Shown: piece by piece, positions 1-32,518 of the stretch
Numbering within the stretch: the first letter of the stretch is position 1
How the letters are laid out: every line of letters begins with the position of its first letter
IMG/VR virus record: IMGVR_UViG_3300030328_002624
Coordinates: 19,514-52,031 of that record
Reading direction: 5' to 3' (one strand)
Source: a virus
Length of the DNA: 32,518 nt
Position numbers and translations under genes: made by a program
The notes under the pieces: generated by a model
Told to the model about the DNA's origin: nothing
The model's database searches: none
What the model saw: the letters and a program-made list of their open reading frames with translations, nothing else

Positions 1-335
1 ATATGTGAATTTGCTATATTTGATAATCTTGCTAATGGTAAAGTACCAGATGTAAGAAGAGCAGCACTGTGATTAGGTACGGATGTTAAATATCCTTGAC
101 CAACTACAAAATCATATATTTGGTCACCAGTTGCTAAAGTAGAAGCACCATTAGATACTGAAGCAGTTGAAACAGTAGAACCAGTAATTTCAACTATTTC
201 TTGACCAGATGAATTAGTAGGGTCATGAATATACAATTTGTTATTTGTATAGTCATACCCTAATTCATATGATGAAATATCGCTAGTATCTGGTACACCA
301 GACCCACGTCTAATTTTTACCTTATTATAGCTCAA
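1..335 (-). CDS. Tail fibre-like protein, 3' partial
   Basis: This frame runs off the left edge. The best start is a TTG at 335, five bases after an AGGAG ribosome binding site (complement of 341-346) that lies inside the stop region of the upstream fibre gene. It reads MSYNKVKIRRGSGVPDTSDI and continues with YELGYDYTNNKLYIHD, the RRG...P...ELGYD..N..LYI pattern seen at the N-termini of many phage fibre and collar proteins. Ser/Thr-rich stretches and a SAALLTSGTLPLARL motif, common in fibre shafts, follow. About 111 codons are present. The fibre assignment rests on this motif and on context. Confidence 0.6.
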   Translation of the reverse strand, partial: MSYNKVKIRRGSGVPDTSDISSYELGYDYTNNKLYIHDPTNSSGQEIVEITGSTVSTASVSNGASTLATGDQIYDFVVGQGYLTSVPNHSAALLTSGTLPLARLSNIANSH

Positions 336-347
336 TTAAATCTCCTA

Positions 348-1181
348 TTAAGACCAAGTATCGCAATCTATAGTTGAAGATACAAGGTTTGTACTTAAAT
401 CTCCCAATGAATAGCCATTTGAACCAACACTCACTACTCCTGTAGTTTCGTGTGGAGCTAATGTTAAGCTATCATAAAACTTCCAAACGCCATCAGTTGC
501 ATCTCTAAATAAGCCAGAATACTTTGTACCAGAAGCTACATATTTACCGTAAATACCTATATCTGAAGCATCAGCAGAGTTATCTTTAGCTAATGCTATT
601 GATACATCGCCTACTTCTACTGTAGTAGAATTTACTGTAGTAGTTGAACCAGTTACAGTTAAATTACCACCGATAGATATATTCCCAGTAGTTGTAAGAT
701 TTCTAATTGCAGCTATATCTTTATTTGCATCTACAACTAGAGCTTTTGAAGCAACTGCATTACCTGCAGCTACTGCAATTTGGTTTATTTGAGCGGTTGT
801 TGCAGTAACGCCGTCTAACTTATTAAGTTCTGTTGTATCTAAAGTAGCTCCATCTAATATATTTAATTCTGCTGCAGTAGATGTAGTAGCTAAACTAACT
901 ACTCCACTTGTTGCATCAAAATCAGCATTATCAAAAGCTGCTAAACCCTTAGTAGAACCATCGTCATCTGCATCAGGTATTGCGTTAATAATGTTTGTTT
1001 GAATATCCACAATAAATCCTGCATTACTACTGTCTTTACCACCGATAAATAATTTACCTGCAGAACCATTGTTATTTAGCCAACCTAATTCTCCATAAGC
1101 TAGCTGTGCACTTCCCCCTGTTCCAGAAGGAGGTGTTGTGCCATCATAAGCACTTTTTTTAATTTGAATTACATTCGCCAT
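348..1181 (-). CDS. Tail fibre / receptor-binding shaft protein
   Basis: A 277-residue protein that starts MANVIQIKKSAYDGTTPPSG after an AGGAG site. Residues 26-50 (AYGELGWLNNNGSAGKLFIGG) match the N-terminal 'ELaY.n..gkLfiG' block of phage fibres. Residues 105-135 carry repeats of the AELNILDG / TTELNKLDG / TTAQIN type, typical of marine phage fibres. The C-terminal half (DIGIYGKY...YSGLFRDATDGVWKFYD) is a beta-rich block also known from marine phage fibres. It sits in the leftward structural operon between a short structural gene and another fibre gene. It probably forms part of a trimeric fibre that contacts the host surface. Confidence 0.75.
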   Translation of the reverse strand: MANVIQIKKSAYDGTTPPSGTGGSAQLAYGELGWLNNNGSAGKLFIGGKDSSNAGFIVDIQTNIINAIPDADDDGSTKGLAAFDNADFDATSGVVSLATTSTAAELNILDGATLDTTELNKLDGVTATTAQINQIAVAAGNAVASKALVVDANKDIAAIRNLTTTGNISIGGNLTVTGSTTTVNSTTVEVGDVSIALAKDNSADASDIGIYGKYVASGTKYSGLFRDATDGVWKFYDSLTLAPHETTGVVSVGSNGYSLGDLSTNLVSSTIDCDTWS

Positions 1182-1198
1182 TTTTCTCTCCTATGAGA

Positions 1199-1459
1199 CT
1201 AAAAGTCTCCTCCATATATGTTATTATCGTCTATCCATTTACCACTGCTACTATCGTATTTTAAGATAGCATGATTTTGTGGACTTGTTAAGTTAGTATC
1301 ATCTAACTCGTGTAAATTAGTGTCTCCACTAAAATTTGTTGCAGAAGTAATAACCACATCGCTACTTCCGTTGTCTATTTTAAAACTACCATTATCATAA
1401 AAGACTAATTTAGTATATACGTCTTTAATTTGATTTGGTTCTGTTAATGTTCCGCCCAT
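1199..1459 (-). CDS. Small structural/fibre-associated protein
   Basis: 86 residues, starting MGGTLTEPNQIKDVYTKLVF. The ATG overlaps the stop codon of the preceding gene by one base (TAATG), so the two are translationally coupled. It is rich in D, N, S and T, with the ILKYDSSSGKWIDDN pattern found in short fibre or collar proteins. It has no cysteine and no membrane segment. Its place between two virion genes suggests a virion component. The specific role is unknown. Confidence 0.6.
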   Translation of the reverse strand: MGGTLTEPNQIKDVYTKLVFYDNGSFKIDNGSSDVVITSATNFSGDTNLHELDDTNLTSPQNHAILKYDSSSGKWIDDNNIYGGDF

Positions 1460-1746
1460 TATACCACCGTCCCTACATCTTTATAAGTTGGTTTATCTAC
1501 TGTTATTTCCGTATTGCTTACTGCAGCATATGTTATAGCTGTATACGATGGTTTTAATATCGTTACAGGTGAGTATGTTAAAACTGCTACGTCAGGTATC
1601 TCAATATCATTTACAGTTGTTTTAGTAATATCAGTAAAATTACCAGTTAAATTATTATCAAAACTTGCATCTACAGTATTGAAAGCACGATTAATGCCAT
1701 TCAATACTGACAATCCAAAATGTCCTCTTCTCCAAGTTCTAGCCAT
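1459..1746 (-). CDS. Hypothetical structural protein
   Basis: 95 residues. The N-terminus (MARTWRRGHFGLSVLNGINR) is basic and the remainder is Thr/Val-rich and beta-prone, with repeated short units such as PDVAVLTYSPVTILKPSYTAITY. No recognisable domain. The upstream ribosome binding site is weak. It lies between a neck-type gene and the fibre genes in the same direction, so a minor virion role is likely by context only. Confidence 0.5.
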   Translation of the reverse strand: MARTWRRGHFGLSVLNGINRAFNTVDASFDNNLTGNFTDITKTTVNDIEIPDVAVLTYSPVTILKPSYTAITYAAVSNTEITVDKPTYKDVGTVV

Positions 1747-1747
1747 A

Positions 1748-2161
1748 TTAGTAACTATGTTGTTTTACAGTACGCATTCCTGATATACGTCCTCTATTAG
1801 CAAATGATTTTCCTTCTTTTATTCCACGTTCAAATTTATTGTCATAATACATTGCAACTTTTAATGTTTCTGGCTTTTGTTCATATCCATACTGAATAGC
1901 TTTGTCAACAATGTATTGATGAAACTGAGTAGGTAAATCGCTTTCTTCTGTTTTAATATCTGAAGTAGCAGAACCTAAGTTTTCAAAATGCAATCCTTTC
2001 TTAATATAAAACAATGTAATTTCATGAACAGCAGTTACAGAGGTAAATCTATCCTTCTGGTCTTTTGATGCATCATATAATGCTATTCCAATAGCATCAC
2101 GTTCAACCCACCAAACATGTTCTTTAACAACTCTTGAGTTTATTCTTTTATAATTGCCCAT
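1748..2161 (-). CDS. Probable neck or tail-completion protein
   Basis: 137 residues with mixed alpha/beta character. It starts MGNYKRINSRVVKEHVWWVE, and the end of the previous gene overlaps the start. Motifs include DRFTSVTAVHEITLFYIKKG and a basic C-terminus (FERGIKEGKSFANRGRISGM). Position after capsid and adaptor genes and before fibres is the usual place for neck or stopper proteins in podovirus-like operons. I do not recognise the family. The assignment is positional. Confidence 0.5.
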   Translation of the reverse strand: MGNYKRINSRVVKEHVWWVERDAIGIALYDASKDQKDRFTSVTAVHEITLFYIKKGLHFENLGSATSDIKTEESDLPTQFHQYIVDKAIQYGYEQKPETLKVAMYYDNKFERGIKEGKSFANRGRISGMRTVKQHSY

Positions 2162-2439
2162 TATTCTATATCCCTATATTTTGGTCTACCCATCAATCTT
2201 TTAATATCTATTTGTTCTCCATCTGAATTTACCATATCAACAGATTTGATTTCTAAGATATCGTCTTTTAGCCCATAGTATCTTTTTCCAGATTCTGTAC
2301 TAAATTTTGTTGCTTCATCTAACAATCTAGTTCTTGAACAAAATTCATCTGATGCCTTATTCAGCATATTGATAATCTCATTACTCCCTAAATTTGGGTG
2401 ATGTTTTTTTACTAGTTCAATCATTTGCTGAAGCTTCAT
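2161..2439 (-). CDS. Probable head-tail adaptor, small
   Basis: 92 residues, starting MKLQQMIELVKKHHPNLG. A GGAGG site precedes the ATG, and both lie within the last 23 bases of the upstream gene. A helical N-terminal half (NEIINMLNKASDEFCSRTRLL) precedes a short beta segment (RYYGLKDDILEIKSVDMVN). That helix-then-strand outline is common in small connector proteins of marine phages. Function is inferred from outline and operon position. Confidence 0.5.
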   Translation of the reverse strand: MKLQQMIELVKKHHPNLGSNEIINMLNKASDEFCSRTRLLDEATKFSTESGKRYYGLKDDILEIKSVDMVNSDGEQIDIKRLMGRPKYRDIE

Positions 2440-3076
2440 CTTGCATTCCTCCCGTAGACATTCTGCCTACAATATATGGTTCTAAAAATTCTTTTAATAA
2501 TCTATCTACTAATGCATATTGATTCTGATACCACTTAGTTAATTCTGCGTCTTCATCTGCATCTGTAATTCTTTGTAATAAAATATTTCTTGCTGCATGA
2601 AATACAACTCCATCATGATATTCTGATGGTAGCCCAGTAATTGTAGTCGCATTTAATGCAACACTTGGGGCTGGAGTAATAGTTCTAACGTCTGCAGGCT
2701 CTGAATTACTCGGAAGCGGATAAACATTTAAGACATTATCTTCTATATAATATTTTGGGTCTTCTCCGTCAGTAAAATAAATACTATTACTATCTGCTAA
2801 TAATGGTGCTATACTAGGTGTTACTTGAGTTGCTATCTTATCTTTACTTTCAAAAAATCTTGTAACATATAATATTTTCAATTCATCAGTTAATGTAAGA
2901 GTAGTTCCATTGGTAGCACTTAATCTTTGGGTAGCACTTAATTTAGCTGCAACATCATCATCCATCATTAAAATCTTAGTGATGTATTTTACTGCATCTG
3001 CTAAATACTTAGGAGCTTCACTAGCTTCTGCTGTGATGCTGCCTGTGTATGCTTCTATGTCTGTTTGAAAACTCAT
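2417..3076 (-). CDS. Probable head-tail connector protein
   Basis: 219 residues starting MSFQTDIEAYTGSITAEASE, with AAGGATA eight bases before the ATG. The central part (YYIEDNVLNVYPLPS) and the GLPSEYHDGVVFHAARNILLQR segment fit the adaptor pattern in which a beta core leads to helices around a conserved Y-H/D motif. An acidic tail follows. It is the first gene after the major capsid protein, where connectors that dock on the portal ring are usually encoded. Fairly sure it is a virion protein; less sure of the exact role. Confidence 0.55.
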   Translation of the reverse strand: MSFQTDIEAYTGSITAEASEAPKYLADAVKYITKILMMDDDVAAKLSATQRLSATNGTTLTLTDELKILYVTRFFESKDKIATQVTPSIAPLLADSNSIYFTDGEDPKYYIEDNVLNVYPLPSNSEPADVRTITPAPSVALNATTITGLPSEYHDGVVFHAARNILLQRITDADEDAELTKWYQNQYALVDRLLKEFLEPYIVGRMSTGGMQDEASAND

Positions 3077-3092
3077 ATTTATCCTTATGGTT

Positions 3093-3118
3093 TAGGGGAG
3101 TATATTTCAACTCCCCTA
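3093..3118 (-). terminator. Stable hairpin after the capsid gene
   Basis: The stem TAGGGGAGT (3093-3101) pairs with ACTCCCCTA (3110-3118) across an eight-base loop, 15 bases after the stop of the capsid gene. In the direction of late transcription no T-run follows, so it is more likely an mRNA-stabilising or attenuating hairpin that raises capsid output over downstream genes than a full terminator. On the plus strand an ATTTTATT tract follows the stem. Confidence 0.55.
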
Positions 3119-3132
3119 TTTTATTAACCTAC

Positions 3133-4599
3133 TTATGCTGTAAAGTTTAGCACAGTGTGTGTTTCAGGAAGTGAAATCTCAAGACCTGCTTCTGTAAGAA
3201 CCATGTCTTTTCTTCCGTCTGTTGCATTACCTTGAACATTAGTCATAATCTGGGTGTCACGAGACTGCCCATTTGCTGCTAATGGTCTATAAGCAATGTT
3301 ATTTAGGTCTATAGCGATAGCCATATCATTCCAAGGACCTCTTAATAGAGGCTCTGCAATGAAATTAAGATTACCATATAATGTAGATACTCTAGTCACA
3401 TTATGACCAAAAGAACCTTTAACATTTTGGATATCCATTCCACTACCTGCCGCACTACTACCTGCTCCGAGATTTGACATAGTATTTCCTAAGAAACTAC
3501 TTCCACCTAGTTTATTCAACCAAGTTAAAACGCTTCTTGAAGCTAATACTAGTTTCTCTCCACTATTGCCCTTTTCAGGTGCAAATACTTCTTCCATTGA
3601 CTCAACGAAATGGTCATAGGTTGAAGATGATTTTGAGAACATACGCACTTGACCGTAAGCTTCGGTGTATGGTAAAATACCCCAAGTTTTACGTGATGGT
3701 GCATATCCAGCTGAAAATGTAGCATCGTCTGACGAGCCTACTCCAAATAACATAGCGTGTTCAATATCCATCTTATGTTCCATAAGTTTTTCTTTGTATA
3801 CACGCATGTATTCGTTAGCATCTCCTCTATAACGAGTAGCTAGTGATGTTCCTGAGAACATTGGTACTGCTGTTTTGAAGATTTGAGTATATCCTTCAGA
3901 ACTGTAGATTTCATCTCTCCAGCCTTTAGGGTCATCAGTTCCTTCAGCCCAGTTTGTACCTACAACTTGCCCTACAGCATCCACTACGAATTTAAGCTTA
4001 GACCCATTTGCAATAGTTCCACCTTCTGAAGGTACTTGACCTTTCTTAGTAGCTGCTTGTCCAGCAGTTCCTGTAGGTTTGTACATTGCTTTTAGGAATG
4101 TAGCTGCTATTGTAGCTTTGTTCGTTCCTAAAGTTGGGGCTGCACTTATTCTGTAGTATGCAGTAACATTAAAACCGTTAGTTGTATTGATAGCCCAATT
4201 AGAACCATCGACGGAATAAATTGCGTCAATTGCTATAACTTGCCCTTCCAATAAGAACTGTGGTTGTGAGCCTGCTGCTTCTCTACCGTATTTATCATAA
4301 CCGCAGTCTACTTCAAATGAAGCTGGTAATGCCCAGGCTGCACTTGAATATGCTGCTGTAACTTTTTCCGCTATTACGTCAAAGTTTCTACGTTGCCATT
4401 GATGTCTTTTTTCTAAAAATTTAAAAACAGGGTCATCTGTTGGTTTCTTAGCGACTTTTGACAAATAAGAGAAAAAAGGTGATTGTTCGGGTGCTAATTC
4501 GGCAATTCTCTCGCCGAAATTAAAGATTCTTCTTGAATCATTAATGGACACACCCTGTGGGCTTACGCCCGTGAGTTGACTTTGTATGTCTGTAGCCAT
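3133..4599 (-). CDS. Major capsid protein (SU10-like)
   Basis: 488 residues with an excellent AAGGAG site. It is the main shell protein. The N-terminus (RRIFNFGERIAELAPEQSPF) followed by PVFKFLEKRHQWQRRNF, the middle MDIEHAMLFGVGS, and the C-terminal sequence ending KDMVLTEAGLEISLPETHTV resemble the SU10-type (HK97-fold) capsid family; the E-loop and A-domain cannot be placed by eye. It follows a coiled-coil scaffold gene and precedes connectors, the standard order. A hairpin after the stop may protect the message. Main uncertainty is the exact capsid subfamily. Confidence 0.82.
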   Translation of the reverse strand: MATDIQSQLTGVSPQGVSINDSRRIFNFGERIAELAPEQSPFFSYLSKVAKKPTDDPVFKFLEKRHQWQRRNFDVIAEKVTAAYSSAAWALPASFEVDCGYDKYGREAAGSQPQFLLEGQVIAIDAIYSVDGSNWAINTTNGFNVTAYYRISAAPTLGTNKATIAATFLKAMYKPTGTAGQAATKKGQVPSEGGTIANGSKLKFVVDAVGQVVGTNWAEGTDDPKGWRDEIYSSEGYTQIFKTAVPMFSGTSLATRYRGDANEYMRVYKEKLMEHKMDIEHAMLFGVGSSDDATFSAGYAPSRKTWGILPYTEAYGQVRMFSKSSSTYDHFVESMEEVFAPEKGNSGEKLVLASRSVLTWLNKLGGSSFLGNTMSNLGAGSSAAGSGMDIQNVKGSFGHNVTRVSTLYGNLNFIAEPLLRGPWNDMAIAIDLNNIAYRPLAANGQSRDTQIMTNVQGNATDGRKDMVLTEAGLEISLPETHTVLNFTA

Positions 4600-4628
4600 T
4601 TTATTATCTCCTTAATTTGCGATAAACG

Positions 4629-5567
4629 CTACCAAGGATTGACCTTTTTGTGTTGGTCAATCATAGCATTCATCAGTTCGTCTTCTGTACTTGTTTTAGG
4701 AGACTGCACGCTTGCACCTGGCTGGACACCAATAGGTTTTGGAATACTCGTTTTCTCTTGTCTTTGTAATAATACTTGCTGTTTGGAAATTTCATCATTT
4801 GATACTTGAAGAACATTTGCTGTCCCAGAATCAATTTGATGTAACTTAACAAGATTATCTAAAGATAGAGTTTCTGGAGATGCCATTTTATTCATAAAAT
4901 CCTGAGCTTGTTCAGGAGTGTAGCTATATTTCATCTGTAAGTCACGAATCAGTTCTTGCTCTTTTACAAGCTTTTCCTGTTTCTTAATCTTACTTTCTGA
5001 TTCAACTACTCTCTGCTCATCCATTTTAATCATGTAATCAGACATATTATCCATGTATTCTTCTCTTTCAGCTAAATACTTAGCTGAAGAACTGCTTGGG
5101 TCCTCTAGTGCTTCCGAATGGTCATAACCAGCAGGCTTAGAAGGTTTAACAGGTCTTTCCAAACGAACTGTTTCCTCTTTAGGCTTTTGACTTTCTTTTA
5201 CTTGTGATAAAAGCTCTGGATTTCTTTTCAGATGTCTTGCTATAGGCAAAACTTCATCCATGTCGGCCATCGATGCTTTTAATTCATCAAGCTCAGCTTG
5301 TCGTTTATCTGCTTGGCTTTGCCAGTATTGAAACTGGTCATTATCATTCTTAGGTTCCGAACTCGAAACTTCAGATAAGTTATTTTCTTCAACCTTTGGT
5401 TCTTCGGTTAAATGGATTGTCTCTTGTTTTGGTGCATCTTGTGCAACAAAAGTATCCTCTTGACCTCCAAATATGTTGTCAAAAATTTTATCTTCCATTG
5501 ATGGAGTAATTGCAGTCTCTCCTCCTTCAACTGATTCCTGTTCTTGTACCTTATTTTCTTCTATCAT
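4629..5567 (-). CDS. Scaffolding protein
   Basis: 312 residues between portal and capsid genes, starting MIEENKVQEQESVEGGETAI. It is highly charged with an acidic, disordered N-terminal third. Long helical stretches follow at about residues 80-115 and 160-225 (QWQSQADKRQAELDELKA-type and KMDEQRVVESESKIKKQEK), and the tail is basic and Pro-rich, ending DQHKKVNPW. Low complexity, coiled coils and position are the usual signs of an internal scaffold that shapes the procapsid and is lost on maturation. No protease motif is visible, so scaffold removal probably does not depend on this protein. Confidence 0.7.
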   Translation of the reverse strand: MIEENKVQEQESVEGGETAITPSMEDKIFDNIFGGQEDTFVAQDAPKQETIHLTEEPKVEENNLSEVSSSEPKNDNDQFQYWQSQADKRQAELDELKASMADMDEVLPIARHLKRNPELLSQVKESQKPKEETVRLERPVKPSKPAGYDHSEALEDPSSSSAKYLAEREEYMDNMSDYMIKMDEQRVVESESKIKKQEKLVKEQELIRDLQMKYSYTPEQAQDFMNKMASPETLSLDNLVKLHQIDSGTANVLQVSNDEISKQQVLLQRQEKTSIPKPIGVQPGASVQSPKTSTEDELMNAMIDQHKKVNPW

Positions 5568-5587
5568 CTCATTCCCTTCTCTAACTC

Positions 5588-7876
5588 TCAGCTATCACCT
5601 TCATTGGCGTCTGCCGAGTTCATTAGATTTGCTTGAGCGTCATCTAATCTAGCTTTATATAAGCTAGTTGCCATTTCAGCCCTGTTAGTCTGTTTATCCA
5701 GACCTGAACTGAATTTTTCTACTTCAAGTCGTTTCTTAGCATGAACTTCTTCACGTTCTGCTGTTTGTAGGTCTCCCTTGACTTGTTTTAATTCTTGTTC
5801 TAGCATTTGTATATGTTGAGCCATTTGCTGCATTTCACCAGAACGCTGCAATACTCCCTCTACATCAACTAGCTCAGATTTCTTCAATACTTCTACCTGG
5901 TCAATTAGTCCAGCTGAGTATAATTCTTTATAAGTGTCTAGTAATGCCATTCTATTTGTAGGTAAAGTAGAGCCCGATACAACAACAATATCATATCTTC
6001 CTACTCCAATGTCATGGAATTTTTTAACTGTCCCATTGTCCATTTCTTTATAGAAATTAAATCTTTCTGATTTTTCTGTACCATTAGGTTGAACTAATCT
6101 AATAACCTTTTCTTCAGTATATATTTGCTGCATTAATGGTATTGCTACTTTAGCTACGTGATTTAACATATTTTCTATGTCGTCTCTACGAGACTTAATT
6201 CTTCTTTGACCAAACTCGTCTACTACTACAGTTCCTCTATAAGTAGATGGAGCACCCTGTGAGCTTCCTTGCATCAATTCAAAGATACCAAACCCATATT
6301 CTAGGTCATACTTAGCATCAGACTCGTTTTTATATAATTCATTTGGCAATGGAACTGGACCAGCTACAATAGGAGCTCCAAGTTCTGCATCAAACTCAAT
6401 AACACTTGTTCCTGCTTTTGCCCACTCTTCTTCAATTTGTTTTAAATCTGCTGAACCACGAGGAATTAATAGCTTTACATTAGTGCTTGTACTAGCATGA
6501 GCTATAATTAGTGAACGTATTTTGTTAATATATTCTTGTAATGGTCTAAATATTCTAACATCAGAATCTGGATATGGTGTACGATGATGAATATTCATTA
6601 ATGGAACAATAGGATATTCCTCTATCGGTAATTGTCTTTTGTAAAGTAAAGCATCTCCACATGAAACGACCATGTTAACCCTAGGAACTTGGACTAAATT
6701 ACATGTTATCGCTCCAAGTCCCTCTAATTCCTCTACTGTCATAGGAATTAATACAACTGTACTACCTGGAATAGAATCATCATCTTCTGGACCAGGAACT
6801 CTGACAGGTTCTTGAGGAATGATATTCCCCTGTTCATCCATTTCAGGGTCTGGTATTTCAAAGTGATAGATAGGACCATCTTGTTCTATATAACTAAATA
6901 AATCTTCTACAGACTCTTCATCAAATATAATTTGTTCTTCACCTGTAATTTGTTGCAGTTTTATATAATATACTTTTCTGTATGATTCGTATTCGCCCTC
7001 ACTCATTAAAAATTCTCTATCAGAAAAAGGTTCATAGCAATTATACTCATTTGCCATTACTTTAGTATAACGCTCCATGTATTTACGTTTTTCATGGATT
7101 CTACTATCTTCGTCTCCAGGGAATAATTGTCCTTCATTTGCTGAAAGTTGGGTCGTTGGTTTATCTTCTTGAGATGTAAATGTTCCCATCGCATTTGAAT
7201 TTTTAATAATATCTATATAATCTGGATATAACTGTTCTGCTTGTTCATCTGTAATATATTTTGTTACAACAATATTTGCAGCATCACGAGCATAAACATC
7301 TTTTGAGTTAGGGTCTATATAGACATCTAATGGATTAATAGCTTTAAAACAAACCTCACCTTTACCTAAATCTGCCATAGGGTCTTGATAAACTTGCATA
7401 ACTCCCATTCCACCTACATAGTAGTCATCTACAATTCTTTTTAATTCTTCGTCCCCGCTTGAATATTGCCACATATATTGAAATAAATCTGAAAACACTT
7501 TAGAAGTTGCTCTATCTGAATCTTCTCTTCCAGTTGAACGGAATTGAGGAGAATTGTATGTAAGCAAAGATTTTGCTGTTTCTACGATAGGGTGAATACG
7601 ATTTACAACAATAGGAGCTTGTCCACGAGCTTCTAGAACATCAGACTCCTCTAATGTCCATTGAGCTCCTGCTCTAAACTCTACTGCTTCTTGAAATTTT
7701 TGAGCCCATACTTCACGTGCGCTGCTATAATCTTGAAATAGCTCTAAAGACTCTTCTACTTCTTCGGGGATATTTTTAGTGTTAATGTTACCTGATTGGT
7801 AATCAAAAATAAACTCTTTATCTTTTGATGATTGAGTTCTTGTACTGCTTACTCGATTTTGAATCTTTTTTGGCAT
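5588..7876 (-). CDS. Portal protein (P22-like)
   Basis: 762 residues. It forms the dodecameric ring at the unique capsid vertex through which DNA is packed and ejected. The N-terminal third has the P22-type signature: FRAGAQWTLEE, then RGQAPIVVNRIHPIVE, then DDYYVGGMGVMQVYQDP, then FKAINPLDVYIDP. An acidic insertion lies near residues 340-375. The C-terminus (about 650-720) is a long coiled coil (MLEQELKQVKGDLQTAEREE), as in the P22 barrel. Length fits the P22 class. The 5' end overlaps a small upstream gene in another frame. Confidence 0.9.
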   Translation of the reverse strand: MPKKIQNRVSSTRTQSSKDKEFIFDYQSGNINTKNIPEEVEESLELFQDYSSAREVWAQKFQEAVEFRAGAQWTLEESDVLEARGQAPIVVNRIHPIVETAKSLLTYNSPQFRSTGREDSDRATSKVFSDLFQYMWQYSSGDEELKRIVDDYYVGGMGVMQVYQDPMADLGKGEVCFKAINPLDVYIDPNSKDVYARDAANIVVTKYITDEQAEQLYPDYIDIIKNSNAMGTFTSQEDKPTTQLSANEGQLFPGDEDSRIHEKRKYMERYTKVMANEYNCYEPFSDREFLMSEGEYESYRKVYYIKLQQITGEEQIIFDEESVEDLFSYIEQDGPIYHFEIPDPEMDEQGNIIPQEPVRVPGPEDDDSIPGSTVVLIPMTVEELEGLGAITCNLVQVPRVNMVVSCGDALLYKRQLPIEEYPIVPLMNIHHRTPYPDSDVRIFRPLQEYINKIRSLIIAHASTSTNVKLLIPRGSADLKQIEEEWAKAGTSVIEFDAELGAPIVAGPVPLPNELYKNESDAKYDLEYGFGIFELMQGSSQGAPSTYRGTVVVDEFGQRRIKSRRDDIENMLNHVAKVAIPLMQQIYTEEKVIRLVQPNGTEKSERFNFYKEMDNGTVKKFHDIGVGRYDIVVVSGSTLPTNRMALLDTYKELYSAGLIDQVEVLKKSELVDVEGVLQRSGEMQQMAQHIQMLEQELKQVKGDLQTAEREEVHAKKRLEVEKFSSGLDKQTNRAEMATSLYKARLDDAQANLMNSADANEGDS

Positions 7877-7979
7877 CGCTTTCCGTTTCCACTAGTTGAT
7901 AGTTTTTTGGTATTTCCATCTTATCTATTTTTTTTAGCTTGCCTATTAAATCGTCAAACGAAAAATTATACTTACTCAT
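7818..7979 (-). CDS. Small protein overlapping the portal start
   Basis: A 53-codon frame between large terminase and portal. It starts MSKYNFSFDDLIGKLKKIDK and ends KQYKNSIIKR. The ATG at 7979 has a GGGA about nine bases upstream; an in-frame ATG at 7994 would add five residues. The last 59 bases overlap the portal gene in a different frame. It is lysine-rich and helical with no recognised domain. It fills an otherwise empty 169-base gap in a tightly packed operon, which supports it being real. Confidence 0.55.
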   Translation of the reverse strand: MSKYNFSFDDLIGKLKKIDKMEIPKNYQLVETESDAKKDSKSSKQYKNSIIKR

Positions 7980-8045
7980 GTCTATTTTTCCCATCTGTAC
8001 TTGTTTTTAAACTATTACTTTAATTCCTATCTTGTCAAGGTTTTT

Positions 8046-9533
8046 CTACAATAATCGCCAATTTTTTCTTTTAGCTGCAAATAGGTTATTTTCCTGCTTT
8101 TTAATAACAGTTTTATGTGCTGGTTTATAAGCATTCTTATTTGCATAGAAAAATCCGTCAAGTAAATCATCGTGCTTTCCCCTGGGATATAATAGTAATT
8201 CGTCTACTAATGGTTGCATAGATTTTTGCATGTGTACTTTCTTATTAGCAAACAAAGGCTGCAAACTTTCTAATCTATACGACTTGGATGTTCTAGGATT
8301 CTCTTTTATTTCAAGACCAGGGATAAACAATCCCATCTCTGCAGACTTTTCTTTAATGTACTGACGTAGCATTTCCTGATATCCGACAGACTCAATACGT
8401 GTCTTAGCACTTCTATAAGTTTTAAAGTTACTGATAATAGCATCTGCTAGATTTAAAGGTTTAGCTCTTTTTCTATAATAAGGAAGAATGAATCTATTGT
8501 TATCCTTATCTATTGCCATGTTAAATACGACAGAATAGTCGGCACCTCTTTTTGTACTGGAGGCAGGGTCGACGCCTGTAAACACGTTTACAGGTCTACT
8601 CTCATCTACTTCCTCACCATTAAGGTTCGTCAGGATGAGAGTTGACAACCCTTGCTCATTTTTCTCAACGAATCCTTCGTAGTATTGAAAATCTTTTTCT
8701 TTAAATAAATTTTCTTCATCTCCAACAATCTCACATAAGTATTCTCTGTAAAATACAGAGATACGATTGATACTATCCAATTCTTTTTTCTTTTGTATTA
8801 ATTTTTCAATAGGCCATACTGCTGGCCATAAAGCTTTCTTTTCAGACATATTCGGTGAGAAGGTTAAATTCTTCCAACCCTCCATATCTTTTAATGTTTC
8901 CACTAAGCATCTTTGATGCTGTGGAGTACCAATAACACAAACCTTTCCTCTCATCGGGTCTAAAGAAGGAACACCAGATTGCAGCAACCATCTCAAATTA
9001 AACTCCATGGACTCTGCTGTCTTGGTATTATTTTCATCTTCAGGGTCATCAAGGATTAAAAGAGTAGGTCGTTGATTTCCGTGTTTAATACCACGAATCT
9101 GCTGACCAGTACCTTTGCACATAATAACAGAGCCATCTTTTAACTCAATCTCCGTGTTTGTCCATTTCTTTGCTGATTGCTGCCCCCAGTATCCAAAGAA
9201 ATGTCTAAACTCCTGGGAATAATCTAAAACGTCTTTGATTGTACCTAATAGCTTTGTGGCGTGACCTTGCGTACGAGACACAAGAACAATAACTTTAATA
9301 CCAGGGTCGAACATCAAATGGAATAAAGGATAAACACCAGCAACAATGGAAGACTTAGCGTGTCCACGAGGAGCAATTACATTTAACTGCGTCACGTCTG
9401 GTTTTAATAATTGTTTAGAAATGTCATAATGAAATCGTGGAGACTCTTCACTAAACATATTCGGCATAACCATTCGGCCGAATAGCAACATATCTTGTTG
9501 CATATCTAATAAAATTTTATCTTTGTTCATCAA
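8046..9533 (-). CDS. terL: Terminase large subunit (ATPase-nuclease)
   Basis: 495 residues. It is the DNA-packaging motor and cuts the concatemer. The ATPase domain carries the Walker A-like loop APRGHAKS (54-61) and Walker B LLILDDPED (about 158-166) with the catalytic acidic pair. A coupling motif follows (CVIGTPQHQ, about 199-207). The RNase H-like nuclease domain starts at TGVDPASSTKRGADYS (319-334), with further acids near GKHDDLLDG (about 465-473). Full length. The start overlaps the end of a 44-codon gene, and small terminase lies just upstream. Confidence 0.96.
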   Translation of the reverse strand: MMNKDKILLDMQQDMLLFGRMVMPNMFSEESPRFHYDISKQLLKPDVTQLNVIAPRGHAKSSIVAGVYPLFHLMFDPGIKVIVLVSRTQGHATKLLGTIKDVLDYSQEFRHFFGYWGQQSAKKWTNTEIELKDGSVIMCKGTGQQIRGIKHGNQRPTLLILDDPEDENNTKTAESMEFNLRWLLQSGVPSLDPMRGKVCVIGTPQHQRCLVETLKDMEGWKNLTFSPNMSEKKALWPAVWPIEKLIQKKKELDSINRISVFYREYLCEIVGDEENLFKEKDFQYYEGFVEKNEQGLSTLILTNLNGEEVDESRPVNVFTGVDPASSTKRGADYSVVFNMAIDKDNNRFILPYYRKRAKPLNLADAIISNFKTYRSAKTRIESVGYQEMLRQYIKEKSAEMGLFIPGLEIKENPRTSKSYRLESLQPLFANKKVHMQKSMQPLVDELLLYPRGKHDDLLDGFFYANKNAYKPAHKTVIKKQENNLFAAKRKNWRLL

Positions 9534-9651
9534 TAACTTCTTTTACTACAGTAACATGTATATTCATCTCTCTTGCTACCTCTTGTAACGTAGCAATAAA
9601 TAAAGCCATATTGTCATTACTTGTTGTTGATATCTTTATTGTTTTCTTCAT
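9517..9651 (-). CDS. Small protein between terminase subunits
   Basis: 44 residues starting MKKTIKISTTSNDNMALFIA and ending HVTVVKEVIDEQR. An AGGA five bases before the ATG supports this start over a longer in-frame one at 9711. It overlaps the end of the small terminase gene and the start of the large one, so all three are coupled. Short beta-alpha-beta outline; function unknown. Confidence 0.5.
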   Translation of the reverse strand: MKKTIKISTTSNDNMALFIATLQEVAREMNIHVTVVKEVIDEQR

Positions 9652-10402
9652 GAACATCCTGTGTTTTAGTAGCGACAAGTTTCTTTTGCTGTTTCTCATA
9701 GTTAGCTTCAATCTGACTAGACATATCTAATTCTAGTGTTTCTGTCACTTGCTTCTGTTTTGGAGCCATATCTAAAAATATGGACAATTCTTTAGCGGCA
9801 CGAATCATGTCAGCACTATTTTCTTTTACCTTTGCTACTTCGATTGCATCTTTAATAGTATCTAATACGAATCCTTCATCAATTTCACGGTCCACCAATA
9901 CTTCTTTTAACTTTTCTTCAATCATTTGTTTCGCCTCTTTTGTTTTAAATAATCTTTTTGCAGCTATAGCAGGGTTTTCTTGGTCAGGCCTATATAATGT
10001 GCCTATTTTATTCATATCTGGCTGTAGACCTGCCATTTTGTAGCTTAAAAAGGCATCTACTGCTAATTCAGCCCTACTACTTTGTGCTTCTAACTCATTA
10101 TAAGACTTTGTAGATACATTACATAGGTTTCCAGACATATAATGAGGTTCAAACTCTAGTGTGCTTGTTTTATGTACCCATTGTCTTCCAAATGGAAAGG
10201 TAAGGACAGTTCCTTTCTTGTAGGAACTATGTTGTAGACACTCAGAGACGTAATTATCGTCACTAACACCCCAATCAGACTCTTTGCAGTCTTTCCAGTG
10301 TTTATAGATGATACCTTCTTCATCTGCTTCTATAGCAGTATAGACAGGATATACCTTAGACTTGAACTTGTTCTTCTTCAGCTTCTTCGTTAAGTGTATC
10401 AT
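9617..10402 (-). CDS. terS: Probable terminase small subunit
   Basis: 261 residues immediately upstream of terL. The first ~85 residues are an extra domain with a Trp/Cys-containing segment (HWKDCKESDWGVSDDNYVSE). The rest fits small terminases: a DNA-binding-type helical block with NPAIAAKRLFKTKEAKQMIE, then EGFVLDTIKDAIEVAKVKEN, then ADMIRAAKELSIFLDMAPKQ, the 'ALk..e.Lg.flgm' end of the family. It recognises phage DNA and loads terL. Moderately confident from the C-terminal pattern and position. Confidence 0.65.
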   Translation of the reverse strand: MIHLTKKLKKNKFKSKVYPVYTAIEADEEGIIYKHWKDCKESDWGVSDDNYVSECLQHSSYKKGTVLTFPFGRQWVHKTSTLEFEPHYMSGNLCNVSTKSYNELEAQSSRAELAVDAFLSYKMAGLQPDMNKIGTLYRPDQENPAIAAKRLFKTKEAKQMIEEKLKEVLVDREIDEGFVLDTIKDAIEVAKVKENSADMIRAAKELSIFLDMAPKQKQVTETLELDMSSQIEANYEKQQKKLVATKTQDVHEENNKDINNK

Positions 10403-10580
10403 TGTAATTTTTTTCCAAATATTTTACAAAATCTTCCTTGTCTTCTTTAAACTTAACGTATTCGTCTAATGCTTTTTCGTTCATAACGGTTGCTTGAGTG
10501 ATTTTCTCTAATTGCATAGTTAAATTCATCATCACACGCATAATTTCAGCATACGTTAATTTACTTTTCGGTTTCTTCAT
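10356..10580 (-). CDS. Hypothetical small acidic helical protein
   Basis: 74 residues starting MKKPKSKLTYAEIMRVMMNL after a strong AAAGGAG site. Almost wholly helical (MQLEKITQATVMNEKALDEY) with a strongly acidic tail ending EEAEEEQVQV, which overlaps the start of the small terminase gene. It is the first gene after the inferred leftward promoter. Coiled-coil features suggest oligomerisation. No family recognised. Confidence 0.6.
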   Translation of the reverse strand: MKKPKSKLTYAEIMRVMMNLTMQLEKITQATVMNEKALDEYVKFKEDKEDFVKYLEKNYNDTLNEEAEEEQVQV

Positions 10581-10656
10581 CGTAACTCCTTTACGTAATA
10601 AATCTTCTTAAAGATTTATGTATTCTTAACGTATAGCTATCCGTATAGTATATACG

Positions 10657-10684
10657 AATATATACGTATATCCTTAAATGTCAA
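10657..10684 (-). promoter_or_regulatory. Leftward sigma70-type promoter in a TATACG-repeat region
   Basis: On the minus strand a perfect TTGACA (complement of 10679-10684) is followed after 16 bases by TATATT (complement of 10657-10662). The same stretch (about 10640-10675) is built of interleaved palindromic TATACG/CGTATA units, so an operator could overlap the promoter. It would drive the packaging and head operon starting with the gene at 10580. Confidence 0.55.
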
Positions 10685-10696
10685 TAAAAAAATAAA

Positions 10697-10909
10697 TTAA
10701 TTCCAATCTTCATCAACTTCCATCTTCAATTTCATCGTTTCCTGAACAAAAATGACCTCAAGATTAGCTAACATGAATTGCTTCAATATTGCTATATCAG
10801 GGTCTTTTGGGTCAATTGGAATAGCAATCCATTCTTCCTTTTTCGAATCCCACATTTCAAAAATTTCATCAGCTTTAAATCCTCTAATCATATCTTTCGG
10901 AAGTTTCAT
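10697..10909 (-). CDS. Hypothetical small protein
   Basis: 70 residues starting MKLPKDMIRGFKADEIFEMW and ending KLKMEVDEDWN. The WDSKKEEWIAIPIDPKDPD segment suggests a short beta-hairpin before a helix. No cysteine or membrane segment. No clear ribosome binding site is visible upstream, which lowers confidence. It lies between the leftward promoter and the structured RNA block. The gap between its start and that block holds only AT-rich sequence. Function unknown. Confidence 0.45.
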   Translation of the reverse strand: MKLPKDMIRGFKADEIFEMWDSKKEEWIAIPIDPKDPDIAILKQFMLANLEVIFVQETMKLKMEVDEDWN

Positions 10910-10977
10910 ATATTAAAGTAAAGCCAATATTTGAAAAATACAACTAGAATGTGTGCACGTGATATATATGTATCCTA

Positions 10978-11377
10978 CCCCATACGGATATTCGTCGCTC
11001 GGACTAATTTTCGTTGAAAATTCGTCGTTCGAGCAACGCTCCAGGCATGCTGCCCCATGCACAACGGTGTTGAGCACGGGCATGCCTGTCGCTTCGCATC
11101 CACTACGGAGAGACACTCCGTAGTGAAGCGTTGCTCTTCCTCGCTGTGTGTCAACCTCCGATTAACGTCGGTAACACACAGACGCAAAACACGAAAGCCG
11201 AGGCTTGAGCACGCTCAACCCTGTCTTGCTCACGCTACGGCGTTGCCTTGACCGCTTGAGGAACAAAGGACCGAGCAAGACAGCGTCTTTCTTTTCAACT
11301 CATCGGTGTTCTTCCCTTCGGTCATCACACGTCTTATATTTTTTTAGTCCTCGCTCCTCACATATATCCGTATGGGG
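10978..11377 (+). ncRNA. Structured domain 1 (about 400 nt)
   Basis: Closed by CCCCATACGGATAT (10978-10991) pairing with 11364-11377, 14 perfect base pairs, backed by GGACT (11001-11005) with AGTCC (11346-11350). A three-way junction follows: GAGCAACGCT (11031-11040) with 11127-11136 encloses CAGGCATGC/GCATGCCTG (11042-11050, 11080-11088) and CACTACGGAG/CTCCGTAGTG (11101-11110, 11116-11125). Further helices: TGTGTGT/ACACACA (11145-11151, 11174-11180) and CTGTCTTGCTC/GAGCAAGACAG (11221-11231, 11273-11283). Open frames here are interrupted and lack ribosome binding sites, so it is read as non-coding. The strand is not determined by the domain itself. Confidence 0.6.
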
Positions 11378-11418
11378 GGACCCTTACCAAAAACCTTTAT
11401 ATTAATACCTTGCATCAT

Positions 11419-11507
11419 ACTGACTGCAAGTGTTCACATGCGATAAGCCCCAATCGCTATGGCGATTGCGATATCGCATTGTGTTCACACTTGACAAAGG
11501 AGTCAGT
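11419..11507 (+). promoter_or_regulatory. Long leader hairpin abutting a start codon
   Basis: Three stacked helices: ACTGACT (11419-11425) with AGTCAGT (11501-11507), CAAGTGT (11427-11433) with ACACTTG (11487-11493), and TGCGATA with TATCGCA. Their apex is a CCC/U hairpin. The AAAGGAG site (11496-11502) lies in the bulge and the 3' strand, and the last paired base precedes the ATG at 11508, so folding should restrict ribosome access. Confidence 0.55.
11439..11478 (+). promoter_or_regulatory. CCC/U hairpin, copy 1
   Basis: Outer helix TGCGATA/TATCGCA, internal loop AGCCC against CGA, inner helix CAATCGC/GCGATTG (11451-11457, 11462-11468), loop TATG. It differs from the majority copies in the upper two pairs, with both sides changed. 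It sits at the tip of the leader hairpin of a 42-codon frame. Confidence 0.65.
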
Positions 11508-11636
11508 ATGTTGCAACTATTTCGCCTTTTGATGAAAACGCCGTTTAGTTACTGGAAAGCAATTCTTGCTTGTCCAGATAACGAACCGTTGCATTTTCAT
11601 CATGACGGCTGTCCTTGCTGTTGGAGGAAATCATGA
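11508..11636 (+). CDS. Possible 42-residue Cys/His protein
   Basis: Frame starting MLQLFRLLMKTPFSYWKAIL and ending FHHDGCPCCWRKS. A canonical AAAGGAG lies five bases before the ATG and a terminator 48 bases after the stop. The C-terminal HFHHDGCPCCW cluster could bind a metal ion. The region is GC-richer than the early genes and its bases also form nested hairpins, so it may be a chance frame inside a structured RNA. The ideal ribosome binding site is the main argument for translation. Confidence 0.45.
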   Translation: MLQLFRLLMKTPFSYWKAILACPDNEPLHFHHDGCPCCWRKS

Positions 11637-11684
11637 GATTACCTCCAAGCAAAGTCATCAACGTGTTTTGACACGTTAATGAAA

Positions 11685-11722
11685 GAAATCCCCTACTATT
11701 CGTAGAGGATTTCTTTTTTTTT
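11685..11722 (+). terminator. Intrinsic terminator
   Basis: GAAATCC-C-CTAC (11685-11696), loop TATTC, GTAG-A-GGATTTC (11702-11713), then nine T (11714-11722). An 11-bp stem with one C/A mismatch followed by a pure T-run is a classic rho-independent terminator on the plus strand. Confidence 0.8.
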
Positions 11723-11865
11723 GCTAAAGGTTTTTGTCGCTAGATTTCTGGCTAGTGCCAAGAAAAGAACCTTCTTGTCACTATCCTTCTATCTGCTCTT
11801 CCTGTTTCGTCATCCTTACTCTTCCACTCTGCATACCGATACGCAACTTTTCTCAACGCACAGCC

Positions 11866-12028
11866 AGCCGTTCAAACGTTTTATCTCCCAGGGACTCCAG
11901 ACAAACGGCGAATAAACACTCCGTCAATTCCCCAATCGCTGTGGCGATAGGTATTGACGGATATTCGCCCGTTTGTCATTCCGTCCAACTGGGAGATTTT
12001 TCTATGGAAAATCAAACGTTTGACGGCT
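11866..12028 (+). promoter_or_regulatory. Leader hairpin that buries RBS and start codon
   Basis: Nested helices, outside in: 11866-11881 with 12014-12028 (one bulge), ATCTCCCAG (11883-11891) with CTGGGAGAT (11989-11997), GACAAACGGCGAATA (11900-11914) with 11962-11977 (one bulge), and CCGTCAAT with ATTGACGG. The GGGAG site (11991-11995) is fully paired and the ATG at 12004 sits in an internal loop. If folded, translation of the frame at 12004 should be off. Confidence 0.6.
11921..11960 (+). promoter_or_regulatory. CCC/U hairpin, copy 2
   Basis: Outer helix CCGTCAAT/ATTGACGG (11921-11928, 11953-11960), CCC on the 5' side, inner helix CAATCGC/GCGATAG (11933-11939, 11944-11950) with one A/A mismatch, loop TGTG. 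It forms the tip of the long leader hairpin before the 87-codon frame. Confidence 0.6.
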
Positions 12029-12267
12029 GCACTTTCATCGTTTTCTCTGGCGAGAAAACAGATGACGGCAAGGCTGTTATTGCGTTGAGAACCCGTCACG
12101 CCAACAGAGTTGGCTACGGGGCAGTTGCGTATCTCAAGTCTAAAGACTCTGTGACTCAAGTAGCAAGCTACTTGCAGTCAAGAGGTCTTGACTTGTATGC
12201 AAGAGGTCAGAGTAAGTCTGGCAACTCGCTACGCTTCGGCATCCTCAACATGAAAACCAAGGCATAA
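12004..12267 (+). CDS. Possible 87-residue protein in a structured RNA
   Basis: Starts MENQTFDGCTFIVFSGEKTD and ends RFGILNMKTKA. GGGAG lies eight bases before the ATG. The amino-acid make-up looks like a small alpha/beta protein (VIALRTRHANRVGYGAVAYL, then VTQVASYLQSRGLDLYARGQ), but no family is recognised. The same bases form perfect hairpins: 12040-12059 (loop TGGC), 12100-12114, 12157-12174 and 12176-12193. Composition is unlike the AT-rich early genes. Either a foreign gene with strong secondary structure or a non-coding RNA with a chance frame. A short terminator region follows. Confidence 0.5.
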   Translation: MENQTFDGCTFIVFSGEKTDDGKAVIALRTRHANRVGYGAVAYLKSKDSVTQVASYLQSRGLDLYARGQSKSGNSLRFGILNMKTKA

Positions 12268-12282
12268 ATGCCTAGGTTTTCG

Positions 12283-12368
12283 AAGAGCAGAAATGGATAG
12301 TGCCCCCTCACGTCTTCATCAAGTGAAAAAGAACGACTCGTCGTTCGGGGGGAAGGCTCTTTTTTTTT
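12283..12368 (+). terminator. Branched terminator-like structure
   Basis: AAGAGC (12283-12288) pairs with GCTCTT (12356-12361). Inside, CCCCC (about 12303-12307) can pair with GGGGGG (12347-12352), with hairpins CTCAC/GTGA and AACGA-CTCG-TCGTT. Nine T (12360-12368) follow. It probably ends a plus-strand transcript. The stem is longer and more branched than usual, so strength is uncertain. Confidence 0.5.
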
Positions 12369-12447
12369 GGCACTAGCATTTTTTTCTAATGTAGACAAAT
12401 CAAAGTAATGATTTGTCCGTCTTTCTTTTTCAGAAATCTAGCGACTC

Positions 12448-12510
12448 TTGCATTGTATTTTTGCAGGTTTTTGGACGGGTCCCACGGATACTGTTACCAA
12501 AAAAATGCAA
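12448..12510 (+). ncRNA. Structured domain 4 (63 nt)
   Basis: TTGCATT (12448-12454) and TTTTTGG (12468-12474) together pair with the unbroken right arm CCAAAAAAATGCAA (12497-12510), leaving a 13-base bulge on the left. The loop carries GGGTCC (12477-12482), complementary to GGACCC in the junction strand between domains 1 and 2. It is the smallest of the five adjoining domains. Confidence 0.45.
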
Positions 12511-12560
12511 CGGGGAAACTACCAAAAAACATATTGTTTGTATGACAGGATAAATTAGAC

Positions 12561-12645
12561 TCAACTAGTTTTCGGAACCTGATGACCTAGGGCTCCCCAA
12601 TCTCTCCGAGATTTGTTCGCTTTTTGAGTTCCGAAAACCAGTTGA
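12561..12645 (+). promoter_or_regulatory. CCC/U hairpin, copy 3, on an 18-bp stem
   Basis: TCAACTAGTTTTCGGAAC (12561-12578) pairs with 12628-12645 with a single G-U. The large loop holds CCCCAATCTC, loop TCC, and GAGATTTG (12595-12615), the consensus with one extra T. It is the first helix of domain 5, the same 5' position the element takes in domains 2 and 3. Confidence 0.65.
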
Positions 12646-13265
12646 TAGCGGTAAGTATGGTATGTTGAAAAGATTTGCAGGGGTTACTAGCGTAACCTCT
12701 GCTCAAAATTGGAATGAATGGCGAAAGTCCCAATACAATACCCAGGGGAAGCGTTCTGGGCATTCCATTAGTAGTATATATGACCTATTACCATTGACGC
12801 GCAATAACAGATAGGATTAACATGGGCTGTTGATAGGTCATATATATGTAAAGAATTTTTGTAAAGAATTTTAAGTTATTAATATGCAGTTAATACCTTA
12901 AAATGGTTTTAAACATTGTGAAAGAGGCTAGATAAGCCCTCTACAATGAGTTGTATAGTCCGATAGGACCTTGGGCGTATCAAATGATACGGATAAGCCA
13001 GCCAATAATGCTGGAATACAATGTTGTTTGAGTAACAAAGATAGGAGTTTATCCTACTTATATGCATAGTCAAAATGGTCAATTACTTGGAGCCATTCTA
13101 TGCCATATTTATCTGCTCAATGAATAGGTAGTCAGAGATGACATATCATGCCTATTTGAGAGTGCTCTGGTAAGAGTATAAATATGTAAGTAAACGTGTC
13201 TTCAGAGAAGATGACGTAAAATCTAACAAACATGAGAGTGATACCAAAACCTCTCTAAAACCACT

Positions 13266-13303
13266 TATATGAGGGAACTTACGTTCCCTTATATATTTTT
13301 TTT
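13266..13303 (+). terminator. Strong intrinsic terminator of domain 5
   Basis: TATATGAGGGAAC (13266-13278), loop TTAC, GTTCCCTTATATA (13283-13295), eight T (13296-13303). Thirteen base pairs with one G-U and a clean T-run. This fixes the plus strand and a likely 3' end for the ornate RNA near 13303. Confidence 0.9.
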
Positions 13304-13388
13304 GACAATATGTTTTTTTTGTAGTTTCAGATACATTATTGTCATATAACTTGTGTTACTTGTCTGTAAAATAACCTAAAACTTGTTC

Positions 13389-13432
13389 GGAATAACCTCC
13401 CCAATCTCTCCGAGATTGTTTCAGCAATTTCC
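13389..13432 (+). promoter_or_regulatory. CCC/U hairpin, copy 4
   Basis: CCCCAATCTCTCCGAGATTG at 13399-13418, one of four identical copies: seven-pair stem, TCC loop. The outer pairing is weaker than in other copies (GGAAT 13389-13393 with ATTTCC 13427-13432). It is the only copy followed by another structured RNA rather than directly by a ribosome binding site. Confidence 0.65.
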
Positions 13433-13449
13433 TTTTAGAGCAAAGACTT

Positions 13450-13563
13450 AAGAGAGATAATGTCATACGAGAATTCGTAGGTGTAATAGAGCATAGAATT
13501 ATGTTCAATAATGTTTCAACATTAAATATTGCTTCCCAAGTGACAAGGCCAATTATCTCTCTT
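13450..13563 (+). ncRNA. Three-armed structured leader
   Basis: AAGAGAGATAAT (13450-13461) pairs perfectly with 13552-13563, then GTCA (13462-13465) with TGAC (13541-13544). Three arms follow: TACGA-GAAT-TCGTA, GAGCATA-GAAT-TATGTTC (two arms sharing a GAAT loop) and AATAATGTT/AACATTAAATATT. The cloverleaf-like fold has no tRNA T- or anticodon-loop features. It lies in the leader of the 45-codon gene at 13619. Confidence 0.55.
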
Positions 13564-13571
13564 TAGAATTT

Positions 13572-13603
13572 TAAATCCCCAATCCTAACGGATTGTTTAT
13601 TTA
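13572..13603 (+). promoter_or_regulatory. CCC/U hairpin, copy 5
   Basis: The clearest copy. Outer helix TAAAT/ATTTA, symmetric internal loop CCC (13577-13579) against TTT (13596-13598), inner helix CAATCC/GGATTG, UAAC tetraloop. Both sides of the sixth inner pair differ from the TC/GA of copy 4, and the stem still closes. AAGGAGG follows two bases after the outer helix. Confidence 0.75.
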
Positions 13604-13618
13604 TAAGGAGGAATCATC

Positions 13619-13756
13619 ATGAGGTGTCCAATTATATATAAGGACGATTTAGTCAAGTATGTGCATGGATTAAATAAATCCGTGCCTATATCAAATATAC
13701 GTAAAATGTCCAAAAAACAATTATATGCTATTTGGTATAATCAGAATAATGTATAA
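13619..13756 (+). CDS. Small basic protein
   Basis: 45 residues starting MRCPIIYKDDLVKYVHGLNK and ending QLYAIWYNQNNV. The AAGGAGG at 13605-13611 is the strongest ribosome binding site in the window and decides the start. The IRKMSKKQLYAIWY segment resembles the short helical 'ls..qL.aIy.n' module seen in many small phage proteins. It is the first gene of the early region. Function unknown. Confidence 0.65.
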   Translation: MRCPIIYKDDLVKYVHGLNKSVPISNIRKMSKKQLYAIWYNQNNV

Positions 13757-13816
13757 TTATGTAGTATTTTTAATATAATATTAATATATTACATATAACA
13801 AAAAGGAGAGTAAATA

Positions 13817-14167
13817 ATGAAATATAATATATATATAGCATTACTATTTGTATTTTTAATTATTTATACAGGTTGTATAGTTGCAAATAAACCTGTAAAA
13901 ATAGCGGAAAATACTACGTCGGCTTATACACCTGAAAAGGTTTTAGAGGCTGAAATACCAGAAACTCCTGAATTATCAGCAGAAGAAAAGGCTACAGTTC
14001 AGGAAGATATTAAGTTGGATAGACAAGAAATTGAACAAGAACTTGATATTGAAAAAAAGTCAGTTGAACAGATGAGAGATGACGTTCATGAAATATTAGA
14101 TGAAATAATTGAGGCTGATAGCACAGTTCAAGTAACATTTAATATGACTTACACTATGCAAGATTAG
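13817..14167 (+). CDS. Membrane-anchored (lipoprotein-like) protein
   Basis: 116 residues after an AAGGAG site. MKYNIYIALLFVFLIIYTGC is an N-terminal hydrophobic helix ending in TGC, a possible lipobox although Tyr at -3 is unusual. The rest is acidic and helical (EKATVQEDIKLDRQEIEQEL, then VEQMRDDVHEILDEIIE) and would form a periplasmic or external coiled coil. Early, membrane-anchored coiled-coil phage proteins often act in superinfection exclusion or lysis control. Here that is only a suggestion. Confidence 0.65.
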   Translation: MKYNIYIALLFVFLIIYTGCIVANKPVKIAENTTSAYTPEKVLEAEIPETPELSAEEKATVQEDIKLDRQEIEQELDIEKKSVEQMRDDVHEILDEIIEADSTVQVTFNMTYTMQD

Positions 14168-14171
14168 TGAT

Positions 14172-14236
14172 TTGGCTAGAGTATAGTTCCTATAATAATA
14201 GGCACTATCCATGCTCTGGAATTATGTTCTAGCCAA
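14172..14236 (+). ncRNA. Structured intergenic hairpin
   Basis: TTGGCTAGA (14172-14180) pairs with TCTAGCCAA (14228-14236), with ATAGT/ACTAT and CCTAT/ATAGG nested inside. It follows the stop of the lipoprotein-like gene by four bases. No T-run follows, so it is not an ordinary terminator. Its 3' strand CCAA is also part of CCAATTA, which can pair with TAATTGG at the next ribosome binding site. Confidence 0.5.
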
Positions 14237-14244
14237 TTATGCAC

Positions 14245-14279
14245 TAACCTCCCCAATCTCTCCGAGATTGTTAACGTTA
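14245..14279 (+). promoter_or_regulatory. CCC/U hairpin, copy 6
   Basis: The identical 20-base core at 14251-14270. Outer pairing TAAC (14245-14248) with GTTA (14276-14279), extended by CCAATTA (14233-14239) with TAATTGG (14282-14288). The extended helix covers the first two bases of the GGAG site (14287-14290) of the gene at 14300. Confidence 0.7.
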
Positions 14280-14299
14280 ATTAATTGGAGCAAATAAAA

Positions 14300-14572
14300 A
14301 TGAAAAAAGAAATGATAGAATTAAAAGTCAAAATGAGATTTCTTATGTTTTTAATAAAGCAGAGAAAGAAATCTCGTCAAATTGATTCAATACGTAAAAT
14401 GAGTTTTAAAGAATTGAATGTATATTTGGAAAAAACTCATGCTTTGTTAAAGTATAGAATACCTGAAATAAATAATTTGTATTCGTATGCTTATAACAGA
14501 AAGATTGCAATGAAGAGAAATTATCTTAATATGAAAGATATTGAGCCTTCATTCTATCGCACTTGGAGATAG
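14300..14572 (+). CDS. Basic helical protein
   Basis: 90 residues starting MKKEMIELKVKMRFLMFLIK. GGAG nine bases before this ATG decides the start over an in-frame TTG at 14285 that overlaps the site itself. Strongly basic (KQRKKSRQIDSIRKMSFKEL) and helical throughout, ending EPSFYRTWR. Nucleic-acid binding is plausible from charge alone. No family recognised. Confidence 0.55.
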   Translation: MKKEMIELKVKMRFLMFLIKQRKKSRQIDSIRKMSFKELNVYLEKTHALLKYRIPEINNLYSYAYNRKIAMKRNYLNMKDIEPSFYRTWR

Positions 14573-14586
14573 TAATAGATTAAGAT

Positions 14587-14650
14587 ATGTTGCTCCAAGA
14601 TGGGCAATCAACGGATAACTTATGTAATCTGTTGGTTGCTCTTGCAACAT
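14587..14650 (+). ncRNA. Structured intergenic hairpin
   Basis: ATGTTGC (14587-14593) pairs with GCAACAT (14644-14650). Inside, GGGCAATCAACGGAT (from 14602) pairs imperfectly with ATCTGTTGGTTGCTC (to 14641), mainly with G-U exchanges. It fills the gap before the AAGGAAA site of the gene at 14670. Confidence 0.5.
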
Positions 14651-14669
14651 TAATAAAAAGGAAAATAAC

Positions 14670-14900
14670 ATGAATAATAAAGAATATAAAAAGTTGATAG
14701 AATTTATAGATGATAAACTTGAAGACGCACAATCAAATGCAGTATGGTTTTGGTTGCAAGGAATATACAAAGTAGAACCATATATAGGAGAAGATGGAAC
14801 TATTGATGAAATAACTATGCAAGGCGAGTTTAATGAAGAGATAGATATTGTTAAAGAATGGATTAAAGAATGGAAGGAAGCAAATAATGATAATAATTGA
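14670..14900 (+). CDS. Small acidic Trp-rich protein
   Basis: 76 residues starting MNNKEYKKLIEFIDDKLEDA, with AAGGAAA upstream. Two helical ends (VKEWIKEWKEANND at the C-terminus) flank a Trp-containing middle (NAVWFWLQGIYKVEPYIGED). It overlaps the next gene by 14 bases, starting the tightly coupled run 14670-16308. Function unknown. Confidence 0.6.
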   Translation: MNNKEYKKLIEFIDDKLEDAQSNAVWFWLQGIYKVEPYIGEDGTIDEITMQGEFNEEIDIVKEWIKEWKEANNDNN

Positions 14901-15111
14901 CGACACAAACACTTGCAAAAAGTGTGGTGCGTATTATGTAGATAATAACTATTGTGTCAATGGACATTACATAGACGCACTTGAAAAAGCAATTATACTA
15001 TTAAATGATAATAAAGATATCACAGATGAATGCGATGGTATAATTGTTTCCAATGAACCTGAAATAGCAGAAACACTATTTGATATAGTAAAGGAGATGA
15101 AAAATGATTGA
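14887..15111 (+). CDS. Small protein with zinc-finger-like motif
   Basis: 74 residues from ATG 14887, chosen because GGAAGGA lies about seven bases upstream; a longer in-frame start at 14848 has none. TCKKCGAYYVDNNYCVNGHY (from residue 8) gives C-x2-C-x9-C-x3-H, a likely metal site. The rest is acidic and helical. It overlaps both neighbours. Possible nucleic-acid or protein adaptor; unproven. Confidence 0.55.
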   Translation: MIIIDDTNTCKKCGAYYVDNNYCVNGHYIDALEKAIILLNDNKDITDECDGIIVSNEPEIAETLFDIVKEMKND

Positions 15112-15340
15112 AATGCCGTCAAATAAAGAACTATGTGAACAATTTAACTTAACAAAAGCAGAGTTAAGGCTTACTAGGTTAAACAAAGGTTATCATATTA
15201 AAATAATACAAGGGAGTAAAAAGAATATTGAAAAATATCCTGATATTCCATTAGGTAGTAATACGCCTATAGAAGTATTAGATGATAATAAAAAACCTGT
15301 GTATTTAGGCTTGCCTTTGGTAAAGAAAGGCGAGCTATGA
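15104..15340 (+). CDS. Hypothetical small protein
   Basis: 78 residues starting MIEMPSNKELCEQFNLTKAE with AAAGGAGAT upstream. The first 30 residues resemble a short helix-turn-helix-like unit (NKELCEQFNLTKAELRLTRL). A beta-rich C-terminus follows (PIEVLDDNKKPVYLGLPLVK). Overlaps the previous gene by eight bases and the next by an ATGA. A small DNA-binding regulator is possible but not shown. Confidence 0.55.
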   Translation: MIEMPSNKELCEQFNLTKAELRLTRLNKGYHIKIIQGSKKNIEKYPDIPLGSNTPIEVLDDNKKPVYLGLPLVKKGEL

Positions 15341-15594
15341 ATTACATGGATAAGATATTAGAAAAGATAAAGATTAGTAAATACAATAAAATGCATGATT
15401 CTTCAGTAAATAATACAAATATGGAGCAAGTTAAAACATTTATAAATGTAAGAACTGAAGAAATGGATAGAGAAGATATTTTAGAAGAACTAGCATACTA
15501 TGTATATATGTCATGGGAAAATAATGATAAGCAAATGAAAGATGACCTAGAGTATATAGATGCTATAAATAAAGAAAAGAGCAATAATGAGTAA
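15337..15594 (+). CDS. Hypothetical acidic protein
   Basis: 85 residues starting MNYMDKILEKIKISKYNKMH. The start overlaps the preceding stop (ATGA), a translational-coupling arrangement. Mostly helical and acidic (TEEMDREDILEELAYYVYMS). No motif recognised. It overlaps the next gene by eight bases. Confidence 0.55.
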   Translation: MNYMDKILEKIKISKYNKMHDSSVNNTNMEQVKTFINVRTEEMDREDILEELAYYVYMSWENNDKQMKDDLEYIDAINKEKSNNE

Positions 15595-16081
15595 AAAGAA
15601 AAAAGACAGTATACCTGACGAATTAAAAGAAAGTTATTGGGATAACCCCGTTTATCCAGGCTCTAAAAGTCCAGATAGATTGTTAAAAAATAATCCTGAT
15701 AAAAAGGGTTATATGCGTTCTAATTATCAAGAGGGAGTTGGAGAGAAATTCAATGAGCCTCTTGATAAGTATTGGAACACTGTTAAAAACAGAGATAGTA
15801 AACATAAAGCAAATAACAATAGAAATTTTGCTTTTAGCAATACAGAAAGAGCAAGAAATAGATTAGATGCAAGAAAGGCTGGATTAGAACAGGAATATCC
15901 AGCAGGTTGCAATCTTACTAAAAAAGATATATTTGAAGAATACCCAGATGCGACAATAATATGTTCTAGTTGTAATTTTATGCTTAAAGGCGATACACCT
16001 ACAATATATATTGATTGCATACAATGTGAAAATAATGAATATGAAATTAAAACTATGCAAAAGCATGAAAGGAATAAGTAA
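15587..16081 (+). CDS. Protein with C-terminal zinc ribbon
   Basis: 164 residues. The N-terminal two thirds are basic, polar and probably disordered (SYWDNPVYPGSKSPDRLLKN, then TVKNRDSKHKANNNRNFAFS). The C-terminus holds CSSCNFMLKG...YIDCIQCEN, a C-x2-C...C-x2-C zinc ribbon. Such a layout suits a nucleic-acid-binding or RNA-polymerase-interacting early protein. This is inference from motif only. Confidence 0.6.
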   Translation: MSKKKKDSIPDELKESYWDNPVYPGSKSPDRLLKNNPDKKGYMRSNYQEGVGEKFNEPLDKYWNTVKNRDSKHKANNNRNFAFSNTERARNRLDARKAGLEQEYPAGCNLTKKDIFEEYPDATIICSSCNFMLKGDTPTIYIDCIQCENNEYEIKTMQKHERNK

Positions 16082-16308
16082 TGGGTTATATTATTGAAAG
16101 AAATGAAGATAGTCCTTCTGGTGCTAAAGTAATACATTTTGAAATATTAATGAAAGATGATAATGGTGGAGAACAACCTCGCTATTATAATATAGAATTA
16201 ATGACAGATGTATTCATGAGAGCAATGGAAGAACTTCAAGAAGATGATGAAGCAATAACTGAAGCTTGGAATGAAAAGCAACAGAAATACGCAGAAGATA
16301 ATATGTAA
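16081..16308 (+). CDS. Hypothetical acidic protein
   Basis: 75 residues starting MGYIIERNEDSPSGAKVIHF. AGGAA lies six bases upstream and the start touches the preceding stop. Two beta strands (VIHFEILMKDDNGGEQPRYY) are followed by an acidic helical tail. It ends the run of coupled genes that began at 14670. Function unknown. Confidence 0.55.
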   Translation: MGYIIERNEDSPSGAKVIHFEILMKDDNGGEQPRYYNIELMTDVFMRAMEELQEDDEAITEAWNEKQQKYAEDNM

Positions 16309-16323
16309 TTATAATATTATTTA

Positions 16324-16384
16324 GCCTTTCCATAACAAAAAGCGAATGGGGAATCTGGTAAGAGATTATCGGACATGGAAAGGC
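16324..16384 (+). ncRNA. Intergenic hairpin with an alternative fold
   Basis: GCCTTTCCAT (16324-16333) pairs perfectly with ATGGAAAGGC (16375-16384). The same GGAAAG (16377-16382) also pairs with CTTTCC (16387-16392) around a GCAT loop, and the two folds exclude each other. The large loop has GGGGAA (16348-16353), which could pair with TTCCCC just before copy 7 of the CCC/U hairpin. Confidence 0.5.
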
Positions 16385-16391
16385 ATCTTTC

Positions 16392-16410
16392 CCCCAATCC
16401 TAACGGATTG
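16392..16410 (+). promoter_or_regulatory. CCC/U hairpin, copy 7
   Basis: CCC, then CAATCC (16395-16400), UAAC tetraloop, GGATTG (16405-16410), as in copy 5. It lies between a switch-like hairpin and the GGAG site (16431-16434) of the gene at 16444. GACA (16372-16375) could pair with TGTC (16413-16416) as the outer helix. Confidence 0.65.
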
Positions 16411-16443
16411 TCGTGTCAATTAAAAAAAAAGGAGAATAGAATA

Positions 16444-16638
16444 ATGCATGATACAGTAGCAATAAGTAAAGAAGAGTTTAGAGCATTTGAATGTGTTCGT
16501 CAAGATGGACAGCATAATATGTATAGTCCACATGCTAGAGCAGAAGCAGGTTTAGATAAAGATACCTGGATATTCATAATGAAAAACTATGACGAATTAG
16601 TAGAACGTTATGGTGATTTAAACAATGGAGATAACTAA
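16444..16638 (+). CDS. Small phage protein, DUF5049-like outline
   Basis: 64 residues starting MHDTVAISKEEFRAFECVRQ. GGAG nine bases upstream fixes this ATG rather than one at 16375 in the hairpin. The pattern ISKEEFRAFECVRQDGQHNMY, then a helical end IFIMKNYDELVERY, resembles small phage proteins of the DUF5049 type. Similarity is judged by eye. Function of that group is unknown. Confidence 0.55.
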   Translation: MHDTVAISKEEFRAFECVRQDGQHNMYSPHARAEAGLDKDTWIFIMKNYDELVERYGDLNNGDN

Positions 16639-17090
16639 TGGGTTTAGACCAATATGCAGGAACAATGCGTGAAGAAACATATGAGTGGGAATCACCAGAT
16701 GGTGAAAAGAAAGTAGATAAATGGCAGCAAGCAGGTCCATTTCAGTGGCGTAAACATGCTAGATTACAAGAGTTCATGAATACTCTATATATGGAGAAAA
16801 ATGAGATAAAATCTGGCAAATGGGAATCAACAACTGACGATTCTGGTAAAACATGGACCAATCCTATATCCTGGACTGATATGGAATTAAATTGGGAAGA
16901 TATAGATAGATTAGAAAAGGCTGTAAAAGACGGATATCATGATTACTTTTGTGATGGAGGATTCTTCTGGGGGCATCAGTTCCAGGAAGAATCTGTTGCA
17001 GAAGAAAAGGAAAAAGATATGGAATTCGTAGAATTTGCCAGAGAAGCACTAGAAGATGGAGAAAAAGTATTCTATTCTTGTAGTTGGTAG
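16638..17090 (+). CDS. Conserved phage protein of MGLDQYA type
   Basis: 150 residues beginning MGLDQYAGTMREE, with WRKHARLQEFMNTLY near residue 37, a central CDGGFFWGHQF and the ending VFYSCSW. This set of blocks belongs to a widespread phage protein family with no established biochemical role, sometimes mislabelled in databases. The start touches the previous stop and has a GGAG site. Length is normal for the family. Confidence 0.7.
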   Translation: MGLDQYAGTMREETYEWESPDGEKKVDKWQQAGPFQWRKHARLQEFMNTLYMEKNEIKSGKWESTTDDSGKTWTNPISWTDMELNWEDIDRLEKAVKDGYHDYFCDGGFFWGHQFQEESVAEEKEKDMEFVEFAREALEDGEKVFYSCSW

Positions 17091-17129
17091 TAATTGAGTA
17101 TGTAAGACGACTATAGTTGCATTACTAAA

Positions 17130-17220
17130 TCAGAATAGAGGTAATTTAGTTAGGTTCCTAAGTAGCTACTAACGATACTAACAGCATAGGAGTATCCCAT
17201 ACAGATTACCTCAGTTCTGA
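17130..17220 (+). ncRNA. Structured intergenic RNA, first of three
   Basis: TCAGAA-ta-GAGGTAAT (17130-17145) pairs with ATTACCTC-ag-TTCTGA (17205-17220): fourteen pairs around a 2x2 internal loop. The inside folds further (GTTAG/CTAAC, CCTA/TAGG). With the next two structures it fills a 370-base gap without any gene between 17091 and 17460. Confidence 0.55.
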
Positions 17221-17235
17221 ATAATAAATTAAATA

Positions 17236-17295
17236 TTGATTACCTAGCCCGAGTAGTAATCGGCTACCCTATCCGTAGGTTCATGAGGTAATCAA
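17236..17295 (+). ncRNA. Structured intergenic RNA, second of three
   Basis: TTGATTACCT (17236-17245) pairs perfectly with AGGTAATCAA (17286-17295), enclosing two hairpins, AGCC/GGCT and CCTA-TCCG-TAGG, as a three-way junction. Its GAGGTAAT arm also matches ATTACCTC of the first structure, so the two can exchange partners. Confidence 0.55.
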
Positions 17296-17297
17296 AA

Positions 17298-17440
17298 TTA
17301 TGGTGTTTGTATTACTGAATATTTTCCGATATAAAAGTAAACTAACAACGTAACAATAACTGGTCCAGAAAGGTATTAGGATAAATGCCGATTTAGATGG
17401 AATATGTGAGTTACAAGCTAGTATGATACAAGCACCATAA
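17298..17440 (+). ncRNA. Structured intergenic RNA, third of three
   Basis: TTATGGTG (17298-17305) pairs perfectly with CACCATAA (17433-17440), then TTGTAT (17307-17312) with ATACAA (17426-17431). About 110 bases in between are less clearly folded. The AAAGGAG site of the gene at 17461 follows directly. Confidence 0.5.
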
Positions 17441-17460
17441 TAAATTAAAAGGAGAATAAA

Positions 17461-17841
17461 ATGGGAAGATATTACAATGGAGATATAGAAGGAAAGTTCT
17501 GGTTTGCAGTTCAATCATCATGTGATGGTGAATACTTTGGAATGGAACAAGAAGAACATACACATATACCTTACTATTCTGATGATTTAGAATTAGCAGA
17601 AGAAGGTATAAAACAATGTAAAAAAGAGTTACGTGGATACTTAACGAAGATGGATAAATTCTTTAATTCAGTTGATTCATATAATGATACAACATTAGCA
17701 GAAGCATTGGATTTAGAAGGTGAAAAATACGATGCAAAAAGAAGACATCTAATGGTTTGGTATGCTAGATTAAGGCTTGGAAAGCAAATAGCATCTTGTA
17801 TTAAGGATACAGGTTCATGCTGGTATGAAGCAGAATTATAA
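17461..17841 (+). CDS. Conserved phage protein of MGRYYNGDIEGKFWF type
   Basis: 126 residues starting MGRYYNGDIEGKFWFAVQSS, followed by CDGEYFGMEQ and a helical C-terminal half (YDAKRRHLMVWYARLRLGKQ). The N-terminal block is one I recognise from marine phage hypothetical proteins. No function is established. Excellent AAAGGAG site after a long structured leader. Confidence 0.65.
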   Translation: MGRYYNGDIEGKFWFAVQSSCDGEYFGMEQEEHTHIPYYSDDLELAEEGIKQCKKELRGYLTKMDKFFNSVDSYNDTTLAEALDLEGEKYDAKRRHLMVWYARLRLGKQIASCIKDTGSCWYEAEL

Positions 17842-17863
17842 GGTTTCCTACTGAAAAGAAAAT

Positions 17864-17930
17864 AGGGCGTATATCATATTATTCATTTACCCGTCTAATA
17901 TCAGTTAGTCAAAGATACGCCCTGTTTTTT
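17864..17930 (+). terminator. Terminator-like hairpin with folded loop
   Basis: AGGGCGTAT (17864-17872) pairs with ATACGCCCT (17915-17923), extended inside by ATATTA/TAATAT, and is followed by GTTTTTT (17924-17930). The long loop is unusual for an intrinsic terminator, but the GC stem and T-run fit one. It separates the gene ending at 17841 from that at 17965. Confidence 0.6.
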
Positions 17931-17964
17931 AAATATTATATAAACGATAAAAAGGAGAAATACA

Positions 17965-18231
17965 ATGGATGAAAGTAAAGAAATAGGTGGAAAGATAAAC
18001 AGTAGAACATATGAAAAATTATTATTAAATAATCCTAATATAAAACTACTTGAAAAATGTTTAGTCCCTGGATGTAAAGACGCTGAACAAGTAAAAGGAT
18101 TATGTCCTAAACATTACCAACATGCAAGAAGATTGGTAAACAAAGATGAAACTACATGGGTTAAACTGTATAAAAAAGGAAAAGCAAAGAGAAAGAAGTC
18201 AGCAACTACAGATTGGTTTCTTGAAGGTTAG
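17965..18231 (+). CDS. Small zinc-binding protein
   Basis: 88 residues, AAAGGAG upstream. CLVPGCKDAEQVKGLCPKHY (residues 32-51) gives C-x4-C-x9-C-x2-H, a treble-clef-like site found in small phage proteins related to HNH-type folds but here without catalytic residues. The tail is very basic (YKKGKAKRKKSATTDWFLEG). Probably binds nucleic acid. Confidence 0.6.
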   Translation: MDESKEIGGKINSRTYEKLLLNNPNIKLLEKCLVPGCKDAEQVKGLCPKHYQHARRLVNKDETTWVKLYKKGKAKRKKSATTDWFLEG

Positions 18232-18233
18232 CA

Positions 18234-18269
18234 TTAACCCCCCCAATCTCTCCGAGATTGTTTGGTTAA
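18234..18269 (+). promoter_or_regulatory. CCC/U hairpin, copy 8
   Basis: Outer helix TTAACC/GGTTAA (18234-18239, 18264-18269), C-tract against TTT, then the identical core 18241-18260. AAAGGAG (18276-18282) follows. It begins three bases after the preceding stop codon, so no separate promoter fits between the stop and the element. Confidence 0.75.
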
Positions 18270-18287
18270 ATTAATAAAGGAGATTAA

Positions 18288-18413
18288 ATGAGTAAATCAG
18301 AAAAAGCGTTTGAAATACAAGAGAAGATAGGAAAGTTAATAGAAAAGCTAGATAAACTAGGTTTTGAATTTATGTTTTACAATCATCAGTCTTCTATAAG
18401 GAGAAAAAGATGA
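18288..18413 (+). CDS. Small helical protein
   Basis: 41 residues starting MSKSEKAFEIQEKIGKLIEK and ending NHQSSIRRKR. AAAGGAG five bases before the ATG. The stop overlaps the next start as ATGA. Amphipathic helix with a basic tail. It is the first gene after a CCC/U hairpin and probably couples to the zinc-ribbon gene behind it. Confidence 0.6.
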   Translation: MSKSEKAFEIQEKIGKLIEKLDKLGFEFMFYNHQSSIRRKR

Positions 18414-18793
18414 AAATAAAAGCTAATGTAGAAACAGATTTAGAATATGCAGATAGAGTTTCTAAAGAAGATAAAACCTGGAGTATAGAACACGAAGGTC
18501 CATTAAATAAAAACAATATTGTCTTTAAAACAGGATTAGTAAACAAGCCTAAAGATATGGATGATATGTGGGTATGTGATTATTGTGGTTCAGAAGAAGT
18601 ATCTCAAGGTGCATGGGTTGACCTTAATACAGAAATTTTGGTAGACTTTATGGAAAATAGTAGTTTTTGGTGTGATACTTGTGAAGAAGAAACAGAACCA
18701 ATGACATACTTTGATTTCAAAGAAAAGATTGCTGAAGAATGCGGAGGCAATAAAGATGAATATGATAAAATAATGGATGGGAGTAGAATGTAA
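18410..18793 (+). CDS. Zinc-ribbon protein
   Basis: 127 residues starting MKIKANVETDLEYADRVSKE after AAGGAG. A zinc ribbon is formed by WVCDYCGSEEV (about 59-69) and WCDTCEEETE (about 87-96), separated by the conserved-looking GAWVDLNTE. An acidic C-terminus follows. Resembles small phage proteins of unknown function with paired C-x2-C sites. ATGA overlap upstream and TAATG overlap downstream. Confidence 0.6.
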   Translation: MKIKANVETDLEYADRVSKEDKTWSIEHEGPLNKNNIVFKTGLVNKPKDMDDMWVCDYCGSEEVSQGAWVDLNTEILVDFMENSSFWCDTCEEETEPMTYFDFKEKIAEECGGNKDEYDKIMDGSRM

Positions 18794-19026
18794 TGAGAAA
18801 AAACGTAGTAAATATAAAGTTAGATTACAAACCTAAAATAAGAAAAATAGATGCAGAAATATGTTTAAGTATATATTATTCTTTTGATGAAGAAATAGGA
18901 TATACTCTAGATACAGATAGCATAAGAAAAGAGTTTGAAGAACAGTTGGATGAGATAGAAGACGATATTTCAAACTTAAATCACGAAAGAGATGAACATT
19001 TAAGAACTAAACATGCAGAGGGTTAA
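18793..19026 (+). CDS. Hypothetical acidic coiled-coil protein
   Basis: 77 residues starting MRKNVVNIKLDYKPKIRKID. The N-terminal half is beta-prone and the C-terminal half a charged coiled coil (EEQLDEIEDDISNLNHERDE). The start overlaps the previous stop by one base. Function unknown. Confidence 0.55.
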   Translation: MRKNVVNIKLDYKPKIRKIDAEICLSIYYSFDEEIGYTLDTDSIRKEFEEQLDEIEDDISNLNHERDEHLRTKHAEG

Positions 19027-19188
19027 ATGTTAAATAAAGTAACAGATAAAGAATGTAAAGAGGCTATTCATTATTTTTGGGTAATGAATTTATTAGACAA
19101 TGGTATGAAATCTGATGAAAGATACTATTGTGAAATTCTGCTAAAAAGAGTAGCAAATACATTAAAAATAAAGCTAGAGGAGGAATAG
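19027..19188 (+). CDS. Small hypothetical protein
   Basis: 53 residues starting MLNKVTDKECKEAIHYFWVM and ending LKIKLEEE. The ATG directly follows the previous stop codon and AGAGGG lies just before that stop. Helical with two cysteines. Its own end encodes the GAGGAGG site of the next gene. Real by spacing and coupling, function unknown. Confidence 0.5.
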   Translation: MLNKVTDKECKEAIHYFWVMNLLDNGMKSDERYYCEILLKRVANTLKIKLEEE

Positions 19189-19191
19189 AAC

Positions 19192-19260
19192 GTGATAGAA
19201 TTTTTAATTAAATTTATGACGTATCTATTCACTCTAATAGGAATAAAGGAAGAAGAATGA
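19192..19260 (+). CDS. 22-residue membrane miniprotein
   Basis: GTG start six bases after a GAGGAGG site. MIEFLIKFMTYLFTLIGIKE, ending EE, is one hydrophobic helix with charged ends. The stop overlaps the next ATG (ATGA). Strong initiation signal and perfect packing argue that it is translated. It would sit in the inner membrane; target unknown. Confidence 0.5.
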   Translation: MIEFLIKFMTYLFTLIGIKEEE

Positions 19261-19490
19261 GTTTAAAGAAAGAATACGAAACTAATTTTGACAAGATATA
19301 TAATGTCTTGGAAGAATGGTATACTCCAGAACAGATAGATAAGATTTGGGAATATCTTAAGGAGTTTGATAAAAAGACTAACATGGTTTCTTATTGCGAA
19401 GAATGTGGTGATGAAATAGGCGGCTTCTTCCTTTGCGATGAATGTGAAGATGAAATGTTCCCTTCATTTTCTGAAAAGGAGGAAAAATGA
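19257..19490 (+). CDS. Small zinc-ribbon protein
   Basis: 77 residues starting MSLKKEYETNFDKIYNVLEE. A helical N-terminus precedes YCEECGDEIGGFFLCDECED, a compact C-x2-C-x9-C-x2-C zinc ribbon at about residues 47-62. Acidic elsewhere. ATGA overlaps on both sides couple it to its neighbours. A protein adaptor role is possible. Confidence 0.6.
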   Translation: MSLKKEYETNFDKIYNVLEEWYTPEQIDKIWEYLKEFDKKTNMVSYCEECGDEIGGFFLCDECEDEMFPSFSEKEEK

Positions 19491-19702
19491 GTTATAGTTA
19501 CCATGAAGATGATTTTAAAGCAATAATTGCAAGAAATAATCATCCAGAAATTGGAACAAAGAGATATAGAGAAATGGAAAAAGAATGCCTGAAAATGAAT
19601 GGAAGAGGATGGTGGTTGCTATCTGGAGTTTCATTAAGAAATACATTGGACGACCCTTGGATTAAAAGGTTTATTAAAGGAGAATCTGATGAGCAAGAAT
19701 AA
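19487..19702 (+). CDS. Hypothetical small protein
   Basis: 71 residues starting MSYSYHEDDFKAIIARNNHP with AAGGAGG upstream. NGRGWWLLSGVSLRNTLDDP is a notable aromatic block. The end overlaps the next gene by 14 bases and encodes its ribosome binding site (AAAGGAG). Function unknown. Confidence 0.55.
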   Translation: MSYSYHEDDFKAIIARNNHPEIGTKRYREMEKECLKMNGRGWWLLSGVSLRNTLDDPWIKRFIKGESDEQE

Positions 19703-19862
19703 GCAAATAACAATACTAGAATCTATGCTAGAAAATATAGAAAAAGATATAAATAAGACTTTAAAATTAAAATCTACTTATTTCAACGACGCTATAGCTG
19801 TTGAATTAATAGGATTTTATGCAAAGACAATGGAGAAATATTTAAACCTAATTGATGAATAA
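19689..19862 (+). CDS. Small helical protein
   Basis: 57 residues starting MSKNKQITILESMLENIEKD and ending AKTMEKYLNLIDE. AAAGGAG lies six bases upstream inside the preceding gene. All-helical and charged. It closes the operon that began at 18288. Confidence 0.55.
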   Translation: MSKNKQITILESMLENIEKDINKTLKLKSTYFNDAIAVELIGFYAKTMEKYLNLIDE

Positions 19863-19873
19863 AATCAATTGGG

Positions 19874-19910
19874 TTTAACTCCCCAATCTCTCCGAGATTG
19901 TTCGTTTGAA
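19874..19910 (+). promoter_or_regulatory. CCC/U hairpin, copy 9
   Basis: TTTAAC (19874-19879) pairs with GTTTGAA (19904-19910) with one G-U and one bulge. The internal loop is CCC against TTC and the core 19881-19900 is identical to copies 4, 6 and 8. AAAGGAG (19923-19929) of the next gene follows. Confidence 0.7.
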
Positions 19911-19936
19911 TCAATTAATAATAAAGGAGCGTTAAA

Positions 19937-20665
19937 ATGAATAATGCACTAAAAATAAAGATAGATAGAGCTGCATATTTTATATATGAAGCAATGAAAA
20001 ATAGATATAGCTTTGATGGTCAGCACAATGATATGAATAGACTAGGAAGAATGTATACCATGTATAAAGCATTAGGTAAACATATTAGTGAATATGGAGT
20101 ATCATTTAAAAGTCCTAAAAGGATAATGGAAATGTTCGTAGCTTTGGAAAACAGTTCAAAGCATAGAATAGTGACAAGACTATACAGAGATAATCTGGTT
20201 AAGATAGACTGTAATGCAGAAGTTGAATGGGACTATACTGAAATAGAAACATATGACACTGAAATGCATGTTGAAAATGTTAATTCCATAGACCTGGAAC
20301 ATGACTATTTAGAGGTAGAAACAGATGATATATCTGATGAAGCTGATGAAGAGGTCAGAAATATAGGTTGGAGCATACATAGCATAGATGGAAGAATATC
20401 ATGGGATAGCATGGATTCTGCATTAGTTAGACCTTCAGATGATGGTATTGTAATGTATTTGGAACAAAATCCAGATTATGAACAATGGGAATCTGAAGAT
20501 ATAGACCAATTTGTTGGAAACTTTATTAGTAATAATGAAATAAAGGAAGAAGACGATAATGAGAATGCTGTAAATATGTTTAAGGACATATTGAAAGAAT
20601 ATCAGAAAGAAGAGTTAGATGCTTTGGTCGAAAAAAGTAAGGAGTATAAAGATGGAAAAGAATAG
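19937..20665 (+). CDS. Hypothetical acidic protein
   Basis: 242 residues starting MNNALKIKIDRAAYFIYEAM. The N-terminal 80 residues are helical and basic. From about 100 the protein is very acidic (DYLEVETDDISDEADEEVRN; later KEEDDNENAVNMFKDILKEY). No catalytic motif is visible. The acidic C-terminal half could mimic DNA, as some anti-restriction proteins do, but this is speculative. First gene after copy 9 of the CCC/U hairpin. Confidence 0.6.
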   Translation: MNNALKIKIDRAAYFIYEAMKNRYSFDGQHNDMNRLGRMYTMYKALGKHISEYGVSFKSPKRIMEMFVALENSSKHRIVTRLYRDNLVKIDCNAEVEWDYTEIETYDTEMHVENVNSIDLEHDYLEVETDDISDEADEEVRNIGWSIHSIDGRISWDSMDSALVRPSDDGIVMYLEQNPDYEQWESEDIDQFVGNFISNNEIKEEDDNENAVNMFKDILKEYQKEELDALVEKSKEYKDGKE

Positions 20666-20975
20666 TATAACCTATGAAGCTTGTGATACTGGTGAAACGA
20701 TTACAACTGAAAAGAAATATACTAAATTGCCTTACAAGTTAGACGAGATTACTATTGGTTCTACCAGTGAAAAGATAGTTAATCCGTTTTCTGGCGAAAG
20801 TTACGAATTAGATGCCGTGGAAGAGGCTGTATATTCTGTTATTAAGGGAGCCGAATGGTCCCTTAATATGGATAGCAGTCCTGTTCCGAATAGTCTAGCA
20901 CAAACTATGTTCCAAGATGGAATGGATTGGTTTCGTATTAATAATGCGAGAGCATACATGACATTATTGGATTAA
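20652..20975 (+). CDS. Conserved marine-phage protein
   Basis: 107 residues from ATG 20652, chosen because AAGGAG lies eight bases upstream; the longer frame from 20619 lacks one. The block VNPFSGESYELDAVEEAVYS, then VIKGAEW, then the ending DWFRINNARAYMTLLD, match a small protein family I recognise from marine phages, where NPFSG and YM.LLD are constant. Function unknown. Overlaps the end of the preceding gene by 14 bases. Confidence 0.65.
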   Translation: MEKNSITYEACDTGETITTEKKYTKLPYKLDEITIGSTSEKIVNPFSGESYELDAVEEAVYSVIKGAEWSLNMDSSPVPNSLAQTMFQDGMDWFRINNARAYMTLLD

Positions 20976-20987
20976 GAGGCGAACAAA

Positions 20988-21020
20988 AAGTGAAGGGAAT
21001 TATTGCAATTCCCTTTGCTT
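20988..21020 (+). terminator. Terminator- or attenuator-like hairpin
   Basis: AAGTGAAGGGAATT (20988-21001) pairs with AATTCCCTTTGCTT (21007-21020), fourteen pairs including two G-U, loop ATTGC. Only CTTTGG follows, so termination would be weak. It lies between the small-gene operon and the replication operon and is followed by an AT-rich stretch with TATAAT (21030-21035) but no good -35. Confidence 0.5.
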
Positions 21021-21083
21021 CTTTGGAATATAATGTTATATTAAAAGTGATTTAATTGAAATAAAATAAAGGAAAAATAAAAT

Positions 21084-21665
21084 ATGTCAATAAAAATACA
21101 TGGAAAAGATTATGTCTTGGTTAACGAAAGACTTGAGCTTTTCTTATCAGAAAATCCTTCAGCAACTGTTTCTACAAAAATTCATAGCATATCACCTATA
21201 GTTGATTCATCAACTGGAGATAATTGTAACGAATATGTAGTAACAGCTAAAATCATTGCAAATCCTTTGGAATGTCCAGAGGTATATTACATTGGTCATG
21301 CTGCAGAAAGAGATAATAACGGATTCATTAACAAAACATCTGCATTAGAAAATGCAGAAACATCAGCAGTAGGTAGAGCACTTGCCTTTGCAGGATACGG
21401 TAGTGAAGAATCTATTGCAAGTGCAGAAGAAGTAGTAAATGCTACTAATAAACAGAAAACAATTAATCCTACTGTTACGCAGTTGGATAAATTGGACAGA
21501 AGTATGAATGATTGCTATAAACAATTATTAATTACTGAAGATGATAAGTTAAGATATAGAAATAGACGTAGTGCTGGAATGACTAAAAATCAAGTAGAGG
21601 CTAGTCAAAAATATTTTGACGAATTAATCGCAAAGAATAATACCAAAAAGAAGGAGTCTAAATAA
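21084..21665 (+). CDS. Single-strand annealing protein, ERF/Sak-like
   Basis: 193 residues, AAAGGAAAA upstream. It would coat and anneal complementary single strands in phage recombination. The key block is FINKTSALENAETSAVGRAL followed by AFAGYGSEESIASAEEV (about 84-120), the motif of the ERF/Sak-type recombinases common in marine phages. N-terminal beta strands (YVVTAKIIANPLECPEVYYI) fit the fold. The C-terminal third is charged and helical. The SSB gene directly behind it supports the role. Confidence 0.72.
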   Translation: MSIKIHGKDYVLVNERLELFLSENPSATVSTKIHSISPIVDSSTGDNCNEYVVTAKIIANPLECPEVYYIGHAAERDNNGFINKTSALENAETSAVGRALAFAGYGSEESIASAEEVVNATNKQKTINPTVTQLDKLDRSMNDCYKQLLITEDDKLRYRNRRSAGMTKNQVEASQKYFDELIAKNNTKKKESK

Positions 21666-22204
21666 TGGCTATACATGGAACTAAAATAAAAGAAGCAGGA
21701 AGTGGTGGAATGAGAAACTACTTTGTAAATCTATGTACAATAGATAATGCTGAACAAACTGAATCACAATATACTGATGCTAGTGTTAAACTATCATTAG
21801 TAGGAAAAGATAACGGATATAACTACACATGTTTTATCAATCAAAATTTTGAGAAAGATATGAGTGGAGTTGTTACTGGATTAAAATTTCCAGAAGACTT
21901 AAATACGTTATACTTGGCTACTAAAGTTGATTTAGATGTGTCAGATGCTGGAGTAGTAAATGTAGACAAATTAAAAGGCAAAGAAGTTGCTATAATTAAT
22001 TATATGTCTACTGGAAAATACAAACGTAATACTTGGAGTGTTGTTTCTTCATGGGACGATACAGAAGAATTAGAAAGTAAATTCTTGCAACAAGTAGCTA
22101 AAGGTTATCCACGTGACTTTAATAATGCAAAGACTGCACCTACAAGTGCACCTGCTGCAACATTAGTCAATGATACTGTAAGTTCTGACGACTTACCCTT
22201 CTAA
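21665..22204 (+). CDS. ssb: Single-stranded DNA-binding protein
   Basis: 179 residues. The first 125 residues are beta-rich (VKLSLVGKDNGYNYTCFINQ, then KGKEVAIINYMSTGKYKRNT), as in an OB fold. A flexible Ala/Thr/Pro linker follows, and the protein ends SSDDLPF, the classic SSB C-terminal tip that recruits replication and recombination partners. Start overlaps the previous stop by one base. Placed between annealing protein and primase-helicase. Sequence of the OB part is divergent, so the tail and context carry the call. Confidence 0.75.
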   Translation: MAIHGTKIKEAGSGGMRNYFVNLCTIDNAEQTESQYTDASVKLSLVGKDNGYNYTCFINQNFEKDMSGVVTGLKFPEDLNTLYLATKVDLDVSDAGVVNVDKLKGKEVAIINYMSTGKYKRNTWSVVSSWDDTEELESKFLQQVAKGYPRDFNNAKTAPTSAPAATLVNDTVSSDDLPF

Positions 22205-22458
22205 TGACTGCCAAAAAGATAGTCTTACAATGGATAGACAATCGTTTTAAAAGTAATCCTTTGTTCTATAGCTTTGATTTTGAAAGCTCGATAGCAACAT
22301 ACGGAAAACTTGTTCATTTAAAAACACATAGCCCTAGTACATACTCTAGGGCTTTTAGAACGATTAGGTCTAATAACGATTTGGAAAGACGTGGTTTAGA
22401 GTTAGAAGAAATTAAAAGTGAAAAGGTAAGTAAAGGTTGGATAATAAAGAAACTATAA
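22204..22458 (+). CDS. Small helix-turn-helix-like protein
   Basis: 84 residues starting MTAKKIVLQWIDNRFKSNPL. HLKTHSPSTYSRAFRTIRSN is a basic segment that resembles the recognition region of small winged-helix proteins, and the end (VSKGWIIKKL) suits a strand. One-base overlap with the SSB gene; overlaps the primase-helicase start by 22 bases. Possibly an origin or replication accessory factor. Confidence 0.5.
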   Translation: MTAKKIVLQWIDNRFKSNPLFYSFDFESSIATYGKLVHLKTHSPSTYSRAFRTIRSNNDLERRGLELEEIKSEKVSKGWIIKKL

Positions 22459-24236
22459 TAGAAATAGTTGAAGGAAACATTGCAAATAGAAATAAAATTT
22501 GCAGTTTAGAAGACTATTACAAGAAAGAGAAAGATAATGCATGGAAAGATGAAATGTATCGTTCTTATTACTCGTTTGATGAAACGTTTTACGATTACGT
22601 AAATACTAAAAAAACAGTAAAAGGATTTGACGGTCTTTGCTATGTAGATAAACTCATTATAGATATTGATAAAGGAACTATAGAAGATAGTAACTTTCAA
22701 GGATATACTATTAGTTGTATTGATGAACTAATAGAAAAAGGTGTTTATAATGATGATATAAACGTATGGTTTAGTGGCACTGGTTATCACATAGAACTAT
22801 TAAACGTATTTGGATTTCAACCAAGTAAAAATGTTTATGAAAAAGTAAAATCTACTTTAAAAGAACATTTTGACTTTGGAGATACAATATACGATAAAAC
22901 ACGAATTATACGTTCCAATTGGAGTTTGAATAGAAAGAAAAATCTATACAAAGTCTGGATTCCGTTAGAAGAAATGTATAGTATATCTTATGATAAGGTA
23001 AGAGAAATTGCTTCATCAAAAGAAAACTATCTAAAATATATCAAAGAAAGCGATATAAGCTTTGATAGTATTCATTCTACGGAACAACAAACAGATGCAT
23101 ATTTACAAAGCATGATTGTTGCGTCTCCTACAATAGTACCAAATGGTAATACGAAGAAAGGTGATGTAACGTCTGTTGTGTCTTGTATGCAACATGTCTT
23201 TAACGAAGGTCCAGTAAAAGGCTCTAGAAATATGAAAATCATGAGAATGGCTAGTTCATATAAGAGAGCTGGAATACCATATCTAGTTACATTAAATGGA
23301 ATGAAAACTTGGAGTAATGGAGCTATCAATGAAGATGAAATAGTAAGGTCTGTAACTAATGTTTACGATGAGAATTATCAATACGGATGTAATGATACTA
23401 TCATGAGTGAATATTGCGACCCTAAATGTATACACTTTCAAAGGAAAGATTATACATTAGATATTAGAGACGTAATTCAAATGCAAAACAACTTAAAAGA
23501 TATGATACTAAAAGACATGTCTAAAAAGTCTGTTAATTTAGCAGATATATGGAATGTTAATCCATTCGTTATAAATCCTGGAGAACTAGTTGTTTTCTCT
23601 GGAGATACTGGTATGGGTAAAACTGCATTTGTACAAAACATTATCACTAAATGTAAAAAGGATACATTGTTTCTATCGTTAGAGATGGATGAAACTTTAA
23701 TATTTAGAAGATTTATTCAAGTTGCTGCTCACAAAGACAAAGAATGGGTTTATGAACAATTCAGAAATAACCCAGATGTTGACTTTGAAGAAGCATTGAA
23801 ACATATCAAGATAATGACTATTGCACCTACTTTAGATGCTATAAAGAAAGTAGTAGCACAGAACGAGCCTAATATATTAGTAGTTGATACTACTGATGAA
23901 TTACAAGTTACTGGAAACAAAGGCGTAATAGAAGAACAGAATGCTATTATTGATACATTGAAGCAAATTGCTCAAAAGAATCATACGATAGTATTTGCAA
24001 TTCATCATGTTAATAAGATGAGTGCTTCTAACAATCACATTAGTTTACACTCTTTGAAGGGGTCTTCTAATGTTGTTCAGAAAGCAGACAAAGTGATTCT
24101 TATTAGAGGTGAAGAATCTGAAAGACACAGAGTAATACAATCTGCAAAGTCTAGAGATGAAGATAAATTGGAACTCGTATGTCAGTTTAATTACGAAACT
24201 ATGACGTTTGAACAAACAATAATGGAGATGATATGA
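22437..24236 (+). CDS. AEP primase - DnaB-type helicase fusion
   Basis: 599 residues. It would prime and unwind DNA at the fork. The N-terminal half looks like an archaeo-eukaryotic-type primase: LIIDIDKG (about 71-78, metal-binding acids), WFSGTGYHIEL (about 110-120, the sxH motif) and RIIRSNWSLN (about 157-166). A cysteine cluster (CNDTIMSEYCDPKCIHF, about 318-334) may bind zinc. The C-terminal half is a RecA-type helicase: Walker A SGDTGMGKT (about 386-394), Walker B NILVVDTTD, FAIHHVNKM and LKGSSNVVQKADKVILIRG. TTG start after AAAAGG; no nearby ATG. Confidence 0.82.
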   Translation: MDNKETIIEIVEGNIANRNKICSLEDYYKKEKDNAWKDEMYRSYYSFDETFYDYVNTKKTVKGFDGLCYVDKLIIDIDKGTIEDSNFQGYTISCIDELIEKGVYNDDINVWFSGTGYHIELLNVFGFQPSKNVYEKVKSTLKEHFDFGDTIYDKTRIIRSNWSLNRKKNLYKVWIPLEEMYSISYDKVREIASSKENYLKYIKESDISFDSIHSTEQQTDAYLQSMIVASPTIVPNGNTKKGDVTSVVSCMQHVFNEGPVKGSRNMKIMRMASSYKRAGIPYLVTLNGMKTWSNGAINEDEIVRSVTNVYDENYQYGCNDTIMSEYCDPKCIHFQRKDYTLDIRDVIQMQNNLKDMILKDMSKKSVNLADIWNVNPFVINPGELVVFSGDTGMGKTAFVQNIITKCKKDTLFLSLEMDETLIFRRFIQVAAHKDKEWVYEQFRNNPDVDFEEALKHIKIMTIAPTLDAIKKVVAQNEPNILVVDTTDELQVTGNKGVIEEQNAIIDTLKQIAQKNHTIVFAIHHVNKMSASNNHISLHSLKGSSNVVQKADKVILIRGEESERHRVIQSAKSRDEDKLELVCQFNYETMTFEQTIMEMI

Positions 24237-24421
24237 AATGGATAAATATAGAAACTGTCCAGCATGACACCATCACTATGCAGAAAATAACATTACTGCA
24301 ATTAATAAGTGCTAGTGTTTGCTATCAAGATAACGAAGGAACACATCTTTCCTTTGCATTTGGAATTGGACCAATAGAATTTGATTGGACAATTAGAATA
24401 TGGACTCATGGGTTTAATTAG
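24233..24421 (+). CDS. Hypothetical small protein
   Basis: 62 residues starting MKWINIETVQHDTITMQKIT. Overlaps the helicase stop as ATGA. Beta-rich with aromatic strands (LSFAFGIGPIEFDWTIRIWT). No motif recognised. Coupled to the replication genes on both sides. Confidence 0.5.
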   Translation: MKWINIETVQHDTITMQKITLLQLISASVCYQDNEGTHLSFAFGIGPIEFDWTIRIWTHGFN

Positions 24422-24754
24422 ATGACACACAAAAATAAAATACGTGGTAACAATCTTGAAAGAGAATGTGTTAATATCGCAAAAGGTGAGGGGCTCTCTG
24501 CAGAGAGAGCCTACGCCTCTAACGGTTTATCACTAGGTAAATCTGAACAAGTAGATTGTGTAGTAGAAGGATATGCGATTCAAGCTAAAAGAAAAAAGAA
24601 AGTCGCACAATGGTTATATCCTAAATACCATGCAGACGATGTAGATGTAGTCGTAACTCGCATGGATAGAAAAGAAGCTTTAGCAATAATACCATATGAT
24701 GAATGGATTAGGTTAATAAAAATAGAAAAGGAAAATTCTAATGAAAATAAGTAG
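24422..24754 (+). CDS. Holliday-junction-resolvase-like nuclease
   Basis: 110 residues. RGNNLERECVNIAKGEGLSA (Glu in the first helix), then SEQVDCVVEGYAIQAKRKKK (Asp, then Q-x-K) is the E...D...(E/Q)xK arrangement of small PD-(D/E)XK resolvases. IIPYDEWIRLI ends the fold. It would cut branched intermediates left by the annealing protein or trim concatemers before packaging. Starts directly at the previous stop. Confidence 0.7.
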   Translation: MTHKNKIRGNNLERECVNIAKGEGLSAERAYASNGLSLGKSEQVDCVVEGYAIQAKRKKKVAQWLYPKYHADDVDVVVTRMDRKEALAIIPYDEWIRLIKIEKENSNENK

Positions 24755-24935
24755 AAAAGAAATAGATGCTATTATGTCTCTTGCTAAAAAAATAATAGAG
24801 CATGATAATAATAAGGAGAAAAAAGTATTAAGGAGCATGGAAGATGGCTACGATATAGATGAATTGTCAAACGACAAAACAGAAGAAATTAATCTTCGTG
24901 GAGGTCGTGCGAACTGTGAGGAGTGCAATGACTAA
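24741..24935 (+). CDS. Hypothetical small protein
   Basis: 64 residues starting MKISRKEIDAIMSLAKKIIE with AAAAGGAAAA upstream; overlaps the nuclease gene by 14 bases. Helical N-terminus and an acidic middle. It ends GGRANCEECND, with one C-x2-C pair only. Function unknown. Confidence 0.5.
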   Translation: MKISRKEIDAIMSLAKKIIEHDNNKEKKVLRSMEDGYDIDELSNDKTEEINLRGGRANCEECND

Positions 24936-25113
24936 AAAAGATGAGAAAAAAAGTAAAGAAACAAAACGTGAATTAGATTTATTTAATCCAGCTGAAGTTT
25001 TAATAATTAGGTCAGCTTTATTAAACTACAGAAAAGCTCCATTTGTTTCTGATATGGAAAATGAAATAATAGGAGAATTGTTAAAAAGATTAGTGGAAGA
25101 TTTTAATTTATAA
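24928..25113 (+). CDS. Hypothetical small helical protein
   Basis: 61 residues from ATG 24928, four bases after GAGGAG; the longer frame from 24859 has no such site. Basic start (MTKKDEKKSKETKRELDLFN) and a helical remainder (EVLIIRSALLNYRKAPFVSD). Overlaps the previous stop by eight bases. Function unknown. Confidence 0.5.
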   Translation: MTKKDEKKSKETKRELDLFNPAEVLIIRSALLNYRKAPFVSDMENEIIGELLKRLVEDFNL

Positions 25114-25117
25114 TATT

Positions 25118-25269
25118 TATTCCCCTTCAAAATGCGGTGTAAGGAACCGAGTGGTTAAGTCCACATTACCTTTATAGTAAATGGTTATCGCTAAAGAGAT
25201 AGGTTCTGCACATATAAGCTATCGTATTGCTAATTGGTTGGCACTAAATTAGACAAACGAAGGGGAATA
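25118..25269 (+). ncRNA. Closed, multibranched intergenic RNA
   Basis: TATTCCCCTTC (25118-25128) pairs perfectly with GAAGGGGAATA (25259-25269). Inside are GTGG-TTAAGT-CCAC, CTAATT/AATTAG and candidate long-range contacts such as GGAACC with GGTTC. Starting five bases after a stop codon and ending just before an AAGGAG site, it fills the whole gap between two genes. Confidence 0.6.
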
Positions 25270-25286
25270 AAAAAATAAGGAGAAAT

Positions 25287-25481
25287 ATGGAAAATAATGA
25301 AAAAATACTGGAATTGATTAAAGAGAGATTGGATGTTGGAGCTAAAAGTTATGGAGAACAAGTTCCTATTGATGGTTCTAGGGATAATTTGAATGAAACT
25401 TTAGAAGAATTGTTGGATTGTGTTGTTTATTTGTCTGCTGTTGTTTTAGAGGTTCATGGGAAATATAAGGAGAAGAAATGA
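25287..25481 (+). CDS. MazG-like small protein (tentative)
   Basis: 64 residues, AAGGAG upstream. ERLDVGAKSYGEQVPIDGSR, then NLNETLEELLDCVVYLSAVV, follows the 'RL..Ga..YG......D...ea.eEl.D...Yl' outline of small phage proteins near the MazG/NTP-pyrophosphohydrolase group, with an EE-x2-D acidic patch. Short for a full enzyme. It could clean the nucleotide pool, but only the outline supports this. Confidence 0.5.
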   Translation: MENNEKILELIKERLDVGAKSYGEQVPIDGSRDNLNETLEELLDCVVYLSAVVLEVHGKYKEKK

Positions 25482-25696
25482 GTAAAGAAGAAGCTGGAAT
25501 TTATATAAAAGAACAAGGAGAAGTTCAGATTATACATAATTCACATGGTGTTTTTTATTTACATCTACTACAAACAAAGCAAGATGAAGATGGAATCAAT
25601 ATAATAGATGAAGATGGTGTAATACAGACTTGTAGATTCAATGTTAGAAAATTGAATGAAAAAATAAGGAAAAAGCACAATGAAACACAACAATGA
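25478..25696 (+). CDS. Hypothetical small protein
   Basis: 72 residues starting MSKEEAGIYIKEQGEVQIIH. ATGA overlap with the previous gene, 17-base overlap with the next. Beta-rich first half (GVFYLHLLQTKQDEDGINII) and a basic helical end. No family recognised. Confidence 0.5.
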   Translation: MSKEEAGIYIKEQGEVQIIHNSHGVFYLHLLQTKQDEDGINIIDEDGVIQTCRFNVRKLNEKIRKKHNETQQ

Positions 25697-26051
25697 TTTT
25701 AGATTTGATTTAGAATTTGGAAAACAAGGAGAATCTATGTTACATAAAATGCTTTCAAATGAAGAAGGATTTAATGTAGAGGTAAAAAGAGATAGGCAAG
25801 CATACAAAACAAACAACTTATATTTTGAATACCAATCTAGAGGTAAACCATCTGGACTGGCTACAACTGAAGCTAAATATTATGCTTATTTCGTTACAGA
25901 TACTTTTTGTTTCATAATAAGCGTTATGGAATTAAAAATGAAATTAAAGAGATTGGTAAAAGAAGATAAAGCTATTGGTAATATGCCTGGAGGAGATAAA
26001 AATACATCTCTAGGCGTATTAGTAAGTATAGATAACTTTTTAAAGGAGTAA
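25680..26051 (+). CDS. PD-(D/E)XK-type endonuclease (probable)
   Basis: 123 residues. EFGKQGESMLHKML carries the first-helix Glu. VEVKRDRQAYKTNNLYFEYQ, followed by SRGKPSGLATTEAKYYAYFV, gives the D...E-x-(Q) core and the SG..TTEA block known from phage nucleases of this fold. The expected Lys after the Glu is replaced by Gln. Second nuclease of this operon region; it may act on replication intermediates or host DNA. Confidence 0.6.
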   Translation: MKHNNDFRFDLEFGKQGESMLHKMLSNEEGFNVEVKRDRQAYKTNNLYFEYQSRGKPSGLATTEAKYYAYFVTDTFCFIISVMELKMKLKRLVKEDKAIGNMPGGDKNTSLGVLVSIDNFLKE

Positions 26052-26052
26052 T

Positions 26053-26310
26053 ATGAAACCACTAAGAGATGAGATTATTGTAAAGAGAGATGCCAATGAA
26101 GAAAAAACAAAATCTGGTATTATCTTACAAGGCAATGATGATAATATAAAAACGACTGGAACAGTAATAGAAATAGGACCAGAGGTTAAAGAGCTAAAAA
26201 AGAAAGATAGAATTCTTTTTCACTCCCAACAGTATATTGTTCAAATGGTAGAAGGCAAAGAAATGATTTTTATGCCAGAAGGTTCTGTCCTAGCAATATT
26301 GGAGAAATAA
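26053..26310 (+). CDS. GroES-like co-chaperonin
   Basis: 85 residues, slightly short for GroES (about 95). Start MKPLRDEIIVKRDANEEKTK matches the GroES opening. SGIILQGND is the mobile loop whose hydrophobic triplet docks on GroEL. GTVIEIGPEVKELKKKDRIL and the ending EGSVLAILEK complete the beta barrel. It would replace the host co-chaperonin so that GroEL folds the phage capsid, as T4 gp31 does. Strong AAAGGAG site. Confidence 0.85.
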   Translation: MKPLRDEIIVKRDANEEKTKSGIILQGNDDNIKTTGTVIEIGPEVKELKKKDRILFHSQQYIVQMVEGKEMIFMPEGSVLAILEK

Positions 26311-26504
26311 TGTATAGAAAATGGTGTTATGAGCAAAAAAAGAAAAGGCTGCAACAAGACATGTTAGATAATAATTTGATTTTACGAGAGCATTTAAAAA
26401 TACAAGAGCTTATTGCTGCCTTTTCCTTAAAAAATGAAGAAATCATAAAAAAAGCTGAAATCAAAGAAAAAAGGCTTACGAGAAGGTACCTAGAATCCAT
26501 TTAA
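26310..26504 (+). CDS. Basic helical protein
   Basis: 64 residues starting MYRKWCYEQKKKRLQQDMLD. GGAG upstream and a one-base overlap with the co-chaperonin stop. Wholly helical and basic (IIKKAEIKEKRLTRRYLESI). Last gene of the rightward region; the 64 bases to the convergent virion gene hold no clear terminator. Confidence 0.55.
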   Translation: MYRKWCYEQKKKRLQQDMLDNNLILREHLKIQELIAAFSLKNEEIIKKAEIKEKRLTRRYLESI

Positions 26505-26568
26505 ATTTTTTATTGGATATAAGTATCGCCTATTTTATTACTTAATTGTTAAAATACCAAAATGGGCT

Positions 26569-29500
26569 TTATTGGTCAGATTGCTCTTCTTGAGGGTTAT
26601 TTGCATCAATTTGAGCCCTTCTTAAGCTATGAATCTTATGTAATGGTATTCCAGTCATAAAGTCTACTGCCATAGCTGGTGAATCAATAGTTCTTTTAAC
26701 GTCTCTAATCATTCTACCGAAAGGTAAATAACTATATCCATAGAATTGTTTCATTTTATCAAAATCTCCACTTAATATTGCACTTGTAGGTGCAAGCACT
26801 GTACGAGCAATAGGTGGCGTAACAATAGATAATGGAGCTAAAGCTGGATGCGGCCATTGACTAAAGAACGCACGTTCTCTATCTTTTTCATCTCCAAACA
26901 ACCATTGTGCAGTATCTTGTGCCCATGACATAGGTGGAGATAAAGCATATTCAAATATACTTGCTGTAAATATATAAGATAATGCCATTGACATCATATC
27001 CATTGTAAATTGTCTTCTGCCTTTTTCTGTAGCGTAAACATCTCTTTCCCATCCTGCTGCCTTTGCAACTTTATATATACCTTCTTTTGGTCCAAATCTT
27101 CTTCTTACACTATTCCAAGCATAAGGATGGAATCTTGTCATAACACGACCCATAGAGGTTTGAGAGTAATTAGAACGATGAGCAGCATGATACATGAATT
27201 GTGATGCTTCTACACCTTTAATAGCTCTTTGAACCAATTCTGGAGAGTTCCATTCTATAAAATCTAATGGAGAATGTTCCATTCCAGTTTTTAATAGTTC
27301 TCTAGCATTCAAATAATGAGCTAGGAATGAACGAGTACGTAATTGATATTCAGACCATGACATAAACGAAGCACCAGCTTTGAACACTCCTTGCCCTATA
27401 CCACGTTCTCTTCTAACTTCAAGTAATGTCATATCCATAGCCTTATGCCATTCAGCTTTGTTCATTGAACCTATTTTACCTTTATTTTTTGAGAAGAATT
27501 TATGAGCAACTTCAGTTGCAAACGTTTTAGCTTTACCTTTACGTAAAGCTCTATCTAATCCAATCTCTGTTATGAACATACCTTCTAATGCACCAGTACT
27601 TTCAATCCAGTCTAATATATCTTCATAGTTTTTAATAGTTTTCTCTACCTTATTTCCTTTAGAATCAATACCTTCAAATCTTTTATTCTTCATACCTACT
27701 TGATTTAGCAGATAATCTTCTCCACCAAATTTAGTAGCACGATATATATTCATAGCACCTACATCTGCATATAAATTTTGACCACCACCCAAGAAATTGG
27801 TAATAGTTGTTTTAGGGTGAGATAATAATGAAATAAGCTCAAATTTAGCTTCCCAGGCACTAAATGCTTGTAATTTTTTAGATAATAGCAATCGTCTATT
27901 TCTTAAGTTGCTCGTAGGTATATCTTTAGTAAACCAAGGCTTAAATCCTGTCATATCTTCAAAACGCATTGCCATACCTGTCCAAGCTTCATCACTTACC
28001 AAGGTATAAGCCAATTTAAATTTACCTATCTTATCTATATTTTTAGGGTCTGCTAATTCCTTAGCGTTTTTCATTCTAAGCTTATGCAATTCTTTTTCTA
28101 CTCTTTGTTTATTTTTAGGATACTTATTTTCTATAATACGTCTGTCTATTCTATCTGGTTCTATATGGTCAGCTACATCCTGAAGAAATCTTTTTTGATG
28201 CCCTTGAAGCACCTTCCAGTTATTATTAACTGCATTTCTATCTAAATCATTTTCAATAAACTTACCCAAAAGCTCTACTTCACCCTTTTTAATACCATGG
28301 AGGTCTAAACTTCTCAAGGAAGCATATCCTAACATATTTGAGGCAGCATCTTTAATATAAGAACTCCAATTGTCAGTAAATTCTCCAAAAGGTCTAGTCT
28401 TATCAAAGTGTTTTATATGAGTATTCATTCTAAATCCAGCGTTTATATCAAAGAAGTTTTTAGATATAGCTCCAGAATAGCTTTCAATAGCTTTTAAATC
28501 TGTTTTCCAGAAAGGAAGGAATGCCTCTGACCTACTCTTTAAATTTCCTGCAGTATAATCTCCAGCAAAACTTTTCTTTCTTGACCTTAAAAGTTCAGTA
28601 ACGGAATTATAGTTATCCAAGCTTTCATTGAAAATAGAAGAACCCTGACGCATTTCTAGTTCTTCTTTAACTCTAAGCTTATAATCCATTCTAGCTTCCT
28701 GTAATGTAATCTGACCATTAAAATACTTATCTCTTAAGTCTGCTGGTAGTTCTTTTGCTGGTATTTTTCCAGCTATCTCAATAATTTCATTCATCCATTC
28801 AGCCAGCTTTTCTCTTTTAGCTTTTGTTTCAAAGTGACCTAATTGAGGAAAGTAATTACTGGACCTACCATCTTTACCTACAAATTGCCCAACTTTATGA
28901 ACCCCTAATGGATTATTCTTTTTATATTCTTTAATAAATGACTGTATTTCCTTATCTGAAGCATTTTTCTTAAGCTGTCTTTGGGCTGCATCCTTCATTT
29001 CTAAATGGTATTTAAAATATAAGACATCATTTATGGAAGGTAAACTATCTACAGTTTTTTGAGTTGTTTCTGTTATAAATTCAATACCTCTATATAACGA
29101 ATCAACTTTCTTCTCACTTATAAAGCCATCTTTATTTAAAAACATTTCATTTAACGATAGAACCCATTTACTATCTTTGTTTTCTTTGATATCATAGGCA
29201 TTATTCACATATTCGTTTTCAAACCCGTTTTTTTGTAAAATAACCTTAAAAGGATTCGTCTTATCCGTAACCTTACTCTGAACTAATCTTGTATTTATAT
29301 CGGTCAAATATTCAGTAATAGTATTATCTATCATCTTTTTAAATTCTTTAAGAGTAACTGTTTTATCTGCACCATTTTTACCTATACCAACTAAATGATA
29401 CTTTTTATCTCCCAAGTCCTTTAAGTTTTGTTGACTGATTTCATATTGTTGCTCAACATACTCTTTTGATTTTCCTTCCATTATCTTTTTCAGATAAGTT

Positions 29501-32500
29501 CTATTAGAGCTTGTTCTTTTTCTACGCCTACTGTTGGTTTTAATTCTTTTAGTTTTTTCCCAGGTTACAGCATCAAAAATGATTTCAAAGTCTTTCATAA
29601 CTTCAGGGTCGTCTGTGTCAATATAGTCAAATAAACCTTTCAATCTTTTTTCCATATACTCATTGTAGGCAGAACTAATTCTATGGAAAGAGTCTGCAGT
29701 TTGTCTTACCATTTCTAACGTACTTGTAGGAACTTCCAGTGAGTATGTTTTCAACTTACCATCATCACCAATTAACTTAGCATCTGGCATGAATTGCATC
29801 TTTTTCTCAAATGGTATTAAATCTTCTGCCACTCTTTTAAATAAAGATAAGTTTGACCAATTCCCTAATTTTGGAGGAACTTTTTTCAATTCTAATACAT
29901 GCATTTCTTTACCATTATTGATATAGTCTTTTTCTTGCTTATATTTCAATATAGGATTACCGTCTTTGTCAATTTCCCATCCTTCTGATTTAATAATATC
30001 TGATAAGTCTTTTTTATCAAACTTACCTAAGCCCCTATCTATTACATTGTAATAATCTTTTCCAATCTTTACTATTATTTCTGATTTTCCAGGTTCAAAC
30101 CAATGTTCCTTCATCCATTCTGCAGTTCTTATAGTTGTAGTTTTTAATCCTTCAGAAACCTTTTCTCTGTTTTTAGTATCAAAACCGTCTTTTTTACCTC
30201 CAAACTGTATACGAGCATCTTCTCTTTTAACTATATTAAGAAGACCTTCTACTTTTCTTACTATATTTCCTCTATCAAAATATCTCATATTAAGATAATC
30301 GTTAAACATTGCTAAATCATTTGTTGTCATATTACCAAAAGACTGTCTAAAACCTTTAAATGCTTCCATAGCAGAACCAAATTCAACCTCTAATACCTCA
30401 GATAACTCTGGATTAGCTCTTACAAATTTAGACAATCTAAGTAATTCTTTTTCACCTCTAGTTGTAACAACTGTGAATCCAAACTTCTTGATAAGTTCTT
30501 GCATACGATATTCTTTGAATTTTGGAAACTCTGGAGTTTGTCCTTTCTTTGGTTTTTTAGGAGTACCAGGGAGTTCTTCTTTTTCTGGTTTAGTAGTTTC
30601 TTCTTTTTCTGGTTTAGTAGTTTCTTCTTTAACTTTCTCTGGCTTAACAGACTCTTCTTTAATCTTCTCTGGCTTAGAAACGTCTTCTTTAACAATTTCT
30701 TCTACAACAATCTTATCTAGAACTTCTTCTTCAACTTCAATAGCTTTTTTCTCAGGAGTGTTTCGTTTTTTCTCTCTAGCTGGTTTTTTAGCTTCTTCAA
30801 CTATTTGTTCAATAGCTTCAACTCTGTTTAAACTTTTAGCTATTCCTGGAAGCTCTTTAGAGGATGTGGTTAAATCCATTGCGTTTGCTCTATCTAATAC
30901 ATTCTGTAAAAATCCAAAATATTCTTTTCTATTCTTATGGCTAACAACACTACTTTTCATTAAATGGTCAACACGAGGTCTCATTTTATTTATAACTTTT
31001 CCTCTCATAGTATAAAGCTGCGACAAAGTTAAGTCAGGAGAAGGTTGAGGGTCGGCGCCTTCTTCTTTTACCCAGTCTAATTCTCTATATTTATCAAGAC
31101 CTTTAACCTTTCCTTCATACCCCGCTCCCTCATTTAGAATAGTTTCATTTATAACTTTATTTATAGTATTCAATTCAGCAATATGTTTTTCTTGTTTAGC
31201 CTTAAGAGCTTGATTGTTTCCTCTTTGTAATATAGGATTTGTCATCATCCACGCATCATAAACTCCCTCTGCTAGCTTCCCTGGTTCACTATCTCTTTCC
31301 CATCCTAGATGTTTTTTAAAGTTAGAAAGCCATTTGTTTTTAGATAAAGCAAATAACTGCTGTATATCAACACTGTCAGGTTGATTGTTTAGAACTTTAT
31401 CAGCAGAAGATTTATTACTAAAACCTTCTTTTTGAACCCTATCTGCTCTTTCTTGAGAGTCTTGCTTTATAGAAAAAGTTTCTTTCATCACTTGTCTAAT
31501 CATTTTATGAGCATCTGACGGAGTAACTCCTCTTGAAACTAATTCATTGACTAGTGCTTGTGATTTGGACATAGCATAGCTCATACTTATCATATCTGTT
31601 GCAGCATCCCAAAATAATTCTTCTGAATTTTTTAAAGCTTTACCCTTTAATGGAATCATTTTACCTTCTTTATTCCTTTTAATTCCATAGAGAGCATCCA
31701 ATTCTTTTGGATTCAAAACAGCTTCATAAGGGAAGTATATTTCTAACTCTTTATATAACGGATTAGACTGATTCTCTTTAGCTATAGCGCTAGCTAATTG
31801 ATAAATCTTGGTCTTATTATAATGATTAAAAGGACTAATATCTATTTCAATTTCTGCAAATATTTCTGCTAAACTTGTATAAAAATTACCAGTATTCATA
31901 TGACTTCTTCTGTCATGTGCTCTTCTTGCGTCTGTTCCACCTTCTAAATAATATTCTGCTATCTTTCGAGCTGATTCTGGTGTTGTAAAACTTTTAGTTG
32001 AGCCAAATAAAGAATCATGGAAATCTTTCATAACTCTTAATCCTTGAAACCCTTTGTTTGTACCAGTGCTAAACATCTTATGGAACATAAATTCTGCTGG
32101 AGCATCTTTGACTAACTCTACCTTTCCAGTCTTTTTGTTTGTTCCATATATATCAAAATACTTATGGAAAGCTTTAGTTGTTGAAGGTCCAGCGTGTCCA
32201 GCTCTTGCATAATCAGCTGAATCTGCAGCTACGTTAATTCCATTATAGCCATCTTTTACTATGGTCATAAAATCTAAGCCATCTTTTACTGCTACATAAA
32301 AATTATCGTATTCTCCTTTAATCTTTACATATGCTTTTGGTTGCTTTTTCTGCCATTTCTTTTTCTTGGGAGCTCTTGTTGCAGCCCAATCTCCTAGGTC
32401 ATATAAATTCTTTCCTTCTATTACGCTTCTACTTCCATTGGTTTGTATCGTATCATATAGCCATTGCATTCTAGTATAGGCATTTACAACAATACCCATA

Positions 32501-32518
32501 TTTCTTTTACCTAAAGCA
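26569..32518 (-). CDS. Giant internal virion / ejection protein, 5' partial
   Basis: More than 1,980 codons. An ATG at 32499 lacks a good ribosome binding site, and the frame stays open to the window edge, so the true start probably lies outside. It is mostly helical and charged. Residues about 600-645 (counted from 32499) are a K/P/E-rich repeat linker. The C-terminal 300 residues carry WNSPELVQRAIKGVEASQFM and HPYAWNSVRRRFGPKEG, then a membrane segment MMSMALSYIFTASIFEYALS (about 1835-1854) and a second hydrophobic stretch. This fits the very large ejection-type proteins of marine podovirus-like phages. No polymerase or transglycosylase motif was found. Confidence 0.7.
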   Translation of the reverse strand, partial: ALGKRNMGIVVNAYTRMQWLYDTIQTNGSRSVIEGKNLYDLGDWAATRAPKKKKWQKKQPKAYVKIKGEYDNFYVAVKDGLDFMTIVKDGYNGINVAADSADYARAGHAGPSTTKAFHKYFDIYGTNKKTGKVELVKDAPAEFMFHKMFSTGTNKGFQGLRVMKDFHDSLFGSTKSFTTPESARKIAEYYLEGGTDARRAHDRRSHMNTGNFYTSLAEIFAEIEIDISPFNHYNKTKIYQLASAIAKENQSNPLYKELEIYFPYEAVLNPKELDALYGIKRNKEGKMIPLKGKALKNSEELFWDAATDMISMSYAMSKSQALVNELVSRGVTPSDAHKMIRQVMKETFSIKQDSQERADRVQKEGFSNKSSADKVLNNQPDSVDIQQLFALSKNKWLSNFKKHLGWERDSEPGKLAEGVYDAWMMTNPILQRGNNQALKAKQEKHIAELNTINKVINETILNEGAGYEGKVKGLDKYRELDWVKEEGADPQPSPDLTLSQLYTMRGKVINKMRPRVDHLMKSSVVSHKNRKEYFGFLQNVLDRANAMDLTTSSKELPGIAKSLNRVEAIEQIVEEAKKPAREKKRNTPEKKAIEVEEEVLDKIVVEEIVKEDVSKPEKIKEESVKPEKVKEETTKPEKEETTKPEKEELPGTPKKPKKGQTPEFPKFKEYRMQELIKKFGFTVVTTRGEKELLRLSKFVRANPELSEVLEVEFGSAMEAFKGFRQSFGNMTTNDLAMFNDYLNMRYFDRGNIVRKVEGLLNIVKREDARIQFGGKKDGFDTKNREKVSEGLKTTTIRTAEWMKEHWFEPGKSEIIVKIGKDYYNVIDRGLGKFDKKDLSDIIKSEGWEIDKDGNPILKYKQEKDYINNGKEMHVLELKKVPPKLGNWSNLSLFKRVAEDLIPFEKKMQFMPDAKLIGDDGKLKTYSLEVPTSTLEMVRQTADSFHRISSAYNEYMEKRLKGLFDYIDTDDPEVMKDFEIIFDAVTWEKTKRIKTNSRRRKRTSSNRTYLKKIMEGKSKEYVEQQYEISQQNLKDLGDKKYHLVGIGKNGADKTVTLKEFKKMIDNTITEYLTDINTRLVQSKVTDKTNPFKVILQKNGFENEYVNNAYDIKENKDSKWVLSLNEMFLNKDGFISEKKVDSLYRGIEFITETTQKTVDSLPSINDVLYFKYHLEMKDAAQRQLKKNASDKEIQSFIKEYKKNNPLGVHKVGQFVGKDGRSSNYFPQLGHFETKAKREKLAEWMNEIIEIAGKIPAKELPADLRDKYFNGQITLQEARMDYKLRVKEELEMRQGSSIFNESLDNYNSVTELLRSRKKSFAGDYTAGNLKSRSEAFLPFWKTDLKAIESYSGAISKNFFDINAGFRMNTHIKHFDKTRPFGEFTDNWSSYIKDAASNMLGYASLRSLDLHGIKKGEVELLGKFIENDLDRNAVNNNWKVLQGHQKRFLQDVADHIEPDRIDRRIIENKYPKNKQRVEKELHKLRMKNAKELADPKNIDKIGKFKLAYTLVSDEAWTGMAMRFEDMTGFKPWFTKDIPTSNLRNRRLLLSKKLQAFSAWEAKFELISLLSHPKTTITNFLGGGQNLYADVGAMNIYRATKFGGEDYLLNQVGMKNKRFEGIDSKGNKVEKTIKNYEDILDWIESTGALEGMFITEIGLDRALRKGKAKTFATEVAHKFFSKNKGKIGSMNKAEWHKAMDMTLLEVRRERGIGQGVFKAGASFMSWSEYQLRTRSFLAHYLNARELLKTGMEHSPLDFIEWNSPELVQRAIKGVEASQFMYHAAHRSNYSQTSMGRVMTRFHPYAWNSVRRRFGPKEGIYKVAKAAGWERDVYATEKGRRQFTMDMMSMALSYIFTASIFEYALSPPMSWAQDTAQWLFGDEKDRERAFFSQWPHPALAPLSIVTPPIARTVLAPTSAILSGDFDKMKQFYGYSYLPFGRMIRDVKRTIDSPAMAVDFMTGIPLHKIHSLRRAQIDANNPQEEQSDQ
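30574..30690 (-). repeat. KPEK-repeat linker inside the giant virion gene
   Basis: About four tandem near-copies of a 24- to 30-base unit. The most similar pair, at about 30577-30624, encodes EETTKPEK twice; the others encode VKEETTKPEK and IKEESVKPEK. It would form a flexible charged linker between two large helical parts. Copy number may vary between relatives. Confidence 0.7.

What the first reader, a model, noticed from the sequence alone, without database searches (positions are those of the whole stretch)
10968..13336. Five adjoining long-range domains around one junction: a possible 2.4-kb giant phage RNA
Seen directly: five inverted repeats of 11-20 bp, each with unrelated sequence, tile the block end to end (10978-11377, 11388-11736, 11736-12445, 12448-12510, 12518-13325). 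Junction strands between them are 0-10 bases. A 7-bp pair (10968-10974 with 13330-13336) lies at the outer edges of the first and last domain. Different arms in every domain argue against a transposon family. Tiling with so little slack looks like the central multihelix junction of a large folded RNA. Internal terminator-like T-runs are the main problem for a single transcript.
Basis: partly seen in the sequence, partly recalled or inferred. Interest (0 to 1): 0.93.

Follow-up and report, generated by a model that had tools for sequence, protein, structure and literature searches.

The report
Phage early transcript of self-closed domains
Just behind the main early-promoter-like site of an uncultivated phage lies a 2.4-kb stretch built from adjoining self-closing domains, one of which folds a small gene's leader back along the gene itself; three related phages keep this layout while changing nearly all of the pairing sequences, so the folding is clearly selected, but what it does is unknown.

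Summary
Long-range perfect inverted repeats in 10950-13350 number 9 against 0.33 expected. Unconstrained folding recovers the arms of domains 1, 3 and 5 and the outer pair (P>0.9). Domain 2's arm forms only when that domain is folded alone, because a helix enclosing domains 2+3 takes its 5' strand. Domain 4 is not supported.

Two related phages (L019, L020) keep the tiling with different, mutually orthogonal, fully compensated arms and a different number of units. Domain 3 is the mRNA of the first early gene (87 aa). In all three phages its whole 5' UTR folds back along the coding sequence. Cognate leader-CDS pairs interact at -37 to -44 kcal/mol, against -8 to -22 for swapped pairs.

It is therefore not one giant non-coding RNA but the structured start of the early transcript: a non-coding leader, small units, a zipped mRNA and an ordinary-looking ncRNA (domain 5). 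Domains 1-3 have an odd signature: 1-4% G.U pairs (10-16% in known E. coli RNAs), antisense folds at least as stable, and loops poor in G and rich in pyrimidine. So the fold was selected for maximal Watson-Crick pairing, or it acts partly as DNA. No Rfam family matches. Function is inferred: fold insulation, end protection and gated translation.

The parts
10933..10967 (+). conserved promoter-like element AAAAATNCAASTAGAATGTGYGYRCGTGRTATATA directly upstream of the block; a single copy in the 52-kb genome
   Evidence: found in 23 stretches of viral contigs at the same place, in front of the leader and gene 1; a shorter core of it matches once in the own genome
10968..10974 (+). 5' strand of the outermost pair (ATGTATC); in L019/L020 the same strand closes domain 1
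   Evidence: P=0.98 with 13330-13336; L019 ATGTATCC/GGATACAT, L020 ATGTATGCTAC/GTAGCATACAT
10978..11377 (+). domain 1: non-coding leader, about 400 nt, closed by CCCCATACGGATAT/ATATCCGTATGGGG plus GGACTAA/TTAGTCC
   Evidence: MFE z -6.1; P 0.96; 17 of 86 consensus pairs with both-sided changes in 3 phages
11377..11396 (+).
   Evidence: P=0.94; L019 CAAAAGGC/GCCTTTTG P=0.98; L020 CCAAAAGGCT/AGCCTTTTGG is present but P=0.002 in its fold
11388..11736 (+). domain 2: unit with nested CCC-bulge hairpin, possible 42-aa ORF behind AAAGGAG, terminator-like hairpin and T9; its arm closes only when folded alone
   Evidence: z -12.5; arm P=0.98 alone, 0.04 in context
11448..11468 (+). CCC-bulge hairpin CCCCAATCGC-tatg-GCGATTG
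   Evidence: 10 CCCCAATC on the + strand and 0 on the - strand against 0.32 expected
11507..11635 (+). possible 42-aa ORF (MLQLFRLLMK...CWRKS); no Pfam or PHROG match and no counterpart in L019/L020, coding uncertain
11682..11722 (+). terminator-like hairpin plus T9 just inside the 3' arm of domain 2
11736..12445 (+). domain 3: mRNA of gene 1 folded as a rod, closed by P1 (15 bp) and abutting P2; 5' UTR paired along the CDS and 3' UTR
   Evidence: MFE -327.8, z -22.9; same fold in L019/L020; swap test; P1/P2 fully compensated in three phages
11930..11948 (+). CCC-bulge hairpin at the tip of the gene-1 leader (CCCCAATCGC-tgtg-GCGAT)
12004..12267 (+). gene 1: 87-aa protein of unknown function, inside domain 3
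   Evidence: 74% and 66-69% identical in L019/L020; changes 19/15/35 by codon position; no Pfam or PHROG match
12303..12368 (+). conserved terminator-like hairpin of gene 1 plus T9, directly followed by the 3' strand of P2
   Evidence: sequence alignment with L019/L020
12465..12483 (+).
   Evidence: P=0.94
12515..13328 (+). domain 5: non-coding RNA of about 810 nt with CCC-bulge hairpin (12561-12645), terminator-like hairpin-T8 and closing arms; looks like an ordinary RNA
   Evidence: P 0.93-1.0, z -8.0, G.U 10.3%, A-rich loops
13330..13336 (+). 3' strand of the outermost pair (GATACAT)
   Evidence: P=0.98; position specific to this phage

Best explanation
The block is the structured 5' part of the phage's rightward early transcript, built as a chain of self-closed domains rather than one ornate RNA. 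SHOWN (sequence and computation): each domain's ends are joined by a private, almost purely Watson-Crick helix; the arms differ between domains and between phages but stay matched; the first early gene (87 aa) sits in a rod in which its own 5' UTR lies antisense along its coding sequence and 3' UTR; a hairpin-T8 stands just inside the 3' arm of domains 2, 3 and 5 and of the units and domain 3 of the relatives; and a CCC-bulge hairpin recurs in the units and upstream of several early genes. INFERRED: private closing helices make every unit fold on its own, in the order it is transcribed, and leave no loose RNA ends. Gene 1's start region lies at the fork of the rod and its Shine-Dalgarno is paired in two of three phages, so translation would compete with zipping: it would be possible on the nascent, ribosome-covered mRNA and shut once the rod closes. 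The result would be a nuclease-resistant, translationally gated early mRNA flanked by insulated ncRNAs.
For: Enrichment 9 against 0.33 and 8 against 0.23. Closing helices recovered without constraint in three phages. P1/P2 compensated in all three: GTCGCTAGATTTCTG, GTGGTTTTCTG, GTGGTTTTCGTG and GCTAGTGCCAA, GCAAAGATACAA, GCAAAGACGGAA, each with a perfect partner. Arms orthogonal within each phage, cognate mean -21/-16/-16 against non-cognate -4/-3/-3 kcal/mol. Leader-CDS interaction cognate -43.8/-37.4/-44.0, swapped -7.9 to -21.9, shuffled leaders -6 to -10 (sd about 3), synonymous-shuffled CDS -12 to -19.5. 5/12/18 both-sided against 2/1/3 one-sided changes in leader-CDS pairs. Leader-before-gene-1 layout in 20+ relatives, with significantly structured leaders in most of the distinct ones tested. 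Shine-Dalgarno paired in W and L019.
Against: No transcript data; the host is unknown. Terminator-like hairpins stand before gene 1 and would cut the transcript unless read through; one alternative, internal promoters, was not excluded (one search lists only chance-level matches). Domains 1-3 lack what a functional RNA usually shows: G.U 0.8-4%, antisense as stable or more so, loops only 9% G and 65% pyrimidine, so the selected molecule may not be the + strand RNA alone. The more distant relatives have no leader-CDS pairing. Only three phages carry the full layout.
Confidence: 0.42

Rival explanations
1. Processing-stem model: one long early precursor whose closing helices are cut by an RNase III-like enzyme, releasing gene-1 mRNA and ncRNAs as 16S and 23S are released from an rRNA precursor; arms are private so that the right ends meet.
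For: Unit-specific long-range arms that abut with 0-10 nt between them; contiguous P1+P2 of 23-26 bp in domain 3 of all three phages; orthogonality; coding and non-coding contents alike.
Against: Several closing helices are only 11-14 bp; hairpin-T8 inside each domain would more simply make 3' ends; no cleavage data.
Confidence: 0.15
2. The sequence acts as DNA: single-stranded or cruciform DNA of this region folds (replication, packaging or transcription start), and the RNA fold is a by-product.
For: Almost no G.U pairs in domains 1-3 of three phages while E. coli RNAs have 10-16% and shuffles 11-12%; antisense folds equal or better; both-sided changes dominate. The block lies between the head genes (terminase, portal, capsid) and the early genes.
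Against: Gene 1 and its SD are inside the fold; the leader is by position the 5' UTR of gene 1 in all relatives; domain 5 looks like ordinary RNA (G.U 10%, A-rich loops); a selection for maximal RNA stability would also purge G.U.
Confidence: 0.17
3. Antitermination/attenuation array: the leader and the CCC-bulge hairpins modify RNA polymerase (like put or nut sites) so that it reads through the hairpin-T8 terminators that stand before gene 1 and the early genes.
For: Terminator-like hairpins lie between the only promoter-like element and gene 1 in all three phages; a CCC-bulge hairpin precedes each of them, and CCCCAATC recurs 10 times on the + strand only; put-type cis-acting antitermination is established in HK022 (PMC9378689).
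Against: The motif also sits just upstream of Shine-Dalgarno sequences far from terminators, and is absent from the other relatives; it does not explain the leader-CDS zipper; no structural match to put.
Confidence: 0.12
4. One reading: one 2.4-kb RNA forming a compact multi-helix particle like GOLLD or ROOL.
For: Full-length fold closes with the outer 7-bp pair (P 0.98) and three domains.
Against: Contains an mRNA; number and identity of units differ in each relative; the outer pair is not conserved; no Rfam match.
Confidence: 0.06
5. Non-adaptive: template switching during replication keeps making and repairing inverted repeats here.
For: Would give purely Watson-Crick arms and one-step double changes without G.U intermediates (pattern seen).
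Against: No such repeats elsewhere in the window; would not build a collinear 250-nt rod along a CDS in three phages, nor G-poor loops, nor z of -23.
Confidence: 0.05

Closest known systems
GOLLD and ROOL large ornate phage RNAs (PMC12286853)
   Same: large, phage-encoded, elaborate secondary structure, function unknown; domain 5 is of similar size (about 810 nt)
   Different: no Rfam match even at E=10; not near tRNAs; here several closed domains in series, one of them an mRNA; private arms that turn over between relatives
HK022 put RNA (PMC9378689)
   Same: structured RNA immediately downstream of a phage early promoter and upstream of terminators
   Different: put is about 70 nt with two stem-loops; domain 1 is about 400 nt closed by its own ends
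rRNA-operon processing stems (own knowledge)
   Same: each unit flanked by its own long-range inverted repeat in one precursor
   Different: units here are a small mRNA and novel ncRNAs; no cleavage evidence; hairpin-T8 inside each unit
Rod-like RNAs such as hepatitis delta virus and Obelisks (own knowledge)
   Same: about 73-77% of nucleotides paired, a small ORF buried in the rod, few wobble pairs so both polarities fold
   Different: DNA-encoded in a dsDNA phage, linear as far as known, no replication or ribozyme evidence, no Rfam ribozyme
5'-UTR stem-loops that protect or gate phage and bacterial mRNAs (own knowledge)
   Same: 5' end engaged in a helix; SD paired
   Different: the whole CDS and 3' UTR take part, with the leader co-evolving with the codons

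Membership tests
GOLLD/ROOL/OLE and other Rfam RNA families | match to the family covariance model | tested here: not met
   no match at gathering score in the window or in nine relatives; nothing credible up to E=10 in the block
GOLLD/ROOL | homo-oligomeric RNA-only particle | not testable with these tools
   needs cryo-EM or native gels
GOLLD/ROOL | location near tRNA islands | tested here: not met
   no tRNA in the window nor in nine relatives
HK022-type put antiterminator | about 70 nt, two stem-loops | tested here: not met
   domain 1 is a multi-branched fold of about 400 nt; put described in PMC9378689
HK022-type put antiterminator | makes RNA polymerase read through terminators | not testable with these tools
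   needs in vitro transcription
transposon/MITE family | shared terminal inverted repeats among copies | tested here: not met
   arms are unrelated and orthogonal
rRNA-like processing stems | unit-specific long-range closing helix, compensated between relatives | tested here: met
rRNA-like processing stems | RNase III cleavage within the stems | not testable with these tools
   needs end mapping
Obelisk/HDV/viroid-like rod RNAs | rod fold with high self-pairing and an ORF | tested here: met
   domain 3: 260 pairs in 710 nt, 258 in 698, 281 in 730
Obelisk/HDV/viroid-like rod RNAs | circular RNA replicating through RNA | not tested
   the locus is phage DNA with ordinary phage gene layout; no ribozyme family found by Rfam
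protein-coding gene (gene 1) | conserved ORF with codon-like substitution pattern | tested here: met
   74% and 66-69% identity, length changes only in whole codons, third positions most variable

The most novel reading that the evidence does not exclude
A previously undescribed kind of genetic element: a tandem array of mutually orthogonal, strictly Watson-Crick-closed domains at the head of a phage early transcript, in which an mRNA's 5' UTR evolves as an antisense zipper of its own coding sequence, with a fold that would serve both polarities (as DNA or as both RNA strands).
Probability: 0.3. Interest if true: 0.93.

Novelty: categorically new. Interest (0 to 1): 0.82.

Why it matters
The nearest described cases I know are single structured RNAs or single regulatory hairpins. 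Here a phage lineage keeps a whole chain of insulated folds while replacing nearly every paired base, and co-evolves the leader of a gene with the codons of that gene. If it acts as RNA, it is a natural example of domain-by-domain folding with orthogonal closing helices and of an mRNA zipped by its own leader. The near absence of G.U pairs and the pyrimidine-rich, G-poor loops give a directly testable puzzle: RNA, DNA, or both strands. Many relatives exist in public metagenomes, so the question can be followed by comparison.

Tried and rejected
Chance or AT-richness: rejected by shuffles and by the other slices of the window. Transposon or repeat family: rejected, arms unrelated. Known RNA family: none. 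tRNA or tmRNA: none. Leader-CDS zipper as a general feature of the family: rejected, present only in the window phage, L019 and L020. Leader as a decayed inverted copy of the CDS: unlikely, because decay by transitions would leave many G.U pairs and 4 of 260 are seen. Phage-encoded T7-type RNA polymerase: no match in the own genome, but the control search also rang nowhere, so this is uninformative. Host: no match in genome contigs by promoter element or terminase, and only remote terminase relatives among isolates. AlphaFold2 of the gene-1 protein: pLDDT 57, not used further. More copies of domain 1 or of the CCC-bulge hairpin in viral contigs: only the same two relatives. Hammerhead-like CTGATGA at 12579: looked at by eye, no catalytic core.
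Full report
WHERE IT IS. The window is bases 19514-52031 of a 52-kb uncultivated virus record. Leftward genes encode a terminase, a P22-like portal and an SU10-like major capsid protein. Rightward genes include a DnaB-like helicase/primase. The block lies between the two sets. No DNA relative is found among isolated phages, the terminase is under 26% identical to any isolate in the listed matches, and no bacterial genome contig holds a relative, so the host is unknown.

THE OBSERVATION. In 10950-13350 there are 9 perfect long-range inverted repeats of 11 bp or more against 0.33 expected, and 8 strong ones against 0.23. Other 2.4-kb slices have 0-2. Folding the 2.4 kb without constraint gives pairing probabilities above 0.9 for the arms of domains 1, 3 and 5 and for the outer 7-bp pair. 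It gives 0.11 for the arm of domain 2 and 0.01 for domain 4. Domain 2's arm forms at P=0.98 when the domain is folded alone, but in context its 5' strand pairs with 12465-12474, flanked by 11377-11383/12477-12483, closing domains 2 and 3 together. The two helices share a strand, so the change would come as the downstream strand is made. MFE z-scores are -6.1, -12.5, -22.9 and -8.0 for domains 1, 2, 3 and 5.

RELATIVES. A 35-nt promoter-like element just upstream of domain 1 was found in 23 stretches of viral contigs, always followed by a leader and a small first gene. Two contigs, L019 and L020, share the 87-aa protein and the whole layout. In them the domain-1 leader is closed by ATGTATCC/GGATACAT or ATGTATGCTAC/GTAGCATACAT and further helices; with the window, 17 of 86 consensus pairs have changed on both sides. 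In place of domain 2, L020 has one unit (GTATCCGACTGCAA/TTGCAGTCGGATAC). L019 has three (AGTTCCCAACTGCA, TAGTTCATCTGCAA and CATTTATCTGC, each with a perfect partner), the first two enclosed by TTATACCTTGC/GCAAGGTATAA. All of these form at P>0.93 in the full fold. Within one phage, arms hardly pair with the arms of other domains. So number, sequence and content of the units turn over while the principle stays.

DOMAIN 3 IS A ZIPPED mRNA. The ORF 12004-12267 is conserved as protein (74% and 66-69% identity), with 19/15/35 differences by codon position between the window and L019. The surrounding domain is closed by P1 and an abutting P2 whose sequences differ in all three phages and always match. 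Inside, the 5' UTR (268, 292 and 322 nt) folds back along the CDS and 3' UTR in all three. The leaders are not alignable, yet each fits its own CDS: interaction energies are -43.8, -37.4 and -44.0 kcal/mol for cognate pairs, -7.9 to -21.9 for the six swaps, -6 to -10 for shuffled leaders, and -12 to -19.5 after shuffling synonymous codons. Of the CDS positions paired to the leader in two phages, 5, 12 and 18 have both partners changed and only 2, 1 and 3 one partner. The Shine-Dalgarno is paired in the window phage and in L019. More distant relatives have significantly structured leaders in most cases (z down to -10.5) but no leader-CDS pairing.

AN ODD SIGNATURE. In domains 1-3 of the window phage and L019, G.U makes up 0.8-4% of predicted pairs (L020 1.7-2.5%, its unit 6%), against 10-16% in E. 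coli RNase P RNA, 6S, tmRNA and 16S computed the same way, and 11-12% in shuffles. The antisense strand folds as well or better in nearly all of them, while for the E. coli RNAs the sense strand is always better. Unpaired positions are about 26% A, 28% C, 9% G and 37% T, where E. coli RNAs have over 40% A and 18-28% G. Domain 5 looks like an ordinary RNA on both counts (G.U 10.3%, unpaired A 43%). Either domains 1-3 were selected for maximal stability with few competing folds, or the complementarity also matters in DNA or in both strands. The data do not decide.

TERMINATORS AND THE CCC-BULGE HAIRPIN. Domains 2, 3 and 5, and the units and domain 3 of L019 and L020, have a helix followed by T7-T9 and then, at once or within about 20 nt, the 3' arm; domain 1 has a T5-T7 run in front of its 3' strands. 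Four of the five T>=8 runs on the + strand of the window lie here. Such signals stand before gene 1, so read-through or internal starts are needed for its expression. A hairpin with a 5' CCC bulge and a stem starting CA/UG recurs: CCCCAATC occurs ten times on the + strand, never on the other, 0.32 expected. Nine of the ten are in the block or upstream of early genes. The stem varies with compensation and the loop varies freely. It is missing from the other relatives.

INTERPRETATION. Best supported: the block is the structured head of the early transcript, a chain of independently closing domains. Private arms let each unit fold alone and in order and leave no free ends; in domain 3 the fold also hides the mRNA. 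That the arms and the zipper are selected is shown. That they protect, insulate and gate translation is inferred. The last is the weakest of the functional ones, because one domain is an mRNA and the units are exchanged between relatives.

KNOWN KINDS. No Rfam family matches the block or nine relatives. It resembles rRNA precursors in its private stems, rod-like RNAs in its fold, and put leaders in its place, but fails or cannot be tested on the features that define each (see membership table). Eight literature searches found no described counterpart; the library is incomplete, so this is weak evidence.

Noticed in passing
window 10269, 11448, 11930, 12595, 13399, 13577, 14251, 16392, 18241, 19881 (+): CCCCAATC with a covarying stem (CCC bulge, CAATC...GATTG) recurs upstream of early genes on one strand only; only the window phage, L019 and L020 have it.
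   Followed up: partly
window 13390-13571; L019 6713-6900; L020 6756-6870: Another closed ncRNA next to the block: CCC-bulge hairpin, changing closing helix (AAGAGAGATAAT/ATTATCTCTCTT; L019 ATTATAGAGTATAAGT/ACTTATACTCTATAAT) and a conserved core GAGCATAGAATTATG shared by the window and L019.
   Followed up: partly
L024, L039, L040 about 0.9-1.6 kb downstream of the promoter-like element: A closed cassette with a tRNA T-arm-like GGGTTCGAATCCC inside; interior conserved, closing arms exchanged in L040; absent from L023, where the site reads as empty between direct repeats AGAATTACA. ARAGORN finds no tRNA.
   Followed up: partly
L017 about 3980-4310 (- strand of the locus): Two tandem closed ncRNAs with private arms (TTTGTACTGAAT/ATTCAGTACAAA and TTGTACATCTAAAG/CTTTAGATGTACAA) in a distant relative: the tiling principle occurs there too.
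   Followed up: no
L032 gene 1; also L039, L025, L040: The gene-1 coding sequence itself is strongly structured (z -10.4, -6.9, -6.7, -6.3) without help from the leader.
   Followed up: no
relatives L009, L013, L022-L043 after gene 1: A second recurrent element, often a hairpin followed by TTTAATACCCTACA(A) with a short stem TACAC..GTGTA in some; the window has TATTAATACCTTGCA at 11398-11413.
   Followed up: no
window 26053-26310 (+): Phage-encoded GroES-like co-chaperonin (Cpn10, E 7e-15).
   Followed up: no
window 26569-32499 (-): A 1976-aa protein without any Pfam or PHROG match.
   Followed up: no

Follow-up and report, generated by a model that had tools for sequence, protein, structure and literature searches.

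The window analysed here, a stretch of 32,518 nucleotides, covers bases 19514-52031 of an IMG/VR virus record of 52031 bases. It belongs to the genome of a tailed phage with a leftward structural module and a rightward module, and the folded element described below sits in the divergent gap between the two (Table 1). The rightward module also encodes a RusA-like resolvase (24422-24754), a GroES-like co-chaperonin (26053-26310) and a 1976-amino-acid protein (26569-32499) that gave no PHROG, Pfam or PDB match. This last protein was considered, and rejected, as a phage RNA polymerase recognising the conserved block next to the element; a regular-expression scan of it for polymerase signatures returned short TxxGR-type matches alone, which are uninformative. 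A near-consensus sigma-70-like promoter (TTGACA-16-TATATT, 10657-10684) points leftward into the structural module, and a 70-amino-acid ORF from 10909 may, judged by eye, be leaderless.

Table 1. Positions of genes, motifs and predicted helices in the window.
Feature	Position	Strand	Remark
Major head protein	3133-4599		leftward module
Portal	5588-7876		leftward module
TerL	8046-9533		leftward module
Conserved block, putative rightward early promoter	10934-10981	+	logo of 86 leaders
Block, A-tract	10934-10939	+	
Block, TAGAATGTGTGCACGTGATATATA	10945-10968	+	
Block, CCTACCCC	10974-10981	+	
P1 5' arm, terminal closing helix, 14 bp	10978-10991	+	p 0.005 vs shuffled downstream sequence
P3 5' arm	11001-11007	+	pairs with 11344-11350; L014 and L015 equivalents differ in sequence
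GTTGA motif	11013-11017	+	fixed distance from block
10-bp helix, 5' arm	11031-11040	+	pairs with 11127-11136
CCCC-bulge hairpin of leader	11042-11088	+	CCCC 11053-11056; 9-bp helix 11042-11050/11080-11088
Hairpin H1	11101-11125	+	10-bp helix 11101-11110/11116-11125; invariant loop AGAGACACT 11109-11117
Hairpin H3	11144-11181	+	fixed internal loop (C-A-CCT / GTAACA side), covarying stems
11-bp helix	11221-11283	+	11221-11231/11273-11283; identified in the window genome only
Hairpin H4 region, then T7 run	11305-11345	+	seven T at 11339-11345; L014 and L015 alike, by eye
P3 3' arm	11344-11350	+	
P1 3' arm	11364-11377	+	
First CCCCAATC hairpin outside leader	11448-11470	+	
First rightward ORF, 42 aa	11508-11636	+	AAAGGAG ribosome binding site
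Intrinsic-terminator-like hairpin	11681-11720	+	3' of first ORF
Other CCCCAATC hairpins	starts near 11930, 12595, 13399, 13577, 14251, 16391, 18239, 19881	+	
DnaB-like helicase	22437-24236		rightward module

An earlier note on this DNA had described 10978-11377 as a GC-rich island of perfect helices arranged around a perfect three-way junction. The island is real (53% G+C, against 27-46% in other 400-nt windows), and an inverted-repeat search recovered the perfect helices of 14, 11, 10, 10 and 9 bp, together with two of 8 bp. These exceed chance, as 60 dinucleotide shuffles gave a mean of 0.85 repeats of at least 8 bp, the longest being 10 bp. The single junction needs qualifying, the predicted fold having more branches. 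The RNA minimum free energy (MFE) of 10970-11385 is -156.2 kcal/mol on the + strand (z -7.4) and -183.5 kcal/mol on the - strand (z -10.0); none of 100 shuffles reached so low an energy on either strand, and the fold z-scores of the element span -7 to -12. When the whole window was scanned in 400-nt windows with 15 shuffles each, 10978-11377 had the lowest MFE on both strands, the lowest z on the - strand and the second lowest on the + strand, behind 11601-12000. The strongly structured zone extends past the element to about 12.4 kb: 11601-12400 forms another very strong fold (z as low as -10.3), and nested inverted repeats (11736-11766/12362-12445) flank an 87-amino-acid ORF.

We regard the element as non-coding because no reading frame in it looks real. 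The earlier note had seen no ribosome binding site here, and indeed none of the five ORFs checked carries a Shine-Dalgarno-like site. No conserved protein emerged either: tblastn matches in two relatives, L014 and L015, reflect DNA similarity, falling in overlapping frames on both strands. The families of Rfam 15 gave 0 matches at the gathering threshold in the window and 12 relatives, and nothing usable at permissive thresholds. The region matched 0 records of known-phage DNA, 0 of 82 stretches in a prophage/host search of genome contigs encode a TerL relative, and a narrow literature search on early leader RNAs of marine podoviruses found no matching paper.

Relatives were gathered by TerL searches (10 loci, later 80) and by pattern scans (the best 80 of 111 stretches, then 65, then 34, the last two scans requiring GTTGA), which provided 100 leaders distinct at 95% identity over 150 nt, and 97 after three were dropped. 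The three left out of the counts (L119, L132 and L164) match the block, lack GTTGA and lie, by eye, in unrelated contexts; L050 and L052 were retained though they lack GTTGA. In blast comparisons, upstream DNA similarity ends at the edge of the fold, and about 100 adjoining bases are conserved. On the + strand the consensus of the conserved block runs A-tract, TAGAWTGYGTG, TATATA and CCTACCCC, derived from a logo of 86 leaders. The block occurs once in the window at no more than three mismatches (chance mean 0.02) and once per stretch in the listed relatives, and leftward promoter elements of the 70-amino-acid ORF overlap it. The folded element directly follows this promoter-like block, with a start site predicted there, and precedes the first rightward gene.

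We infer that the block is the rightward early promoter, mainly because short leaders leave little room for any other: in 16 of the 90 leaders that have such an ORF (97 in total), the first ATG with a ribosome binding site lies 103-130 nt from TAGA. By eye, TATATA could serve as the -10 element, with a weak TTG-like -35 element about 18 nt upstream. A virion terminus (cos) was also considered for the block and rejected, as it is internal in all ten contigs of more than 40 kb from the TerL search in which it was located, and comes no closer than 10.9 kb to an end when the distances are worked out by hand.

Two features accompany the block in relatives, a short motif and a hairpin. The first is GTTGA, which lies at offset 66-68 in 72 of the 73 leaders collected without regard to the motif (72 of 76 if the three dropped rows are taken as misses) and at exactly 67 in 62 of the 73, with a background frequency of 0.0013 per position. 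In 29 of 97 leaders, compared with 2.4 in shuffles, another GTTGA comes no more than 39 nt later, most commonly at a spacing of 18-19 nt. The second feature is a hairpin of unrelated sequence that starts at the matching spot in relatives and is usually shorter than that of the window genome. With 200 shuffles per leader, a stem joining the bases behind TATATA to a more distal part of the leader was significant in 38 of 97 leaders at p<=0.01 and in 48 of 97 at p<=0.05; the 38 stems form 28 clusters. All 38 come from the 81 leaders that offer at least 60 nt for a stem; the 16 with less space yielded no significant long stem. Some relatives have block and GTTGA alone, and the short forms often show, by eye, a small local hairpin just 5' of TTGA. 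Stem sequences are unrelated between lineages, many of the gapped stems have their first pair 1-10 nt behind TATATA, and leaders measure between about 100 and more than 500 nt. A pattern built on one conserved piece of the leader matched the two already known relatives alone.

Evidence for the fold itself comes from L014 and L015, whose TerL proteins are 87% and 84% identical to that of the window genome. Both have homologous leaders that keep the architecture: the stems differ in sequence yet still pair, and the loops stay constant. In H1, all 24 of 24 cells are paired, five of eight pairs changed on both sides and 0 of 500 shuffles did as well; in H3, the corresponding values are 32 of 32, five of 11 and 2 of 500. 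All 10 varying pairs of the two hairpins change on both sides and none on one side only. As these are three sequences only, we take them as good evidence for a structure and weak evidence for its details. Among such details, GTTGAAAA (11013-11020), which includes GTTGA, is able to pair with 11292-11299, and a pairing of GTTGAAAA with a distal TTTTCAAC can form in all three genomes. Hairpin H4 and its run of seven T, placed ahead of the 3' closing arms, possibly constitute an attenuator-like site.

Covariation with fixed loops, together with the strongest fold by energy, thus bears out the earlier description of the element as structured, and its non-coding character also stands. What lacks support is the notion of a stand-alone RNA, since no closing terminator is seen and the element lies between the promoter-like block and the first rightward genes. 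Large ornate phage RNAs such as GOLLD and ROOL are linked to phages and thought to be stand-alone and trans-acting. The present element resembles them in being large and multi-branched; it differs in giving no covariance-model match and in forming part of a leader instead of a separate gene. A trans-acting RNA transcribed from either strand would agree with the size, the complexity and the closed terminal helix, as well as with the better folding of the - strand. We nevertheless consider it quite improbable, given that no terminator follows the 3' arm, that Rfam holds no match, and that the elaborate form of about 400 nt is confined to the window genome, L014 and L015 among 100 leaders.

We tentatively favour, at somewhat less than an even chance, the reading that the element is a cis-acting structured 5' leader of the rightward early transcript, with the 5' end buried in the terminal helix. 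Rightward transcription would begin at the TATATA of the block or immediately behind it, so that the first transcribed bases enter P1. Nested helices would come next, with GTTGA near +40 and fixed-loop branch hairpins, ahead of the first ribosome binding sites. By placing the 5' end in a stem, the variable part would most likely shield early mRNA from 5'-end-dependent decay, and GTTGA and the block may add a second, sequence-specific layer with a partner of its own, either a regulator site or an early-elongation site. Protection of mRNA from RNase E by 5'-terminal stem-loops is an established mechanism. It would account for a stem kept at one spot without any particular sequence, because 5'-end protection needs just that. 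The leaders are in this respect like the stabilising stem-loops of the ompA and papA type, with a stem near the presumed 5' end whose sequence is seemingly irrelevant. They are unlike them in the much larger form of the window clade and the additional GTTGA at fixed distance, and mRNA stabilisation remains putative; titles by Belasco and colleagues on 5'-terminal stem-loops and RNase E appear in the reference list of PMC3997798. Two findings speak against protection, namely the 16 short leaders without a significant long stem and GTTGA, which protection leaves unexplained.

The orientation of the ORFs and the bias of terminator-like sites in the next 3 kb (20 on the early strand vs 4 on the late strand in 67 phages) fit rightward transcription. 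Structure does not settle the strand. Both strands fold alike (mean z -5.9 early and -6.3 late), the late strand being the more stable in 23 of 37 leaders. GTTGA shows no preference for open positions on the early strand (unpaired 0.34 vs 0.44) and is somewhat open on the late strand (0.53 vs 0.43; n = 96 for both). RNA of the early strand should tolerate G.U pairs, and these are nearly absent: the 38 significant stems comprise 686 Watson-Crick pairs, 0 G.U, 19 A.C and 63 other mismatches, and the folds of the window genome, L014 and L015 hold 2-4 G.U pairs per sequence. We have withdrawn the comparison of 0 G.U with 19 A.C as a strand test, since base composition favours A.C in the C-tract region (offsets up to 41), which contains 14 of the 19 cases, and since a terminator control gave 79 G.U vs 91 A.C, without an excess of G.U. 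Folding of the late strand as well as or better than the early one, and the scarcity of G.U pairs, confounded as it is, nevertheless weigh against the leader reading. Because G.U pairs are almost absent, + strand transcription is a matter of inference here and a role at the DNA level is possible.

A DNA-level element of this kind could be an operator or replication start with a cruciform-forming or single-strand-folding inverted repeat, or a repeat whose perfection is maintained by template switching; in either case the RNA fold would be a by-product. Dominance of Watson-Crick pairs with both G.U and A.C rare, the two-sided change in 10 of 10 varying H1 and H3 pairs, and a GTTGA spacing that is fixed even without a long stem would all suit it, as would the second GTTGA, which at 18-19 nt resembles a tandem protein site. 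Cumulative GC skew also turns at about 12 kb; this turn, however, coincides with divergent transcription, and the block is no virion end. Moreover, the fixed multi-base apical and internal loops within covarying stems of the window clade look like RNA, and rightward genes have further examples of the leader's CCCC-bulge hairpin in their 5' UTRs. On balance we hold a DNA-level function to be unlikely.

The recurring motif consists of CCCC and a short hairpin (CCCCAATC...GATTG), with nine copies on the + strand of the window outside the leader hairpin. Their stems vary, and between 11448 and 19900 most copies occupy the 5' UTR of a rightward gene, as a rule some tens of bases ahead of the start codon. 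Counting leader copies, L014 has eight and L015 seven; beyond this clade, no other of the 100 leaders is followed by at least three. In shape the leader's own hairpin fits this set, an argument for transcription of the + strand. If the leader reading is true, the repeated hairpin offers a second RNA motif for study in those mRNAs.

The main and nearest functional rival of the 5'-protecting leader is RNA-only antitermination as in phage HK022, in which nascent structure would bind the elongating host RNA polymerase and cause terminator readthrough, with GTTGA as a promoter-proximal signal. PMC9378689 describes put RNAs as about 70 nt long and similar to one another in sequence, each with two defined stem-loops, and putL as lying just downstream of PL with pairing from A3. 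The element shares with putL and putR a structured RNA at the presumed start of an early transcript, pairing from the first bases and no evident phage protein. Its occurrence once in the window, directly behind the promoter-like block (one match per stretch in the listed relatives), and the GTTGA spacing fixed in 72 of 73 leaders would agree with such a role. Of 67 phages, 15 have early-strand terminator-like sites in the next 3 kb, L186 as many as four, which would suit readthrough, but the scan showed a terminator in these 15 only. First genes are diverse, the largest family covering 11 of 98 phages, so that no N-like protein is evident at the site. The differences from put are that stems are unrelated in sequence and leader size varies between about 100 and more than 500 nt, and a put-like activity, putative in any case, seems to us rather unlikely. 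A conserved promoter-proximal short motif beside a variable stem also recalls lambda nut with boxA and boxB. Here, however, no N-like first gene is conserved, the motif is not consistently unpaired, and boxA-like [CT]GCTCTT is not enriched, occurring in 2 of 97 leaders against a shuffle mean of 2.0.

Structured early leaders are already known; what is new is a leader that a whole family keeps in position and shape, combined with a fixed GTTGA and a 400-nt elaboration. A bolder proposal would be an undescribed class of early leaders in uncultured marine phages, in which block and GTTGA license a nascent RNA that acts in cis and conserves nothing but the shape of its stem; in one clade this RNA would have become a multi-branched form of about 400 nt that acts on the host's RNA polymerase and needs no phage protein to do so. 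Taken as a whole, we think this unlikely to be correct. If the leader reading is true, a marine phage lineage for which no isolate was found would control its first transcript with a leader in which selection favours shape over sequence, and its members would offer a natural series for testing how nascent-RNA structure protects or drives early phage transcription.

Two further observations concern the early region of the window. The stretch 12841-13303 contains few genes, is folded (z about -5.9) and ends in a strong terminator-like hairpin at 13266, so that it is possibly another RNA. Just upstream, the DNA of a 50-amino-acid ORF (12662-12814) resembles, by eye, a stretch in five relatives (L068, L077, L078, L080 and L082), and it possibly encodes a small conserved early protein.

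Follow-up and report, generated by a model that had tools for sequence, protein, structure and literature searches.

The window analyzed here is a stretch of 32,518 nucleotides corresponding to positions 19514-52031 of an IMG/VR virus record that is 52,031 bases long. The minus strand of its left side encodes a terminase, a portal, and a major head protein, and the plus strand of its right side carries early genes that include a DnaB-like helicase/primase. No DNA polymerase gene was recognized among the proteins scanned, which represent part of the ORFs of a possibly incomplete record, and a search for a host in genome contigs returned no match. Between 11.4 and 19.9 kb, the sequence CCCCAATC occurs nine times (at 11448, 11930, 12595, 13399, 13577, 14251, 16392, 18241, and 19881), each time as part of a small predicted hairpin (Table 1). 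All nine copies described in an earlier sequence-only reading of this DNA were located; they lie on the plus strand and none falls inside a credible gene. Likewise, the copies at 13399, 14251, 18241, and 19881 do share an identical 20-base core, CCCCAATCTCTCCGAGATTG. The exact pattern CCCAATC..GATTG was found seven times in the window against 0.08 expected, while a search of the remaining left 19.5 kb of the record (L006), which carries minus-strand genes, found no copy of the hairpin. The region at about 11042-11088 is probably one more copy, of a CCCC-bulge type, which is too divergent to be recovered by the covariance model described below.

Searches of IMG/VR with the exact 20-base sequence and with a degenerate pattern recovered two further records with several copies, G001 (L043, 14.9 kb) and G002 (L057, 15.5 kb). 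Their terminases are 84% and 87% identical, respectively, to that of the window, and most of the other family members found stand at about 76-80%. In both relatives the transcribed strand contains seven or more copies, mostly at positions matching those of the window; these counts are minima, and G001 stops shortly after its last copy. This brings the total to at least 23 copies across three phages, every one on the transcribed strand. The copies were divided by position into class A (11 copies: those at 11448, 11930, and 12595 in the window, five in G001, and three in G002) and class B (12 copies: six in the window, two in G001, and four in G002).

The covariance-model search that had been suggested for this motif was conducted with a model built from 22 copies. 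It returned a single weak match in 718 kb of relatives and fetched contigs (L037, E 0.097, on a contig that the pattern search had retrieved). Another 743 kb yielded no match, for a total of about 1.46 Mb consisting mostly of family relatives. Beyond G001 and G002, the degenerate IMG/VR pattern scan detected ten other contigs with single sites each, which is roughly the number that could arise by chance. Rfam 15 gave no match to the window at gathering scores, nor to window positions 10900-20600 or the leaders of G001 and G002 at E values up to 1. Within the sequences searched, there was no convincing further copy, and the element is lineage-specific, occurring only in these three related phages.

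Table 1. Coordinates of the CCC hairpins and associated features in the window.
Feature	Position	Strand	Remarks
Hairpin 0, probable CCCC-bulge type without CAATC	about 11042..11088	+	CCCCATGCA identical in all three phages
CCC hairpin 1, class A	11437..11480	+	caps stem 11410-11425/11501-11516
U9 run, terminator-like	11714..11722	+	after 16-base stem 11681-11717; 3' of hairpin 1
CCC hairpin 2, class A	11919..11962	+	caps stems 11883-11891/11989-11997 and 11900-11908/11969-11977; precedes gene A1
Gene A1 (87 aa)	12004..12267	+	inside leader
U9 run, terminator-like, weaker stem	12360..12368	+	3' of hairpin 2 and gene A1
CCC hairpin 3, class A, weak local outer helix	12585..12626	+	within 18-base stem 12561-12578/12628-12645
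U8 run, terminator-like	13296..13303	+	after 13-base stem 13266-13295; 3' of hairpin 3
CCC hairpin 4, class B type core	13390..13430	+	does not precede a start codon
CCC hairpin 5, class B	13569..13606	+	24 nt upstream of ATG at 13619
CCC hairpin 6, class B	14239..14282	+	30 nt upstream of ATG at 14300
CCC hairpin 7, class B	16380..16419	+	34 nt upstream of ATG at 16444
CCC hairpin 8, class B	18231..18272	+	28 nt upstream of ATG at 18288
CCC hairpin 9, class B	19872..19912	+	37 nt upstream of ATG at 19937

Fixed and variable parts of the hairpin

Every tabulated copy contains the 5' CCC and, directly after it, a C-G pair, although this invariance stems partly from selection, as the copies were in part collected by their CCCCAATC. 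The 3' strand opposite the CCC ranges from none to several bases, reading CGA at 11448 and GTA at 11930, and in several G001 and G002 copies it consists of bases other than UUU or is missing altogether. Of the internal loop proposed initially, with a constant CCC facing a constant T-rich strand, the CCC has thus been retained and the UUU has not, and the element as predicted is better termed a CCC bulge or asymmetric loop. The adjoining CAATC/GATTG helix had also been considered constant, which is not the case: it contains an A-A mismatch at 11930 and an extra T at 12595, and in some copies of the relatives it is replaced by CATTC/GAATG, CAATATCC, or CAGTATCC. Substitutes for CAATC occur in class A copies (CATTC and CAGTA in G002, CAATA in one G001 copy), and the class B inner hairpin is nearly constant, as CAATCTC-UCC-GAGATTG or CAATCC-U(A/U)AC-GGATTG. 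Overall, the inner hairpin comprises 6-9 pairs, closed by loops that vary in sequence and length (UCC, UAAC, UUAC, UAUG, and others). The inner stem of hairpin 3, which was matched between phages by its order and neighboring sequence, switches type: the window has CTCTCC, G001 has CTTAC, and G002 has CTAAC.

In a structural alignment of 22 copies, none of the eight outer pairs is without changes on both sides, and the same holds for four of the seven inner ones, in agreement with the two-sided changes reported earlier for the upper stem; the covariation score is 0.652 versus 0.146 for shuffles. This alignment was padded, with inserted N and long stems trimmed, because MAFFT misaligned the variable loops, and its register was set by pairing; a permutation test in which the flanks enjoy the same freedom is therefore the fairer one. 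Flanks were exchanged among copies of one class in 50,000 rounds. For the 11 class A copies, none of the 50,000 permutations matched the pairing observed between 5' flanks and their own 3' flanks, while 1,819 of 50,000 did so when the 12 class B copies were tested by themselves (p about 0.036). By this measure the predicted outer helices of class A differ in sequence yet stay complementary, which is strong covariation, and the pairing in class B is marginal, barely above chance; the claim that the outer helix varies from copy to copy and still pairs can be upheld for the former and only marginally for the latter. The predicted probability that the CCC is unpaired is 0.96-1.00 in seven of the 11 class A copies and 0.48-0.86 in the other four, and ranges anywhere from 0.06 to 1.00 in class B.

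Leader modules and class A copies

Class A copies sit in the leader, mostly capping longer stems. The three capped stems recognized previously in the window were confirmed, that around 11930 spanning 11883-11908/11969-11997 in all, and a 42-aa ORF has its start codon, at 11508, in the 3' arm of the stem around hairpin 1. In each phage, 19-20 long helices are nested within a leader of about 2.6 kb, compared to 1-6 in composition-preserving shuffles, and each leader module holds a CCC hairpin. A hammerhead ribozyme was considered at CTGATGA near 12578 and rejected by eye, as the GAAA core is absent from the expected place. Gene A1 encodes a protein that is 66-74% identical among the window, G001, and G002. 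A two-pattern search of IMG/VR found A1 elsewhere only in G001, the phage collection contained no match at E values up to 1, and the structure model of the protein is poor (mean pLDDT 56.5) and produced no fold match.

A leader of this kind is reminiscent of GOLLD and ROOL, large and heavily structured RNAs, several of which come from phages and which assemble via kissing loops and A-minor contacts (PMC12286853). Unlike these RNAs, the leader here includes coding modules and the CCC motif, and the regions searched have no Rfam match at E up to 1. The CCC bulge might dock to other parts of the large leader RNA or to other copies, as in such ornate phage RNAs, and the abundance of long helices with a CCC hairpin in each module would be consistent with this role. 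The class B copies, however, are located far from the leader in front of ordinary genes, making RNA-RNA contact an improbable explanation for the element.

Terminator-like sites, each a stem followed by a U7-9 run, come after the leader hairpins. The first three hairpins of the window and of G002 each have one or more such sites downstream, and over the first four modules of G001, T-runs at 12929, 13086, 13347, and 14012 are interleaved with the hairpins at 12710, 12980, 13191, and 13564. Several of the helices that close the modules extend past the U-run and would thus form only after read-through. This arrangement could point to antitermination as seen with phage HK022 put, an RNA that suppresses termination by contacting RNA polymerase. 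In this reading, nascent class A hairpins would bind RNA polymerase or recruit a factor and allow read-through of the terminator-like sites of the leader. The put elements are also located in phage early leader RNA upstream of terminators, and they act with no need for a dedicated protein (PMC9378689). They are, however, about 70 nt long and composed of two stem-loops (PMC9378689), whereas the copies here are single bulged hairpins, small in class B, many of which precede start codons. Inspection of folds and helix lists showed no regular second stem-loop adjoining the copies, those of class A included, which rules out membership in the put group by form. In addition, the plus strand of the window has no T8 run after 13320, and the alternation comes from three genomes that are related to one another, of which G001 probably has a duplicated module. 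Antitermination is thus a doubtful reading of these hairpins.

Class B copies and translation starts

Nine of the 12 class B copies in the three phages precede a ribosome binding site, with 24-37 nt between the end of the hairpin and the ATG and 29-44 nt between the CCC and the Shine-Dalgarno (SD) sequence (33-39 nt in seven of the nine). They include the five window copies previously placed before strong ribosome binding sites (13577, 14251, 16392, 18241, and 19881), for which this location was verified. Other structured intercistronic stretches adjoin class B copies. It is conceivable that the C-rich strand pairs with GGAG as a switch, and the SD is buried in the predicted folds of a few copies (13577, 18241). 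However, in a test of 12 starts that have a hairpin and 35 that lack one, the SD sequences of the former 12 are on average no less open than when the sequence upstream is shuffled (mean rank 0.65). Simple masking of the SD by the CCC is not supported by these values, and sequestration is very improbable.

Class B copies head groups of genes in a region lacking T8 runs on that strand, with other structured intercistronic stretches nearby, and stable class A stems could block nucleases. These features would fit a role in RNA processing or stability, with the hairpin marking or protecting the 5' ends that arise when a long early transcript is cut between its mini-operons. A plain stability hairpin would have no need for an invariant CCC, however, and the class B stems are short; we regard this role as unlikely.

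The element could also operate at the DNA level, as a hairpin or an oriented protein site (e.g., a single-strand origin, primase site, or operator) to which transcription is irrelevant. Inverted repeats selected as DNA would covary as well, and a comparison of G-T with A-C combinations in the helices does not discriminate between the two: no G-T excess was seen, but the test lacks the power to tell RNA from DNA, as 16S and 23S rRNA controls likewise show no excess. On the other hand, all 23 copies are on the transcribed strand, none occurs among the minus-strand genes of the 19.5 kb on the left, and nine copies are found within a narrow distance before ribosome binding sites, so a DNA-level function has a low probability. 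Because of the strand, the position before start codons, and the one-sided CCC, we infer that the element acts as RNA rather than DNA. Occurrence of the core on both strands or inside genes had been named as evidence against an RNA motif, and the copies are always on the transcribed strand and between genes.

Possible partner and function of the element

The nine hairpins of the window are present as described, and they probably represent a genuine RNA signal, absent from catalogues, with a putative binding partner. The proposal of a selected RNA motif is supported by the two relatives, in which copies occur mostly at matching places and the leader stems are complementary, with folding of the RNA predicted from sequence. 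In its predicted form, the element is a multi-copy hairpin with a 5' CCC bulge. Its class A copies form the ends of leader domains, and its class B copies stand shortly before the ribosome binding sites of early genes. The same bulged hairpin stands before several genes and is kept by covariation among 23 copies in three phages, marginally so in the outer helix of class B. The fixed CCC and following C-G pair, combined with changing stems and unrelated contexts, suggest one shared partner, which most simply would be a single RNA-binding protein of phage or host origin that reads the bulge. We therefore tentatively favor, at a probability of roughly 0.4, a lineage-specific RNA element with one shared partner, which would act close to translation starts through its class B copies and on the leader modules through those of class A. 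The class B hairpins would come into play at the upstream border of the ribosome footprint, controlling or protecting the translation of the individual early mini-operons, while the class A copies may mark or stabilize the leader modules.

By analogy, the nearest known geometries are those of the T4 gp43 (DNA polymerase) translational operator and the iron responsive element (IRE). The gp43 operators of T4 and RB69 are hairpins of 16-18 bases with a UAAC loop, situated about 40 bases 5' of the start codon and adjoining the ribosome binding site (PMC3014915). Like these, the element is a small phage RNA hairpin near the ribosome binding site with a UAAC loop in some copies; unlike them, it is present in many copies before different genes and has a conserved CCC bulge and a loop that is not conserved. 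The T4 operator lies upstream of the polymerase gene and is bound by the phage DNA polymerase; the position of the hairpin is similar here, and no such polymerase was recognized among the proteins scanned, which cover part of the ORFs of a possibly incomplete record. In the eukaryotic IRE a single C is bulged, the upper helix has five pairs, and the six-base loop is conserved; the three unpaired C, 6-9 inner pairs, and loops of varied sequence and length seen here rule out membership in this group.

Protein A1, found by the searches run only in these three phages, is a speculative candidate for the partner of the hairpin, proposed only because of its shared occurrence with it. A possible but doubtful elaboration is that the element defines a phage RNA regulon, in which one small phage protein would recognize the CCC-bulged hairpin both at the leader tips and before most early mini-operons, with the amount of leader RNA serving as a protein sink that sets early-gene translation.

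The early regions of phages have mostly been read for their proteins. Here, a compact element that is not in Rfam is present in at least 23 copies in three related uncultured phages, providing a well-delimited candidate binding site that comes in many natural variants. It could point the way to a new RNA-binding protein of phages or to a new mode of early-gene coordination.

A conserved stretch resembling a leader RNA

The ~500 bases from 10946 to 11440 are high in GC, heavily structured and marked by conserved patches. This stretch is common to the window phage and two related IMG/VR phages, G001 and G002, with a mean column identity of 75% across the three, and it has no match in Rfam. The stretch resembles a noncoding leader RNA.

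Structures around gene A1 and between early genes

Long-range helices spanning 11751-12417 enclose gene A1, an 87-aa ORF in the leader, together with its own leader. There is also pairing between segments of this 5' leader and the coding region (e.g., 11838-11848 with 12123-12133), and similar pairings are present in G001 and G002. Three intercistronic stretches (14573-14669, 17091-17460 and 17842-17964) resemble helix-closed structured domains; the CCC hairpin, a repeated plus-strand hairpin with a 5' CCC bulge, is absent from them. On visual inspection, relatives such as L071 show comparable intercistronic stretches. In another family member, L065, a sequence close to CTTT(T)CTTTATGATTTTATTTTATT is repeated ahead of several early genes (~2300-3400). 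Other genes in the window are listed in the table, including a long ORF with no matches in PHROGs or Pfam.

Putative promoter elements

At 10938-10980 lies the sequence TAGAnTG(C/T)G(T/A)G...TATAT, after which come a C-rich stretch and, in most copies, (C/A)GTTGAA. This element at the divergent early start was found again in ~60 fetched loci of the phage family and probably represents the early promoter and the start of the leader. A second sequence, TACC(A/C)AAAA, is repeated 5' of several CCC hairpins, in some cases with a TAT-rich hexamer ~16 bases beyond it, and is possibly also a promoter element.

Genes and TACC(A/C)AAAA sites in the window and related phages
Feature	Position	Strand	Family match
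HNH-like protein, small early-region gene	window 17965-18231		E 2.5e-07
RusA-like resolvase, small early-region gene	window 24422-24754		E 2.3e-07
GroES-like co-chaperonin, small early-region gene	window 26053-26310		E 3e-17
1976-aa ORF	window 26569-32499	(-)	
TACC(A/C)AAAA	window 11385, 12495, 12520		
TACC(A/C)AAAA	G001 12651, 14349, 14692		
TACC(A/C)AAAA	G002 8449, 9909

Follow-up and report, generated by a model that had tools for sequence, protein, structure and literature searches.

What kind of molecule occupies the long, structured stretch ahead of the early genes of an uncultured phage, and what might it do there? We addressed this question for region D (12518-13325, plus strand) of a DNA window of 32,518 nt, corresponding to positions 19514-52031 of the 52-kb IMG/VR virus record IMGVR_UViG_3300030328_002624. 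The original prediction for this region was an ornate non-coding RNA of about the size of GOLLD and ROOL, which could be a member of those classes, a relative or a new class.

The proteins encoded in the window include TerL, a P22-type portal, a DnaB-like helicase and a tail fibre (PHROGs, Pfam and further searches), which identifies the DNA as that of a phage. Early genes lie on the plus strand and start at 13619, late genes lie on the minus strand, and region D sits between these divergent operons within 2.7 kb (10910-13619) of mostly non-coding DNA with a higher GC content than its surroundings. TerL matches among isolate phages have an identity of only about 25%, which points to a phage family that is uncultured within the searched collections; its source is presumably marine, to judge by some of the metagenome identifiers. 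Giant late proteins are encoded in the window (26569-32499; 1976 aa) and in L016 (3-5318; >1772 aa); Pfam gave no match to them, and their sole family hit was a weak PHROG of unknown function.

Region D folded considerably better than its shuffled versions on the plus strand (MFE -243.2 kcal/mol compared to -184.2, sd 6.0; z -9.8), and other boundaries and seeds gave z values of -7.1 (12512-13330) and -7.2 (12540-13303), which bears out a large ornate RNA of the predicted kind. The opposite strand folded likewise (z -7.8), as expected for any DNA rich in inverted repeats. A scan across the complete window at 200-nt intervals revealed a mild general bias (mean z -1.3) that was far stronger in 11001-12200. 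We also confirmed the individual elements that had been described for region D, namely the closing repeat (12515-12529/13314-13328, 93% complementary), the perfect 14-bp helix (TATATATGACCTAT/ATAGGTCATATATA, within arms 12775-12793/12828-12846), the four-way junction, the terminator and, with more than ten helices found, the proposed minimum of ten (Table 1). As the arms of the outer repeat bracket the terminator, the outer helix would form only on transcriptional read-through. The global MFE fold pairs 12902-12912 with 13087-13097 and thereby clashes with the evolutionarily supported helix P1 described below, so that some helices of the single-sequence overall fold must be wrong.

Table 1 Coordinates of the features discussed, as positions in the window.
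Feature	Position	Strand	Basis or remarks
P22-type portal	5588-7876	minus	late gene
TerL	8046-9533	minus	late gene
Element A, promoter-like box and structured early leader	10945-11377	+	z -5.1
Module B	11405-11725	+	z -10.2; CCCC hairpin; terminator-like stem 11683-11715, then T9
Module C	11736-12445	+	~710 nt; z -17.3; perfect 15-bp closing helix; terminator-like T-run; relatives in L017, L018
87-aa ORF in module C	12004-12267	+	69-74% aa identity in L018/L017
Outer closing repeat of D, 5' arm	12515-12538	+	pairs with 13304-13328
D1 module 1	12561-12645	+	long stem 12561-12579/12626-12645, arms 94% complementary, capped by CCCC-hairpin element 12595-12615
D1 hairpin, 11 bp (GCAGGGGTTAC/GTAACCTCTGC)	12677-12702	+	MFE
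D1 three-way junction with GAAA-loop arm	12710-12767	+	sequence homologues
D1 hairpin with perfect 14-bp helix	12774-12847	+	complementarity
D1 hairpin 12872-12883/12889-12900	12872-12900	+	MFE
D2 conserved RNA class	12904-13263	+	homologues, covariation, independent folds
D2 P1, closing helix	12904-12910/13257-13263	+	
D2 P2	12914-12920/12942-12948	+	
D2 P3	12950-12956/13016-13022	+	encloses three hairpins (four-way junction)
D2 P4, long-range	about 13025-13030/13227-13232	+	encloses P5-P8
D2 P5	13064-13069/13098-13103	+	P5a 13074-13079/13092-13097
D2 P6	13121-13130/13149-13158	+	
D2 P7	13164-13168/13173-13177	+	
D2 P8	13194-13203/13207-13217	+	
D2 P9	13234-13238/13251-13255	+	
Intrinsic terminator of D	13266-13303	+	13-bp stem, 4-nt loop (13266-13295), T8; 2 nt past P1
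Outer closing repeat of D, 3' arm	13304-13328	+	complementarity and MFE fold
Module E	13442-13571	+	20-nt arms, 85% complementary; downstream of D terminator
CCCCAATC with hairpin	11448, 11930, 12595, 13399, 13577, 14251, 16392, 18241, 19881	+	

Region D had been taken as one RNA; the structured region is real, but sequence comparison indicates that it is a composite of two parts, a conserved 3' half of 360 nt (D2) and a variable 5' stack of modules (D1), set within a hypervariable locus. A blastn search for the RNA among the first TerL relatives returned nothing, and homologues were found later by protein-frame and pattern scans. Searching with region D alone, nhmmer detected D2 homologues in three contigs (L041, E 4.5e-5; L051, 1.2e-4; L035, 6.7e-4), a pattern built from the most conserved D2 hairpin matched 12 IMG/VR contigs, and a looser pattern matched 13 besides the window, bringing the total to 14 loci. 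A covariance model of the 120-position D2 core, scanned over 97 sources, recovered these 14 loci and none other; its E-values are circular for its own members, and the scan is informative only on absence elsewhere. The hairpin pattern did not occur in species genomes of bacteria and archaea (84,980 searched), and blastn gave no match for region D among isolate phages and plasmids or for two D2 homologues among isolate phages. All examined carriers belong to the same phage family, as judged by TerL, portal or shared early genes. This distribution indicates that, among the collections searched, the D2 class does not extend beyond a single uncultured phage family. Its members measure ~340-410 nt and align from P1 to P1, and the window copy is the outlier and most divergent member (about 61-66% identity where aligned).

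Separate MFE folds of the window copy and four homologues (L112, L115, L104 and L105) largely followed one plan, with which a further homologue (L108) agreed only partly. Covariation was counted for the structure predicted from L115 alone, on MAFFT alignments that were not guided by structure. In an alignment of nine sequences (A4), 93.3% of cells were paired and 30 of 110 pairs had changed on both sides, compared to 12.0 in shuffles (sd 2.2; 0/500) and at most 6 with a slid partner, the latter being the stronger control since it retains the sequence relatedness that inflates the shuffle tests. With 13 sequences (A2), compensation was found in 50 of 118 pairs (31.7 in shuffles, sd 3.1) and in 119 cells (49 in shuffles), with 10-17 in the slid control. 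The core (A7; P5, P5a, P6, P6a and P7 in 11 sequences) was 98.0% paired and held 26 compensated cells, compared to 6.3 in shuffles (sd 2.0) and at most 3 in the slid control. Overall, compensatory changes back P1 and about ten further D2 helices. P1 itself is wholly replaced between subgroups and still paired (GGUUUU/AAAACC, GUUCGU/ACGAAC, AUGUGU/ACACAU and UUAUUA/UAAUAA), and a hand-picked helix table, given as an illustration only, has 40 of 54 positions compensated. The covariation that the original prediction called for in homologues is thus present, and it indicates that the D2 fold is kept by natural selection through compensatory change. Several pairs are G-U in all A4 members, which would be C.A mismatches on the opposite strand; these invariant pairs identify the plus-strand RNA as the molecule under selection. 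Stops interrupt all six frames of every member, and the large conserved core includes invariant single-stranded stretches.

Known families did not account for this RNA. Neither the window nor the remainder of the contig had an Rfam match at the gathering score; between 11000 and 13900, the matches at E<=10 were weak and unrelated, with none to GOLLD, ROOL, OLE or HEARO, and at E<=1 there was no relevant match at five D2 homologue loci. tRNA searches of the window, the rest of the contig and the D2 homologue loci were likewise negative, and literature searches of open-licence papers yielded no description of the D2 RNA or of the early RNA locus. Of the three affiliations proposed at the outset, a new class is therefore favoured, and membership of or detectable kinship with GOLLD, ROOL, OLE or HEARO is not supported. 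We are close to certain that D2 is a real, previously undescribed RNA class.

The 5' half consists of further, separate modules. Its three-way junction occurs in at least nine related contigs (80-89% nucleotide identity in L020, L021, L023, L025, L060, L076, L091, L092, L094 and L096), where it stands without D2, beside other modules or by itself; its alignment has 91% mean column identity and two compensated pairs, and a pattern scan returned known loci only. Module 1 has a weak nhmmer match in L017 (5482-5541), and the hairpin bearing the 14-bp helix has a 70% identical stretch in L040. A translated search with the 50-codon frame at 12662 led to four contigs that share only 12710-12780 (86-89% nucleotide identity). 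The frame is not conserved as protein in homologues, with frame-breaking 1-nt insertions in L091, L076 and L060 and stops shortly upstream in L019 and L020, in agreement with the earlier view that region D holds no convincing gene.

Just upstream of region D, 10940-12445 contains three more structured domains (z -5, -10 and -17). The box of element A reads TAGAATGYGTG..GTRATATATA and its closing helix (10978-10991/11364-11377) has 14 of 14 bp; many TerL relatives have the box and a CGTTGA loop at a comparable place, where their early region starts, and a pattern scan found two loci. Element A is possibly a put-like antiterminator. The 87-aa ORF of module C has changes biased to third positions in its relatives; the module also contains a 39-nt stretch that is nearly identical at synonymous sites. 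Module B contains a 42-aa ORF (11509-11637; MLQLFRLLMKTPFSYWKAILACPDNEPLHFHHDGCPCCWRKS) with a good ribosome-binding site and a Cys/His-rich C-terminus, which was not seen by eye in the matching stretch of L017 or L018. Each of the three modules that stand in tandem in L017 (4009-4700) has a CCCC hairpin and a U-tract, after which come GCAG and the 3' arm of a unique closing repeat. In these three modules and in window modules B, C and D, the outer arms enclose the module's own U-tract, as 12515-12529/13314-13328 do with the D terminator and 4009-4022/4265-4278 with a U-tract of L017. Helices of this type require read-through to form, which suggests either that the U-tracts sometimes fail to terminate or that element A gives antitermination.

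The motif CCCCAATC occurs ten times in the window, always on the plus strand, where 0.32 copies are expected. A hairpin with a stem that varies with compensation follows the motif, except for the copy at 10269, which lacks such a hairpin. Several copies immediately precede the ribosome-binding site of an early gene, and modules B, C and D have one copy each; in L017 the element forms a CCCC bulge in long hairpins. The CCCC hairpin may be a hairpin promoter or an RNA-protein site. For a hairpin promoter of the N4 virion-RNA-polymerase type, the giant late proteins gave no corresponding match in PHROGs or Pfam.

Relatives showed a similar arrangement. An alignment search with TerL collected 80 loci whose TerL is 76-87% identical. 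Of the relatives checked, 39 had a usable gap after an early gene, and this gap was strongly structured in all 39 (median z -6.4), unlike control stretches in TerL coding sequence (z -0.35). This early locus has a fixed place behind the conserved leader (element A) and the first small gene, and in many members the start of a module is marked by the box TACCCTACAA, an A-run and then TGTAAT. Different phages have modules in common at shifted positions (L042/L073, 95% over 150 nt; L042/L055, 90% over 115 nt), and L055 contains, elsewhere in its array, a module that matches part of module E at 84% identity over 107 nt. A 165-nt structured module is present or absent at one site (L019 4840-4990, L020 181-340, L044, L042 and L043); its ends are inverted (ATTACTTAATGCG/CGCATTAAGTAAT), the strings GCAGATACGG and AGTTAAANAATRCGTGCG are conserved in it, and the insert of L019/L023 is 97.6% identical to that of L044. 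Relative to L022, the L020 insert is flanked by a direct 7-nt repeat, TTGTAAT, which at this single site hints at an insertion mechanism. Modules are always oriented in the direction of the early genes, and an Rfam search on 12 relatives gave no match at the gathering score. The early locus of this family is hypervariable and holds exchangeable structured RNA modules that are shared mosaically.

With respect to function, the explanation we prefer is that region D represents a new ornate phage RNA family, one cassette of an early RNA locus, which is transcribed early and probably acts in trans as a decoy or inhibitor; taking identity and role jointly, we give this an even chance. The RNA would be made early in infection, as a section of the early transcript that is freed either by termination or by a nuclease cutting at the closing helices. 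The behaviour of the locus suggests that the freed RNA could then act in trans on a host target, in host take-over or counter-defence. The context of such a role comprises the early-strand position, the terminator in the window phage, the variable presence of D2 across the family and the differing genes that follow it from phage to phage. Cassette-like variation at a fixed early position resembles, by analogy, what is seen for accessory anti-host functions, and trans action on host targets would explain why different modules stand at one place within one phage family. More tentatively, the whole early locus could be the RNA counterpart of an anti-defence island, with interchangeable, self-contained cassettes, D2 among them, that would be acquired, lost and reshuffled and would each act in trans on a different host factor after release via their closing helices.

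It is possible, though we think it rather doubtful, that D2 and its neighbours are instead cis leader elements of the early operon, whether attenuator, put/nut-type antiterminator, riboswitch or translational control. All elements precede early genes and are encoded on the same strand as these, D2 of the window is followed directly by an intrinsic terminator in the manner of an expression platform, the family-wide conservation of element A, where the early region starts, is what a cis leader would show, and several early-gene start sites have a CCCC hairpin on their 5' side. However, the next ORF behind D2 lies 68-356 nt away and differs in nearly every D2-bearing phage, even between L107 and L110 or L104, which argues against a dedicated cis regulator; moreover, D2 is carried by only some family members, is bigger and more ornate than usual attenuators, and has no obvious T-run directly after P1 in its other members. 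A scaffold of the GOLLD/ROOL type, in which an abundant RNA would assemble into a homo-oligomeric cage, appears unlikely. Region D has the size, the ornateness and the phage origin for it, together with a conserved 3' half and a less conserved 5' half as in GOLLD (PMC12286853), but it has neither an Rfam match to such families nor a tRNA neighbourhood, the modules that make up its mosaic 5' half are also found elsewhere without D2, and D2 alone reaches only 340-410 nt.

The position between divergent operons and the folding of the opposite strand would also suit a feature that acts as DNA, such as a replication origin, a packaging site or a recombination hot spot with cruciform-forming inverted repeats, and the gain and loss of modules, with the TTGTAAT repeat around the L020 insert, shows active recombination. 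We nevertheless consider this very unlikely, given that the conserved G-U pairs exist on the plus strand only, the terminator is on the same strand, the modules are always oriented like the early genes, and hairpin loops and junctions are conserved in an RNA-like manner. Least credible to us, and highly improbable, is a ribozyme or degenerate self-splicing intron: the large conserved core with its invariant single-stranded stretches could be read in this way, but D2 has no Rfam match to group I, group II, RNase P or small self-cleaving families and lies between genes, not inside one. A group I or group II intron had been considered specifically and was rejected, D2 being intergenic at every locus examined.

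Few large structured phage RNAs are known (GOLLD and ROOL, of unknown function), and D2 adds a class that is supported by covariation and has no detectable kin. The family also offers a natural experiment, in which close relatives (terminases 76-87% identical) bear different structured RNAs at one early position; as a module can be present or absent in otherwise similar phages, its function is testable by comparison and by expression in trans. This suggests that phages may diversify RNAs as they diversify early anti-host proteins.

Among the known systems closest to region D, GOLLD has a conserved 3' half and a less conserved 5' half and, like ROOL, is a phage RNA often found near tRNA islands (PMC12286853). 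Region D is also phage-borne, large and ornate, with a conserved 3' and a variable 5' part, which is no proof of kinship; in contrast to GOLLD, it has no covariance-model match (E<=10), is not near tRNAs, has a D2 core of only 340-410 nt, and lies in an early-gene locus with a module mosaic as its 5' half. ROOL, an ornate phage or prophage RNA of ~600 nt, resembles it in ornateness and phage origin and differs in its helix plan, and region D lacks a match to its covariance model, a tRNA island and a conserved core beyond 340-410 nt. OLE and HEARO are likewise large structured RNAs, but bacterial ones, and region D matches neither covariance model and sits in a phage early locus. The HK022 put and lambda nut leaders are structured RNAs that open early transcripts of their phages. 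Element A could act likewise, whereas D2 greatly exceeds such leaders in size, lies away from the transcript start and has differing genes behind it. Early accessory and anti-defence loci of phages consist of hypervariable, exchangeable cassettes at a fixed early position; the locus described here shows the same cassette behaviour, with the difference that many of its cassettes are structured RNAs instead of protein genes.
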